From positions 130,641,708-130,705,707 of the forward strand of contig OZ038381.1 of the NCBI GenBank assembly GCA_964036045.1: a stretch of 64,000 nt of DNA, in the 5' to 3' direction. The stretch is from Eutreptiella sp. 'Long Island Sound 2002' (taxonomy: Eukaryota > Euglenozoa > Euglenophyceae > Eutreptiales > Eutreptiaceae). The notes under the pieces were generated by a model. It saw only the letters and a list, made by a program, of their open reading frames with translations, made no database searches and was not told the origin of the DNA. Positions 1 through 64,000 of this stretch are shown here, one piece after another. The translations under genes and the position numbers were made by a program. Numbering within the stretch: the first letter of the stretch is position 1; each line of letters opens with the position of its first letter.

Positions 1-754
1 CCCGTTGGCCTGCATGCCCTGTGGGGGCTGCGTGCCGCGAAGGTGGTGGGGGGCCGTCCCCGGGGGGGGCGGCCTGCCACCGTTGTGAGGGGCGTCTGGT
101 GTCAGGCGCTGTCCCTCCCCCGACCGTCCGTCCTCTGGGGCGGGCGGCCGGCATTCCGCGACCCGCGTGTCCCGGGTGCGGTCGCTGCGGGCGTGGGGCC
201 CCAGCACCGGCCCCACAGCGTGCGCCCTTGCGGGCCAGCGTTGCTCGCTGTGGGGGTGGCGGAAGGGCGTCCCCGGGGGGGATGCCTTCTACCATCGTGA
301 GGGGCGTCTGAGGTCAGGCGCTGTCCCTCCCCCGACTGCCCGCCCACCGGGCAGGCTGTTGGGGTCCGCCACCCACGTGCTGTGGGCGCGGGTGTGTTGG
401 TGTGGGGGCCAACACTGTCCCCTTGGCCAGCATGCCCTGTGGGGGCTGCGTGCCGCGGGGGTGGTGGGGGGCCGTCCCCGGGGGGGGCGGCCTGCCACCG
501 TTGTGAGGGGCGTCTGGTGTCAGGCGCTGTCCCTCCCCCGGCAGCCCGTCCTCTGGAGCGGGCAGCCAGGGTTCCGCGACCCGTGTGTCCCAGGTGCGGT
601 CGGTGTGAGCGTGGGGACCCAGCACCGGCCCAACAGCGTGCGCCCTTGAGGGCCGGCATTGCTCGCTGTGGGGGTGGCGAAAGGGCGTCCCCGGGGGGGG
701 TGCCTTCCACCATGGTGAGGTGCGTCTGAGGTCAGGCGCTGTCCGTCCCCCGAC
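1..754. repeat. 206/212-bp dimeric tandem repeat (418-bp period)
   Basis: The motif gtcaggcgctgtcc recurs at 101, 313, 519 and 731, spaced 212, 206 and 212 bp. The longer context (for example ttggcc...catgccctgtgggggc) recurs at 5 and 423, a 418-bp period. The array is therefore a dimeric higher-order repeat of two diverged ~210-bp monomers. It is very GC-rich with G homopolymers and probably continues left of the window. Open frames across it on both strands are a by-product of the lack of A/T-rich stop codons and are not called as genes. Confidence 0.85.
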
Positions 755-1335
755 TGCCCCGGGGGCATCACCGGGAGGGCTGATTGCCGCCAGCCTGAGG
801 TCCTTGTCACGCCAGGAGGGTGTGCCCCCGTGCTTGCGCACGTCCCCTTCTTTGGGTGGAACCCTAATGGTTCACCAGACTGCGTGGCATATCCTGTTCC
901 CAAGGCATGCATGCATGTTCTTGGTACTTGGGTTCCGAGGTGCTTGGGTGTCGCAAGCTGCGCCTCGAGGCAAGCAGCGCAGGCCTTAGGATACAGCCTT
1001 ACCCCCGGTCTCCGGGTCAGGTTTGGCCGGGTCACCTGCAGGGCACGGGCTGCCCCCCTGCCCGGGCTATGGACACTGGGTTTCCTACTGTTGTGTGGCG
1101 CTTGTGTTCGGGTCTGGGTTTCGCGGTGACCCCGCGATTCCTGGCTGGGGTCTAGGGTGTGTGTGTTTGGGTACGCGTTGTGGCTTTGCACCGCCAATCT
1201 TCGCTGGGGTTTGTGGTGCGTGTGTTTGGGTCTGGGTTTTGCCTGCCCCCCGCTAATCCTTGCTGGGCTCTTGGGGCGTGTGCGTTCATGCACACGCTCC
1301 GCCCGTACTCCGCCACTCCCGGGCCGGGCCGTCTG
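755..1335. repeat. Dispersed repeat block, paralogous to 36,415-36,900
   Basis: This stretch aligns along its length with 36,415-36,900 in the same orientation: both contain ccgtgcttgcgcacgtcccc, then ggcatgcatgcatgttcttggt, then gcgcaggccttaggat and tatggacactgggtttccta. Beyond 1,090 it passes into two or three badly decayed monomers of the ~63/127-bp satellite that is well preserved at 36.8-38.7 kb. It is probably a degraded copy of the same satellite-bearing element. No gene is seen. Confidence 0.8.
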
Positions 1336-2385
1336 CGGTTAGGGGTTGTGTGGGGGTCGCCATGGGCTGGGTTTCCCCCCCCCCTCTCTCTTTGGAGGGG
1401 GCTTGTTCCCGGCCTTCCTGGTTGCAGGGGGCATGTCTGTGGGTGTGGTTCCCGGCCCTGTCGTGTTCTGGCTCTGTGGTGGTCGCCCTCGCCTGTTCCG
1501 GTCTTGGCCCCCCACCCCCCCCCCCACTTTGTTTGGTTTTTTTATTTCTTTCTGCGTCCGTGTCCGTTTAGCCGGCCGCCTGCCATCTTTCTGGCAGGGA
1601 TGTGCACCGGCGTGTCCGGAGTGTCTTCTCATCCGGCCCTTTCGGCGGCTATGTGGTTGTGATGGGCCGCTTTTTCTGGCTGGGCGTCTTCGCGCTGGGC
1701 GGGGTGGTCCGTCAGTGTCCTATCGGCGGGTCACTTGGGTGTCGCCTTTGGTGTTGCCTGGCTGCGGGGTTGCCCACCTCGGTGGAGTTGGTGCGCAGCT
1801 TCGCGGTTGTGCAACTGGCCCCCCCGCTTTCCTTCTTTCTCTTTGGCCGGCAGGTGTGCGCTCGTGGGTGGGTGGGCTTTCCCCCCTTCCGTATTTTTTT
1901 GGGGGGGGCGTTTCCCTGTTCCTCCCTCTGCCCTCCCTGGGCTGGTGCACGCACTGGTCGGCAAATGGTGTGCCTAACTGGGTCGCTGTTGGCGTTGTGA
2001 ATAGCCGCGGGCCGTGCCCCGGCTCCGTACGGCGTGTGCATTATATACAGGCATGGGCTGGCGGCCCATCCTGTTCCTTTAGGCTCTGGTTCTGCCGGCT
2101 GGGCGGTTGCGCCAGCCGTTTTCGTGGCGTCATGGGTAAGGGGGGTGGAGTTCTCTAGTGTCCGCCCGCCCCTGTGGTGTCGGTTTGGTGGTGGCGGGTT
2201 TAACTATCTGGTGGCGGTTTGCGCGGGCGGGCCGCCGCTGGCAGGGGGGGGCGGGGACAGCGTCACTGTTTACCTGGCGTCCCCGCTGAGGAGGGGGGGT
2301 TGTAGCGTGGGGGGGCGTGTTGTGGCCTCTAGCACGTGCGTGGTTGGCTGGTGTGGTGTTGTCTCACGGCCGTGAGCGTGTTTCT
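1336..2385. other. Low-complexity G/T- and C-rich DNA, no gene
   Basis: The sequence is strand-asymmetric, with runs of C (1,505-1,525) and G (1,901-1,909). Open frames exist in several registers, but none shows a recognisable domain or a plausible amino-acid composition. The last part, from about 2,349 (tgtggtgttgtctcacggccgtgagcg), is shared with 10,047 onward and is therefore the start of the duplicated unit A/B. Confidence 0.6.
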
Positions 2386-2404
2386 TTTCTTTCCGGGGTG
2401 TTAG

Positions 2405-2862
2405 GTGGCTGACTTTAAAAGCCCATGTGCGGGGCACCTAGTGGTGCATCAACGTGGGGGCCCAGTGTCGGGGCAGCTGACGGCGCTGCAGTCCTGGGGG
2501 AGCACCGTTGCCGGGGCTGAGATCCCGTTCCACAATCACCCGGCGGCCCGTCCAGACAAGCCGTTGGCCCTGAGTGTCGACCAGCTGGCCCCGAGCCACC
2601 CTGACGTCGGATGGTACTCCACAGCCCTCAACACAGGGTGGCTCAGCCCCACTGGGTACTACTGGATCCCAGAGGCCTGGGGCCACACGTCCTTTGATGC
2701 GTCGGGGGGGGGGGGGGCTTGCAGACGAACCACCAGTGGCCATCCAAGGTACAATACTCGACGCCGAAGGGATGGCAGCATCCCTCCCCCTGCAGTACAG
2801 CATCCATAGGCTGTGGCTCCACACGGTAGGCACCGGAGTCATACTTCACCTCCTGCGGGAAG
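2405..2862 (+). pseudogene. Unit A 5' ORF fragment, split by insertion
   Basis: This frame opens with MADFKSPCAGHLVVHQRGG and continues to the G homopolymer at about 2,703-2,717, where the reading frame shifts. It resumes as LADEPPVAIQGTILDAEGM and MAASLPLQYSIHRLW. The same protein reads at 10,099-10,560 in unit B, where an in-frame stop follows HLAPSHPDV. Conservation in both copies shows the frame was once coding. The fold and function are not recognised. The unit A frame is cut at 2,862 by the 2.2-kb insertion and resumes at 5,085. Confidence 0.6.
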
Positions 2863-3599
2863 TAAGTAAGTAAGTAGTAAGTAAGTAAGGGCGGCCGCGT
2901 CCGCAGCCTCATCTGACTCCTCCTTGTTTGTTTTACATGGTGGCCGCCTCTGGCGGGAAGGAGTGCTCTCCACCATCAGTTCCCCTGGCGACCCCTGTCT
3001 CACCTCACGGCCGAGAACTTCAACCAGGTTCCGTTGGGGCATGACCGGTGGTAGGCTCCCTTCAGTCGCTGCCCTCACGGTTTCAGCTCCTTCCGGTCAC
3101 CCTTTGAAGAATCCCCCGGCCTTCCCCCCCTGGCACAGCCTTTTGGGCGCCTGCAGGCGGGTTTCCTGTGGATAGCCCTCGCTGACAGCGGAGCATTTCT
3201 CCCTGTCAACCACATTCCACCTCTCCCCATCCCTCACGGGCTGGAGTACCCACTCGGCTCCCGGATGCACTTGGTTGTCGTCCATCCACAGCTGGAGGCC
3301 AGGGGGCGACCCTTTCCACATTCCCCCTGGTCCCGCTCACGCGTGAACCTACGTGTACTCAGGCCATTGACCCGGGGATCTCAACGTCAACCCTCACCCC
3401 TGCGGACACCTCACGGCTGTCCAGGAGTTCAGGGCATTTTCCCAACTTCCCGTGGCCAGGTTCCCCATGGTTGGCCCATGGTTCACCACTCCATGGCGAC
3501 TGGTTTCCCAATCCCACGGGGCTGTTGCTTGGCACTTTCGGCCTCCCTGCCCTTCCCATGTCCCATTCCCCTTTGCCTCATCCCGGCACCGGCCCCTTC

Positions 3600-4200
3600 C
3601 CAGCATCCCATGGACTCCCTACCCCTTTGGGCCGTTGTGCGGCCCTAGCCACACGCCCTTCCCCGCCCCGTCCCCTTGTCCCTGCATCCCGTGTTTATAC
3701 CCCACCGGGTCGCCTGGTACCCTGTGGCGCTGGCCCACTGGGGCCTCTTCCATCCAGTGACCGTTTCGTGCGCCTTGCACGGGTCGCTCCCTTCCCGCCC
3801 CCGTCCCGTACCCCTGTGCCGCGGCCCTGGCCTCATCCCCCCAGCTGTCTTGCAGCCCCATTCCATCCCCCATCCCGTGTTTATACCCCACCGGTCAGCC
3901 AGCAACCCCGTGGCGCGGGCCCACTGGATCCTCATCCATTCGGGGACCGTTTTGTGCGTCTAGCACGGGTCGCTCCCTTCCCGCCCCCTTCCCCCGTGCC
4001 GCGGTCCCGGCATATTCCCCTGGGTTGTCGTGCGGCCCCATCCCATCCCTCTTCCCGTGTTCATACCCCACCGGGCCGCCAGCCACCCTGTGGCGCGGGC
4101 CCACTGGATCCTCATCCATCCTGGGACCGTATTGTGCGCCCAGCACGGGTCGCTCCCCTCCCTCCCCCGCCCTTCTCTCCTATGCCGTCTCCCTAGCTGT
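3600..4200. repeat. ~183-bp tandem repeat, three copies plus partial
   Basis: The anchor cccgtgttTATACCCCACCG recurs at 3,688, 3,874 and 4,054 (186 and 180 bp apart). Each unit also contains a gcgcgggcccactgga-type segment and a gcacgggtcgctcccttccc segment. The edges (near 3,625-3,660 and 4,205-4,245) share ggccgttgtg.ggccctagccac, so a further partial unit is present on each side. The array lies inside the 2.2-kb insertion. Confidence 0.85.
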
Positions 4201-5084
4201 CCTAGTCACCTGGGGCCGTTGTGTGGCCCTAGCCACGCGACCTTTTTTGTACTGCCTCCTTGTGGTGCTGCGGGTAGTTGTCCGCGTTTGTTTCCTTCTT
4301 TCTTTCCTTTTTTTTTTCGTGCTATTTTCCGCTTGGTTCCCTCCTCCCTGCATGCACGCTCAACAACACTGCATCGCCATCTGCCTCGGTTCTGTTCGAT
4401 GCTCACGTCCAGTCCTTCCGCCATCCTGTGGCGTTGCCCTTGGCGGTCCCTGGCCATGCCGGGCGACCCAGCCATTTAGCCCGTGTTGCTGTACATATAT
4501 CCCCTCTCTCTCCTCTCTACCCTCCCCTCCCCTCTGTCTCCTGCCCACCCTCTTAGTGTTGTTCCCCTGCTCTGTGTGCTCGCCGCTAGTCGTCTCCGCG
4601 CCATGGTTGTATCTCGCGCGCCCTCACGTGCCTCAGGGCCTCCACCCTGTTTTCCGACCTGTAGGCCGACCTGGGCGGCCTCCCCAGACACCCCTTCGGG
4701 GGGACTCCCCCGTCGTCCTCTCCCGCCGGCCGCCCCTCCATCAGTTCCCTGATGGTTGGGCGGGGCGGCCGGTACAGCTCTATGCTGGTCATCGGCATGG
4801 TGCTTCTCTGTGAGACTATGTGTTCCGGTGCGCCCTCGTTGGCCCCCTGTTCCCCCCCCCTCCCACGCCCTGCCACCTCTATGTGCCCTTCCTGCGTGTC
4901 CGCCTGTCCTGCCGTTGTTTTTTTTTTTTTAGGTTCTGTGCTCGCGCTCCTTGCTGCTCCCGCGCGCCCTGCGTGTGGCCTCTGCTTTTCTTCTTGTTAC
5001 CCTGGTCCCGCTGCCCTGCGCCCCCTCTCTCGGCTGTCTCCCCTCCCATTCTCCTTCCCGCTGTCGAACCTGCCTGCACGTCTC
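4201..5084. other. Pyrimidine-rich insertion sequence, no gene
   Basis: CT-rich on the plus strand with poly-T runs (about 4,307-4,318 and 4,918-4,930) and a tctctctcctctctaccctcc stretch near 4,505. It forms the 5' half (minus-strand orientation) of the 2.2-kb insertion. I see no protein domain or RNA gene. Confidence 0.5.
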
Positions 5085-5395
5085 CTCCTGCGGGAAGCGG
5101 ACCGCGAGAGGACCAGGGGGTCCCTGCGGGTGCGGCAAAGGCAGTCAACCAGATGCCCCTGAAGTTGCTCCAGGACGGCCTGCGCTGGTATAGGGGGCAC
5201 ACTCAGCACTTCATCTGGTTTGTTCGAGCCACCTCCCACCAGTGGTGTACAATGCGGACTGGGCGGCGTCCCAGAAAACCGTCCTGCACAAGACCCCGCA
5301 GGGCCGCAGCCACGCCGAGCTCATTGTCGCTGGTACCATGCAGACGCTTGGCGCGGTAGCTCAGCAGGCGCAACTCAGCCACGTTTTGACGGATT
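5085..5395 (+). pseudogene. Unit A ORF fragment, unknown protein
   Basis: Immediately after the right TSD the unit A reading resumes (GPREDQGVPAGAAKAVNQ, then MPLKLLQDGLRW...), matching unit B at 10,559-10,921. The unit B version is open to its end, with VRATSHHSDALLHNADWAAS and LIVAGTIRTLAAVAQQAQPS. In unit A the equivalent frame is shifted by small indels near 5,240. The family is not recognised. Confidence 0.5.
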
Positions 5396-5508
5396 GAGGG
5401 CACAAGCCCCTAGACACGACCCACGCCACGGCCTACGTCCACGCCTGACACCCCACTGCGGCGGCCACCAACCATTGGGCTCTGCGGGCCAGGGACGGCC
5501 ACACACCG

Positions 5509-6588
5509 GTGCAACGCAGGCTGCACACCCGGATGGAGCAGCTCACCGGCGTATCCGTCCTCCCCCGGCCATGCTCCCTGTCCGCGGGCGGGGGGAAGAC
5601 CCCGGTACACACGCACGTGGGCTCCACCCACTCACGGTTCTTCTGGGCACACTACCACCAAGGGGTGCAAGAAGCGGCCCGACATCTCCAGCCCAGGGAT
5701 CAGGTGCTGTGGATGGCCTCGTGGCGCTCCGCCGGCGCCAAGTGGATGGGGGTTTTCGGCTCCGGATTGGTGCCCGACACGGCACAGGCAAAGTTCCGCA
5801 ATTTCATCTGCTATCGCCGCCGGGGGGGACCTCCGTGGATGTGTTTCTCCAACACATGCTCTGGCCTGGGGGACTCTGCGTGGAAGCTCCGCAACCACCG
5901 GCTGGAACAACTCCTCCGCACGCCTCGCAGTGCGGCTGCCCGGCTGCGCTGGTGGTTCAGGGCGGCAGGGGGTAACTCCCCTTCCCCTCCACCGCGCCCA
6001 ATCAGGGATTTTGTGGCCTCCCTCCGCCTGGTGAACGGCACTCTGGAATTGCCCGCCCAGGAAGATCCCCACCTCTACCAAGACTTCCCCGGGGGTTTCT
6101 GGAAACACCTCCGGGGCGCGCTCTTCCTACTGTAGATCATCGGACACACCTCGATCACCGCATCGGAAGCGCGCATTGCGGGAGCAGAAGGGGCCCACCA
6201 GTGGAGCCAGTGGTGCGCGGCAACGCGCCCGCCGGAGACCCCAGCGGCACAGTACGCCGCTGTTCCACTGGAGGGGTGGGGACGACACACCCAGCCACGA
6301 CCCAAGGTGATTTGTGGAGCGTGGCCTGAGCGGTCATGGGACGCAGAGACCACAGAATGGCTGTGTGCGGCCCCGCCGCCCCAAACCGAATGGCGAGGTG
6401 ACGTATCCTCGCTGCTCCGGGCGCCCCTCCCCCCCTGGCTCGTACTACACACGGCCAATGAACTCCGCGTCACGGAGATACGCGGGTGGGAGGGAGACGC
6501 AGCTGCATGTCTGCCGGCTTTCCCCAGAGGTAGGGGACAGCCGGCTCCCAGTGGCACAGTTCGGAAAACAGAGGCCCGCATACGATGA
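5509..6588 (+). pseudogene. Unit A main ORF with one in-frame TAG, unknown protein
   Basis: One frame runs from 5,509 to 6,588, interrupted only by TAG at 6,133-6,135. Unit B has a tryptophan codon at the equivalent place (LLWIIRR). Conserved stretches include THVGSTHSRFFWAHYHQGVQ, EAARHLQPRD, RDFVASLRLVNGTLELPAQE and WSQWCAATRPPETPAAQY. A frameshift near 6,490 moves the reading into LHVCRLSPEVGDSRLPVAQF and ends with LALIHRDDTDEY at 6,766. It is tryptophan- and histidine-rich without a recognisable fold. The parallel preservation of long frames in both copies argues it encoded a real element protein. Confidence 0.6.
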
Positions 6589-7037
6589 CGCCCTGTGCCG
6601 CCTGGGCAACCTCCTGGGACCCCCACTCCTCATGCTCCCCACTGACCTCGCCCTCAAGCTGCGCTGTCAGCTGGACGACCACGACAGGCTGAGGGTGGGA
6701 TGGCAGGCAGTCGCCAGCGGCGCCCTGCTAGCCCTCATCCACCGGGACGACACCGATGAATACTGAAGTAACGCCCTTGTGACCAACCTCAACGAACACC
6801 ACACCTACATGTCGACCGACCAGGGGCAGCCCGACGCGGGCTGGGATGACCTTATCGCGGCCTTCCACAACCATGGGGTGCTCCCTAGTGACACGTCGCA
6901 GGCGGTCCGGTAGAAGACACTAAGCAGAGACTAACGGCGCCGCGTCTGCGCCGGCCTGCTGGAGCTCCGGGGCTCGCTCCGCCAGCAAGGGGACGACCTC
7001 TGAATCCATTGGCCTCCGCCCGGTCCCAGCCTCCCAC

Positions 7038-7265
7038 CTCCAACACACCTGCCACCTCTGCGGGGCGTATGACACAGTGTCCTCCACCGTACCGGCGGGC
7101 AAGAACATGTGCGCGCAGTGTCCCAAAGTGAGCGCATGCCCCTGGCCCGAGCCGCCCCCGGGCTGGCACCGAAGCACGGAGGAGGAGGCACTACAACGGC
7201 GCATTGAGGCGCGTGGACCCTCTTGCACCGCCACGCGGGCCCCGCAGGTGCCGCCCTCCTGTTGA
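7038..7265 (+). pseudogene. Unit A zinc-ribbon-like fragment (CxxC-x16-CxxC)
   Basis: Codons at 7,050-7,121 read CHLCGAYDTVSS...CAQC, a CxxC-x16-CxxC pattern typical of a zinc ribbon or treble-clef knuckle. It is followed by KVSACPWPEPPPGWHRS and a short charged helix-like segment (STEEEALQRRIEARG). The same domain is at 12,505-12,576 in unit B, where the fourth cysteine codon is TAT (Tyr). It may be a nucleic-acid-binding domain of the element protein. Zinc binding is inferred from cysteine spacing only. Confidence 0.5.
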
Positions 7266-7703
7266 TCCACGTGCACCTGAGGGACCCCACGTTAGTCGCG
7301 CTCTGGTAGCACGTGTTCGCGCCCTAACCTCCACCCAACACCCTGCATTGCACCGCCCGCAACACAATGCCCCACAGACGGGGGAACGGACCGGCACAAG
7401 CCCAGGCTTGCCGTCGGGCACAGAAGGCAACTGTGCGGGACCTGATGGCGGGCGCGGTAGTGGAGTCGCACGTGGCGCACCATGCCGCCCTGCACGACCC
7501 GGCAGGCAGCGAAAAGGCCTCCCTCAGCGATGACGCCCTCGAGGCTGTCCGAGCTCTGAACAAGGCGGGAGCCCTCGCGCTGCTCCAGGCGATGCACCAG
7601 ATCGTGGGAGCCATCAGCCCCGGGGTTCGTGGATTGCAAGGCGGCCCTCTATGGGTACTGGTTGGGATGACGCACGTCCAATCAGACAGGCCGCCCCCTG
7701 TCC

Positions 7704-8498
7704 ATGGGGGATGAGCTGCGGCTAATGGGCGAGGCGTCCGCCACCTCCCTCCATAGCAGCGTCCTGGCCATGCTGCATGCCCTGAGGACGCGCCTCTCGA
7801 TGGACGCGGCTCCGTACCTGAATCAGGCACACGCCATGTACCCAGGAGGTGTGTCCGAGCTAGATGCGGTGGTCAACCTCCTGCACCCCCCGGATGAGGA
7901 CCTGGAGGTGGGGCAAGTCACGATATTTGCTAAAGACGCAGGCGAGGCATCCCCCCCGGCCCCGCCAGACCAACCCGCTGTAGAACAGAACAAGGCCAAC
8001 CCCCCGTACGTCGTTGTGTGCGACGCGTTCCCCCGGGAGCCAACCTGGTACCATGTCCTCCCGCCGGCCACCCAGGCGCCTTGCATCTGGGCGCACCCGC
8101 AGTCAGCCCCCCCCCCCCTCTCCAGGATCAGGAGCGCCCACCGCAGGGGGCAACCCCTCTGGCAAGAGCGCCCGGGAACCCCCCTGCTGCTCCTCGCTGT
8201 CGCGACCCGCGGGAGCCCAGATTGGGTCCTGGCGGCTAGCCCGACCCACCTTCACAGGGCAGCGCCCGTGCTCCGCCTCCCTCCTCCCGGCGCCCGATGC
8301 GCGGGACGGGGTACACACCTTCCTGCAGATCCAGGAGGTCGCCGCCGTCAGGGGGGTCGACCTTGTGCGGCTCCCCCCGGCTGCTGCCAACGATCCCCCT
8401 ACGCCCAGAGCCCTGAGCCCCGCCCCGGACTGGGGACTGTTGGCGCAACGCGCGGGGTGAATGGCTCGCCCGCCTCCCACCTCAATACCGATGGATGA
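7704..8498 (+). pseudogene. Unit A ORF, 264 codons, unknown protein
   Basis: This frame is open from 7,704 to 8,498. The first ~130 residues have ordinary protein composition (MGDELRLMGEASATSLHSS, MLHALRTRLSMDAAPYLNQ, ELDAVVNLLHPPDEDLEVGQ, PPYVVVCDAFPREPTWYHV). The rest is Pro/Arg-rich and may be out of frame. Unit B carries the same segment at about 13,159-13,480, with deletions (the DEDLEVGQ stretch is lost) and a stop in place of Ser after RTRL. I do not recognise the family. Confidence 0.45.
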
Positions 8499-9419
8499 CC
8501 CCTGGCCAGTGACCCCGCGAGGCTGCAACCACGACCCGCCCCCCCCGCAAAGCACGGCATGGCCCACCGCACACCACCGACGCACTGGGAGGTGATAGGG
8601 ATGGCACGCCACGGACGCCACACAGAGTAGCTACCATGTCGAATTCCGATGGCTTCCCCCAGCAGCAAGACCGCCTCCACTGCCGGTGCCGCTGCCGCTC
8701 CCCCCTCTCCGCGGGATGCGCGGGGGACCCTCCGCAGAGCCGGATGAGCAGCTGCTGGCGGAGGCCACAGTTTTGGTTGGACCGCCCGCCGGGCAGCCCC
8801 AGGCGGCGCCAAGCGACCCTGAGCCGCCAGCCTCGAAACCAGCGCCGGCTGGGTAAGCCGCCCCTGCCACCCAGGCAGCCGCCCCCGCTGCCCCGCACGC
8901 GGGCGGGCTCCCGGACGCGCCGCCAGACAGGCCACGTGAGACCGCTGCTGCCACAAAATCCAGTCAAGCCGCAGCCCCCGCTACGACACCGGCACGTGCA
9001 ACGGTCCCTACAAGGGCCCAAGACGCTTCGCCAGGCCGGCCGCAAAGAGCCGCTGTGGCCGCAAAGCAGAGCAGAGAGGACGCAAAGTACCGCGCCCAAA
9101 CCCAGTCTGGCCACACCACCGTGAGTCCCACCAGGCCTTACCCGCCCAAAGGGTCCCTGGCGCCCAGGGCCTCCTTCCCCGAAGGCAGGCCACGGCCCAT
9201 CCGCGCCCTGTCCCCGAAGACACAAGCCGGCTGCAATCACGCTGCCGTAGCTGCCACATCGCGTGGTCCAAACCGGGCCAGAAGGGGGCAGGGGTCACGG
9301 AGGCCACGGGTGGGGCCACCGAGGGGACGATCATTGCGCGGGTCGATGCGTAAAGTGCGGAGGGACAGAAACGGGAACAGAGGGCAAAAGAGGGAAGGTG
9401 GCAGGCGGCAGTGGGGGGC

Positions 9420-9605
9420 GGCAGGCGCAAGGGAAGGGCAAAGGCACGAGCGGCAGCAGGGGAGGGGCAGGCCCAAGGGAAGGGCAAAGGCTCAGGCGGA
9501 GGCGGGGGGGGGGCAGGCGCAACGGAAGGGCAAAGGCACGGGCGGCCGCGGAGGGGGGGGCAGGCGCAAGGGAAGGGCAAAGGCATGGGCGGCGGCGGGG
9601 GAGTT
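9420..9605. repeat. 46-bp minisatellite, unit A
   Basis: The motif caggcgcaagggaagggcaa recurs at 9,422, 9,468, 9,514 and 9,561 (46-47 bp apart). It is purine-rich. Because 46 is not a multiple of three, the coding register rotates each unit, alternating QAQGKGKG- and REGQRHGRR-type basic peptides. A matching array sits at the same place in unit B. Confidence 0.9.
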
Positions 9606-9911
9606 AAGGGGCACGGTAAAGGGCACGGACAAGACAGCAGGCAGAAGGGAGCCCATGGTCCTTGACCTCACCAGTGCTTCCATGATTCAGAAAATCCCAA
9701 CTGCAAACAAATCCAGTAGGTACACCCTTTGCAACCCTTGCAATAAACTCCGAACACTTGATCAATAAATTCGAATGAACTTGACCAACGAAGTCCAAAT
9801 ATCTGGTCACCAAATTAAGTTGAGGGTGTCCTCATTAATACATGGACATGATCATAGAGAGGGGACACATAATGACAAAGTTGGGCCAGAGGAGAGGTGT
9901 CAGGGCCACAA

Positions 9912-10045
9912 GTCAGGTCTAGCGGGATGTAAGTCGCCTCCTCTCTTCAAGTGCGGAGCCTCCTCCTGTTCGTCACAGGGGCGACGCCAGGGGGAACCAT
10001 GGTGCGCCTCTCCACGACCGGGTGCACCTACCTACCTACCTACCT
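9912..10045 (+). mobile_element. Truncated 3' end of the (ACCT)n-tailed element
   Basis: This 134-bp stretch ends in (ACCT)5 at 10,026-10,045. It is the reverse complement of 36,261-36,399, sharing gtcaggtctagc.gg.atgtaag, ggcgacgccag.gggaacca and gcgcctctccacgacc. It is therefore a severely 5'-truncated copy of the element whose long copy occupies 36,262-40,817. Unit B starts directly after the tail. No clear TSD is visible. Confidence 0.8.
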
Positions 10046-10510
10046 GGTGTGGTGCTGTCCCACGGCCGTGAGCGTGTTTCTTTCCTTTCCGGGGTGTTAG
10101 GCGTCTGAATTTAAGAACCCATGTGCGGGGCACCTAGTGGTGCATAAACGCGGGGGCCCAGCGTGGCTCCGGAAGCAACTGACGGCGCTCCAGTCCTGGG
10201 GGAACACCGTTGCCGGGGCTGAGATCCCGTTCCACAATCACCAGGCGGCGCGTCCAGACAACACGTTGGCCCTCAGCGTCCACCATCTGGCCCCCAGCCA
10301 CCCCGACGTCTGATGTCACTCCACAGCCCTCAACACAGGGTGGCTCAGCCCCACTAGGTACTACTTGATCCCAGAGGCCAGGGGCCACACGTCCTCCGAT
10401 GCATCGGGGGGGGGGCTTGCAGACACACCACCAGTGGTCATCCCGGGTACAGTACCCGACAGTGAAGGGATGGCTGCCTCCCTCCCCCTGCAGTACAGCA
10501 TCCATAGGCT

Positions 10511-10921
10511 GTGGGTCCACATGGTAGGCACCGAAGTTTTACTTCACCTCCTGCGGCACGCGGACCGCGAGAGGACCAAGGGGTCCCTGCGGGTGCGGCA
10601 AAGGCAGTCGACCAGATGCCCCTGAAGTGGCTCCAGGACGGCCTGCGCGTGCGTGGGCGGCACACTCAGCAGTTCAACTGGATTGTCCGAGCCACCTCCC
10701 ACCACAGCGACGCCCTGCTGCACAATGCGGACTGGGCGGCGTCCCAGGAAACAGTCCTGCACAAAACCACGCAAGGCCGCAGCCACACCCAGCTCATTGT
10801 CGCCGGCACAATCCGGACGCTTGCCGCGGTAGCTCAGCAGGCGCAACCCAGCCACGTCTTGACGGATCGAGGGCACACCCCCCTAGGGACAACCCACGCC
10901 ACGGCCTACGTCCACGCCTGA
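10511..10921 (+). pseudogene. Unit B ORF fragment, unknown protein
   Basis: Open for 136 codons. The natural-looking part begins near 10,560 (GPREDQGVPAGAAKAVDQ) and continues through FNWIVRATSHHSDALLHNAD, LHKTTQGRSHTQLIVAGTI and HATAYVHA to a TGA at 10,919. The next conserved segment (RRLHTRKERLSGVSV...) is in another frame from 10,989. No family recognised. Confidence 0.5.
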
Positions 10922-10988
10922 CACCTGGCGGCGGCGGCCACCAACCACCGGACATTGGGCTCTGCGGGCCAGGGACGGCCACATACCG

Positions 10989-11861
10989 GTGCAACGCAGG
11001 CTGCACACCCGGAAGGAGCGGCTCTCTGGCGTATCCGTCCGCCCAAAGCCGTGCCTCCTCTCTGGGGGCAGGGAGGAGACCCCGGTACACACGCACGTTG
11101 GCTCCATCCACTCACGGTTCTTCTGGCCACACTACAGCCAAGGGGTGCAAGAAGCGGCCCGACATCTCCAGCCCAGGGATAAGGCGCTGTGGGGCGCCTC
11201 GTGGCGCTCTGCCGGCGCTGAGTGGACGGAGGTTTTCTGCTCCGGGATGGTGCCCGACACGGCAGAGGCAAAGCTCCGCGCTATCACGTGCTACGGCCTG
11301 CCAGGGGGGACCTCCACATGCTCTGGCAGGAGGACTCTGCGTGGAAGCTCCGCAACCACCGGCTGGAACACTCCTCTGCACGCCGCACAGCGCGGCTGCC
11401 CGGTTGCGCTGGTGTCTCACAGCGGCAGAGGGCAACTCTCCCCCCTTTCCACCGCGCCCAAGCAGGGATTTTGTGGCCTCCCTCCGCCTGGTGAACGGCA
11501 CACTGGAGGTGCCAGCCCAGGAGGATCTCCACCTCCACCAGGACTTGCCCGGGGGTTTCTCGAAACACCTCCGGGGCGCGATCTTTCTACTGTGGATCAT
11601 CAGGCGCCCCTCAATGACCGCATGGGTAGCGCACATTGTGGAAGCGGAGTATGCGCACAAGTGGAGCCAGTGGTGCGCGGCAACGCGCCCGCCGGAGACC
11701 CCAGCGGCACAGTACGCCCCTGTCCAACTGGAGGGGTGGGGACCACACACCCGGCCACGACCCAAGGTGATTCCTGGAGCGTGGCCCTAGCCCTCATGGG
11801 ACGCAGAGACCACATAATGGCTGCGGGCGGCCCCGCCGCCCGATACGGAATGGCGAGGTGA
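10989..11861 (+). pseudogene. Unit B main ORF fragment, unknown protein
   Basis: The first ~110 codons match the unit A ORF at 5,509 (THVGSIHSRFFWPHYSQGVQ, EAARHLQPRDKALWGASWR, FCSGMVPDTAEAK). A deletion in the CYGLPGGTSTCS region then shifts the true frame. The homologous sequence RDFVASLRLVNGTLEVPAQE...LLWIIRRPSMTAWVAHIVEA continues in the frame that closes at 11,790. The unit B frame keeps tryptophan where unit A has a TAG. Function unknown. Confidence 0.5.
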
Positions 11862-11941
11862 CGTATCCTGGCTTCTCCGGGCGCCCGTCTCCCCCCGGCT
11901 CGTGCTACACACGGCCAATATACTCCGCGTCACAGAGATAA

Positions 11942-12313
11942 GTGGGTGGGAGCGAGATGCAGCTGCATGTCTGGTGGCTCTCCCCGGAGGGAGGGGACAG
12001 CCGACTCATAGTGGCACATTTCAGAAAAGGTGGGCCTGCATACGATGACGCCCTGTCCTGCCTGGGCAACCTCCCGGGACGCCTACTCATCTTGCTCCCC
12101 ACTGACCTCGCCGTCAAGCTGCGCTGTCAGCTGGACAACCACCACAGGCTGAGGGTGGGATGGGAGACAGTCTCCAGCGGCGCCCTGCTAGCCCTCATCC
12201 ACTGGGACGACACCGATGAATACCGATGGAACGCCCTCGTGACCCACCTCGACGAACACCACAACTACATATCAACCGACCGGGGGCAGCCCCACCTGTG
12301 TCGGGTGGGATGA
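11942..12313 (+). pseudogene. Unit B ORF fragment (LPTDLAVKLRCQLD region)
   Basis: Open for 123 codons and homologous to 6,490-6,766. It contains LHVWWLSPEGGDSRLIVAHF, GPAYDDALSCLGNLPGRLL and LALIHWDDTDEYRWNALVTH. Here the frame continues past DDTDEY, whereas unit A has a TGA there. Small mixed alpha/beta-looking sequence, family not recognised. Confidence 0.5.
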
Positions 12314-12341
12314 CCTTATCGCGGCCTTCCACAACCATGGG

Positions 12342-12620
12342 GTGCTCCCTAGTGACACGTGGCAGGCGGTCAAGCAGAAGACAGACTACCAGCGCCGCGT
12401 CTGCGCCGACCTGCTGGAGCTCTGGGACTCCCTCCGCCAGCTATGGGACGACTTCTGGATCCATTGGCCTCGGCCTGGTCCGGGCTTCCCACCTCCAACA
12501 CGCCTGCCACCTCTGCGGGGCGTATGACACAGTGTCCTCCAGCGTACCGGCGGGCACCAACAGGTGCGCGCAGTATTCCAAAGTGACTGCGTGCCCCCTG
12601 GCCTGTGCCGCCCCCGGACC
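12342..12620 (+). pseudogene. Unit B linker and zinc-ribbon-like fragment, fourth Cys lost
   Basis: A helical segment (QKTDYQRRVCADLLELWDSL, RQLWDDFWIHW) leads into the ribbon CHLCGAYDTVSS...CAQY at 12,505-12,576. The last ligand is TAT (Tyr) instead of TGT (Cys) as in unit A. The helical part and the ribbon are in different frames. This is a decayed copy of a putative nucleic-acid-binding segment. Confidence 0.45.
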
Positions 12621-14783
12621 GGCACCGAAGCTAGGAAGAGGAGGCACTACAACGGCGCATTGAGGCGCGTGGACCCCTTCGCAAGGCCCGGAAGGCCCCG
12701 CAGGTGCCGCCCTTCTGTTGATCCACGTGAACCTGAGGGACCCCGCGACGTTCGTCGCGCACTGGTAGCACGTTTTCGCGCCCTAACCCCCACCAAACGC
12801 CGCGCAATGCGGCACCCGCAACACAATGCCCCGCAGACGGGGGAAAGGACCGGCGCAAACCCGGGCCCGCCGTCGGACACAAGAGGCAACTGTGCAAGAC
12901 CTAATGGCGGGCGCGGTAGTGGAGTCGCATGTGGCGCATGCCGCCACCTCGCACGACCCGGCGGGCAGGGCAAGGGCCTCCCTCAGCGATGCTGCCCTCC
13001 CGGCTGTCCAGGCGCTGAACAAGAGGGGAGCGCTCACGCTCCTCCCGGCGATGAACCAGGTCGTGAAAGCCTTGCGCCAGGGGGTCTTGGATCGCGAAGC
13101 CACCCTCTATGGGTACTGGTTGGGATGATGCACGTCCAATCAGACAGGCCGGCCCCTGTCGATGGGGGACGAGCTGCGGCTAACGGGCGAGGCGTCGGCC
13201 ACCTCCCTCCATAGCAGCGCCCCGGCCCTGCTGCACGCCCTGAGGACGCGCCTCTAAATGGACGCGGCTCCGTACCTGAATCAGGCAGGGGCTACGTACC
13301 CAGGAGGTGTGTCTGAGCTAGATGTGGTGGTCCACCTCCTGCACCCCCCGGATAAGGCATCCCCCCGGCCCCGCACGACCAACCCGGTGTACGACAGAAC
13401 GACGTGAACCCCCCGTACATCGTCGTGTGCGACGCATTCCCCCGGGAGCCAACCTGGTAGCACGCCCTCCTGCCGGTCACCCAGGCGCCTTGCATCTGGG
13501 TGCACCCGCACCTGTCCCCCCCCCCTCTCCAGGATCAGGGGCGCCCACCGCAGGGGGCAAGCCCTCTGGCAATAGCGCCCGGGCAGCCCCCTGTGCTCGG
13601 GTCCTGGCGGCTAGCCCGACCCACCTCTACAGGGCAGCGCCCGTGCCCCGGCCCCCCCTCCCGGCGCTCTCCCGACACACCTTCCTGCGGAACCAAGAGG
13701 TCACCGCTGTCAGGGGGGTCAACCTGGTGCCGCTCCTCCCGGCAGCTGCCAACGATCCCCCTTGGCCTAGAGCGCTGAGCCCCGCCCCGGACTGGGGACT
13801 GTGGCGCAACGCTTGGGGTGAATGGCCCGCCCGCCTCCCACGCCGATGCCGATAGATGACACCTCGCTCGTGAGCCCGGAAGGCTGCAACCACGACCTGC
13901 CCCCCCCGGCAATGCACGGCACCGCCCACCGCACACCACCGACACACTGGGAGGTGGTAGGGATGGCACGCCACGGACGCCTGACAGAGTAGCTACCATG
14001 TCGAAACCCGAAGGCTTCCCCCAGCGGGACGACCGCCTCCACCGCCGGTCCCGCTCCCGCTCCCCCCTGTCCGCGGGATGTGCGGGAGGACCCCGCGCAG
14101 AGCAGGTGGAGCGGAGGCTGGCGCAGGCCACAGTTCCGGTCGGACCGGCCGCCAGGCAGCCCCAGGCGGCCCAAAACGACCGTGAGCCGCCAGCTTCCGA
14201 ACCAGCGCCAGCTGGGTAAGCCGCCTCTGCCACCCAGGCTGCCGCACCGGCCGCCCTGCACTCGAGCGGGCTCCCGGACGCGCCGCCAGACGAGCCACAC
14301 GAGACCGCTGCTGCCACAAAATCCAGTCAAGCCGCAGCCCCCGCTATGACACCGGCACGTGCAACCGGCCCTACACGGGCCAAGGACGCTTCGCCAGGCC
14401 GGCCGCAAAGAGGCGCTGTGGCCGCAAAGGAGAGAAGAGAGGACGCCAAGTACCGCGCCCAATCGCAGCCCGGCCACACCACCGTGAGCCCCACCAAGCC
14501 GTACCCGCCGAAAGGGTCCCTGGTGCCCCGGGCCTCCTTCCCTGAAGGCAGGCCACGGCCCACCCGCGCCCCGTCCCCCAAGGCGCACGCCGGCGGCCTT
14601 CACGCTGCCGTGGCTGCCACAACACGTGGTCCAAGCCGGGCCGGGAGGGGTCAGGGGTCATGGAGGCCACAGGAGGGGCTGCTGAGGGGACGATGATTGC
14701 GCGGGTCGATCCGTAAAGTGCGGAGGGACAGGAACGGGGACAGAGTGCAAGTGAGGGAAGGTGGCAGGCGGCAGTGGGGGGCG

Positions 14784-14970
14784 GCAGGCGCAAGGGAAGG
14801 GGAAAGGCACAGGCGGCGGCAGGGGGGGGGCAGGCGCTAGGGAAGCGCAAAGGCTCGGGCGGAGGCAGGGGGGGCAGGCGCAACGGAAGGGCAAAGGCAC
14901 GGGCGGCCGCGGAGGAGGGGGACAGGCGCAAGGGAAGGGCAAACACGCGCGGCGGCGGGGGGGCTAAAGA
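14784..14970. repeat. 46-bp minisatellite, unit B
   Basis: Units start with caggcgc at 14,785, 14,831, 14,875 and 14,923 (46, 44 and 48 bp). This array is orthologous in position to the unit A array at 9,420 and was present before the two units diverged. Confidence 0.85.
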
Positions 14971-15255
14971 GCACGGTAAAAGGCCCCGACAAGACCGCAG
15001 GCAGGAGGGAGCCCATCGTCCTAGGCCTCACCAGTGCTTCCATGTCTCACAAAGTCCCAACTGCAAACAAATCCAGTAGGTACACCTTTTGCAAGCCTTG
15101 CAATAAACTTCGAACACTTGATCAATAAATTCGAATGAACTTGACCAATGAAGTGCAACTATTCTGTCACCAAATTAAGTTGAGGGTGTCCTCATCAATA
15201 CATGGACATGATCATGGAGAGGGGACAAATAATGACAACGTTGGGCAAGATGAGA

Positions 15256-16190
15256 GGAAGAAACAGAAGTAAAGTGAAGCCCTGGAAGAAGATATGTGAT
15301 CATCGCAGATGATGTTGCATCCCTACTCCAAGCATTGAATTTATATATCATGCACATTTGGACGATGTGTTCAATTGTGCAGATGTGACGCCATGCAAGC
15401 AGAACCTCGACTCAACCCGTTGAGGCAAATGACATTAACTCATGGGATCATGCATGACAGAATCACATCAATGAGGTCCACATGGTGCATGGCAAAACAC
15501 AAAGGCAAATACAACACCATGGCATCATTGGACTCAACGTCAATGTGGCCCCTCATGGGCCATCTGCCCCCTTGCCTACATGACGGCAAAACAGGAAATG
15601 AGAAACATGGGCTCCTGACATGAAAACATTTTCTCACCGTGGATCAAGCATGACACCACAGTCAGAAGTCACCAATGAACAGAAATGCAGAGCTTGCAAC
15701 AACGGACACTAAATATCAGTCGGGGGAGTCACCTCACAGCAATACCTGACACCTGGCATGTGTGACACATCACATATATCATCATGCTGGCATTGCCTCG
15801 GTACTTGACACCGAAAGCTGGGTGCCTATCACTCGGTAATAACATACCCAATGGTCAGCAAATGAATAGCTTGGCGGGTCTACTTAGTGATAGCAAACCA
15901 GGCATCAAGAAGGGGCAGCCCACCAACCCTCACATGCTTAGTGAATGCTGTATAACGATTGCTGGGCTCGTGCGGGTAGAGTGTCGCGCATCAAAAGCAT
16001 GAATAAAGTGAAAACCCAACATACAACATATACCTCATGCCCTCAGCTGCTTGGACATGCCACTCAGTCCCCTCACCCCGGGCCTGATTGCTTCGGAACC
16101 GAAGGCATTGGCAAACACATCATGTGCATTAGAAACCATCCAAACATGGACATGTGAAATCAATGTTGCCTAATTGCATGTTTGTGTGAC
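15256..16190. other. AT-richer intergenic DNA, no gene seen
   Basis: Base composition drops from strongly GC-rich to balanced. Short open frames (up to ~94 codons) show no domain. I found no repeat shared with the rest of the window, no TSD and no RNA gene. Confidence 0.5.
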
Positions 16191-16204
16191 ACCGAACCGA
16201 TTCA

Positions 16205-16990
16205 ATGCAGCCCTCGCACAGACCACCACAACCTTGCGCGGCAGATTCCCGCATCAGACTCTGGTACGCGGACTCGGCACACGTCGGGATGAAATGGGCG
16301 CAATACCACGACCTACCATCCAAGATCATCAGACATCGACCCCTGGAGTTACAAATCAAGGTACTTCAAGTACCCCCAGCCTCCAGGGATGGCATGGACC
16401 ACGAGGAGCAGCTACCCATCAAGCCGCCAGGAGAGCACGACACCCACAAGAGGGGTAGCGTACTACCGCACGGTACAACGCATCCTACTCCAACAGGACA
16501 AGACGGACCTCAACCTCACCATGCGACAAGCGGTCACGGCATGCGGCCTCAGCAGACAACAGAGAACACAGGACGATACCACCCCGCATCAAGACCTACA
16601 ATCCCTGGTCAAAACCATATGGCACGACAAGCAAGCACTACACACGGCAGTGCACCTGCATGACCTACAAGCCCAACATGACGCCCAGGAAATCGCCGCA
16701 CGACTGGACACCACACGCCCGCAACTCAGAGAATGGCACATCCGCCGGGCAAAGGAACTGGCGCAAGAACAACAACGCTACTTTCAAAACCTCCAACCCT
16801 ACAAATCCCTGAAACCCGTGGACAAGGTCCCTGGGGGAGACGGGCCGCCGAGGCATCAAGGCGGTACGCCTACAGGACAGCACAGTGACCAACAATCCCA
16901 AGGTGGTCCTGGAAGAAGTCCTCAACACCTTCCTGCGCCAACACAACACTGAGGATCGCGAGCTGTCAGCGTACACGGTGGAACTGATAC
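16205..16990 (+). pseudogene. LINE ORF2, segment N-terminal to RT
   Basis: Two overlapping frames (16,205-16,663 and 16,389-16,952) together read as a helical linker: MRQAVTACGLSRQQRTQDD, LVKTIWHDKQALHTAVHLHD, LREWHIRRAKELAQEQQRYF. A shift near 16,830 leads to KVVLEEVLNTFLRQHNTE, the segment that normally precedes finger motif 0/1 of LINE RTs. No APE-type or restriction-like endonuclease is visible upstream, so the copy is probably 5'-truncated. Confidence 0.6.
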
Positions 16991-17031
16991 CCCACTCGCT
17001 GAAGCTCTACAACCAGACATAGCGACGAGAC

Positions 17032-18262
17032 ATGCACCGATCCCCGTTCACCATTCGGGAACTTGATGAGGTGTTGTACAAACTGCAACCAGGAAAAACC
17101 ACGGGGGTGGACGGACTTCCGGCGGAGCTCTACCGTAGACTCCCGCTGAACCTGAAGAGGCACTTGGCCGCGCGCCTGTGGGATATCGCCATCGGGAAAA
17201 CGGACGTGCCACCTGACTGGGCAAACCTGGTACACCCACTGTATAAGAAAGGCGACTGGGCAAACCCCGACAACTGAAGACCCATCGTGGGCGCCACCAC
17301 GGAAGCCAAACTCATATGGATGCTGATCCTCAAACAGGTGGCCCCGGCGGTGTACCGGGCTGTACCGCCCACAATGTGGGGGGCCATACGAGGTAGGTCA
17401 CCATTGGAGGCCATATTATTGCAAGACGCCGTGGTGGACATGGACCCAGTCAGCCTCATCATCACGTCTCTGGATGTCAAAGCGGCCGTCCCCAACACCC
17501 CGCACCGCCTCCTACGGGCCGTCTGGGAGCACATGGGACTCCCCTTCCAGGGCTGCCTGCATGCCTACCTCGCCACCCGGATGTACGCCATAAAAACGGA
17601 TCCATCCCGCCAGAGGGGTCCCGCAAGGCTGTGCGGAAGGCACATTCCTCTTCCTACTCGTCACCCTCCCGCTGGCGTTTTACATCCGACGCACATACCC
17701 GGACGTGGCAGCATATCACCTACGGACCACGCTCCTGGCGTTTGCGGACTACGTGGCGGTGGTGACCGCCACCGCACGTCAACCCCTGCCGACCACCCCG
17801 GACCCCACCAGAGCCACCAAAGTCCTCCACGTCGTCACCACCTATCTGGAGTGCAACCAGCTGCTGGTACACAACGTCAAGTCTGCCACCATGGTGCACA
17901 ATGCACCGCCGCCGCCGCTCCGCCCCGGGGACCCGCCCATGAACCCAGTAATCACGGCCACCTACCTGAGGGTCCAACAAGCGGCCACCGCAGGCGGGGT
18001 CACGCTGCCACCAAACCTGATAGGGCAGCTGACACGGACACTGGTCATAGCACGCATCACGGCACTCTTCACCCAGGCCCTGGCATACTTCCTACAAGCC
18101 GTGCTCAAAGCAGCTATAGGATTCCAGGCCTTGCACCTAACACACCCCCAACACATGCTGCAAGCAGCTGCTACCACAGTGCGACGAGCGTGGACCATCC
18201 ACGGCCACCAGCCCACATCGCTGCCTGCAACGGTACGCGCGGCATCGCCACCGTACTACTGA
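17032..18262 (+). pseudogene. LINE reverse transcriptase, inactivated
   Basis: Finger/palm motifs read in order: LYKLQPGKTTGVDGLPAELY (motif 1/2), PDN-stop-RPIVGATTEAKL (the NxRPI motif, with TGA at 17,275-17,277 where tryptophan is expected), SLDVKAAVPNTPHRLLRAVW (catalytic motif A, with an Asp), then a frameshift near 17,610. The next frame gives GVPQGCAEGTFLFLLVTLPL (motif B) and LLAFADYVAVV (motif C) at 17,741-17,752. The second catalytic Asp of the FADD box is Tyr (TAC). Thumb sequence continues to 18,262 in the second frame. It is clearly a non-LTR RT, inactivated by a stop, a frameshift and a catalytic substitution. Confidence 0.85.
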
Positions 18263-19176
18263 GACAACACCGATCACCTTGTCAACAACGCATACACAGC
18301 TCACACTGCTGCCCACCTGCATTGTCTCATGCACAATCATGAGCCGGAGGTACGAGAGGTCTTCACGCTGACGCTGCGGGAGGCCCAATACCATCGCAAC
18401 ACCTGCCCCCAATACATACTTCACCAGCGGCCCCCCCCCACCAAGGGTGGGGACCCGCATGTGGAACCACCTACAACTCCTGCTACCGCACCACCAGCAC
18501 GTCATCAAAACGAACCATCGGTGCAGGGAAACGAGCCCTCTGGCGGTCCTTCACACCGATGTGGGGGGTGGACCAACGGGAAGCACCACCACTCTGGACC
18601 TGGTGGGCACCACCCTCCACCTCGTGCGGGTCACCCCAAACCAGATGCGAGCCCTCCAACGAGTGGGCACACACCACGTCCCATTCCTACAACTGCCGGG
18701 GTGGCCCAACAAATCACTCCTGTTGAACCACATGCGCAGTGCGGCCACCCAAACCGGGCACCCCCAACCGACGCTACCCCGAAACAGCACCGGTGGCTAC
18801 ACACCCACTTCGAACGGGCCGCGGAGAGGGACACGGCCACAGTGGGGTGGGGCCCCAGCACCGAGGTGGAATGGGGATTCCACCGGGGAACGTGGGACAC
18901 CCAACACCCGCCATTACCTTCCCAGTGCTGGCCAAACACCGCAGCGCCACGCCGGAGGCCCCCGCCTACCCGGTCAAACACCGATGCTCCCAAGTACAGG
19001 ACTGGCAGACGGTCGAGTGGACCACATTCCACCCGCAGACAGCGTACCTGCTCCAGTATGTGTACGGCTATCTGACACAGGGCCACGAGAGGAACAACGA
19101 CTATGTCCGCATGAACCCGGCGGCAACCGAGATCATCCGCCAGGGGGTGGGCGTGTGTGCTACCCAAAGACTCTGA
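18263..19176 (+). pseudogene. LINE ORF2, RT-RNase H connection region
   Basis: Coding continues in shifted pieces: MHNHEPEVREVFTLTLREAQ (18,329 frame), then TRMWNHLQLLLPHHQHVIKT, TTLDLVGTTLHLVRVTPNQM and HVPFLQLPGWPNKSLLLNHM (18,447 frame), then WQTVEWTTFHPQTAYLLQYV and AATEIIRQGVGVCATQRL (18,739 frame, ending at 19,176). At least three frameshifts lie between the RT and RNase H. No catalytic motif is expected here. It is assigned by its position between the RT and RNase H. Confidence 0.65.
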
Positions 19177-19242
19177 CCGGACACCAACACGCCGTGGGCC
19201 ACCACGGAACGGGGAGCACACATCCATGCTTACCAACTAACG

Positions 19243-20532
19243 ATGCCATGCCGCCTGCCGCACCCGGACAACCACAACACAGTCATTTTCGTGGATGCCT
19301 CCGGCACTACAAGTCTCACCCCAGCGGCCGCGGGGGCAGCTTTGGAGTTGAAAGTAGACACAACAGGCCGACTGCACCAACACCACCTCACAGGGGCTAC
19401 CATCTTCGGGGCCTCCTCTCACGGGGAACTGAAGACACTGGCGATCGTCGTGGACACCGTCAATGACACCCACCAAGAACCGCGGGACCACACACACCAT
19501 GTGTGGGTAGTGGTAGACGCAGCAGTGGACTTCCAAATCGTCCGCAGGTTGGCACGACAGCCCCTGCAGAAAGCGACTGACTCTGGCCTGGGCACCCAGG
19601 CCCTGCACGTCTGGACAGCCTTGCGGCGCCTCCCCAAACAGGTCGTCTTAGATCTCGTCAAACAAGAATCTCATCGGTATAGCCTGGGCAACGGACACAT
19701 AGACTTACACGCCCACAATCAGCTTGCTGAACATATGCCGGACGGCGAGGACCCGCCGCTACGAGACCACATGCACACACACCTCCAACACCTGCCGCCA
19801 GTCCCACGCCCCGGGGAACCACCAGCCTGGGTGCCAGACGATTGCATCTATAACGACACGGGACGGGCATACCACTACCCACAATCCGTCCACACCATGG
19901 CGCACATTCGGGGCAGTCAAGCCGACAACGCCCTTCTGAGCCATCTCCAACATACAATGCGCACCGCATTATACTTCTCGGCTCTTGACCCATCCCTAAT
20001 ACCGGTAAACCTGCAGACGCGACGTGCCCAACTCTTGCTCGAACAACTACCCCTCCTAGACAGGGTGGCACGCTGGTATGCCCGGCGAGGTATAGACATA
20101 CCCCCGAAATACACCATATGCCCCTGCCATCTCCAACAGCCAGAAACATGGGAGCACTTCAAACACTGCCCATTAGCCCAAGGGGAAGACCAGCTGGCCA
20201 GGTGGACACCAGAGAACACCTCAGCGCAACACACCAGATGGGGCCCAGCAACGCCACCAGCAAATGAGGTTCGGCACCTGATGCGGCAACCGGAGATCAA
20301 GGAGGTGGTACTCAGGGGAGCGGTGCGACTCAAGCTCTACAGGGTCATCGCCGACCACACCCCAGAACCTAGGGCCACAATATGTCACATGCAGCTCACC
20401 GCCATCAAGAGGGCGGACGGACAGTTACAGCACCGCGTCCAGGTATACGCACAGGAAGCACAAAAAACGTCCCACAACCGCCACACGTATTACCTCCTCA
20501 TCCACTACCAACATGCACAGCCCAGCAACTAG
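19243..20532 (+). CDS. LINE ORF2 C-terminus: RNase H and zf-RVT-like finger (429 codons, intact)
   Basis: An uninterrupted frame. Residues 14-20 (VIFVDAS) give the first RNase H Asp (D18). GELKTLAIVVDTV gives E62, VWVVVDAAVD gives D92, and GNGHIDLHAHNQLAE gives the His/Asp motif (H152, D154). Together these match the D-E-D-D pattern of RNase H1-type domains that degrade the RNA strand of the hybrid. Residues 292-310 (ICPCHLQQPETWEHFKHCP) form a C-x-C-x9-H-x3-C finger like those ending many LINE ORF2 proteins. The start shown is simply the first ATG in the open frame; originally this was the tail of a longer ORF2. The stop is TAG at 20,530. It is markedly better preserved than the RT upstream. 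Confidence 0.8.
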   Translation: MPCRLPHPDNHNTVIFVDASGTTSLTPAAAGAALELKVDTTGRLHQHHLTGATIFGASSHGELKTLAIVVDTVNDTHQEPRDHTHHVWVVVDAAVDFQIVRRLARQPLQKATDSGLGTQALHVWTALRRLPKQVVLDLVKQESHRYSLGNGHIDLHAHNQLAEHMPDGEDPPLRDHMHTHLQHLPPVPRPGEPPAWVPDDCIYNDTGRAYHYPQSVHTMAHIRGSQADNALLSHLQHTMRTALYFSALDPSLIPVNLQTRRAQLLLEQLPLLDRVARWYARRGIDIPPKYTICPCHLQQPETWEHFKHCPLAQGEDQLARWTPENTSAQHTRWGPATPPANEVRHLMRQPEIKEVVLRGAVRLKLYRVIADHTPEPRATICHMQLTAIKRADGQLQHRVQVYAQEAQKTSHNRHTYYLLIHYQHAQPSN

Positions 20533-21338
20533 CCACACGCACGGTCCTGCGGCGACTGCCAGGCACCTGCCGTCGCGCCGCCCGGAGCGTGCGCGCCCCC
20601 TCCCGTGTAGAGGCCCGATCGTCCTACAAACAATACCTCTCCTCAGGATGCCCGAAGGTGAAGCTCCACATCCGCGGCCGGGAAACCCATGCGGGCTCCG
20701 CATGGAGGTGAACAACGAAGATGGCAACCCGCTTCGTGGGCATGACCTCGGCTGCGGCGGCACTGAGCAGCTGCACTGGTTCTGCAGCCCGTGCATCGCA
20801 AACTTATGGTCCCGCTCACTCTGCCAGCGGCCGCATCGACTCTGCACAGCTCTGCCGCCGCGCAAAACGCAAGACAAAGACCTCACACTCCAGACACTGC
20901 CCCCTCTTGTCCGGCATAACGTCTGGAACGACAGCGCGGGGGAGGACAGCCCTGACGTAGAGTGGTTGGAAGTCCTCACCGTTGAGGACCCGGCGACACC
21001 ACCCCCCCGCCCCCCCCTGGCGCGCACCAACCTGGGCGCTGCCAGACCCGGGGGCAGACCCCACGATTTACGTCCCCGACTACCAACATTACGACGACGC
21101 GACACGGGGCAGTCCACCCCCCATTGGCAATCTGCCAGACAGTTGGGGCCTGGTCATCCCCATGAACCACAACATCTACCGCACCATCGTCGTCACCCTC
21201 ACCAACCGCCTCCTGATCGCCTTCGGCGGGCTTGTGGGGGACGCGGATTGGGCAATGGCCATCGCCCGCGGCGCCCATGGCGCCGAGTGGGGGGAGTTCT
21301 TCCACCGCGGCGGGGCCATGACCCCGGGGGCCACCTAG
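20533..21338 (+). pseudogene. Cys/His-rich (RING-like) ORF, unknown protein
   Basis: A long frame (20,513-21,571) runs through this stretch. Around 20,690-20,850 it reads NPCGLRMEVNNEDGNPLRGH, DLGCGGTEQLHWFCSPCIAN, LWSRSLCQRPHRLC. The HWFCSPCI...C...C arrangement resembles the second half of a RING or PHD-like treble-clef domain. Natural-looking sequence then appears in another frame (MNHNIYRTIVVTLTNRLLIA, FGGLVGDADWAMAIARGAHG, AEWGEFFHR; 21,162-21,338), so at least one frameshift is present. It follows the LINE stop by only a few bases, but whether it belongs to the same element is unknown. Confidence 0.4.
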
Positions 21339-21344
21339 AGGCTG

Positions 21345-22790
21345 ATGGCGGCCTACCTCACCTGGAGGGGCATCCCCCCCCCACGCAGCCTCCGGCCACT
21401 GGTACAGCGTGCCCAGCAGCCGCACGTCCCGCCGCCGCAACCGGGCACGTACGGCAATGCGGCAGTGGCCGGGATGACGGCCAGAGATACCCGGCTCGAC
21501 GGCCGATCCTACTCTTCCTGGAGAACCATGACCACCCTCCCGCCCCGATCCTGCGCCACGACAGCGACTAGGGCCATGAATGCACGCGCCCGAACATCGG
21601 CCGCAACATCCTCCACGTCCCCCAGCCCGTCCACCTCCGCCCCCCCCGCACCCGTCGCCACACCACACCAACAGCGCGCCACCGACGCCACGCAGGCTAC
21701 GGGCAATCCGGCACCATCGAGGCCCGGCAAGCCACAGAGCCCCCGACAAGAGCGTGCGTCCAAACGGGCGGCGCAACGACAACCAACACAACACCACACG
21801 GCCACAGGGATCTGGGGACACCGGGCATCACCTACTGGGAGCAGAGCCATACCCAGCCCCACGAATACGGGGGCAGTGGGCACCCAGCCCAACCAACCCC
21901 CCGGCACCGCATACGCGCACAGGAAACCGGCCCCGAGTCCCACAGGAAGCCCGCAACCCCTAAAACCACCCGTCGCGTCCGCTCACGGTCCACGGCCGGC
22001 AGCCAGCCAAACAGCAGCAACACAGGCCCATGCGGAGTCCCGCCCGCACCATGGCACACCTGACCGGCCGGCAGCGGGCCCAGCATACGCGCCGCCCGAC
22101 GGCCCCCCCACGCAGGCACACAGCGCTACCCCGACCGACACCACTGCCAGCCGGCCCTCCGACACGGTGCACCCCCGCACCCCCGGCCCCACCGAGGGCC
22201 TAATTGCTCAGGCTCCAGCAACGTCCGGCGCGGAGGACCTACCGGCCACGACGCACGACAGACCGGCGCCCCACCAACCGGGCCGACGGCGCAGCCGGCA
22301 GAGCCGTCATCTCCCAGTTGCCGAGCCCCCGGCCCGGGCCCGGGCCTGGACCCGGGGCGCACCTCCGCCCCGGCGGGCGCTCGGCAGCCCACCGGCCCGG
22401 AAAGCCGACCCGAGCCGTTGCCCGTGGCGGAAGGCCACGCCCGAGGGGTCACGCAACCAACGAACGATGAAGACGAACCGCCTGCACTGCCAACCCAACC
22501 GCATCGCGGGGAGCCCACGGTGGGCACAGAGGAAATGCGGGGGCCGCCGCAACGGACACCAACGCCAACGCCCATGGGGGAGCCTGGCGGGGGAGGGGAC
22601 CCGCCGTCAATGCAGAGTGCCGACCAACCATACATAGCGGCACACGGAGGCGGCGAGGCATTGACCGCTGTCCAGCCTGAAATGGAACCTGAGGGACCAA
22701 CTCCGGACACCGAGTGTGAGGACGGCCTCCACCAAACCTCAGCCACAGATCGCGCGGGCGCCGCCCCCCCTGGCGAACCTAGCACTTTGC
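21345..22790 (+). pseudogene. Pro/Arg/Thr-rich low-complexity ORFs
   Basis: The 430-codon frame 21,345-22,637 is mostly proline, arginine, threonine and alanine with no domain. From about 22,418 a second frame looks more protein-like: acidic NDEDEPPALPTQPHRGEP and PEMEPEGPTPDTECEDGLHQ, to about 22,770. It then passes into the 22,716-24,356 frame. This looks like a disordered linker of a larger protein with frameshifts. No function can be given. Confidence 0.35.
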
Positions 22791-24356
22791 GCAGACGCAA
22801 GCACGCCGGGGGGGGCGCCGCCGAGAGATCCACCGGAAACCCGCGCGGGGTCAGAGACCCGGGAAGCCACACCCGACACGCCCCAGCGCGCAGACGACGG
22901 GGAAACGTCAGCAAGCGGACAAAACCGCGACGACGACTCTTTCGATGCCTTCATGGAGTCCTGCATGGGTGACCCTGACACGCTCCCAGCACTGGCGGCG
23001 CCACACGTCCACCCCGAGCCACGACGCGACCAGGCGGAAGACACACCCCTCACGGCATCACGACAGGCACACCTCCAGCGCGATTACACCCCCCTCGGGC
23101 ATGTTACCGCTGCGGGTGAAGGGCATGCGACCGCGAGTGGCGCAGCGGACCGGACCACGGACGAGCGCGGCGCCCCGGGAGAGGGTGCGCGCGAGGAAGC
23201 GGCCACCAACACCGCTAGCGAGCCTATCTGCACGCCGCCGGGGACCGCCCCGCCCTTGGGGCGGGGGCACCTGGACTACGCACGCCCGGAGGGCGACGCC
23301 AACCACCCCGGCGAACAAGCGGAACAAGCGGCGACCCGAGACCTTGGCCTCTGGGTCCCCAGGCTTACCGCAGGGGAGCAGCTCAACCTGGCAGTCAGCA
23401 TGCGATGGCTGCTTACCTTGCGGTCCTGCCACCTCGCGAAGGGAACCCGCACCATGGCAGACGTCACATTTGGCCATCGGACGGGGCACACGCCCCCCGG
23501 CACCATGGACCACCCCGGCCTATGGCACCATGTGGGGGCCTACAGCACGGATGAAATGAATGGACTCCACTGGCAGTGGCACCAGCGCGCCGCCCTGCGC
23601 ATCCGTGCGACCATGCAGGACCATGATATCTGGAAAATCCCTGGGTCACCGGGCTACCAAGGACACGCCTCAGGCTACCGGCGGCCGCGGTCCCAAGACG
23701 TCCAGGAGCCTCCCAGGCAGGCGGCGCGCCGTAACTCCCCGGAACGCCCACGGGGGCCACCAACCGGGATGTGTTCCCCCTGTGGCACATACAGAAGCCC
23801 CCTGCGACCGTTCGCGCCGAGGAGGGGCCCGGGCAGTCCCCACGCCTCGGGGATGCAAGGCGGCACGCCGGAACAACGCCAAGAGACAAGGAACTCTGGC
23901 CGATCCCGTCGCCGCAGCTGCACGCCGCCTCCCGCGGTGCGGCGAGTCGTCTTCAATGAGGGTATGGACAGGGGCCACGGGGGCCCCAGGGACCACCACG
24001 CCAAGCGTACATCATCTACCACGGATCCCCGACGCCGGTCCAAGAGGCCCCGCACCGAACAGAAGCACATCCCCACCATTCTCACGCCAGCAGGCAGCGC
24101 TTCACGCGGGCCCCCGCCGGGCGGCAGACAGTTGGAAGCCATCCCGGAACGGATGGCAGAGACCCCCACTGCGCCCAACCTGTGCCCCGTCTTTGCGATG
24201 CACCAGATCCGGGCGCTGGCACTGGGCGAGCAACTACAGCCCGCCATCTGCACTGAGACGGAGGCCCAGGTGGCACACGCGGCCCTTGTGCACGACATTC
24301 TCAGTGCCCTCCGCAGCGCCCTTGTGCGACGCGTGGGTAACCCCCCAGGGCCCTGA
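22716..24356 (+). CDS. 546-codon ORF, unknown, with basic NLS-like patch
   Basis: This is the longest frame in the window with a protein-like composition outside the retroelements. From about residue 75 it contains ASGQNRDDDSFDAFMESCMG (acidic), then a compact Trp-rich segment with LGLWVPRLTAGEQLNLAVSM, RWLLTLRSCHLAKGTRTMAD and YSTDEMNGLHWQWHQRAALR, then an Arg/Pro-rich region with the basic patch RRRSKRPRTEQKH (possible nuclear localisation or nucleic-acid contact). The end is a 49-residue helical C-terminus (IRALALGEQLQPAICTETEA...SALRSALVRRVGNPPGP). That terminus is repeated downstream in tandem. The first ~30 residues are probably spurious, since a frameshift joins it to the upstream frame. 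It resembles a retroelement ORF1-like nucleic-acid-binding protein in composition only. Confidence 0.45.
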   Translation: MRTASTKPQPQIARAPPPLANLALCADASTPGGAPPRDPPETRAGSETREATPDTPQRADDGETSASGQNRDDDSFDAFMESCMGDPDTLPALAAPHVHPEPRRDQAEDTPLTASRQAHLQRDYTPLGHVTAAGEGHATASGAADRTTDERGAPGEGAREEAATNTASEPICTPPGTAPPLGRGHLDYARPEGDANHPGEQAEQAATRDLGLWVPRLTAGEQLNLAVSMRWLLTLRSCHLAKGTRTMADVTFGHRTGHTPPGTMDHPGLWHHVGAYSTDEMNGLHWQWHQRAALRIRATMQDHDIWKIPGSPGYQGHASGYRRPRSQDVQEPPRQAARRNSPERPRGPPTGMCSPCGTYRSPLRPFAPRRGPGSPHASGMQGGTPEQRQETRNSGRSRRRSCTPPPAVRRVVFNEGMDRGHGGPRDHHAKRTSSTTDPRRRSKRPRTEQKHIPTILTPAGSASRGPPPGGRQLEAIPERMAETPTAPNLCPVFAMHQIRALALGEQLQPAICTETEAQVAHAALVHDILSALRSALVRRVGNPPGP

Positions 24357-26318
24357 GCCGCAGCCAGCAACAAGACCTGCAGCGGCGACACGCAGCCGCA
24401 CACGCGCGACACGAGTCCCGCACCGACCATGCGCAAGGGAGGAGACAACACGGCGGCCACAGGATCGCCTCCTCCCGCCAGAGGACCTGGCGATGGACGT
24501 CACACCAACAGCTGCGGAGTCAGCCACGAACCACGACGACCCCGGGCGAGCCAACCTCGCCCATAAAGACCCCCTCGTACAACCAAACAACGCGCGGCCG
24601 CGCAACACACTCCAGCAACGCCTGTCGATGGGGCACATGGGCGGGGAGGGCGTCAACCTACCCGGCACGTGCAACAGACACCAAAGTCGTAGAGGCTAGC
24701 CTTAGTAGCCCGTGGTGTTGGACACGAATAAAGCCCCAACGACCTCCTCCCACATCTCCCGGGCGGGGGCCGCACTTCCCGGACCCCCGCGACCTCCCTG
24801 CAACAGAGGAAGGGGCAGCGCCACACCCGGACCCGTCATCCTACCTGACCCTCTTCTCCCGCGTAACGGATCTGCGAGGGGCCGGGAAAAGGGGCCAGCC
24901 AAACACGCGGGGCCCACGGCCGGGCCGATGACCACGGGAGTGTTATCGAGCACCGCGATCCGCCAGATCCGGGTGCTGGCGCTGGGCAAACGACTGCAGC
25001 CCGCCATCCGCAGTAAGACGGAGGCCCAGGCAGCACACGCGGCCCTTGTGCACGAAATCTTCGGTGCCCTCCGCAGCGCCCTTGTGCGACGCGTGCGAAA
25101 CCCCCCAGGGCCCTGAGCCGCACCCGGCCACGAGAATTGCAGCGACGACGCACAGCCGCACAGGCGCAACGCGAGTCCTGTACCGGCCATGCGCAAGGGA
25201 GGAGACAACACAACGGCTGCGGGATCACCTCCTCCCACCGGAGAACCTGGCGATGGACGTCACACCAACGGCTGCGCACTCGGCCATAAACGACGACGAC
25301 CCCCGAAGAGCAAACCTCGCCTAAAAAACCCCCTCGTACAACCCAACGACCTCCTCCCACATCTCCCGGGCGGGGGCCGCACTTCCCGGACCCCCGCGAC
25401 CTCCCTGCAACAGAGGAAGGGGCAGCGCCACACCCGGACCCGTCATCCTACCTGACCCTCTTCTCCCGCGTAACGGATCCGCGAGGGGCCGGGAAAAGGG
25501 GCCAGCCAAACACGCGGGGCCCACGGCCGGGCCGATGACCACGGGAGTGTTATCGAGCACCGCGATCCGCCAGATCCGGGTGCTGGCGCTGGGCAAACGA
25601 CTGCAGCCCGCCATCCGCAGTAGGACGGAGGCCCAGGCAGCACACGCTGCCCTTGTGCACGAAATCTTCCGTGCCCTCCGCAGCGCCCTTGTGCGACGCG
25701 TGCGAAACCCCCCAGGGCCCTGAGCCGCACCCGGCCACGAGATTTGCAGCGACGACGCACAGCCGCACAGGCGCAACGCGAGTCCTGTACCGGCCATGCG
25801 CAAGGGAGGAGACAACACGACGGCTGCGGGATCACCTCCTCCCACCGAAGAACCTGGCGATGGACGTCACACCAACGGCTGCGCACTCGGCCATAAACGA
25901 CGACGACCCCGGAAGAGCAAACCTCGCCCAAAAGGCCCCCTCGTACAACGCAACGACGCGCGGCCGCGCAACACACTCCAGCAACGCCTGTCGGTCAGAC
26001 ACACCGACGGGAAAAACGTCAGCCTGCCCGAAACATGCAACAGATACCCGAAGAGTAGAGGCTACCCTTAGCAGCCCGTGGTGTCGGACACGAACAAAAA
26101 CCCAACGACTTCCTCCTACATCCCCCGGGCGGGGGCCACGCTTCCTGGAACCCCGCAACCCGCCTGCAACAGACAAAGGGGCGGCGCCACACCCGGACCC
26201 GTCCTTCCACCTAACCCTCCTGTCCCTTCAGCCGGATCCACAAGGGGCCGGGCAAAGGGGCCGGCCAAACACGCGGGACCCAGGGCCGGGCCGATGACCA
26301 TGAGAATGTTATCGAACA
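24208..26318 (+). repeat. 607/760-bp tandem duplication of the ORF 3' end
   Basis: gacctcctcccacatctccc occurs at 24,741 and 25,348 (607 bp apart), and a diverged version is at 26,107 (759 bp further). The 24,735-25,341 and 25,342-25,948 units differ at only a handful of bases, so the duplication is recent. The ancestral period is about 760 bp; the 607-bp unit lacks ~153 bp (compare 24,590-24,742 with 25,957-26,109). Each full unit encodes the C-terminal module VLALGKRLQPAIRS...ALRSALVRRVRNPPGP with stops at 24,356, 25,116 and 25,723. The last unit breaks off near 26,318. Confidence 0.9.
24712..25116 (+). CDS. 134-codon ORF, duplicated C-terminal module (copy 2)
   Basis: Open from 24,712 to 25,116. 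It combines a Pro/Arg-rich N-terminus (SHISRAGAALPGPPRPPCNR) with the helical module IRQIRVLALGKRLQPAIRS, EAQAAHAALVHEIFGALRSA, LVRRVRNPPGP, which is also the C-terminus of the 546-codon ORF. The third copy ends at 25,723. The module is preserved in frame in all three copies, but each copy is too short to be confident that it is expressed. Confidence 0.35.
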   Translation: MVLDTNKAPTTSSHISRAGAALPGPPRPPCNRGRGSATPGPVILPDPLLPRNGSARGREKGPAKHAGPTAGPMTTGVLSSTAIRQIRVLALGKRLQPAIRSKTEAQAAHAALVHEIFGALRSALVRRVRNPPGP

Positions 26319-27085
26319 ATCGTCCAGAGTATTACCTTCGAAGGCGAGCATCCAGGGATACGTGAACCGGGGGAACTGGCGCACACCTCCTCCGAGAACG
26401 TTGAACGCCTGGGACGCCAGAGGGGTCTCGGCACATATAACTCAAGCGAATAGTACAAGAGACACACTCCCCGCAGAAAGCTAACAGCTTCAATAAGCGG
26501 GAGGGCAGCTGCAACACTGCCCGGTATTCCTATCTTCCTAAGTCCCTACAGGGGCACGCGAGGGACCACAGGCTCGCCACACGGGGCCACGCCGACCCCC
26601 TGCCAGCGGGCACGGATGTGTTACGCCGAGCCGAGCCAACCAAGCTGGACGGAACGTCCCGGCACCAGAGCACGAGCCGAACTGCCTGAACCATCTTAAC
26701 CACCAAGCTCAGCACTGCCACACAGGCACGCCAGCCACATGACCCGCAAAACACGGCACGATATGGCCCACGGCGGGCAGGCAGACACCAACACGAGCAC
26801 CGCACCACCTAGCCGGAACAGCAACCTGGGGCTCACATGGGGAGCACAGGGACGCACCAAGGGGGACCGACGGGGCCTTGCCACCGGCAGGGGGGTGTAC
26901 GTATGAATGGCACAGGCGAAAGTGGAAGGACGGCCACAGAGCACCGCGAAGTACCAGATGATGGGTTGTGCATGCAACGCTGCCAGGGCGGGGCAGGGAA
27001 ATTGGCACCGAATTTGGAGAAGGTTTTTACACCGGTCAAACCACTTATCATTACTTTTCTCCCCCAAGGTGGGGAGACGGCGCAC
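26319..27085. other. Intergenic DNA, no gene seen
   Basis: Mixed-composition sequence between the tandem duplication and the 378-bp satellite. Minus-strand open frames up to ~255 codons (26,696-27,463) are Arg/Cys/Val-rich, cross into the satellite and show no domain, so they are not called. Confidence 0.5.
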
Positions 27086-28255
27086 AGTAAAAGCGTACCG
27101 TGCCGGCCCCACGCAACTGGCACGAACCAACACCGCAACAAGCAGAACACCTGCACGCAACGAATCCGACTGCGCAAGCGCCCGCTGCAGCGACAAGGAA
27201 CCAACGCCGAACAAACCGACCAAGAGGCGACTAACACGACCGCGCACCAACAAAACCACTACAGCGAAGACGAGGTGACCATAAACAGACGCCACGCACG
27301 CCGGCCAACACGGAACTGGCCGGACATGCATGGGCCGGTACAAGAACGGCGTCCAACGGGCTGGCAACACCGTGGTGAGCCACGCCCGCCGACAACCATG
27401 CCCAGGAACACAGCGGAACACCGTAACTCTACCACTACGGACGTGACCAACCAACGTTAACAAACTACACTACACTACACTTGGACAAACCAAGGCGCAA
27501 CTAACCAGCGCCGACACGGATGTGCCGGCTACACAGGCAGGATCTGATGATAGGACCACCGGCAGCAGCGCGACAGAATCCACAGGAACCCAGCCGACCA
27601 TGAGGCGGCCGTGACAACCGCGCACCAACCAAATCGCAGCTGCAGCCGCCACATGACCGTAAACAGACCACACGCAAGCCGGCCAACACCTGACCAGCCA
27701 GACGTGCACGCGTCGAAACGGGAACTGCGTCCAACAGGATGGCGGCACCGTGGTGCGCTACGCCCCTAGAGGACCATGCCCACGAACACAACAGAACACC
27801 ACATCTCTACCATTACAAACGCGGCCAACCAACGTTGACGAACCGCACTACGCCGCACTTGGATCAACCAAGACGCAACTAGCCAGCGCCGACACGGACG
27901 TGCCGGCTGCACAAACAACGTTCGGCGATACGACCACCGGCAGCAGCGCAACGAAACCCACGCAGACCAAGCCGACCATGAGGCGACCAAGACAACCGCG
28001 CTCTGACCACACCGTAGCTGCAGCTGCCACTTGACCGTAAACAGACCACACGCAAGCCGGCCAACACCAAACCAGCCAGGCGTGCACGGGTCGAAACGGG
28101 AACGGCGTCCATCAGGTCGGCGACACCGTGGTGCGCCACGCCCGCCGACGACCATGTCCACGAACAAAACCGTGACTCTGCTGCCACGCAACCGACCGAC
28201 CAACGTCACCAGACTGCACCGAACCGTTAACCGACCGACCAACCAACCACGGTGA
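27086..28255. repeat. 378-bp tandem repeat, three copies
   Basis: The anchor gaccgtaaacagaccacacg and its variant occur at 27,277, 27,655 and 28,033, exactly 378 bp apart each time. Accompanying segments (gcaagccggccaacac, cggcgtccaacagg, caccgtggtgcgccacgccc, ccaaccaacgtt) recur in every unit. The first unit is the most diverged. 378 is divisible by three, so frames stay in register, but stops are present and no gene is called. Confidence 0.9.
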
Positions 28256-28741
28256 CCTACTTCCAACCCCCGTCCCCCCGGGAGAGCGCAAGCTCAACCG
28301 AGTCAGGAGGCGTGAGTGTGCGCCACGGCATGCGAGTCCCGTAGCACGTGCTTCTTCAAGTCACCTCATGCATACTGAAAACCAACCCAGGTGGGGGTGC
28401 CTGCAGGACAGGGCCTTTGGCCTGGCTCCTGGCCCCTGGGCCCCAGAATCCGGAGGTTGATGAGGATGTGCGATGGGACCCTCCCCCACGTATCATCCGC
28501 CCGAAAGAGAGGAATGTAAGACTTCGGTCGAACATCGGTTACCTCTCTGAGCAGAACTCGCTGTAGGGTACTGCTCGCGGCGATCGCGCCCCTCCCCCAT
28601 GTGGGGGAGCCGCTTTGTCGGGGCACGTGCAGTAGGGCAGTGGGTGGGTGAGCAAAAGCCTCTTGGTAAGACCCCCCGGCGGGGCAACCCCAGTCCCGAG
28701 TCGACCTACCTACCTGGCCTCAATGCATGGTACAGAAATTG
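28256..28741. other. Unassigned DNA with short (ACCT)3 run
   Basis: Contains an (ACCT)3 run at 28,704-28,715, preceded by cccgagtcg. This is reminiscent of the (ACCT)n tail context at 10,026 and 36,261 (gaccgagtgc). The bodies do not align, so I do not assign it to that family. A 72-codon ORF (28,348-28,566) has no recognisable domain. Confidence 0.4.
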
Positions 28742-29503
28742 AAAACAGGCTTCCACTGTTGATTGCTTTGATGATATTGTTTTTTTGTGCCTCTGCTTGC
28801 TCCTGCTGCTTCTTGATGTAGCTCAGGCTGTCCAGATATGAGTGTTCCGTTGGAATAAACCAAAGCTCCCAACTACCCACAAGGCCAGACAGGAAACACA
28901 TGATCAAATCCACAATGTGAAGGGGTGCAGTCAAAGGAGATAGTGTAACAACAAAGGATCCCACAATAACTACACATTTAGGAACGGATAGTTAGAAAAT
29001 ATCCTACAAACATGGGAAAACTGCCCGCATGGGCACTCTCTCTTTTCTCATGCCATCTAGAGACGTGCACTCCTTGTTTTGGGTCCCTTAGGGGCTGAGG
29101 TGGCATGGTTGTGGCGATGAGGTCACTGCCATGTCACATGGGATCTTCCTACATAGCTAGGCTGACTGGAAATTGAACCCAGGACCTCTCAAAAAGAGGT
29201 GCCCCAGCCCCCTAGGGTGCAGACCATTAGGATAGCTGAGCATTCACGAGAAAATGTAGAAAAGTGTATAGGTTCTGGATCAATGTCAGCGCCTCAGTCG
29301 GACCAGGAATTGGTGCTTATTCCAATCAGTCGGGGGGTCAGGGGTCCACACAACATCCAAAGTTCAATGCTTGGTTTTATAGGTGAAAATTGTTGGTCAC
29401 CTCTGTTGGATAGGCCAATACAAAGATAAGGATGTGCTTTGCCTCTAGGCATCTCTAACACAACTATGGCTTACCTCTAAGCAGGGAATTACACTTTTTC
29501 TTA
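28742..29503 (-). mobile_element. ~764-bp dispersed repeat, copy 1, with tRNA-like Pol III boxes
   Basis: Aligns end to end with 51,801-52,565 in the same orientation (start aaaacaggcttccactg, end tttttctta). On the minus strand, 29,168-29,179 reads GGTTCAATTTCC (box B-like) and 29,224-29,234 reads TATCCTAATGG (box A-like). A long variable-arm-like hairpin (acctc-ttttt-gaggt) lies between them. A 5-bp T stem is partly preserved, but no acceptor stem forms, so this is a tRNA-derived promoter relic as in SINEs, not a tRNA gene. It also shares a minus-strand frame with DSLSYIKKQQEQA. Mobility is inferred from dispersal. No TSD was found. Confidence 0.7.
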
Positions 29504-31337
29504 GTCCTCCCTTGTGCTGTGGTGGCCACCACTGTCGCATTGTAAAGGAAAAAGGGTATTTTTCTTGACCTCCCCATGGTTTGAGCATCTTTTTAGAATT
29601 ATCTATAACCTCGCTAACACTGTAAAGAGGGCGCTGCATCAGGGCGGTTGCCATTGTTGGCCTTGTCGTAACAGACACCGAGTCCCCCACTGCCCTCAGA
29701 GGCGTCGCTGAGGCGGCTGTGGCTTATTAGGGGGTTGGAATGGGCATGCGAAATTCATGTGATAATGCACCCCTCCCTCAAAGTTGAAAAACGCAAAGCC
29801 CAACGCAGGATACGGTCAGGGCTCGCAGTCTGGCTCTTCTCTCAACCTGCTGCCTGTACCTGTCCTGTCCTTCTGGCGAGGAGGTGGCTTCAAAATTTCT
29901 TTGCCCCTTGATGGGGTCTTGGGGTTCTGGACAGTGGACGTTGAGGCAGCGGTTTGGCCAGAAATCGGCCTCCTTCGCTGTATTCGCTCAGGGATATCTG
30001 AAAAGATGAGATGGAAGAGATGCGGGACGTATTCCTGATCAACGCGAGACGATACACGAAAATCCGTCAAATGACGGCCGGGAATTTTTCTGAGGGTACA
30101 CACCTCTACGGAATCCTCTTGTGCATTCAATGCACATTTTCGCGCAATATTTGATCATCTCATGAATTTTTAAATCCATGGATTCTCACGCAGGAAAAAC
30201 CGGCGCGCCGGAGGGCATCCTGATTGGGCGCCAGAGAAGACAGAGAAAATAAGTTTATAACAGTATGTCACGTAATAATCAAGAAATGACGGAACACACA
30301 TTAAAAGATAAACGTAGAGATTCCACGCATCCCTTAAGAATCAAGAATTCAAAAGTTCAATAAATGTTTCGCAGAGCAAGGTGTGCACATACAGGTCTTT
30401 GTTGTTTCGCATGCAGCATGCACATGGCTTGTCTCGTGTTACCGTAGACTAGCCGTGTCGCAGCGCAAACATAGAGCAGAGGTATTGATTAGCAGATTGC
30501 AAGATGATTGGAGGTGAGATTGTGGAGAAACACATGGCCTTTGGCCCGGGAGTGGTTGTCACTGGGGGTTAACGGTCCTGTCCCGCGGTGCAATGCGGGG
30601 CAACCGTGACAACTGCTCTTACACACGAACCTCCCTTTTTTGTGGCATTGATTAGAACATAGACACACGTGCATAAACGCTTTGCTTCGCTTGTGTGTCG
30701 TTCCACACTCCCACTTCCTTTCTCTCTCCAGCGGTAGGTAAGGTGAGTAAGCACAGGAGGGGCCAACCCCTGGGTGGGTCAGTGATTGTGGTGCACGATG
30801 GGTATGATTTGATTGTCATTGATTTGTTAAAAACACTGGGCTGCTGAACTCGTGCATACTTGTGCATGCATATGACGCATCAAAGGGTAGGCCACGCGAA
30901 GTGCGCATGGTATGACTCTTCATTGGGGTATTCAGGGGCTCTGCCCTACATTCTATAAGAGAAGAAGCAGAGTTCCTTAAGCTTGCTTGCTTGATAGGGC
31001 GGCTTTTAGACAGCATATTATTTTCCTGTCGGAGGTCCGTATAATACAGGGACGCAGGTTAGGTTCCTCAGCTAAAAGCCGTCCTGCATTTGCCCCTGGT
31101 CTCAGGTGGGAAAGGTCAGGGTGATTGGTGCAGTTGGTTGCCCAGCTAAACAGGGCGCAGATCACACAAACAACAAGCTGTGCCTGAGCCAGAAGTGGCG
31201 GGGACAGTCCGACCTCATCATTATCCACGCTGTGCACGCTGATAGAGCACTCCTTCCCCCCAAGCCCTGACAGGGAAATGTGTGTGACGTCCATGTTAGG
31301 CCAGAGTCACTTACTAGCGCTGTGTTGTCTCGTACTT
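29504..31337. other. Intergenic DNA; possible LTR/PBS relic near 30,205-30,225
   Basis: Mostly unassigned. On the minus strand, the segment at 30,205-30,223 reads TGGCGCCCAATCAGGATGC, similar to a primer-binding site. It is followed at a suitable distance by a 104-codon minus-strand frame (29,816-30,130) rich in charged residues (VCTLRKIPGRHLTDFRVSSR). This could be the start of a decayed LTR element, but no LTR pair or domain supports it. The remaining short frames show nothing recognisable. Confidence 0.35.
29816..30130 (-). CDS. 104-codon ORF, unknown
   Basis: Minus-strand frame with plausible composition: MNAQEDSVEVCTLRKIPGR, VDQEYVPHLFHLIFSDIPER and a basic tail (KPPPRQKDRTGTGSRLREEP). 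No domain recognised. It lies ~75 nt downstream of the PBS-like motif described for the surrounding region and could be the start of an old gag, but an accidental frame is equally possible. Confidence 0.25.
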   Translation of the reverse strand: MNAQEDSVEVCTLRKIPGRHLTDFRVSSRVDQEYVPHLFHLIFSDIPERIQRRRPISGQTAASTSTVQNPKTPSRGKEILKPPPRQKDRTGTGSRLREEPDCEP

Positions 31338-31668
31338 TCACAGGTGGGCCATTAGGGCCTGAGACCTCTTCCTGAACAACCTCAAGTAGCGTGTGAGAGT
31401 AGAGGTGGTAAGGCTGGGTGAAGGCTTGGGCACAGCGCCCCCTTGTCCTTGCCTTGGTGCCACTGTAGTGTGTGTAGGACCTGTAGTGAGTGTCTCACTG
31501 TCCTGCAGGTTTCGTGAGGTTTTATCAGGGTTTTCTGGTGGGCAGTGGCAGTGGTAGTCTAGGTTTTGGACGTCTAGCAAACACTCGTTCTCATGCCTCG
31601 AGGCTTTTGGCCATACCCCCTCCTGTAGTAGGCAGGTAGGTTGGCAAACCAATACCTTGGCGTTAGCG
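31338..31668 (-). other. Flank of WW-element copy A, probably Ty3 3' region
   Basis: Removing the WW element makes this stretch contiguous with 34,544-34,758, which lies just 3' of the Ty3 chromodomain on the minus strand. It therefore probably belongs to the 3' untranslated region or LTR of the large Ty3 element. A minus-strand frame of ~110 codons is Thr/Ser-rich with no domain. I could not find a matching 5' LTR to confirm. Confidence 0.4.
31652..31668. repeat. Target-site duplication, left, WW-element copy A
   Basis: ATACCTTGGCGTTAGCG; its partner ATACCTTGCCGTTAGCG is at 34,527-34,543 (16 of 17 identical). Confidence 0.85.
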
Positions 31669-31929
31669 TTCACTTTCTGGGTGTCTATTGCTTTTCGATG
31701 TCCTTAGATCCGCAATGAAATCGGGGTCTTGGGCATGACCCATCATTAAAAACTGCACCCATCTGTTGAAGACGCAGTCCGGAACGCCCGATCACAGGGT
31801 CGGGCGTGGAAACGCCTGATTACCGCAGCAGTACAAATAGCTACGGCCACAGGCGATTTTGCGCAGCGCCACAGGGCTTTCCTGAGTATTCCAGTGAGTG
31901 TGCAATAACCTTCTGCACCTATAGCAACA

Positions 31930-32565
31930 ATGCGTCCGTCGCTTCTGTGCAGCACAGCACCGTTGGCACGATCCACCGCAACGTGTTTTAGGGGCCCACT
32001 TTGCCCATATCTCGCCGCTGGCCGCTGTATGTCTTCACAAGTCCCTGTTCAGGCCCCTTACTATGCCAACAGTCCAAATGCGTGCGCCGCAACCGGAGTG
32101 GAGACTCTCTTCTCCGGTACGTGTACTGCTGCTTCGCCGAAATACTTCCATTTTCCAGCGACCGCGGCCTTACCTCACCAGGAAGACAGCACTGCCGACC
32201 TGCAACTACGAAGCAACGAGCACTTGGACATCCTACATATGTGTGCCGCAACGGATGTCGAATCTCTCTCCCCCAGTGCGTGCACTGTTGCTTCGCCAGA
32301 ATACCACCAGTCGCAAGGGTCGACATCCTTCACTCAAAAGGCAAAGAACACCACAGGCCTGCCGTTAGGCATCAACGTGCTCCCAGCGCAATCATGGACA
32401 TCGTCAGGTTCACGCCTCACGCGTGACAAAAACAGTCAGTTTGACAGCCGCCCACCAAAACCTGTCGCACTCGCGCAATTTGCTTCACAAGCGAACTGGC
32501 AAGGCTCTCACTGCAGGCCACAGGTCGCGCCTCCAAGGAGCAAAATCTCTCACCAACGCCCCTGA
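31930..32565 (+). CDS. WW-element ORF-a, 211 codons with internal duplication
   Basis: The frame contains a tandem internal repeat of about 53 residues: CAATGVETLFSGTCTAASPK with ADLQLRSNEHLDI, then CAATDVESLSPSACTVASPE with TGLPLGINVLPA (DNA at 32,083 and 32,242). A trace of an earlier repeat may precede it. The C-terminus is Gln/Pro/Ser-rich. Copy B has a comparable tandem repeat (around GVLYYEANNYFG, 46,780-47,030, minus strand), which suggests conserved architecture. No known domain. The true start may lie upstream. The frame ends 245 bp before ORF-b and could originally have been fused to it. Confidence 0.45.
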   Translation: MRPSLLCSTAPLARSTATCFRGPLCPYLAAGRCMSSQVPVQAPYYANSPNACAATGVETLFSGTCTAASPKYFHFPATAALPHQEDSTADLQLRSNEHLDILHMCAATDVESLSPSACTVASPEYHQSQGSTSFTQKAKNTTGLPLGINVLPAQSWTSSGSRLTRDKNSQFDSRPPKPVALAQFASQANWQGSHCRPQVAPPRSKISHQRP

Positions 32566-32810
32566 ATAGCCGCCCAGATACTACTCTCACTCCGCATTGG
32601 TACCAACAGCAAAGCCCCTGCGGACAACGACAGTGCCCTTGTCTCCCCTGGTCAATTGTGGTAGATGAATGCGATGGAGTTACTGATTAAAATGCAGGGA
32701 GCACCCAATGCAAACTCGAACAACACGTGAGCGATCTCGCTCACACGACAGAATGCAATGGCCAAGAAAAATTCAAGCCTCCGCCACAGAGTGGACCAGG
32801 CCGGTGAGCC

Positions 32811-33785
32811 GTGCGTCTGAATTCAAGCATGAATGAAACTGACCGGCACGAGGGGAGATCAATTCTGAGCCGTACGTGGTTCTGGCAGTATGAGCGCAAA
32901 GGGAGCTCCTGCTACGGTGAATATGCGTCAGCAATGAAAACCACCCTGCATCGATCTGCCGACCATCTCTTGCCACTCCTGGAAGCCAAGGAGTCACCCG
33001 ATGAAAGCACCCGTCAGGTTCTGACAGTACATGCACATCAACGCATTGATTCCAAGTTCAACGCAGCCTGGCAACGCAATTGTTCAATTGTTAGGAGAGG
33101 ATTCGCACCGCGGAAACACACTGTCACCAGTCTGGAGAAGCTCTTGGTACAGAACCGCCTGATTCACCACAACGGAGTCATACAATGCCAGACACACTTG
33201 CCGGCAGCCCCACCTGTGCGTCAATTACACTCATGTTTGCACCAGCACAGCCTTTCATCTTCTACATCGCAGACCATGCCTCAACTAGAGAGATCCGCCG
33301 TGCTTGGCCCTGTGGCGCCGCCTCAATCCATCATTGTAGGAGGCCACACAGTCATCGCAGAAGGAGCCTCTAAGTCTCTTATACCAGCGGCAAGGGTACA
33401 ACAAGATAAATCGGATACGGAATCCAGACGTCCCTGTGGGCCACGCTCCACGCCCGAGCCCAGTCTAGAGTCGGCTTCGAGCGCCTCAAGTGTGCAAACT
33501 ACCTTCTCCCCTTCCGACTGGGAGGAAACCAATTCGATGGAAAGCTGCCTCTCTGCATCGGCTAGTGTCTTGCCACACTCTGAGCGAACACATCAAGCTG
33601 ATACGAGTCCGTCAACAACTGCTTTACTGAATGTCTCCAACCGGCCTGCTTCAAAGTCATCACGCAAGGTAGCTCCTAATATGTGGCACGAGTACGATCG
33701 AGCTCACGACGACTGGTATTACTACAACCAAACAACTGGAGTAACCTCATGGGTTTCACCCCCACACATGCGGGCAGCGCGCTAA
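32811..33785 (+). CDS. WW-element ORF-b, 324 codons, C-terminal WW domain
   Basis: Residues 292-318 form a WW domain: first Trp W292 (codon 33,684), the aromatic stretch WYYYN (302-306), T308/T309, second Trp W314 (codon 33,750) and the trailing P317/P318. The W-to-W spacing of 22 and the YYYNxxT core fit the family, which binds proline-rich or phospho-Ser/Thr-Pro ligands. The rest is Ser/Thr/Gln-rich and probably disordered, except residues ~40-110 (LRQVLTVHAHQRIDSKFNAA-like segment, basic and helical). The stop falls seven residues after the domain. The start at 32,811 is the first ATG of the frame. The equivalent domain in copy B is broken by TAA. Confidence 0.65.
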   Translation: MRLNSSMNETDRHEGRSILSRTWFWQYERKGSSCYGEYASAMKTTLHRSADHLLPLLEAKESPDESTRQVLTVHAHQRIDSKFNAAWQRNCSIVRRGFAPRKHTVTSLEKLLVQNRLIHHNGVIQCQTHLPAAPPVRQLHSCLHQHSLSSSTSQTMPQLERSAVLGPVAPPQSIIVGGHTVIAEGASKSLIPAARVQQDKSDTESRRPCGPRSTPEPSLESASSASSVQTTFSPSDWEETNSMESCLSASASVLPHSERTHQADTSPSTTALLNVSNRPASKSSRKVAPNMWHEYDRAHDDWYYYNQTTGVTSWVSPPHMRAAR

Positions 33786-34526
33786 GCAATGCCCGTGGCT
33801 AATGCTTAATCTCTCTTTTCCCTACATATTCCATGACCAGAGCTGCCCCCAGGTCTGCCGTTTCTAACAAACTCTCTGCTTCGAGCGTTGCTGCACCCAG
33901 TTCAGACACTCTCCCACCTTCTCCACTTGCCCCTCAGTGGCTGACAAGTATATATTCACCGAGCCCTGTGAGGCTGTCATATATTTGCCTCCTTCAAATC
34001 AGGTTCATACCTGTCTGCACACCACAGCAGTTCTCCAATCTGTGCACATGCCGTGCCCCTGTGTCTTCGCCGTTTGCACTTTTGAGGTTCTCTCAGGGGC
34101 TAGACCAATTTTGCATTTGGTGAAATGGCAAAGTTCGCACGAGGGGCCAGTGCAACATAACCAGCCAGTTCATTGGTCATATTCCATTTCAACCAATGTT
34201 TAGGGCGCTGGCACTCAGTGCGCCACGTCATTCAATCCTCATGCCACCACCACTTCGTAATGTTCACAAACAACAACAGCACAGGGGGACATCACTCAAG
34301 GTACACACACACCACGATCACCACACACCTAGGCACACAAATACACACATCCATCACACTCACAAACCGAAAGGACATGACAAGCACACACAAAGGTATT
34401 AATCTATTGTATACATTACCTGAACGTCCTATAATACAGTTAACCAACCCAATTGTCTGTTTTGTATTGTAGTATTATATGGGGAACGAGCCCATGGACA
34501 AGTTGTGAGCAATAGTAATCATCATC

Positions 34527-34543
34527 ATACCTTGCCGTTAGCG
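34527..34543. repeat. Target-site duplication, right, WW-element copy A
   Basis: ATACCTTGCCGTTAGCG, directly after the (ATC)n tail; partner at 31,652-31,668. Confidence 0.85.
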
Positions 34544-34758
34544 CTGGGTATTCCCCAAAGGGTGTTTGGTGCCAGCACAGAGATTGGGCACCTAGGGGCG
34601 GAGAGACCTGAGGCGTACCCCATGGCACCGTGTAAAGACATCCGCCGGGTTTAGCAAGGGTGCATACTTGGGTATAATTAGGACACCATTTCTGTAGCTT
34701 GCTCATAGGTCCTCAGGCTCAGCATACTCACGCAAACATAGGCAGGTATAGAAAGGGT
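34544..34758 (-). other. Ty3 element 1, sequence 3' of the chromodomain
   Basis: Non-coding on the minus strand after the chromodomain stop (34,759). It continues, across WW-element copy A, into 31,338-31,668. It probably holds the 3' UTR or start of the 3' LTR, but no LTR partner is visible in the window. Confidence 0.4.
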
Positions 34759-35004
34759 TCAGTCCCTAGGCTTCTTCTGTGAGGCAAGCGTTTCAGCGAG
34801 CCTCAGCAACTCCCCTAGGTTGTTCCCGGACAAGTAGTCTACCAGAACTAAATTGAGGTGTCCCTCAGGAAGCACTAGGGCAGAAAAGGGCTCCCACGTG
34901 GCTTCTTCAACCACAAACCCTTCCCAGAGAGAAAGGAATCGCCACCCTTGGCGGTATCGGTGTCTGATGACCAACTCAACCAGGTAGAAGCCTTCCTTAG
35001 TCAT
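34759..35004 (-). pseudogene. Ty3 element 1: chromodomain, cut off from pol
   Basis: The frame reads GFYLVELVIRHRYRQGWRFL, SLWEGFVVEEATWEPFSALV, LPEGHLNLVLVDYL. The pattern Y-V-E...R...(F/Y)L-W-x-G-(F/Y)...TWEP...V-x-x-Y is that of the chromodomain at the C-terminus of chromoviral integrases, which guides integration by reading histone marks. It ends with ASQKKPRD. The apparent ATG start is an artefact: the first codons are the severed continuation of the pol frame ending at 41,870, separated from it by the 6.86-kb LTR element. Confidence 0.8.
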
Positions 35005-35005
35005 C

Positions 35006-35294
35006 TGTAATGGACTCGTTGTACATGGTGTCTATCTTTCCAGGACTACGAGCACGCAGACGGAAGCAGTGAAGACAGACTGGAACTTCTATACGATTCC
35101 AAAACATGTTAAGCTTGGCCTTCCTGTGTGAACAACACAGGAACGCCAACAATAGAATCGCATACAAGAAACATTTCATTCAAATGTATTTTACGAATCA
35201 AAACAATAGCTTTTCACATGTCAAAACATTTCAATGCACTGTGTGGACGCGTCCTGTGATCGCGGCGCACCTTGCCAGAGGCAATCCCATTACA
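35006..35294 (-). repeat. 3' LTR of nested element
   Basis: 289 bp, TGTAATGG...CCATTACA, roughly 90% identical by eye to 41,582-41,869. The LTR's first bases supply the TAA stop that ends the disrupted pol frame at the other end of the element. Confidence 0.9.
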
Positions 35295-36252
35295 CTCCCC
35301 TGCTAAGGTCAGCCATGCCTCTGAAAATCGAAGGCATGGCTGGACTGATAACCCATTAGTGGGGTTGTCACTGGCCTCTTCATTTTTCTTAATGCCTACA
35401 AAATAGAAACAGGAAGTGTGCCTAACCATTTGCGGTTGGGAAAGGGCCTGCTCTACCTTTGGCTACAAAAAGTCCCATTCCCATTCAGGGGGTGTGGTGA
35501 ACACTCCCCTGCTAAACTCCCCTGCTTCACACGACATAAAAAAACAACAATTCTACTTGATATTGTTTAATTATATAATAGAATGTATGCTGCCCTGGCT
35601 TCAAAACTACAACCATTTTGAAAAATCTGCAAACATTTCCCAGCCTAGGGGAAAACCCTGCAATGTTTCTCAAAACCGTGCAGTTTCAAAACAACAGGCC
35701 ACAATGCACACAACTGAGGCAACAACAACAAGAGAACGTGTGTTGCTTGGCTGAACTCAGTTTGCACAGGCACCGCAAAGCCATGTGATGCCGTGCACAG
35801 TACTGTACAACAGTGCATTTGTGCGTGTGCAAAAAGACTTGTTTGGCCTGCATTAGCAAGGCTCCATGTAGAACAGAAAATGAGCAAAACGAAGAAAACT
35901 GAGACAAACCCATACATATACCTGCGACCTCAGGGCCTTTTACAGCCCCCTCAGGGTATGAAAACACACCAGCGTCCGAGTCAATTTTTACATCAGTATC
36001 ATTCAGATCACATACCTGCCGCAAACACACTTGACCACCTGTCCGTCGAAAAGTAAACCAAAGACCTTCGCTCAAAAAGAGCGGCCAAGGGAGCCACAAG
36101 GCTGACACAAAAGCCGTTAAAAGCACTGGAGCCCCAAGGCTACAAAACCACGTCAAACCATGCACAGAGCCAGAAGGCTGCACAACGCACGGTGTGCTAC
36201 ACATTTGTCACGAGGGCAAAACGTTGCCCAACATAACCTGCGCACATGTAAC
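35295..36252 (-). other. Internal region of nested LTR element, 3' half
   Basis: A minus-strand frame of 172 codons (35,686-36,204) is Cys/Leu-rich and includes VCDLNDTDVKIDSDAGVFSY and PEGAVKGPEVAGICMGL, flanked by hydrophobic stretches. No family recognised. The polypurine tract is at 35,295-35,305 on the minus strand. Confidence 0.4.
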
Positions 36253-36261
36253 GTCAATGAG
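36253..36261. repeat. Putative 9-bp TSD of the (ACCT)n-tailed element, left
   Basis: GTCAATGAG, repeated at 40,818-40,826. It is short, so chance identity is possible, but it sits exactly at the (AGGT)n edge. Confidence 0.55.
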
Positions 36262-36414
36262 GTAGGTAGGTAGGTAGGTAGGTGCACTCGGTCGTGGAGA
36301 GGCGCCCCATGGTTCCCGCTGGCGTTGCCGCTGTGAAGAACAGGAAGAGGCTCCGCGCATGAAGAGGGGAGGCGGCTTACATCCTGCTAGACCTGACTGT
36401 TGGCCCCTAACAAA

Positions 36415-36760
36415 GCGGTCCCGGGCAACACCAGGAGGGCTGACCGCCCCAGCGTGACGTGCTTGTCTCGCCGGGAGGGTGTGCTCCCGTGCTTGCGCAC
36501 GTCCCCTCCTCTGGGCGGAACCCTAAAGGTTCACCGGACTTCCTGGCGTATCCCGTTCCCAGGGCATGCATGCATGTTCTTGGTACTGGTGTTCCGAGGC
36601 GCTTGGGTGTCGCACGCTCCGCCTCGAGTCCCAAAGCAGCGCAGGCCTTAGGATGCAGCCTTACCCCCGAGCTCCGGATCTCGTTTGGCCGGGTCACCTG
36701 CATGGGACGGGCTGCCTCAATGCCCGGCCTATGGACACTGGGTTTCCTAGTGTTGTGTGG
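36415..36760. repeat. Dispersed block paralogous to 755-1,110
   Basis: Same order of motifs as at 755-1,110 (see there), better preserved, and leading directly into the 127-bp satellite. Confidence 0.8.
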
Positions 36761-38665
36761 CGCTTGTGTTTGGGTCTGGGTTGTGCTTGGGCCCGGGTTT
36801 CGGCTGCGCCCTGCCACTCCTGGCTGGGGTGATGGGGTGTGTGTGTGTTTGCGTGCGCGCCCTGCTTGTACCCCGCCACTCCTGGCTGGGGTGTGCGGTG
36901 TGGGTGTGGGTGCTTGGGCTCGGGTTTCGGCTGCGCCCCGCCACTCTCGGCTGGGGTGTTGGGGTGTGTGTGTGTTTGTGTGGGCGCTCCGCTTGTACCC
37001 CGCCACTCCTGACTGGGGTGTGCGGTGTGGGTGTGTGTGCTTGGGCTGGGGTTTCGGCTGCGCCCCGCCACTCCTGGCTGAGGTGTCGGGGTGTGTGTGT
37101 GCTTGTGTGCACGCTCCGCTTCTACCCCGCCACTCCTGGCTGGGGTGTGCGGTGTGGGCTTGTGTGTTTGGGCTCGGGTTGTGGCTGCGCCCCGCCTTTC
37201 CTGGCTTGGGTGTTGGGGTGTGCATGTTGGTGTGCGCGCTCGGCTTGTACCCCGCCACTCCTGGCAGGGGTGTGCGGTGTTAGTTTGTGTGTTTGGGCTT
37301 GGGTTTCGGCTGCGCCCCACCACTCCTGGCCGGGGTTTTCCGGCTGTGTGTGTGCTTGTGTGCGCACCCCGCTTGTACCCCGCCGTTCCTGGCTGGGGTG
37401 TGCTGTGTGGGTGTGTGTGCTTGGGGTCGGGTTTCGGCTGCACCCCGCCACTCCTGGCTGGGGTTTTGGGGTGTGCGTGTGCGCGCTCTGCTTGTACCAC
37501 GTCAGTCCTGGCTGGGGTGTAACGTGTGGGTGTGTGTGCCTGGTCTCAGGTTTCCGCTGCGCCCCGCCAATCCTGGCTGGGGTGTTGGGGCGTGTGTGTG
37601 CTTGTGTGTCCACTCCGCTTGTACCCCGCCACTCCTGGGTGGGGTGTGCGTTGTGGGTGTGTGTGCTTGGGCTCGGTTTCCGACCGCGCCCGACCTTTCC
37701 TGGCTGGGGTGTTGGGGTGTGTGTGTGCTTGTGTGCGCGCTCCGCTTGTACTCCGCCACTCCTGGATGGGGTGTGCGGTGTGGGTGTGTGTGCTTGGGGT
37801 ACGGCTTTCGCTGCCCCCCGCCACTCCTGGCTGGGGTGTTGGGGTGTATGTGTGCTTGTGTGCGCACTCCGCTTGTACCCCGCCACTCCTGGCTGGGCTG
37901 TGCGGTGTGGGCGTGTGTGTTTGGGCTCGGATTTCGGCTGCCCCCCGCCTTTTCTGGCTGGGGTGTTGGGGTGTGCGTGTTTGTGTGCGCGCTCCGCTTG
38001 TACCCCGCCACTCCTGGCTGGGGTGTGCAGTGTGGGTGTGTGCGGTTGGGCTCGGGTTTCGGCTGCGCCCCGCCACTGCTGGCTGGGGCCCTGGAGTGTG
38101 TGTGTGCTTGCTTGGGCACTCCGCTTCTACCCCTCCAGTCCGGGCTGGGGTGTGCGGTGTGGGCGTGTGTGATTGGGCTCGGGTTTCGGCTGCGCCCCGC
38201 CTTTCCTGGCTGGGGTGTTGGGGTGTGCGTGTTTGTGTGCGCGCTCTGCTTGTACCCTGCCACTCCTGGCTGGGGTGTGCGGTGTGGGTCTGTCAGTGTG
38301 GCCTCGGGTTTCTGCTGCCCCCGCCACTGCTGGCTGGGGTGTTGGGGTGTGTCTTTATTCGTTTGCGCGCTTCGCTTGTACCCCGCCACTCCTGGCTGGG
38401 GTGTGCGGCGTGGGTGTGTGCACTTGGGCTCCGGTTTCGGCTTCGCCCCGCCACTCCTGGCCGGGGTGTTGGAGTGTGTGTGCGTTTGCGTGCGCGCTCC
38501 CCTCGTACCCTGCCACTCCTGGCTGGGGTGTGCGGCGTGGGCGTGTGTGTTTTGGCTCGGGTTTTGGCTGCGCCCCGCCACTCCTGGCTGGGGTGTCGGG
38601 ATGTGTGTGCCCCTGTGTGCGCGCTCCGCTTGTACCCCGCCACTCCTGGCTGGGCCTTGTGGTGT
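36745..38665. repeat. 127-bp dimeric satellite, ~15 units
   Basis: taccccgccactcctgg recurs at about 36,871, 36,998, 37,125, 37,250, 37,378, 37,497, 37,624, 37,751, 37,878, 38,003, 38,130, 38,255, 38,381, 38,508 and 38,635, mostly 125-128 bp apart (one unit 119). Within each unit the core ccccgccactcctggctggggtgt occurs twice, about 65 and 62 bp apart, so the unit is a dimer of two diverged ~63-bp monomers. G/T-rich on plus, C/A-rich on minus. It has very few stop codons in any frame, which produces the long open frames noted under rejected items. Confidence 0.95.
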
Positions 38666-39400
38666 CTGGGTTTGGTGTTGCCTGGCACCTGTTCTGTGCC
38701 GTGGTTTGTTGCGTGTTGTGCGCGCCGCCCGGGTTTGCGGCACCCGGTGGCCGTTGTTGCTTGGCACCTGTCCGTGTGCCTTGGTTGTGGCGGGCGGCTT
38801 GCCTCTCTGGCGTGCCGCGTGGCCCCACGTGGTGCGCCTCGCCTCGTCCGGTCCGGTCGCTCTCAGTGCTCCGGTTGTCTTTCCCGACGCCGTGGTGCCT
38901 TTCCCCAACCCAGAGGCTTGCGCCCCCGGCTTTACTGGGTGGCTGGCAGAGAACCGGGCTCATTGTGCCTGCCGCTGGCCCCCGCCGAGGCAGGGGCGCT
39001 GGGCTCGCTCCGCGTCGTACCCGTTCGGGGCCCCGCGATGGGGTTGTCCCTGGCGGGTCCCTCCGGTGTCGGTCTTGGGCTGTGTGCGCTGCAGTGGTTG
39101 GCGTGTGTGGACCTGGTCACTGACGCGTCCGGTTTCCCGTACCGTCCGTCTTCCGACAGGGCACTCGGCCGGTGCACCGGGGCTGTTTTGTGTGGACGCC
39201 GACACCGCCCTATTTGGGTCGGAGGACGCCACGCCCGGGTCCCGCGCGTGTGCCCGTGTGCGTGCCCTGCTTCGCCGGGTCGGGCGGACCGACCTCCCGG
39301 GCGCATTGTGGTGCGCCTCACCTTGTCCTGTGGCCGGTCTTGCTGCGCTCGTTGTTTGGTCGGCCCCCTCCGGGCTGGGGTTGCCCTTCTTTCCTTTTGT
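38666..39400. other. GC-rich insertion sequence, no gene
   Basis: Non-repetitive GC-rich sequence inside the satellite-bearing insertion. Long frames continue through it in all registers only because stops are rare. No domain seen. Confidence 0.5.
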
Positions 39401-39408
39401 GCGCCTCG

Positions 39409-39830
39409 GTTGTTCCTGGCATTCCTTGTTTTCGGGTCCGGGCTGCCTGGGGCCTTGGTGTCTTGCTGCCCCCCCCTTTCTCTTCCTTTTTCCTTTTCTT
39501 TTCTCCACCCCACCCGCTTCCCCGTTTTCTTCTCCGCTGTGTGTGCACCCGTTGTCTCTGGCGTTCCGTGTTTTCCGGCCCAGGGTGCCTTGGGCCTTGG
39601 TGTCTTCTTGTACCCCCCTCCCCCCCCTTTTTCTTTGTTTTCTTTTTCCGTGCTGTTTTCCTTCTCTTTTGCCTGCCCTTCCCTGGGCCTTTTTTTCCTC
39701 CCCCTTTTTCCTCCCCCGCCTTTTCCTTTTTTTTTCCTTCTTTGTGCGCCCCCGTTGTCTCCGGCGTTCCGTGTGTTCCGGCCCGGGGTGCCTTGGGCCG
39801 TAACGTCTTGTTGTCCCCCCCCCTTTTTTT
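39409..39830. repeat. Imperfect 142-203-bp pyrimidine-rich tandem repeat
   Basis: gttgtctctggcgttccgtg and variants start at 39,409, 39,551 and 39,754, each followed by ggg.tgccttgggccttggtgtctt and a variable C/T tract. Length differences come from the poly-pyrimidine part. Confidence 0.8.
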
Positions 39831-39869
39831 TCCCTTCTTTCCCGTTTTTTTTCTTGTTTGTGCCTTGTC

Positions 39870-40668
39870 GCTTGTGCTGTGCGGGGCTGGTTTGTGTGTC
39901 CTGGGCTGTGGGCTGTGCTGGTGTGTGCTTCGGTGGTGCTGTCGCTGTCGTTGCTCTTTGTGCGGTGCTCTCTCGCCCCTCTGGCGCTGGCTGGTGTTGT
40001 GTGGGGTTGCCTGTTGTGTTTGGGTGTTTGCTGTTGGGCCTGGCTGTCCTCTGCTGCCTCCTGGTGGGTCCTGGTGTCCTGTTTGGGTGGTGCTGTCCCT
40101 GTCTGGCCGCGTGGCTCGGCGTCCTGTGGTTTGATGTGGTGTGTCTTCGTGCTCCACTGCCCTGTGTTGTGTTCTGTGGCGCTGTGCTGTCGTGTGGTGG
40201 TGTGCTGCTGTGCTCTGATGTTTGCTTGCGTCGTTGCCTCTGCCTGTTGTTTGTTTCCTGCCGCTGCGCGTCTGTTGTGTGTGCTCTTGGGTGTCGTGCT
40301 GTGCTTTCCCTGTCTGCTGCGCCCTGTGCCGTGCTGTGCTGCGCTGTGTTGGTACCCCTGCGTTGTGCTGTCTGCGTGGTCTGGGCTGTTGCTGGTGCCT
40401 GGTGCTTTTGGTTCCTGGTGTCGCTGCGTGATTTTGGGGGTCCGCTGGTGGCTCTGGTTGTCTGGCGCTGTCGTTTGGTGGTGTTTGTCGGCCTTGGTGT
40501 CCGTGTCTGGCCGCTTCTCCTGTCGCTTGGCGTCTTCCCTGTGGTGTCCTGCTCCCCTGTGTTGTGTCCTGTGGCGCTGTGCTGCCGTGTGGTGCTGTGC
40601 TGTGGTGCCATGTGGTTTTTTTTTCTTCGCCTTGCTTGTGGCGCTGGTTGTCTATGTCCCCTAAAGAA
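39870..40668. repeat. GT/CT-rich low-complexity DNA with ~395-bp partial duplication
   Basis: ccctgtgttgtg.cctgtggcgctgtgctg occurs near 40,158 and again near 40,555, with tgtctggccgcgtggc-like context before each. Composition is almost only G, T and C on the plus strand. Confidence 0.65.
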
Positions 40669-40817
40669 TTTCTTGTAAAACCCGTGAAATTGGTTTTCCG
40701 TTTTTGAAAAGAAAATTCAAAATTATACTCTACGCAACCCACGCGCGTGCAACGAGACCACATTGTTCCCTCTGACTTATGTGTTACCCGTCGGCCTCAG
40801 TGGCGTCGTTGTTGAAT

Positions 40818-40826
40818 GTCAATGAG
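40818..40826. repeat. Putative 9-bp TSD of the (ACCT)n-tailed element, right
   Basis: GTCAATGAG; partner at 36,253-36,261. Confidence 0.5.
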
Positions 40827-40974
40827 AAAACCAAAAATTTTCTTCCTTCACCGAACAAGATTAATCAACTTGAGGACACAACAGTTTACTGGGCTGTGGT
40901 GCCGCCACCTTCGTCTCTCGCTTCTGTGCCGCCGCCTGCGCCTCTCGCAATCGTAGCATCCGCCGACCTCGTTT

Positions 40975-41523
40975 TCAACGTCTAGTGTTGCGCCTCTGCG
41001 CTCCTGCACCCTCTGCCGGCGCACTCGCTGGCGCTGCTTGTACTGGTGTTGACAGCGTTGCAGGCCAAACAGCCACACGAACCTGCTGACTGCGTTGTAA
41101 CAACGCATGCTCTTGCTGAAGCCTCACATGCTGAGCACCGAGTTCGTCAAACTCCTTTTGCAGAATGGTGAAACCCACACTGGACGTCCCACCAGTTGGC
41201 TGCTGCCGGTGATCGCGCAACTGTTGCAACCTCTTACAAACCGCCGCAAGCTGTGCACGAAGCTGTTGTAATTGCTCCTTTTGCTGCCGAACGGTTCGAA
41301 TGTTCGCTGGTAGTTGATCCTTTTGCTTTTGAATGGTTCGGGTGTCTGACTGACCTTGTTGGCGCAGACCAGTATTCGAAATTTGATGTTTACCCAACTC
41401 TTGCTGAACAGCATCTCTAGCGGCCCGCACTTGCTGTAGCTCGTCTTCTGCTTCATGCCTCTCAGGCGACAGACGCCGAGCACTTCCACAGCTGCAGTTC
41501 TGACACTCGTCACAAGGCATCAA
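40975..41523 (-). CDS. Coiled-coil gag-like ORF of nested LTR element, 182 codons
   Basis: The frame opens 37 nt after the PBS-like site, where gag is expected. Three Leu/Gln-rich helical stretches with heptad character are visible: EDELQQVRAARDAVQQELGK (~27-46), VRQQKEQLQQLRAQLAAVCK with RLQQLRDHRQQ (~78-110), and LQKEFDELGAQHVRLQQEHA with LLQRSQQ (~121-148). The C-terminus is Ala/Pro-rich and basic (GAQRRNTRR). The N-terminus has a CxxCxxC-like run (MMPCDECQNCSC). It could form oligomeric particles like a minimal Gag, but no capsid fold or zinc knuckle is evident. Uninterrupted. Confidence 0.55.
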   Translation of the reverse strand: MMPCDECQNCSCGSARRLSPERHEAEDELQQVRAARDAVQQELGKHQISNTGLRQQGQSDTRTIQKQKDQLPANIRTVRQQKEQLQQLRAQLAAVCKRLQQLRDHRQQPTGGTSSVGFTILQKEFDELGAQHVRLQQEHALLQRSQQVRVAVWPATLSTPVQAAPASAPAEGAGAQRRNTRR

Positions 41524-41559
41524 GAGGACAGGAAAACATGTGGTGCGAGCCCATAATCA

Positions 41560-41577
41560 CGTCCCAAAGGGACGCCA
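41560..41577 (-). promoter_or_regulatory. Primer-binding-site-like motif
   Basis: On the minus strand, TGGCGTCCCTTTGGGACG begins four bases after the LTR end (CCATTACA-agct-TGG). Position and TGG start fit a tRNA-primed PBS. The cognate tRNA is not identified. Confidence 0.5.
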
Positions 41578-41581
41578 AGCT

Positions 41582-41869
41582 TGTAATGGACTCGTTGTAT
41601 ATGGTGTCTATCTCTCCAGGACTACGAGCACGCAGACGGAAGCAGTGAAGACGAACTGGAACTGCTATACGAATCCAAAACATGTTAAGCTTGGTGTTCC
41701 TGTTTGAACAACACAGGAATGTCAACAATAGAATCGCATACAAGAAACATTCTATTCAAATGTATTTTACGAAAAAAACAATAGCTTTTCACGTGTCAAA
41801 ACATTTCGATGCACAGTGTGCGCGCGTCCTGTGATCGGTGCGCACCTTGCCAGTGGCAATCCCATTACA
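41582..41869 (-). repeat. 5' LTR of nested element
   Basis: 288 bp, partner of 35,006-35,294. Its right edge (minus-strand start) abuts the Ty3 pol frame, which it terminates with an LTR-encoded TAA. Confidence 0.9.
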
Positions 41870-43255
41870 CCATCTCCTCGGCATTCATGTCAGGGAGTTC
41901 TCCTTCAACTTCCATAGAGCTGGCAGCGCTCTGTAGGTCCAGAGCGGCAATCTCCTCGTTGTTTAGTTTCCGTTCTTCTCCACACAGGTTCTCTGGGTCA
42001 TAGTAGCGCTTGAGCTGTTGAGCAGCGCACACCAGGGTCCCCCCTAGTTCGGGAGAACACCGCACTGTGATGCGTTGACCATCCACAGACAGGATCGTGT
42101 AGGGCCCAAAGTAGGGATCATTGCTGGTGAAGCGAGGCGGGGCGGGTAACCGACTGTGGTGCACCAGCACCCAGTCTCCCTCTTGATAGAAGGCAGGCAC
42201 CCGGTGCTTGTTCTTCTCGCTCCACTCGCGCTTCCCCACTCTCTGCAGCATAGCCTTGGCCTTGTCCACCTTGTCTTGCTGCTCCTTTGCCCACTTACCC
42301 ACAGTGGAGTAAGAATCTTCAGGAGAACGAGCATGTAGGAACCACCCCGGGCGTCCCATGAACAGCTCATGGGGCGAAAAGCCAGTAGCCGAACTCTCTT
42401 GGGAGTTCATCATCAGGGATATGACGGGAAGTAGTCTCACCCAGTCTTTGGTGCGCTCAGTCTTGCACCATATCATCACTTTCTCTTTCAGAACTCGAAT
42501 CTGTCGCTCACATAGTGGGTTACTCGTACGAGTTTAGGGAAACCCTTTTGACACCTGGACATTGAGGGACCTCAGGACTCTGTTGTACCAGTCGGTGTCG
42601 GAGCGTACTCGGACGTCCTCGTCTGAGTTAATTTCTTTGGGTGCCCCATAGACGCAGAACCACTCTTCCAGGAGTTTCTTGACGGTCTCCTGGTAAAACT
42701 CGTCAGCCCACAGGTTACCACTAGGGCAGAGTCATGGCTCCAGAACTTAGACATCTCCGTATACTCCACATAGACTACGCTGTTGGCACAGCGTGGGATA
42801 GGAAGGGTCGAGTAGAGACCTCTGTCTCTGATATCCCCAGGTTTGCAGGACCGACACGGGCACTTGTCCACGATGGGCTGGAGGGTTTCTGGAGGATCGT
42901 CACTGCACGTTGAGTGGAACCACTGTTTGAACAGCTTCAGGGTACGGTCAGCTCCACCATGACCACTAGACTCATGGGTCCACTTGAGGAGTGCCAGGAT
43001 ACGGTCGCTAGGCACGACTTTCCAGTCCTGATGCCAGAGGTAGGTCCTGTTCCTCTTCCATTGTTCCTGGTTGACCAGGACAGGTTCCAGACGCTTTTCC
43101 AGGTGTTTGTAAAAGTCTCCAAACTCCTTGAGGTACTCAACTTGTTGGAGTCCATCTAGGGGTCTGATCATGGTCAACGCCCCCTTGGCTAGCTCTTCAG
43201 ACAAGGCACCAATCATGTCGTCAAAGTTGTTGCGGCGATGTATTCCGCACACTCG
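41865..43255 (-). pseudogene. Ty3 element 1: integrase
   Basis: The 43,252-42,572 frame contains the N-terminal H2C2 zinc domain (SSGHGGADRTLKLFKQWFHS then VDKCPCRSCKPGD) and the start of the catalytic core (CANSVVYVEYTEMSKFWSHD, ALVVTCGLTSFTR). Frameshifts near 42,690 and 42,540 break the core. The 42,479-41,865 frame gives its end (TKDWVRLLPVISLMMNSQES, TGFSPHELFMGRP) and a GPY/F module (NDPYFGPYTILSVDGQRITV). The product would insert cDNA into chromatin. The frame runs into the nested LTR; the chromodomain that should follow is at 34,759. Confidence 0.85.
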
Positions 43256-43350
43256 TTATTGACGCCCTCGATATGCCGCGCTGAGAGCCGTAGCTGGCTC
43301 AGGTAGGTCCACGAGCGTCTGAACTTAGCCTTCTCAGGTGGGGGTCCCTT

Positions 43351-44801
43351 CTAGAAGGTGCGGACCGGTTCATGGTCACACAGCCAAACCACTGGGTTGC
43401 TCCCCAACAATCGGGGCTGTGAGAATAGCACCAGCATACTCGCGAGCAATTCCTGCTCATAGATAGAGTTCTTACCCCTGGCCTGGTTCCATTTCCAGTT
43501 CGAATGGCTAAGGGGAACCAGGACCCACTTGTCAGCAGGGTAGCTGTGCTTGAGAGTACCGTCTCTGTTCAGTCCATCCGTCCCCCATTGGGAAATGGCC
43601 GAGTCGAACTGCTCCTTCTCTAGTGTTTGCCATTCGAACAACGTTCCACCTCCACCCACATTGCTGGCGTCAGTCACCAGTATATTTTCTCCTTGTGCTC
43701 TAGGCAGGCCCAAGCACTTAGCGTTGGCCATTTTATCCTTGAGCTCGTCAAACGCTTGTTGCTCTTGAGGCCCCCAGCGCCAGGTAGTGCTCTTCCTGAT
43801 AAGGTCCGTCAGGATGGCGCTGGTGTAGGTGAAATTTTTGATGTTGCGGTGGTAGAAGTTGCAGGCCCCAATGAAACTACACACATCATGGAGTCCTTTC
43901 TTGGGGTCTTCATGTTGTACCTTGGCGTCCGTCAAAGGTTTGGCCTTAGAGGCAGCTCGGGTCCACCACCCATAGCCAATGTCAAACCCCATATACTGCA
44001 TGGTCTCCTGATTGAACTCATACTTCTCCAGCTTGAGTCTGGTGTGGTTCTCCTGGCAGAACGGGAAGAACTCGCCCAAGATGACTAGGTGGTCCTCCAG
44101 GGTATTTGTTCCCAGGCATACATCATCCTTGTGTGCTACCATCTGGGCGCCCCAGGATATGAGTTCTTGCACCACAGACCTCCGACGTAGGATGGACAGT
44201 ATTTTGTTCATCAGCTCTTGAAAAAGAGCGGGTGCATTTGCCACGCCAAAGGGCATGATATTCCACTTGAAGACCCTTCCCTGAGGGGGGATGAAGGCTA
44301 GGAGTTCCTGAGCATTGAGGGTCAGGTCCACTTGCCAGAATCCACTCCTTTCATCCATCTTCGTCTTGTAGCGGTAGGAGGCTATCTTCTCGAAGGTTGA
44401 TTCCATGTTAGGAATGGACCCTGAGTGGTTCAGTGTCTTCTTGTTCAGCTCTGGGTAGTCCACACCAGCCGTTTGGCTGTAGACCCAAGCTTAGCCACCA
44501 GGAAACAGGGGCTGCAATGTGGGGGGTAGTCCCCATCCTTGTACTCCAGAACCAGGCCGGCGTCGATACATTCCTGTATCTGTCGCTCTATTCCATCGGC
44601 CTGCTCTTCAGGAGATTGGTAGGGTCTCCTATGGATCTTGTGACCCACGAACTCGGGTATCAGCTTGAGGTCCATCTGTACTAGCTTGTAACAGGAAGCT
44701 TGAAGGGGTAGTTCTCCGAACACCTCCAGGTAGGTCCTGATCAGCTTCTGTACTCTAGGGTCTAAGAGCCTGATCTTGTCCTCGCAGTCTTCGTCAGACT
44801 G
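43351..44801 (-). pseudogene. Ty3 element 1: reverse transcriptase and RNase H
   Basis: The 44,723-44,445 frame has the RT N-terminus (MDLKLIPEFVGHKIHRRPYQ, QIQECIDAGLVLEYKDGDYP). A frameshift near 44,460 leads to the 370-codon frame with MDERSGFWQVDLTLNAQELL, VFKWNIMPFGVANAPALFQE and MVAHKDDVCLG. The catalytic pair is D113/D114, with Lys where a hydrophobic residue is usual before DD. Then come YMGFDIGYGW, the SFIGACNFYHRNIKNF connection, and RNase H ENILVTDASNVGGGGTLFEW with DHEPVRTF. Ty3/gypsy order and motifs are unmistakable. It is inactive through frameshifts and the upstream insertion. Confidence 0.9.
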
Positions 44802-44817
44802 TAGATTGCTTGCCCCT
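44802..44817. repeat. Target-site duplication, WW-element copy B (left)
   Basis: TAGATTGCTTGCCCCT, identical to 47,475-47,490. Confidence 0.9.
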
Positions 44818-45525
44818 GATGATGATGATGATGATAAATGCTCACAACTTGTCCATGGGCTGCTTCCCCCTTTTTCATTTACATAAGGCGTTCCGGTTGC
44901 ATTGGTACCACAGATGGGTAAGTGTCTGTTTACAATATTATATTTGCCTAAGTGTGTGTGTATGGTTGATTGTGAAAACTGGTGTGATTGTTTGAGTGCA
45001 AGTGGTGTGTGTCTCTGTGTTGTTTGAAATCATGCGGCCCATGACGTTGTATGTGTGTGGGAACAAAAAACCCAGAGTTGGAATGAGGCTGTAAACTGAG
45101 GTGGGTTGTTCTGATATAGAACACTGAGGAGCACTGAAGGTCAATGACCTGAATCGGTGGGGTAGTGACCCAGGCGTTTGTATTTTGCCATTGAAAATGG
45201 TTGCTGGTTTCGAAAATCCCTGGCGTTTCACCCCTAGAGAAAAACAACCAGGCAGCACTGCAGGGTCAGGTAATGCACGGAGTATGTGTACACAAAAAGG
45301 TGTCATATGAAGTGTGCAAGCAGTGAAAGGTTCTTGCGAACACTTGTAGCGGTAGCAACAGAAAAATATGTAAGTTTTGGTGATAACAGGGAAGGTGGTG
45401 TAAAGCTGCAGCAGGGCGCAAAGAGAGTGTTGCCGCAGCTGCCGCTGCTTGAAGGATTGCAAAAAAGTGAAACTGATGCTGGATTGGGAAGGGTGGCGCT
45501 TACGGCGTCCCTCCAGTGTTGAACA

Positions 45526-45775
45526 GTGGACTCCAGGAGGAAGCCCCTATCATCTGATTGTAGTAGTAGAAGCGTCCTTAAGTCAGATCAAAAGCCTTCC
45601 AGATGTTTGGGGCTGCTCTTTGTGGAGACGTGTCGGAAGAGGGGAGGCTCACGGTGACTGACAGATGGTCGTAGCAGACCTTGGTGGAATGGAAGGGGCC
45701 GATTTTGAGGTGTACTGGGACGTGGTCACCTTCAAGCCAGTCCAAGTCATCGCTGGGGCAGTAGAGGGCACTCAC
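45526..45775 (-). pseudogene. WW domain of copy B, interrupted by TAA
   Basis: Minus-strand reading: RAAPNIWKAFDLT, stop (45,578-45,580), GRFYYYNQMIGASSWSP. It aligns with copy A (KVAPNMWHEYDRAHDDWYYY, NQTTGVTSWVSPP): first Trp at 45,599-45,601, YYYN core, second Trp at 45,533-45,535. Upstream, SDDLDWLEGDHVPVHLKIG and SLPSSDTSPQ are weakly similar to copy A. This is a decayed paralogue of the 324-codon ORF-b. Confidence 0.7.
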
Positions 45776-46453
45776 CGTGGTCGTGTAATAGCCGTAGCAA
45801 ACTTTTGTGGTGTTGAAATTTGCAGAGCTGGCAGCGTCAAAGAAGCCGTCATTCTCCAGCCAATCGAGGTCTTCTTGGACAGAAGTCGCTGAAGTGTGAA
45901 ATGCCTACGAAAGCCGGTGCCGCTGCACTGACGAAGGCGGCGGTGTGGTGTTGTCGCTCTCTGACGCCCAGAAGGCTCCACGCGGTACGCTTGAAGCTGT
46001 GCTACTCTCTGAGCCAATTTCTTCATTCGAGACATCGGAGGTTGAGCATGGGGTCTGTCTGCCGCACAAAGTCCATGCATTGGTAGGCGGCGACGCGCGT
46101 GTGCACTGCAGGACAACAGGCCAAGATGATGGCATGGAGCGACAGTACGGGGCGTTTTTTTTCTTCCCGTGCCGACTGGGATGCTTTTGGACGCTGGCAA
46201 GGCGACGTTTACGGTATGCCCTGACAGCACGAGTGGCCCTAGAAACATGTGTGGCTGATGGCTTGATGGAGGAGTCAGCTCGCCGCACTACGGTGAAACC
46301 CGGTAGGACTGAATCCAAAAGGAGGGTGTCAGTCGTCGGAGGGGCTGCTGTTGCGGTCGGCAGCGTAGCAGAGGGTTGCAGTGGGCCGAATAGAATTGGA
46401 GGAGTGAATGTCATCGACCATGTTGGCTCAACTTCCAGATCCTCGTCGGTCGA

Positions 46454-46879
46454 TCACTCTGGGGGCAGGAGATCAGTGTCGGAGTTGAAAGACGGGAAGG
46501 CGGGGGTGTAGGCAGGCGCGGGCTCGTAAATGTCCTCTAGGTGGTTACTGTTCAGGCACGGTGTCGCTGCAGCACATACAGAGACAACGGTCTCGACCGG
46601 CGGGGCTACTTTGACCCCATGAGAGAACCTGGCGGAGGTTGACAGACATGAGAGATTCCTGTGGTTGACGCGGCTTCCCGAGTCATGAATTCGAAATACG
46701 TGATGAGCAGTATCCTTGATCGGAGATATGGTTTGAGCATCAGCCGGTGAAAATGCTGTGGCGACATGACAGTCAACGTTCGTGCTTGCTGGCAATGGCA
46801 CGCTGTCAGCTGGACCAAAGTAGTTGTTGGCCTCGTAGTACAGAACACCTGGATCCTGAGACACCGTGGTGGGGAACAT
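46454..46879 (-). pseudogene. WW-element copy B, upstream ORF fragment with internal repeat
   Basis: 141-codon frame with DPGVLYYEANNYFGPADSVP, CHVATAFSPADAQTISP and EDIYEPAPAYTPAFPSFN. A related segment (GVLYFEANDFINLAPE, ATALPPTDA) precedes it at 46,885-47,030 behind a stop, i.e. a ~45-residue tandem repeat. ORF-a of copy A has the same kind of repeat, though sequence similarity is weak. Unknown function. Confidence 0.4.
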
Positions 46880-47474
46880 TATTTAAGCATCGGTCGGAGG
46901 AAGCGCTGTGGCACCAGGGCAGGCAAGGTAGCTGTCTCCGCCTGACGGCAATATAATTTCGGGAGCTAAGTTTATGAAGTCGTTGGCCTCAAAGTACAGA
47001 ACGCCAAGATTCTGATCTGCATGTGCGTAGTATGGCCCTCCAGGGTGGAAGCAAGTATTGGTCCACGCCGCGTAGTCACGTTAAGCATAGCTCCATCGAT
47101 GTTCGTTCGCCCGCCACTGTGAGTGGCTGGCAGTGTATTGGGTTGTCGGCGGTGATTGTGTCGGCCAAGGAGGCTGACATGGCAAGTAGCCTGCAGGCGG
47201 AGAACGAGGGAAACAATGGAGACAAGAAAGAAGATGGCTGGTCTCCAGGCGTTGAAACAGCGCTGTGTGCGACAGAATCAAGGTGATGGCGGCGTTTAAT
47301 ACAGACAACGAGTGGCCATGTGTCGGTGCCATTAGTCAATGAGGTTGGCAATCGAGAACTAACGAAATGTACTACATATCACAGGGGTAAAACCCTGTGT
47401 AAAACCCCCTGTGAAAACTCCTGCCGGCACCAGATTGAAGAGTGCCAGATGATTAGGATCCACCCCCGGATATA

Positions 47475-47490
47475 TAGATTGCTTGCCCCT
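47475..47490. repeat. Target-site duplication, WW-element copy B (right)
   Basis: TAGATTGCTTGCCCCT, identical to 44,802-44,817. Confidence 0.9.
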
Positions 47491-48184
47491 TGGCGTATAG
47501 AAGCAGGGAAGTGATCCTCAAACGGCTCAGCGTCCTTGGTAGTATCCTTCAACCCTTGTTAGGCGTGTAGAAGGTCCACTTCCACAATCTCAGCTGGCCG
47601 GTGGCAGCATAGGCACGCTCGGGGGGGTTCGCATACGCATTCCTCTGCGAGTTCATCTTCCTCTGGGGTCCTCACAAGGGCACCCCATACGCTCATCATG
47701 AGCTTGAGATCCACCTCGTATTTGCAGGTTGTGATCTTCTGCTCTAGGTCCTCCTTCAGTTCAGAGATATCTCCCGTAGGCCCTTGCTTCAACGGCCATG
47801 AGCAGTGGGTAGGCCTAGCGTAGCATAGCTCCTTCGCCACCAATCTCCTCTTGGAGTCCACGTACTATCTCAGCCTGGATCAGGGGTCCAGCTCCCCGTC
47901 CAAGGGCTCCCCTCCCCTCACTGAGAGTAGGGTCTTCTGTTGGGCAGCGTACTCGGCGTTCTCCACTTCCTCCAAGCATGTCTGCACGAAGAAGGCCTCA
48001 TGCTCGGTTTCGTCATCAGAGTGTATTGAGCTGGGTAGCTCGGATAGCCCACACTGTAAGACTACATCAGGATTAGATACATGGCAGGGGGAGTTGGGGG
48101 CAACAGCGTGTGACACCACGTACTCGTCTCCCCCAGGAGTAGTTTCTACAGGGTCTCGAGACCGTAGTCGGTCTTTCAGGACCT
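47491..48184 (-). pseudogene. Ty3 element 1: protease-RT spacer
   Basis: Coding pieces in shifted frames: ELPSSIHSDDETEHEAFFVQ, TCLEEVENAEYAAQQKTL (48,119-47,880), then DLEQKITTCKYEVDLKLMMS, ECVCEPPRACLCCHRPAEIV, EVDLLHA (47,861-47,559). Acidic and Cys-rich, of the type linking protease and RT in this family. Interrupted by the WW element at its RT-proximal end. Confidence 0.6.
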
Positions 48185-49129
48185 TCAGGGAGTAGCCTTC
48201 GCTCTCATGTTGAATTTCTTAGACCATAGCAGGGTACAGATCTTTCCGGGGCACAGGAGCCAGATGCCGTCCACCACACTGAGCATACTCCCCCGTCCAG
48301 GTTTGTCAATAGGCGTCCTACGGCCCAGAGGCTCGTAGATGGCGTCATCGGGCAACTGGACGGAGGTGAGTGTCAGCTTGTCCAACAGAGTACGCCAGTA
48401 CTCATTTCCCCCATGGGCTCCCCAATCGGGGGAACAAAGGACCATACGGGAACCTTCCGGGGCCACCTTGATCAAGACCTTCCGCGGTCCACTGGACCTG
48501 GGGTTCTCGTAGGCCATCCCGAAAGAGGGCCAGCAAAATTTGTAGCAGCAATTTTCCCCCCTGCTGCAGTAGAGGTCCAGGACATGTTGCTTGTCACTGG
48601 GGAATAGCTCCGCATTCAGTCCCTCCCCGGAGTATGCCAACTCCTTCAGACCTTGGTCTAGGACATCCCCTAGGAGCTGATAGTCCTCAGTTTTGGAGGC
48701 GGCCATCATGGTAGAGCGCTCCTTCTTGCATACCCTAAGGTAGCTTGACGTGTGTTCAGACTGCTCCAGTGGTACAGATTCCCCTGCGTCACCATGGTCC
48801 ACTTGGAGGACATGGAGTGCTTGCAGCGTTTGGGATAGAAACTGGGAGTGCTCGACGAAGAAGTCGGTCCCCAGTACGAAGTCGAAGGCTTCGGTGTCCA
48901 TCATGTAGAACCAATGGGCAATGCTCCTTGATCCTATAGGCACGTAGACCTCGCAGTCCCCACAACTGTGCACCACGTGACCATCCCTCATGCGACTGGC
49001 TTCGGGAGGCATGACGTTCTTCAGGTGCCCACGAGGTAAATTTGTTTTGGCCACATTTGATATGGTAGCCCCAGTATCTAGTACCCCCAGGTATTCTAGG
49101 CCCCCAACACGGATACGTACCCAGAACAC
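48185..49129 (-). CDS. Ty3 element 1: aspartic protease and downstream region (314 codons)
   Basis: Open frame. Residues 12-25 read EYLGVLDTGATISN, with the retropepsin catalytic triad D18-T19-G20. AFDFVLGTDFFVEHSQF downstream matches the flap-to-ILGxD-type region (here VLGTD). The protease would cleave the Gag-Pol polyprotein. The remaining ~200 residues are typical of the extended protease-RT spacer of this family (GENCCYKFCWPSFGMAYENP, RMVLCSPDWGAHGGNEYW). The start is the first ATG, and upstream coding is in other frames, so it was part of a longer polyprotein. No internal stop. Confidence 0.8.
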   Translation of the reverse strand: MFWVRIRVGGLEYLGVLDTGATISNVAKTNLPRGHLKNVMPPEASRMRDGHVVHSCGDCEVYVPIGSRSIAHWFYMMDTEAFDFVLGTDFFVEHSQFLSQTLQALHVLQVDHGDAGESVPLEQSEHTSSYLRVCKKERSTMMAASKTEDYQLLGDVLDQGLKELAYSGEGLNAELFPSDKQHVLDLYCSRGENCCYKFCWPSFGMAYENPRSSGPRKVLIKVAPEGSRMVLCSPDWGAHGGNEYWRTLLDKLTLTSVQLPDDAIYEPLGRRTPIDKPGRGSMLSVVDGIWLLCPGKICTLLWSKKFNMRAKATP

Positions 49130-49194
49130 CAGGTCTGTACATGTCCCAGAGCGTCCCTGTCAGAACTCCGCGGGGCAGGTCACTTCAAACCCCT

Positions 49195-49860
49195 TCTTGT
49201 GCAGTTTTTGCGCCATACGCATGCGGGCGTTAGACTGGTCCCCGTCTTCGTTGGCACGGTTAGTTCCTTGTTCTCGTTGGGCTTGCGTCTGGGAACAGGT
49301 CGTAGGCCCCGGATTCAGCTGCCAACTAGAGGGCTCAGAGTTCTTCCCTGGTGTACCATTGGGGTTCCCTTCGGAATTGTTCGCGTTCTTGTAGTTGTCA
49401 GCCTTGCGGTCAGAGCCTCCTCGTCCACCTTTGCACTTCTCTTGGCCTTTGCCACGCCCCTAGGACTTGCCCTTGGCACTGTCCTGGTCGGCGTTGCCCT
49501 TGCCACTGCCCTTGCCACTGCTCTTCTTGTTCTTCAGCTTCGCCAAGAGGCCTTGCTTGTGCTAGCACTCGTCTTCGTAGTGCTTCCTCTTACCACAGAA
49601 CACGCGGGTGATAGTGCACCTGTAGCGGTCCAGCAGCTTGGTTTTGCCGCCGGTGTTGGTCTCCTGCTTCTTCCCCTGTACCACGAGACAATCCGGCTGG
49701 TCGCAATGAGGGGCACGAAGCAGGCAACCCCGATCATCTCTGGCATCACACCAGAAGGACTCCTGGACATTGCTCATTTGCCAAGCATTTTTGGGGGTAG
49801 TCGCCTGTCCAGGTAGGGGTCCCTGGTACCCGGGCCATGGCTCCCGGAGCCGCCTGGCTC
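49195..49860 (-). pseudogene. Ty3 element 1: gag nucleocapsid, zinc knuckle damaged
   Basis: Minus-strand frame near 49,777-49,562: WCDARDDRGCLLRAPHCDQP, DCLVVQGKKQETNTGGKTKL, CTITRVFCGKRKHYEDEC. The last part is a CCHC knuckle (C-x2-C-x4-H-x4-C) in which the first Cys is Arg (CGC for TGC), and a TAG follows the last Cys. Beyond it the sequence is Lys/Gly/Asn-rich (GKGSGKGNADQDSAKGK) to about 49,315. Frameshifts separate it from the protease frame. It would bind genomic RNA in a working element. Confidence 0.7.
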
Positions 49861-50760
49861 AAGGGAGGCAGGCGTTCAGGTGCTGGTCGCTTTCTTTCTC
49901 CAGCGCCAGCTCCAAAAGCAGCACAGACAAGCCCTCATAGGTGAGGCTCCTTGCCTTGAGCTCCGTCGTTGCCCGACATTCATCCCAGACGCCTCGTGTG
50001 ACCTTGGCCACCAACCAGAATAGCAGCTTGTCGCTGCCATAGGAACCAGGCGTCAGTTGCCCTACCCAGTGGTGCCATTCGGCAAGCAACTCGGAAATCC
50101 GGGCCGCCTTGGCGTTGTTGGGCAACACAGCCAGGATCTGGATCTCGGTCTGGATAGAGCGGTCGGTCTCAGAAGAGGGGTACTGTCTCTTTAAGGCAAC
50201 CAACACGTCGGCGAAGATAGCGGACTTTGTCACAATCTGCTTGACCTCCTTCTCCAGGTGCAAGACTGCAGGAGCAGATCACACTCCACCCGACCACTAG
50301 CGTGGGTTTGGCCTGGCCTGGCCATATATGTGTCTTGTGTAGTGCTATTGCTTCGCCATCTCTTCTTTCCTCCTCACCTATTCGGGTAAATCCGAGGAAC
50401 CGGCCAAAACTCTCAGCGAACTCGCTGAGGTCCTTCCCCATGAACTCAGGCAAGTTGGCCACAATCTTGGAGATGGCAATGGCCTTAGCCTCCTTGGACC
50501 TGCGTCTCTCGTGGCGCGTGGTCTTCCTCATTTTCTTTTTCTTCTTGCCACTCGGGTTCTCGGGGTCCTCAGGGTCATCATCCTCAGAGGGTGAAGCAGA
50601 CGTTAGAGATGGCGGTTCATCATCAGAAGGATCGACGCCCAAGTCACTGGAGCCGTAGGGCTCAACATCAACCATAGCCCTTAGGGCTGTCAGTCCCAAA
50701 TGGTCCACCTCGGCTCGGGTGGAGTTCTCCACATGGCTGTAGGGCGGCTGGGCCATGGCC
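49859..50760 (-). pseudogene. Ty3 element 1: gag capsid region
   Basis: The 50,756-50,169 frame encodes an acidic then basic N-part (DPSDDEPPSLTSASPSEDDD, KKKKKMRKTTRHERRRSKEA) and a helical segment (NLPEFMGKDLSEFAESFGRF, LGFTRIG). A shift near 50,300 leads to the 50,263-49,859 frame (VLVALKRQYPSSETDRSIQT, EIQILAVLPNNAKAARISEL, LLLELALEKESDQHLNACLP), a retrotransposon-gag-like helical domain. Confidence 0.7.
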
Positions 50761-51800
50761 TTCCTTGGGACTCCTTGGTAATACAGCAGGGTTCAGCATA
50801 GGTCAGCTCCTCACGCCTCCCAGGGTGTGAGTCAGTCCCGCCACTGGATGATTGGCTTGTAGACGATGTCGTGAAGCTCCCATGGTCGTAGGCGACCCGA
50901 TTTGGCGCTAATTTCTTGAGTTCAATCACGCACCAGGTGTGCAGTGGCTCCTCGAAGAGCTTCTCGTATCTCTGACCGCATCAAGGACTTGTTTGAGGAT
51001 CTTCCTTATCCTCTGCTCCTTCCCCCGAATGACTCAGTGTCCCGTAGGCCACTCAGAGAGGTGAAACCAGGTGCTGGCATGGTAGAGCCAGTCTTGGGTG
51101 GTGCATAGCCATGCATACCGGTCATGTCCACCCCAGTAGCGGGTCTGTGGTGGTCCTCAGCGTAGCGATGCGGCATAAACTCACGGATACCCGTGTAGCT
51201 GGAGCTGGATACCACTGGTTCGCTGACTGCAGTTGACCTTGGTGGCGCAGCCGCGAATGAGTCCACACCATAGGTGGGGTAAGGCACACCAGTGAGGCCT
51301 AGACCCTCAGCCATAGGTGGAGTGGTTGTGAGGCTGGGAGTGTAGGGGTAGTAGGAGAGGGTGCTGCAGGGTGTTCAGAGGCGCTGGGTGGACTCTCAGA
51401 AGGTTTGTCCTCGAAGGGTACCTCGTCAGTTGGATCATGTCCAGGGTGTACTCCTTCGGCTCCCATCTCCACTGCTTCCTTCTCCTTCTCCTACACTTTG
51501 CCTTCAGATGGTCCGACGGATAGCCGGCCGAAGGCAGCTTCCAGTTAATCAAGGGAATCAGCCGCACACCCACTTAAGGGCACTGAAGGTACAGGCTCCT
51601 CAGGTCAAGGTTCACCAGCAGGTTTTGGCACTGGCTCTGGCTTGGGTGGTGCCACAGAGGATGCTGTCTTCTCGGCAGTGTCTTTGGTGTCCATGTTGTA
51701 TTTCTTTGCCCTTCAGTAGTGTTGTCAGTCTCAACGTACTGGTTGTACTGCACGGGGCTGCAGGTACGCAAAGACTGAAACTCTCTGCTACCAGAACGTT
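50761..51800 (-). pseudogene. Ty3 element 1: gag N-terminal region, broken
   Basis: Short minus-strand frames: 51,314-51,006 (MAEGLGLTGVPYPTYGVDSF, HRYAEDHHRPATGVDMTGMH) and 51,573-51,307 (LINWKLPSAGYPSDH, a Pro/Ser/His-rich tail). Low-complexity, proline-rich, with multiple frameshifts. It is assigned to gag by position only. It ends where the 764-bp repeat begins; no 5' LTR of element 1 is visible. Confidence 0.45.
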
Positions 51801-52565
51801 AAAACAGGCTTCCACTGCTGATTGCTATGATAATATTGTTCCGTTGGTGCCCCTGCTTGCTCCTGCTGCTTCTTGATGTAGCTCAGGCTGTCCAACGTTA
51901 ACTGATTTGTTGAAACCAACCAAACCTCCCAAGTACAGACAGTGCCAGAGAGGAGACACAGGATCAAATCCACAACATGAAGGGCTGCAGTCAAAGGTGA
52001 TAGTTTTACAACAAAGGATCTCACAATAACTACAGATTTACGAACAGATAGTTAGAAAATATCCTACAAACATGGGAGAACTGCCCACATGGGCACTCTC
52101 TCTTTTATAGTGTCAGCTATAGATGTGCACTCTTTTTTTTGGGTCCCTTAGGGGCTGAGGTGGCATGGTCTGTGGCGATGAGGTCACTGCCATGTCACAT
52201 GGGATCTTCCTAAATAGCTAGGCTGACTGGGAATTGAACCCAGGACCTCTCATAAAGGGGTGCCCCAGCCCACCTAGGGTGCAGAGCACTAGGATAGCTA
52301 AGCATTCATGAGAAAATATGGAAAAATGTATAGGCTCTGCATCACCATCAGCGCCTCAGTCAGTCCAGGAAATGGTGCGTAGCCCAATCAGTTCGGGGGT
52401 CAGGGGTCCAGAAAACATCCAAAGTTCAATGCTTGTTTTTATAGGTCAAAATGCTTTGTCACCCTTTTTGGATGGGCCAATACCAAGATAAAAATGTGCT
52501 ATGCCTCTGGGCATCTCTAACACAACTACGGCTTACCTCTAGGCAGGGAATGACCCTTTTTCTTA
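51801..52565 (-). mobile_element. ~764-bp dispersed repeat, copy 2, with tRNA-like Pol III boxes
   Basis: Second copy of 28,742-29,503. Here box B is a perfect GGTTCRANNCC match (GGTTCAATTCCC on minus, 52,229-52,240), and box A lies near 52,285-52,298. The minus-strand frame 51,788-52,024 (FVVKLSPLTAALHVVDLILC, LDSLSYIKKQQEQAG) parallels the copy 1 frame (FVVTLSPLTAPLHIVDLIMC). It sits where the 5' end of Ty3 element 1 should be. Confidence 0.7.
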
Positions 52566-53892
52566 CTGCTACCTAGAGAGAGATTGGGTAAGAAGATGTC
52601 CCGGGTCACATGAAGAGACCTAGACCCGGCCCGCAGAGAGTGCACATGGGGAGATATCCCGGGTACAATGAGAGCACCTCCATGGTGGGATTGTCCTATG
52701 CCAAGGACAGATCGTCCCACCGCAAAGGGAGATGGTCCCGCCCGAATCTGGTCCTTCAGAGAGATCGTCCCGACCCAGTCCATGCCCTGGGAGAGAGACC
52801 CTCACCGAACCATGCGCAGGAGGGAGAAGCTCACCAAGCCATGGCGGAACAGATATAACCTTGCTGAAACCCAATGCAGAGAGGGTAGCTCAGCCATGAC
52901 CCATGGGAGTATGCATATGGGGAGAGACCTTTGCCTAGCCATGACCCAAAAGAGCATGCATACACTTGAAGTGAGAAATCCACAACCTTGACCGAAAATT
53001 ATCCCTCTACCCAATTGCCAAATTAGCTGAGCTCATGCCCTACTGCATGCTGATAAGAAAGGGATGGTGGATTACCAACCGCGTTCGACCAATTATAGGA
53101 AATCATCATTAAAACACTGCTTGGAGATCAATGGAGTAAAACGGCCACACACAAATGAGACGTTAGCGTCAAAGATTAGAATAAGTGCCATTCACCACCT
53201 TTAGCATGTCTACCCATTGCACATGCACAGACCATGCCCCACACACACCATCTCCAAAGATTGATTTATCATGACTCACACGCAAGGCAAAGAAAGGACA
53301 AAGAAGAAAAGTAGAAGATATTCATGGCGGAGCAACAACCGAGTTACTTTCCTCCCGCCCGGTGCGTCTACCTCTGCAACTTCCATTTCAAATCCTCCTC
53401 CTCTAGGCTTTCTCCAGCTTCAAGGGACTCGTGGGTCCCCATACGCGTAGGCGTGGCAAATACCGAAGCAAAGGCATACATTGACGCGTACCTATCCCTT
53501 TTTACTGGCCCTGCCGGTGTGTGTGGAGGCACCACATGCAGGGTTTAGCCAGATAAAAACTTCGAGCCTTGTATCATCCACTGGAGTTACCCTTGCTGCA
53601 GATTCCCATCCATTTCAGGAACAGGATAGAATCTAACACTATTAGCACCCGTTGGGGAGACCGCATTGCAGAACAGAGAGAATGTGCACACCACCAGGAA
53701 CAGGAGAAGGGAGAGCGCATGCACAGCAGGCCGGGTTTGAACCAGAAACGTCAAATCCTTCATCCTGTCGATTATAGATACTATAACTTCAGAATTCTCC
53801 TGAAATCATACCTGAAATCGCTGAAATCGCCGAAAACCCTGACATGAAGAAGAGCGCAGGCAAATCGCTGATATAAAGAACAGTGTAGCCAA
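52566..53892. other. Degenerate minisatellite and unassigned DNA, no gene
   Basis: 52,570-52,960 contains loosely repeating 25-35-bp phrases (gggagatatcccgggtac, gggattgtcc.atgcc, gagatcgtcccgacccag, gggagagacc..., accatgcgcagg), a decayed minisatellite. 52,960-53,892 has no recognisable repeat, RNA or protein feature. Confidence 0.5.
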
Positions 53893-54982
53893 ATGGGATA
53901 CGAACCGGCTTCAGAACAGGCCGACGCCATGGAATTCCTGTGTGCCAACCGCGTGATAGTGGAGCCCTGGCGGCAATGCTTCGCGGTTTCCTCTGTTCAC
54001 GTCAAAGAATCCGAGGACCTTCTCTCTGATGAGGAGCTGGGTATGGTTAAGGGGTATATGGATCGACCCTTTCATGACTGTGTGAGCCAGCGAGGGGGAA
54101 AGGGCCAGGACAAAGACTCGTGGGAAGTGGGCGTCATCGTCTCTGGGTCCCATGACGGGAATACCTTCGTAAGGAGGGTTCCGGACCACTTGTTCAACCA
54201 GGACGAACCCATTGTCGGGAAACCAACCCCCTACGGTGATTTGTTCTGAAGCAAGGCCCGTGATGGGCCGATGGGCCACATGAGGAGACCCTCAAAGCTG
54301 ATCCTGAGTGGGAATGACACCCCACAAGTAAGCTGAGTGGTCAAGGTGCCCAGCAAAGCCAAGGCGGAGTCCAATGAGTGCCCTGAGATCCAGGCATTGA
54401 GGACCGGGCTGAAGGAGAAGTACGGCAGTACCTTCTTCCATGGAAAGCCTTTGGTCCCCCCAACGGTTCTTGGACCGTACGGCGAGGCCGAGATACGACT
54501 GAAGCGGGACCCGCGTGTGTACCGTCACCAAGAGTTGGCCCTGAGGGGCGAGAGAAGAGAGGCCGTGGAAAGGATCCTACGTTAGTTCATAGACAGACGC
54601 TGGCTTGAGCCCTGTGACTCTGAGCAGGCTTCTGCCTCCTTCGTTGTTTCCAAGAAGCTTGTTGGGGAGTGGCGTCTCATGGTCCACTGCCGCAGCCCAA
54701 ACGCCAAAACGCAGCACAAAAGCTACACACTGCCCCTCATTGAGGACATGCTGCAAAAGCAATTCTGGCGGAGGATCTTTATGGACCTGAAACATGGCTA
54801 CCACTAGGTGCCTCTCGTGGATCAGTCCCATGCTGGAAAGCCATGAGCACCCAACTTTGACCCCTCCAGTGGAAAGTGGTCCCCATGCGTGTTCCCAACA
54901 GCAGTGCGGCCCTTCAGGGGATGCTGGGGAAACTGCTTGAGCCGGTGCGTGACTGTGTGGACCCCTTTGTCGACGATGCTAT
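53893..54982 (+). pseudogene. Ty3 element 2 fragment (+): protease-RT region
   Basis: The 118-codon frame 53,893-54,249 (VEPWRQCFAVSSVHVKESED, GSHDGNTFVRRVPDHLFNQD) is homologous to the minus-strand element at 58,880-59,160. RT follows in broken frames: IQALRTGLKEKYGSTFFHGK, VYRHQELALRGERREAVERI, YTLPLIEDMLQKQF, MDLKHGYH. At 54,964-54,979 it reads PFVDDA, the catalytic FVDD box, and is then cut by the LTR at 54,983. Several stops are present. The remainder of this copy presumably lies beyond the right edge of the window. Confidence 0.8.
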
Positions 54983-57200
54983 TGAAGCGGTACCCAGAAC
55001 CCCATGGCTAGGGTAGGGCATACAACCGGTCTCCGGTCCACTAATCCCATGTACGGAAGGGAAGACCGGTCTCCGGTCCACTAACCCCATGTACGGAAGG
55101 CGCCCATTGACGCCCGGTGCGAGCCCGGCGGGAGCGTGTTCCGTGCCGTAAAGCCCCGCATCGGCAACCGATGCACCGCCAGCGGAGATTTATATATCAG
55201 AACATCAGGAATCAACAGGGTTTTATTTTCATATTGTTTCCGTCAATTGTCACCCTTCCGTTCTGATATTCACTGTTGGGCAGCTGGCGGTTAGCTCGCG
55301 ACTCTAGCGTAACCGCCAGTTTAACTGTTATATACAGATATTTTAGCGCAAATCGTGACGAAGACTCTAAAGTCTTCAGGAGTTGCATTGATGCATCCGC
55401 AATTTTCACATCTTACACTCGCAACCTTGATCCGAATTTTTCAGGATGTCGAAATCGGATTTTCGACTTCGACATCCCCGCACTTGATTTGACCTCTTTC
55501 GAGTGGACCTACGTGCTTCCCTATGCACGAATCAACTTTCCTTTTGTCTTGCCCTCCATTTGTCTTAGAGATATGGGCAAAACAAAGTTGATTCGTGGGG
55601 CCACTTGTGAGGGTCATATCTCGTGCTGCTTGCGAGGAATGAAAATAAGGAAACGTGGGATGTATTCACAATACTCCCGACATAATTTAGAAAGCTTTAT
55701 ATGCCTTGCATCTCCACACGTGCGTGCTAGCGTAATGGATCATGGTCAAGAGGGGAGAGTTTGCGTTACAACTCTTTGGCCATGATATTGCGTGCGTTAA
55801 GATAACTTTCGAGTGTAGCGCGCGAGTGTTGGTGTTGCATAGGAACTCTCCCTGAGTTCCTATGAGCGATTGACACAAAGTTATGCCCTTGGAGGGGCAT
55901 GACATATCGTGGGGGGAGCTACCTTTTTGGGCAATATGTGGTATGTGCCATGTGTTGTGTTCCGTGCCCATTTGGCGGGTCCATCGCTCCAAGCCAAACC
56001 CGCCAATGGACCTCATATTGCGCAAGCCCCTTCTCCATACTCCCCACGATCAATTGCAAGCCTAACCTTCGTGGAGGGTAGCTTGTGTGGCGATCCCAAA
56101 GCGATGCGTTGGGAGCAAGGTGTGTGTTTTGCAATTTTCCATATTTTCATGTGCCCACTTGGGAAGTAGCGCTCGTAACCTTTCAAAGCGCCCCAAGTGG
56201 AGTACATATGTGGAATCGGGGGTCATTGGTGTCAAGTCATTGTGTTTAGAAGGATTGGTCGATTTCCCAATCCAAGCCGAAGATATTATAATATATTTGT
56301 GCGCCTTTCAAGGCACTTTTGGGTGTTCTTTCGCCAGTATTGCTGTTTTTTGCCCGTCATGATGTCAAGTGGCGACCTTGCATCTCAACGTTGCGCGCAA
56401 TTGACATCATGACCCAAGTATGTTATGTGGGTACATACTTCGGTGCCCAACATATCTTGGACCCAGCAAATGACTCCTCTTGGGCTTGGCATACCGTGGC
56501 CGCCATGTTTGCAATTTGGGACTATCCCAAATCATGGGCTCACTTGGCGACCCTGCCATTCCCAAAACCGAAGGAGTTGGGCGACGCCAAAAAGATATGT
56601 TGGACACATATGACTTGGTACCAATCCTATGGCACACTCTGGTCCAAGTCGGGCAAGTGCCTCATTTGCCTCAACCATGGGTGTGCGCATTTTCGGCTAT
56701 TTTGAGCAATTTTCAACTTTTGCTGCCCGCCGTGCACTATGCTCAGCCCACCCGTGCACGCCGGACGCATGGACCAATGGACCTTATATGACATGGGTGT
56801 TATGTATATTGGTCCCCATGGTTCACACACCACGTGGGCGAAGCGGAGCAACCTTCGTTAAGGTGCTAGCCCAAAGTGAGTGTGGGCAATTTTGCCATTT
56901 TGGCATTTATGGACCCAATTGGGATCGTCACCACGCCAGGTGGCATGGAGATCTTTGAGAGCCAAAGTCATGGGAGTCTCTGTTGGACTCCCGGTGGATG
57001 GCGTACGGAGAGGCGAATCTGATCTCCAAGCCCCTTTTGGGACCCCAATTGCAACCCCCCGTGTGGTCAATTGGCGGCCCCATATCTCTATGCCCATGAG
57101 GAGCCCGGACCTAATTTCAAGTTGTACACTCAGATATGAATCCCTGGTCCGGCCTCCTGCCCTGTGAGCCATTGACGCCAATTTTGGTGGTTTTGGCATC
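54983..57200 (-). repeat. Ty3 element 2, left (3') LTR; right boundary uncertain
   Basis: 54,983-56,800 is repeated in direct orientation at 62,190-64,000 (both start TGAAGCGGTAC; offset 7,207, falling to 7,200 through small indels such as the ttataata difference near 56,288). Divergence is a few percent by eye. The direct repeats flank a minus-strand gag-pol, so they are LTRs of at least 1.81 kb. The true right end lies between 56,800 and about 57,780 and cannot be set because the window ends. Internal features: a 41-bp duplication (accggtctccggtccactaa at 55,025 and 55,065), a TATA-like ttatatata at 55,190, and a 13-bp inverted repeat at 56,356-56,368/56,401-56,413. Confidence 0.8.
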
Positions 57201-57691
57201 ATGACTCCACTTGACGCACCCGTGGTGCCCTGATGCCGGGACCTCAGAGGGAACCAGGTTGGGTGAGGGCTCCAGTGAGTTCGTACTTGAAGAGCGTAGG
57301 GTCAACTGCGTCGTCCCTGCCTGTGGCGGGTCCAGACGAGGGGTCAACTTTGGAGATTCCGGAGCTAATATCAGTTTGGGCTGAAACAGCCCATTTTCAG
57401 CTACCAACTCCTAGGGGATAATGGCGGGGCCTTATCTCTGGCTCGGAGTGGAGTTCAGACCTGCCGTTGAGGGAGCAGGGGGAGCCACTGTCAGTCGGCC
57501 CTGGGGCGACTTGGTTTCTAGGAACTCGTGTGTGGCTGGGCGGGACACCCCCCCTATCGGCAGGGTTTCAGGGTCCGGACTGAGCAGGGCATGGGTTGTG
57601 TTTGATCCCCCGCCCCCACCAGCCACTGAGAGGGTCGGACCTGGGATTGGGATATGAGTTGGGACTGAGTGTCTACTGTCCTGTGATGCCC
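57201..57691. other. Region between LTR and truncated pol
   Basis: No protein domain on either strand. It replaces the RNase H, integrase and 3' coding region expected downstream (minus strand) of the RT. It may be LTR end, 3' UTR or deletion scar. Confidence 0.4.
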
Positions 57692-60466
57692 TTACCCCAG
57701 TCCAGTCTTAACCCCGTGTGTACATATCCTGATGTGTTGCTGTACATACTTTCGTTCCCTTGTTGCAGAGTGGCAAGGATCCTTTGTCTCCTCTCGGTTG
57801 CCCTTGAGCATGGTCGTCATGGGGGCTGCATACTCGGCATACATCTTGATATACCCCGAGTAGTAGTTGCAGAACCCCAGATACGCCCGTAGCTCAGAAA
57901 CAGTCTTGGGCTTTTCCCAGTGCTCAATCGCAGCCACCTTGCCAGGTATGGGCTTTCGCTGCCCGTTCCCAACTATGTGGCCAGCGAAGACCACCTCGCT
58001 TACCGCAATGGTCGCCTTGTCACTGCTGCCCGTGAGTTTGTGCCGAACCAGAAGGTCCAGCACTCGAGTAACGTCCCTCTCGTGTGCCTCCAGGAGCTCC
58101 TCGTAGCTCATACTGGGGTCCCCAGACGCAATGATCACGTCGTCCACAAAGGGGTCCGCACAGTCACGCACCGGCTCAAGCAGGTTCTCCAGCATCCGCT
58201 GAAAAGCCGCATTGCCGTTGGTAACGCCCATGCGCATCACCTTCCACTGGAGAGATCCAAGTGGAGTGCTCATGGCTGTGCAGGCACGGGACTCTTCGGC
58301 GAGAGGCATCTGATGATAACCATGTTTCAGGTCAATCACCGAGAAGATTCTCCGCCGGTGTTGTTTTTGCAGCATGTCCTCAATGAGGGGCAGCGTATAG
58401 CTGTCGTGCTGTGTTTGGGCGTTTAGGCCGCGGTAGTCAACCACGAGCCGCCACTCACCGGCCACCTTCTTGGGGACGACGAAGCATGGAGAGGCCCATT
58501 CGGAGTGGCACGGCTCGAGCCAGCCTCTCTCGATGAAGTCCTGGAGGATCTTCCCCATGGCCTCCTTCCTCTCGCCCCGCAGGGCGAACTCCCGGTGCCG
58601 ATACACACAGGGGTCCTGCTTCAGTCGTATCTTGGCCTCGCCATACGGTCCACACACCGGTGGCGGAAACACAGGCTTTCCGCTGAAGAAGGTCTCGCCA
58701 TACTTCTGCTTCAGCCTGGCCCTCAATGCCTGAATCTTGGGGCAATCATCAGACTCCGCCTTGGCTTTTCCGGGCACTTGAACCACGGAGCTTACTTGAG
58801 GGGTAGCGACCCCGCTCGTCTTCGGCTCAGGCGGTCTTCCCAGGTGGCCCAAAGGGCCATCTCTGGTCTTGCCTCGGAATAGATCACCGTAGGTGGGTGG
58901 GTTACCGCCAGGCGGCTCATCCTGGCTGGACATGTGATCCAGCACCCTCTGTACGAAGGTATTCCCATCATAGGAACCGGAGACGATCGAGTCCACTTCC
59001 CATCAGGCTTTGTCCTGGCCTTTGCCCTCACGCTGGTTTCCCCAGTCGTGAAAGGGCTGATCCATATACCCCTGAACCAGATCCAGCTCCTCTTCTGTGA
59101 GGGGGTCTTCCGATTCTCCGATGTCAACAGGGGGAACCGCAAAGCATTGCCTCCAAGGCTCAGCTACAATGCAGTTGACACACACGAAATCCGTGGCGTC
59201 GGCCTGATCAAGGCCCCCATCCACATAGTTGAATTCTGTTGGCCATCTCTGGGGTGGCATGGGCTGTCCCATAGCGTCCTGATAGACACTCTCTCCAGCC
59301 GGTAGGACGACCTTGTTTAAGGTCATGTTGGTCAATGAGGCTACCCAATGTCGGGTACTTTCCTCCTCGGTGCATCTCATAGGAACAACCAGCACTGCCT
59401 TGGAGCGGTCCTTGCGAATCTTCGCTATCGCTCTTGGAATGTCCCATCGAGGGCAATGGATCCACATCAAGCCCTGATGCGGACCCCAGTGCTTCTTCCG
59501 CGCGGAGTCCTGTGCGCTCCAGTACTTCTCACATACCTGAAGATGGGCGGCGGTTCCTGAAGAGAACGCATCCAGGGCCAGATCCGACGCTCCCAGGTCC
59601 GCGACCACTCGGTACGCCACTTCCGGCATTACGCTGTTCTCCTGGTCTGCAGGACCAGTTGGCTCAGTGTCCAGCACTTCGAGCTGATTGCGTTCGCGGT
59701 GGATCCATTGGCATTCCACATGGTGCTCAGGTGACGAAAGCCACGAGAGCTGGTCGTCCTGGTACAGGGTCATCGAGGCCTGGGCCGGGAGACCGCCGGA
59801 GTCCGTCTCCATCATGAAGTCGTACCCAACGATCATGTCCCAGTCCATCTCGGCCTCGTAGAAGCGACCGTGCAGGAGGATTTCCTTGCCGAGGTCTGGG
59901 CGGCTCAGCTCACGATGGTTCACGAACTGCAGCCCCATGGCCGCTTCCTTCGTGCCTCCCACCATGTACTGGCCGTTCGCCACCTTCAGCCTGACAGGTT
60001 TCCGACTGTCGGTCAAACACTCTGGTGGAAGTAGGCCAGGCTTGACCAAGCTGACCTGAGCTCCCGTGTCGACCAACACGTCGAAGACCTTTTCCACTTC
60101 CTCGCATAAGGCACGGACCTTAAGGTGCAACTGCCGCTCGCGCCCAACTCGGCGCACGGCGTGCAAGCTCAGGATCTCCGGCCGTTCCAGAAGCTCGACA
60201 AGCGACTGGTGCAGGTCGTGGACAATGGGCTCAGACTGCCCATCTGCAGCATCCAGCTGCGGTCCGGGTGATCCTCCGATACTCTCGGATAGATCTTGTA
60301 GTACATCAAACACATTCCTGGTCACAAAGGACGGACGGGTGCAAGGGTTCGTGCCTTCACTTGCCCTCACCCCGCCTCCGCGACTGGGTGCCGGACCGGG
60401 CCTTCTGCCCGCGGCAGTCCCCTTGTGCTTAACGACTCCCGACCGGGATGGTTCGGCGCTTCCCAC
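57692..60466 (-). pseudogene. Ty3 element 2 (-): protease-RT polyprotein, one in-frame TGA, no RNase H/IN
   Basis: A single frame runs from 60,466 to 57,692 with one stop, TGA at 59,003-59,005. Part 1 (487 codons): retropepsin VFDVLVDTGAQVSLVKPGLL (D133-T134-G135), GYDFMMETDSGGLP, and a long spacer with MWIHCPRWDIPRAIAKIRKD and VVPMRCTEEESTRHWVASL. Part 2: RT with PCFVVPKKVAGEWRLVVDYR, FSVIDLKHGYHQMPLAEES (catalytic Asp), MGVTNGNAAFQRMLENLLEP and PFVDDVIIASGD (FVDD, the catalytic pair ~D285/D286 of this part), then HIVGNGQRKPIPGKVAAIEH and LRAYLGFCNYYSGYIKMYAE. Coding homology stops near 57,786 at LKGNREETK. RNase H and integrase are absent. Confidence 0.9.
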
Positions 60467-60517
60467 GTCACCATCCTGCGACCGCCCTAGCTGGGGCCCT
60501 TGGCTGCAGGGGCTCCG

Positions 60518-61084
60518 CTAGGGGGCGTCGGTTGTGGAAGAAGGGGTGTTCTCCTCCGCATCAACCTCGTTGACGCCCTTCTTCCTTCCCTTACGAGTAG
60601 GATTCTTGTCCTTGTCCTTGTTCTGGTCGTTCTGGTTGTTCTCCTTGTTCTTGTTGTCCGACCTGGGGACCCAGTTCCTCTTGATCTCCTGGATCTCCTT
60701 GGCCAACTCGGTCCCCTGCGACACCAGCTTGGCTTCCCGGATACCCGCGGGCGCACGCTTCTTCGACCCGTGCGCCTTCTTGTAAGCCTCCGTGTCGGCC
60801 TTGTGGGTGGGGCATGTTCGGTGGTCATGGTTGAAGCCTTTCTTCCTCCCATAACACACGAAACAGCTCTGCGGGTGAGCTCGTATGAACTCCCCAAAGG
60901 ACAGCGGAGGGTCGCCAATGCGGCGAGGGTCCCTCTTCTCCTTCTTCTTCCAACCCGGCTGCAGGGGCTTCCAGCTTCCCCGGTTGTTCCCCGCACTAAG
61001 GTTGTTGGCCACGAAGGCGCAAACGGCCATTTCGGCAGGCTCATCGTCGTCGTCATCGTCGACGAGAGTCTCGAGACTATACAT
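60518..61084 (-). CDS. Ty3 element 2 (-): gag nucleocapsid with long-linker CCHC knuckle
   Basis: 188-codon open frame: MYSLETLVDDDDDDEPAEMA, a helical and basic section (WKPLQPGWKKKEKRDPRRIG), then CFVCYGRKKGFNHDHRTC at ~74-91. This gives C-x2-C-x8-H-x4-C; the linker between the second Cys and His is longer than the usual four residues. A Lys-rich, Glu/Asn-rich C-terminus follows (KRNWVPRSDNKNKENNQNDQ, NKDKDKNPTRKGRKKG). It would bind element RNA. The protease frame starts in a different frame after its stop, so Gag and Pol are expressed by frameshift, or the junction has been damaged. Confidence 0.75.
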   Translation of the reverse strand: MYSLETLVDDDDDDEPAEMAVCAFVANNLSAGNNRGSWKPLQPGWKKKEKRDPRRIGDPPLSFGEFIRAHPQSCFVCYGRKKGFNHDHRTCPTHKADTEAYKKAHGSKKRAPAGIREAKLVSQGTELAKEIQEIKRNWVPRSDNKNKENNQNDQNKDKDKNPTRKGRKKGVNEVDAEENTPSSTTDAP

Positions 61085-62189
61085 GGCCTGAACTCAGGCG
61101 TTATCCTGTCCACCCTCCTGCATTTGCCTTATCCTGACCGTGGCGTGGTTTGGCACTCTGTCCAGAGTGTGTTTACACGCCTGTTGACCTGATTATTGCT
61201 TGTCTCTCTGTGTCCCGGGATATGTGCATCTGTATGTCAGCCCATCACTGAAGTGTGGACTGTTTTTCCCCCCGACGAGATGCGAATCGACTACGAAGGC
61301 GCCCTGAGTCGCCGTTTACATGTTCTTACATAGGGTCCAGCTTGGACCAGTACTAAAGTACAGATTCTTCTGTTTGAGTGCCCGTGATACGGTGTGCCCT
61401 ATTCGCTGTGATGTGGAGATCCTGATGGCGCCAGGCGGGAAGCCCAGTTGCCTGACTACACTCCCAGCGGTCCGCCACTGTCAGTCCCAGTGTGAGCCTA
61501 CCAATACGCATACGCACTTGCAGTCGGATGGCGGCCTCCGGTGCTCCTGACCTCGGTAAGTCTGCCTGGGAAACTGGTGGTTCGAGGAGTCGACGCCTCC
61601 GCCCACACTGCATGAGGACTCCCTCATGTAGGGCCTTCGTGGTAATAGGGCGAGGGAGAAGACGGCCCTGATGCCCGATCCCTTAAGGAGGAGCTCGTTC
61701 GGCTGTATCACTCTGGACTCGCGTCGTATGGATATGGACATGGTGCGCCCGAGGAAGGACCCGTGGGGACTCTTCCCCAGCTGGCGGGCCTTGGGGAGCT
61801 TGGGGTAGCCTGATGGATCCTTGTGGTCGCTCTCGACCTGTGGGACCACCTCGGTCGTCGTGTGTCGCCTATGTTGGCCGTGTATGCCACTGCCACTGTG
61901 GTAGTGACCGTAGCAGCCGGCACCCGGTGCGCCTGGTATGGGTTAACGGGTCCTTTGGATGCCGAACAATCGCCGCCAGAACCCGGGACTTGATACTTGA
62001 TACTATACTTGAGGTTACAATACCCTACAGCACTCTACCTGTCTTACTGTGGGATTCGGGCAGCCTAACCTGCGAATCAGCCTGAAGTGAGGATGTGACA
62101 CCCCCCCCTTCAGGAAATGGTCCTGGGTACCCGCTGCCATGCGTGGGTGTTATCGAGCCCCCCCCCAGGGTTTGCTCTAAGGAGGGGGG
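61085..62189 (-). other. Ty3 element 2 (-): 5' leader / gag N-terminal region
   Basis: Minus-strand frames of 122 codons (61,481-61,849: DHKDPSGYPKLPKARQLGK, SISIRRESRVIQPNELLLKG), 71 codons (61,708-61,923) and 86 codons (61,353-61,613) probably cover a broken gag N-terminus. Poly-C/G tracts (62,100-62,107, 62,158-62,166, 62,183-62,189) flank the LTR. No convincing PBS directly follows the LTR end on the minus strand. Confidence 0.4.
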
Positions 62190-64000
62190 TGAAGCGGTAC
62201 ACAGGACCCCATGGCTAGGGTAGGGCATACAACCGGTCTCCGGTCCACTAACCCCATGTACGGAAGGGAAGACCGGTCTCCGGTCCACTAACCCCATGTA
62301 CGGAAGGCGCCCATTGACGCCCGGTGCGAGCCCGGCGGGAGCGTGTTCCGTGCCGTAAAGCCCCGCATCGGCAACCGATGCACCGCCAGCGGAGATTTAT
62401 ATATCAGAACATCAGGAATCAACAGGGTTTTATTTTCATATTGTTTCCGTCAACTTTTACGCTTCCGTTCTGATATTCACTGTTTGGCAGCTGGCGGTTA
62501 GCTCGCGACTTTAGCGTAACCGCCAGTTTAACTGTTATATACAGATATTTTAGCGCAAATCGTGACGAAGACTCTAAAGTCTTCAGGAATTGCATTGATG
62601 CATCCGCAATTTTCACATCTTACACTCGCAACCTTAATCCGAATTTTTCAGGATGTCGAAATCAGATTTTCGACTTCCACATCCCCGCACTTGATTTGAC
62701 CTCTTTCGAGTGGACCTAGGTGCTTCCCTATGCACGAATCAACTTTCCTTTTGTCTTGCCCTCCATTTGTCTTAGAGATATGGGCAAAACAAAGTTGATT
62801 CGTGAGGCCACTTGTGAGGGTCATATCTCGTGCCGCTTGCGAGGAATGACAATAAGGAAACGTGGGATGTATTCACAGTACTCCCGACGTAATTTAGAAA
62901 GCTTTATATGCCTTGCATCCCCACACGTGCGCGCTAGCGTAATGGATCATGGTCAAGAGGGGAGAGTTTGCGTTATGACTCTTTGGCCATGATATTGCGT
63001 GCGTTAAGATAGCTTTCGAGTGTAGCGCGCGAGTGTTGGTGTTGCATAGGAACTCTCCTTGAGTTCCTATGAGCGATTGACACAAAGTTATGCCCTTGGA
63101 GGGGCATGACATATCGTGGGGGGAGCTACCTTTTTGGGCAATATGTGGTATGTGCCATGTGTTGTGTTGCGTGCCCATTTGGCGGGTCCATCGCTCCAAG
63201 CCAAACCCGCCAATGGACCTCATATTGCGCAAGCCCCTTCTCCATACTCCCCACGATCAATTGCGAGCCTAACCTTAGTGGAGGGTAGCTTGTGTGGCGA
63301 TCCCAAAGCGATGCGTTGGGAGCAAGGTGTGTGTTTTGCAATTTTCCATATTTTCATGTGCCCACTTGGGAAGTAGCGCTCGTAACCTTTCAAAGCGCCC
63401 CAAGTGGAGTACATATGTGGAATCGAAGGTCATTGGTGTCAAGTCATTGTGTTTAGAAGGATTGGTCGATTTCCCAATCCAAGCCGAAGATATATTTGTG
63501 CGCCTTTCAAGGCACTTTTGGGTTTTCTTTCGCCAATATTGCTGTTTTTTTGCCCGTCATGATGTCAAGTGGCGACCTTGTATCTCAAAGTTGCGCTCAA
63601 TTGACTTCATGACCCAAGTATGTTATGTGGGTACATACTTCGGTGCCCAACATATTTTGGACCCGGCAAATAACTCCTCTTGGGCTTGGCATACCGTGGC
63701 CGCCATGTTGGCGATTTGGGACTATCCCAAATCATGGGCTCACTTGGCGACCCTGCCGTTCCCAAAACCGAAGGAGTTGGGCGACGCCCAAAAGATATGT
63801 TGGACACATATGACTTCATACCAATCCTATGGCACACTCCGGTCCAAGTCGGGCATGTGCCTCATTTGCCCCAACCATGAGTGTGCGCATTTTCGGCTAT
63901 TTTGAGCAATTTTCCACTTTTGCTGCCTGCCGTGCACTATGCTCAGCCCACCCGTGCACGCCGGACGCATGGACCAATGGACCATATATGACCTGGGTGT
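62190..64000 (-). repeat. Ty3 element 2, right (5') LTR, cut by window end
   Basis: Direct repeat of 54,983-56,800. It begins TGAAGCGGTAC. In the minus orientation of gag-pol this is the 5' LTR, so its right part (promoter-distal U3 start) lies outside the window. The high identity with the left copy indicates a recent insertion. Confidence 0.85.

Follow-up and report, generated by a model that had tools for sequence, protein, structure and literature searches.

Two insertions in the window (the whole 64,000-nucleotide stretch of DNA analysed here), copies A and B, represent separate lineages within a single mobile family, and this family is probably a protein-coding retroposon that lacks a reverse transcriptase (RT), is headed by a spliced leader and works like HAL1 or HeT-A. 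As shown in Table 1, both copies are bounded by target-site duplications, and the coordinates that the initial annotation had given proved exact. Copy B sits inside an LTR retrotransposon (RT frame at 43354-44490). In copy A the reading frame changes somewhere between 32,565 and 32,811. The upstream ORFs described for B belong to the same stop-broken frame as the WW ORF; an intact relative, P0003, has 607 aa. Copies are indeed many, with 135 3' termini genome-wide in addition to the DNA matches in Table 1. Direct alignment of the A and B bodies fails; their homology rests on the WW C-terminus and on intermediates.

Table 1. Positions of the features of copies A and B in the window.
Feature	Position	Strand	Remarks
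Target-site duplication of A, 5' copy	31652-31668		16/17 bases equal to 34527-34543
Copy A of the retroposon	31669-34526	+	Duplication-flanked; 65 DNA matches genome-wide
Relic of the Euglena spliced leader, 5' end of A	31671-31697	+	3 differences; leader sequence from an excerpt of PMC6242988
ORF-a of A, upstream open frame	31909-32565	+	Related to N-terminal part of a family-2 protein (C4:130673625-130674137, 45%)
ORF-b of A, P0001, 324 aa	32811-33785	+	Open reading frame
WW domain of A	33675-33761	+	Pfam 21.2 bits, below cut-off
3'-terminal motif of A	34489-34511	+	Motif search; ATC repeats follow to 34526-34528
Target-site duplication of A, 3' copy	34527-34543		Pairs with 31652-31668
Target-site duplication at 3' end of B	44802-44817		Pairs with 47475-47490
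Copy B of the retroposon	44818-47474	-	Duplication-flanked; 47 DNA matches genome-wide
3'-terminal motif of B	44839-44861	-	Motif search; ATC repeats follow to 44818
Long frame of B, stop-broken, 526 codons	45503-47080	-	70% identical to intact P0003
WW domain of B, TAA within	45530-45601	-	Stop read as X: 22.3 bits in Pfam, under the cut-off
Target-site duplication at 5' end of B	47475-47490		16/16 bases equal to 44802-44817

The initial annotation overlooked the Euglena spliced leader that forms the 5' end of A. In A and 27 related copies the leader stands right after the duplication or flank, without a difference in 14 of these 28 places, and most full-length copies open with it; none was found at the 5' end of B. 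Because the leader lies at DNA 5' ends, the RNA that was copied was a trans-spliced mRNA; the leader also identifies the host as a euglenid. Such ends would also be left if a family of host genes had been repeatedly retroposed, its trans-spliced mRNAs being copied by LINE machinery, in which case the window would hold two processed pseudogenes and selection would act on the host genes. We regard this explanation as unlikely, even with 1,116 exact leaders without the following G genome-wide, relics which suggest that mRNA retroposition may be general in this genome. The passages of PMC6050394 on leader-tagged retrogenes describe them as common in dinoflagellates, where, as here, the genomic copy is headed by the organism's spliced leader (see also PMC12014239). 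In the same passages, however, the dinoflagellate retrogenes are copies of host genes, and ∼20% of full-length transcripts have several leaders, whereas here a single leader stands at each scanned 5' end and the copies share a fixed 3' terminus.

That 3' terminus argues against host-gene retroposition. The 23-bp motif, reported earlier as perfect and common to A and B, occurs twice in the window (Table 1), with no further site at up to three mismatches and none in 100 shuffles; genome-wide, the terminus was found in 135 copies compared with 0 for the control. Chance similarity of the two 3' ends was thus rejected. ATC units follow the terminus in 29 of 30 exact copies, and no poly(A) tail was found at these ATC ends (29/30). 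The terminus stays similar where the element bodies no longer align, and its persistence across body-saturated lineages, down to copies of ∼45 bp, is not what retroposed host genes would lead one to expect; the same holds for the mosaics present between lineages. The claim that the A and B 3' UTRs align needs qualification: direct BLASTN joins the last 48 bp only (88%, E 5e-12), and the remainder is linked through intermediates such as L037, which matches the 3' end of B over 157 bp (82%) and that of A over 150 bp (69%). A strong 3' RNA fold was discarded as a candidate, the predicted hairpin being no more stable than shuffles (z of 0.22, -0.41 and 0.87; 0.32 for the end of a second family described below).

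Two hallmarks of LINE-type (target-primed) insertion were observed: target-site duplications of variable length (15-19 bp), and copies cut short at the 5' end while the 3' end stays fixed. Three copies of ∼45 bp (L060, L067 and L072; 3/30 exact copies, and 3/27 motif loci scanned for duplications) are each bounded by duplications of 15-19 bp that differ at one position, which is what LINE-type insertion leaves. Longer copies are flanked by duplications of 16/16 (L031, L035), 15/15 (L027 with L044), 15/17 (L029 with L073) and 13/15 (L033), and second-family copies by duplications of 17 (L039) and 16 (L040). None was found at L042, only 10 bp at L041 and no clear duplication at L032; within the 1.5 kb scanned, 23 of the 27 motif loci had none, and L058 had a chance-like 12 bp.

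The proposed WW domain held up in part when compared with the curated Pfam cut-off (PF00397, 26.9 bits). Four of five further copies exceed it (34.4, 31.2, 31.2 and 27.8 bits; the fifth scores 23.8), whereas A (E 3e-4), B and two additional copies, L064 and L047 (scores of 24.5 and 21.9 bits), fall below it. The intact relatives P0002 and P0003 receive no Pfam WW call; the WW stretch aligns in them with one core residue missing. The TAA reported within the WW domain of B is present at 45,580-45,578. At the WW C-terminus, homology between the A and B lineages is supported by z scores of 12.9 (P0001 compared with P0003) and 14.6 (P0002 compared with P0003). P0007 shows no similarity to P0003 (z -0.4), and A therefore joins two otherwise dissimilar proteins. 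By eye, an N-terminal CCCH zinc finger is possible; Pfam finds none.

Two further aspects had escaped the initial annotation. Whereas proteins of the A/B branch end in a WW domain, those of another branch end in a different module, a Cys/His-rich stretch; and the 5' half of A groups with a second family whose 3' end is different. Relatives sharing this 5' half differ from A in their C-terminal module or in their 3' end. The terminus of the second family is present in 173 copies genome-wide, a second fixed end that again counts against retroposed host genes; it ends in 4-6 A, and a short A tail is possible there.

The ORF is under purifying selection between lineages, and the copies decay near-neutrally after insertion. 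Between lineages, omega was 0.34, 0.30, 0.32 and 0.44, compared with 1.0-1.6 in the other frames, and the WW stretch gave a pN/pS of 0.51 compared with 1.48 and 0.91. Old copies compared at the WW end alone gave 0.8-1.4. The young copies, 95-99% alike with open frames of 643-661 aa, form a star phylogeny (229 singleton and 24 informative sites) with a terminal-branch ratio of 0.80, and 7 of 12 near-complete ones are stop-free. The star phylogeny would fit a single host gene equally well, near-neutral decay also agrees with host-gene copies, and a single source together with mRNA-type 5' ends keeps the host-gene option alive. However, no intron-bearing source locus was found among the best 78 and 89 matches scored. 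Given this result, the many copies and the purifying selection, an element is favored over a retroposed host gene, the two possibilities left side by side in the initial annotation.

Consistent with the earlier proposal that the element has no RT of its own, Pfam finds none in A, B, P0002, P0003 or the second-family proteins, and none was seen by eye in the portion viewed of the translated sequence that precedes the motif loci, flanking LTR elements apart. A search of viral contigs and genome contigs returned 0 matches. One Euglena gracilis assembly contains 1.49% LINE and 0.11% SINE sequence, according to an excerpt of PMC11252322. The protein might alternatively be the ORF1 of a leader-headed LINE, the copies having lost ORF2 and relying on the RT of the parent in the way that HAL1 relies on L1. 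The genome does contain open frames with an endonuclease, the longest reaching 2,007 aa (146 matches), and three of the four C2 endonuclease matches below 48.8 Mb are preceded by a same-strand leader at a distance of 4.8-7.4 kb, so that the genome seems to have leader-headed LINEs with a long 5' part. Such a leader is found at 0 of 6 C1 endonuclease matches, however, and, compared by eye, the listed endonuclease matches are all more than 10 kb away from the listed 3' ends of both families. Together with the lack of RT upstream of the motif loci in the portion viewed, these results make this origin very improbable. A partner LINE sharing the 3' end was not found among the listed matches. We found no literature on a WW domain in a non-LTR element and, judged by titles and abstract openings, none on such a euglenid element.

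Returning to a retroposon without RT, known systems offer partial parallels. HeT-A of Drosophila telomeres has no RT and likewise codes only for a protein, Gag; it adds to chromosome ends, whereas the insertions here are dispersed and duplication-flanked. SINEs with a LINE-derived 3' end share the fixed 3' terminus with short repeats, the duplications and the truncated copies, but here a selected protein of ∼600 aa is encoded and no LINE with this end was found. The coordinates in an excerpt of PMC3357415 place HeT-A gag between two UTRs. HAL1 (half-L1) of mammals encodes only ORF1p, as stated in a section of PMC5753468, and is likewise a non-LTR element with one protein and no RT that is moved in trans; HAL1 arose from a known LINE, whereas no parent LINE was found for the present family, whose protein ends in WW or Cys/His and whose 5' end is a leader.

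We propose the following model for the retroposon. A and B would belong to a superfamily of non-autonomous euglenid retroposons whose source loci are transcribed, the RNA being trans-spliced to the spliced leader in most lineages seen, as the DNA 5' ends show. This RNA would code for a protein of ∼600-660 aa with no recognised enzyme domain and a WW or Cys/His-rich C-terminus. The fixed 3' end of the RNA, which combines a small hairpin with the 23-nt motif and AUC repeats, may be recognised in trans by a LINE RT, which, judging from the hallmarks, would copy it at a chromosomal nick, leaving 15-19 bp duplications and 5'-truncated copies. The majority of copies would be dead on arrival, and the few persisting sources would retain the protein by selection. 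Because selection keeps it in the sources, the protein probably helps its own RNA, possibly as a Gag-like RNA-binding protein whose WW domain docks to a proline-rich partner. Weighing against this model are the partner LINE not found among the listed matches, the star phylogeny, the leaderless B, the values of 0.8-1.4 for old WW ends, the missing Pfam calls in P0002 and P0003, the copies and motif loci with no clear duplication, and the hairpin no more stable than shuffles. More tentatively, and with the balance against it, the host's spliced leader could be the regular 5' end of the superfamily and the protein a modular adaptor, with lineages swapping both the C-terminal module (WW, Cys/His or another) and the 3' terminus, each fitting a different RT or host docking site.

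If the retroposon model is right, a euglenid would harbor a protein-coding retroposon without RT in which a protein-interaction domain is kept by selection, and mobile elements there would move through trans-spliced, leader-bearing mRNAs as their RNA intermediate. Retroposition events would then be both marked and oriented by the leader, and how far RNA-based copying extends in Euglena could be tested directly.

The two segments that the initial annotation had delimited, retroposon copies A and B, lie where it had placed them, and the target-site duplications that it had reported were recovered, as 17 bp with one mismatch around A and a perfect 16 bp around B. The shared 23-bp 3'-terminal motif was also confirmed, with 2 occurrences in the window and no others at ≤3 mismatches, as was a WW domain (PF00397) near a stop terminating the frames of both copies. 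Of the alignability claimed for the pair, only the last 48 bp stood (88%); the rest of A could not be aligned with B as DNA.

Features in the window, with strand where assigned
Feature	Position	Strand	Remarks
Tandem duplication	5078–9897 and 10541–15257		GC-rich, ∼5 kb each, 86–88% identity
Retroposon copy A	31,669–34,526	+	
Tandem array	36782–38654		127-bp units, 14.9 copies, 83% matches
Retroposon copy B	44,818–47,474	-	
Direct repeats	54983–56800 and 62190–64000		96.6% alike over 1.8 kb
RT frame	57695–59002	-	between the direct repeats
Weak protease match frame	59006–60517	-	between the direct repeats

The repeat-flanked unit at 54983–64000 is probably an LTR retrotransposon.

The 2.28-Gb eukaryotic assembly containing the window was then searched, and many copies were present genome-wide: A gave at least 65 DNA matches and B at least 47, both lower bounds because the best candidates alone were scored, and the motif (21 bases, ≤1 mismatch) occurred 135 times, compared with 0 for a reversed control. 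Three further places were 80–83% alike across most of A, and 3 others matched B at nearly full length (85–86%). Among 30 exact motif places whose surroundings were inspected, including A and B, at least one ATCAT directly followed the motif in 29, the exception, L070, having a single ATC. The consensus from 36 ends was TATGTAAATAAAAAATGGGGAAGCAGCCCATGGACAAGTTGTGAGCAtttATC(ATC)n, with agreement falling to background ∼30–40 bases upstream of the motif; because the motif seeded 30 of the 36 ends, independent agreement is limited to the flanking bases. Three loci (L060, L067, and L072) contain little beyond this consensus end, each within duplications of 15–19 bp with one mismatch apiece, and such very short copies between duplications are what target-primed reverse transcription leaves. 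A duplication scan of the other 24 motif loci (1.5 kb each) found none in 23 and a chance-like 12 bp at L058, because the 5' ends mostly lie beyond the scanned 1.5 kb. At least 11 one-mismatch motif copies, all ending GAGAA or GAGGA, are clustered on both strands within 0.7 Mb of one contig (C12:5.37–6.05 Mb).

The frame of B, with X at stops, showed 70% identity across its length to the intact 607-aa P0003, a database relative encoded in the same genome (C3:97,766,264–97,768,084). The first 470 bp and the ORF of A match a second family (family 2; L039–L042 and others), the ∼2.8-kb inserts of which carry one open frame of 643–661 aa (with one stop in L041) and differ from A in C-terminus and 3' end. 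Stop-free frames were found in 7 of 12 matches spanning nearly the whole family 2 protein at >90% identity. The family 2 3' end occurs 173 times genome-wide (≤2 mismatches; control, 0), and comparison of the lists placed an ORF copy directly before 12 of its 34 exact occurrences. Searches of 5.8 billion protein sequences returned only P0002 for A, P0003–P0006 among 8,000 candidates scored for B, and only P0007–P0009 for family 2, P0007 representing 19 sequences; none of P0002–P0009 carries a name. The WW domain was recognized in 13 copies, one of which had the Prp40 WW pair as its top PDB sequence match (1o6w, E 9e-4). A third branch (L043, L044, L049, L051, and L054) retains the motif and (ATC)n with a Cys/His-rich stretch instead of the WW domain, in which Pfam detected no significant family. 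The WW end is common to A, P0002, and P0003 (z 13–15), the central domain is common to A and family 2 (33% over 221 aa), and in L036 and L037 B-like sequence precedes an A-like WW domain and 3' UTR; the lineages are mosaics.

Purifying selection on the ORF was evident between lineages: comparison of family 2 (L040) with A, L033, L031, and L027+L044 gave omega values of 0.34, 0.30, 0.32, and 0.44, respectively, against 1.0–1.6 in the two other frames. Similarly, WW stretches of the A type compared with those of the B type (4 × 8 copies, 32 codons) gave a pN/pS of 0.51 (other frames, 1.48 and 0.91), with third positions holding half of the changes, and L064 compared with the rest gave 0.53 (other frames, 1.64 and 0.68). 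Within lineages, ratios were 0.5–1.0 (0.5–0.8 for B against L048, L061, and L062), and pairwise ratios over the last 65–100 codons of old copies (0.8–1.4) were uninformative by themselves. Sixteen young copies (94.7–99.0% alike) contained 229 singleton and 24 informative sites, one pair sharing 10 of the 24; the singletons gave a ratio of 0.80 (other frames, 1.02 and 1.16) and 4 stops versus 9.5 expected. Constraint between lineages together with near-neutral young singletons indicates that copies come from an ORF-keeping source and then decay nearly freely.

Two bases past its duplication (window position 31671), A starts with CACTTTCTGGGTGTCTATTGCTTTTCG; mature Euglena gracilis mRNAs start with the spliced leader ACTTTCTGAGTGTCTATTTTTTTTCG (PMC6242988). 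This makes the host a euglenid, either E. gracilis or a species related to it. The string that starts A also heads 27 other places (14 of the 28 perfect, the remainder within 4 edits), compared with 0 occurrences of the reversed string in the same 364 kb of sequence. Of the 27, 23 were located via the DNA of A, mostly its 5' part, and were therefore bound to contain the leader; internal matches led to the remaining 4 (L035, L036, L037, and L074, the last of these distant). B starts without a leader, and not all Euglena mRNAs bear one (PMC6242988). In unlike lineages (for example, L011, L033, L035, L036, L037, and L074), 7–10 bases ending in AG follow the leader (ATGTCCTTAG, ATGTCTTCAG, ATTTATGCAG, ATGTCACAG, ATGTCAG, and ATGCCACAG), as if the T-run of the leader and this AG could serve again as a splice acceptor. 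One leader-headed copy, comprising L073 (C14:9661700–9665800) together with L029, contains frames that by their motifs resemble a hAT transposase with a chromo-like part, possibly a nested transposon.

Pfam detected no reverse transcriptase in the proteins tested (A, B, P0002, P0003, and family 2). Endonuclease-bearing frames gave 146 matches in the genome (≤2,007 aa); none of those listed lay, by eye, within 10 kb of any listed A/B-type or family 2 3' end. On contig C2 below 48.8 Mb, 3 of 4 such matches (C2:6415159, C2:14702552, and C2:15844124) had a same-strand leader 4.8–7.4 kb upstream, as did none of the 6 listed on C1 (exact leaders, among those listed); with 3 of 10 comparable matches, some LINEs too may start with a spliced leader. 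From its position and the selection on it, the encoded protein would bind its own RNA, and the WW domain would dock it to a partner. HeT-A is not known to encode a reverse transcriptase. The elements would resemble HAL1 (PMC5753468) and HeT-A (PMC3357415) in being coding, reverse transcriptase-less passengers of LINE machinery, and they would work like either, a likeness of mode rather than established membership. The listings from our searches of open-access literature brought up no element that carries a WW domain or is headed by a spliced leader in this way, and the nearest precedent for the leader 5' end is the leader-tagged retrogenes of dinoflagellates (PMC6050394).

Genome-wide, 1,116 exact leaders lacked a following G (control, 0). 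The donor of leader RNA genes starts with GT, and leaders before G were therefore left out of this count with the intention of excluding those genes. On this count, copying from mRNAs may be common across the genome of this euglenid.
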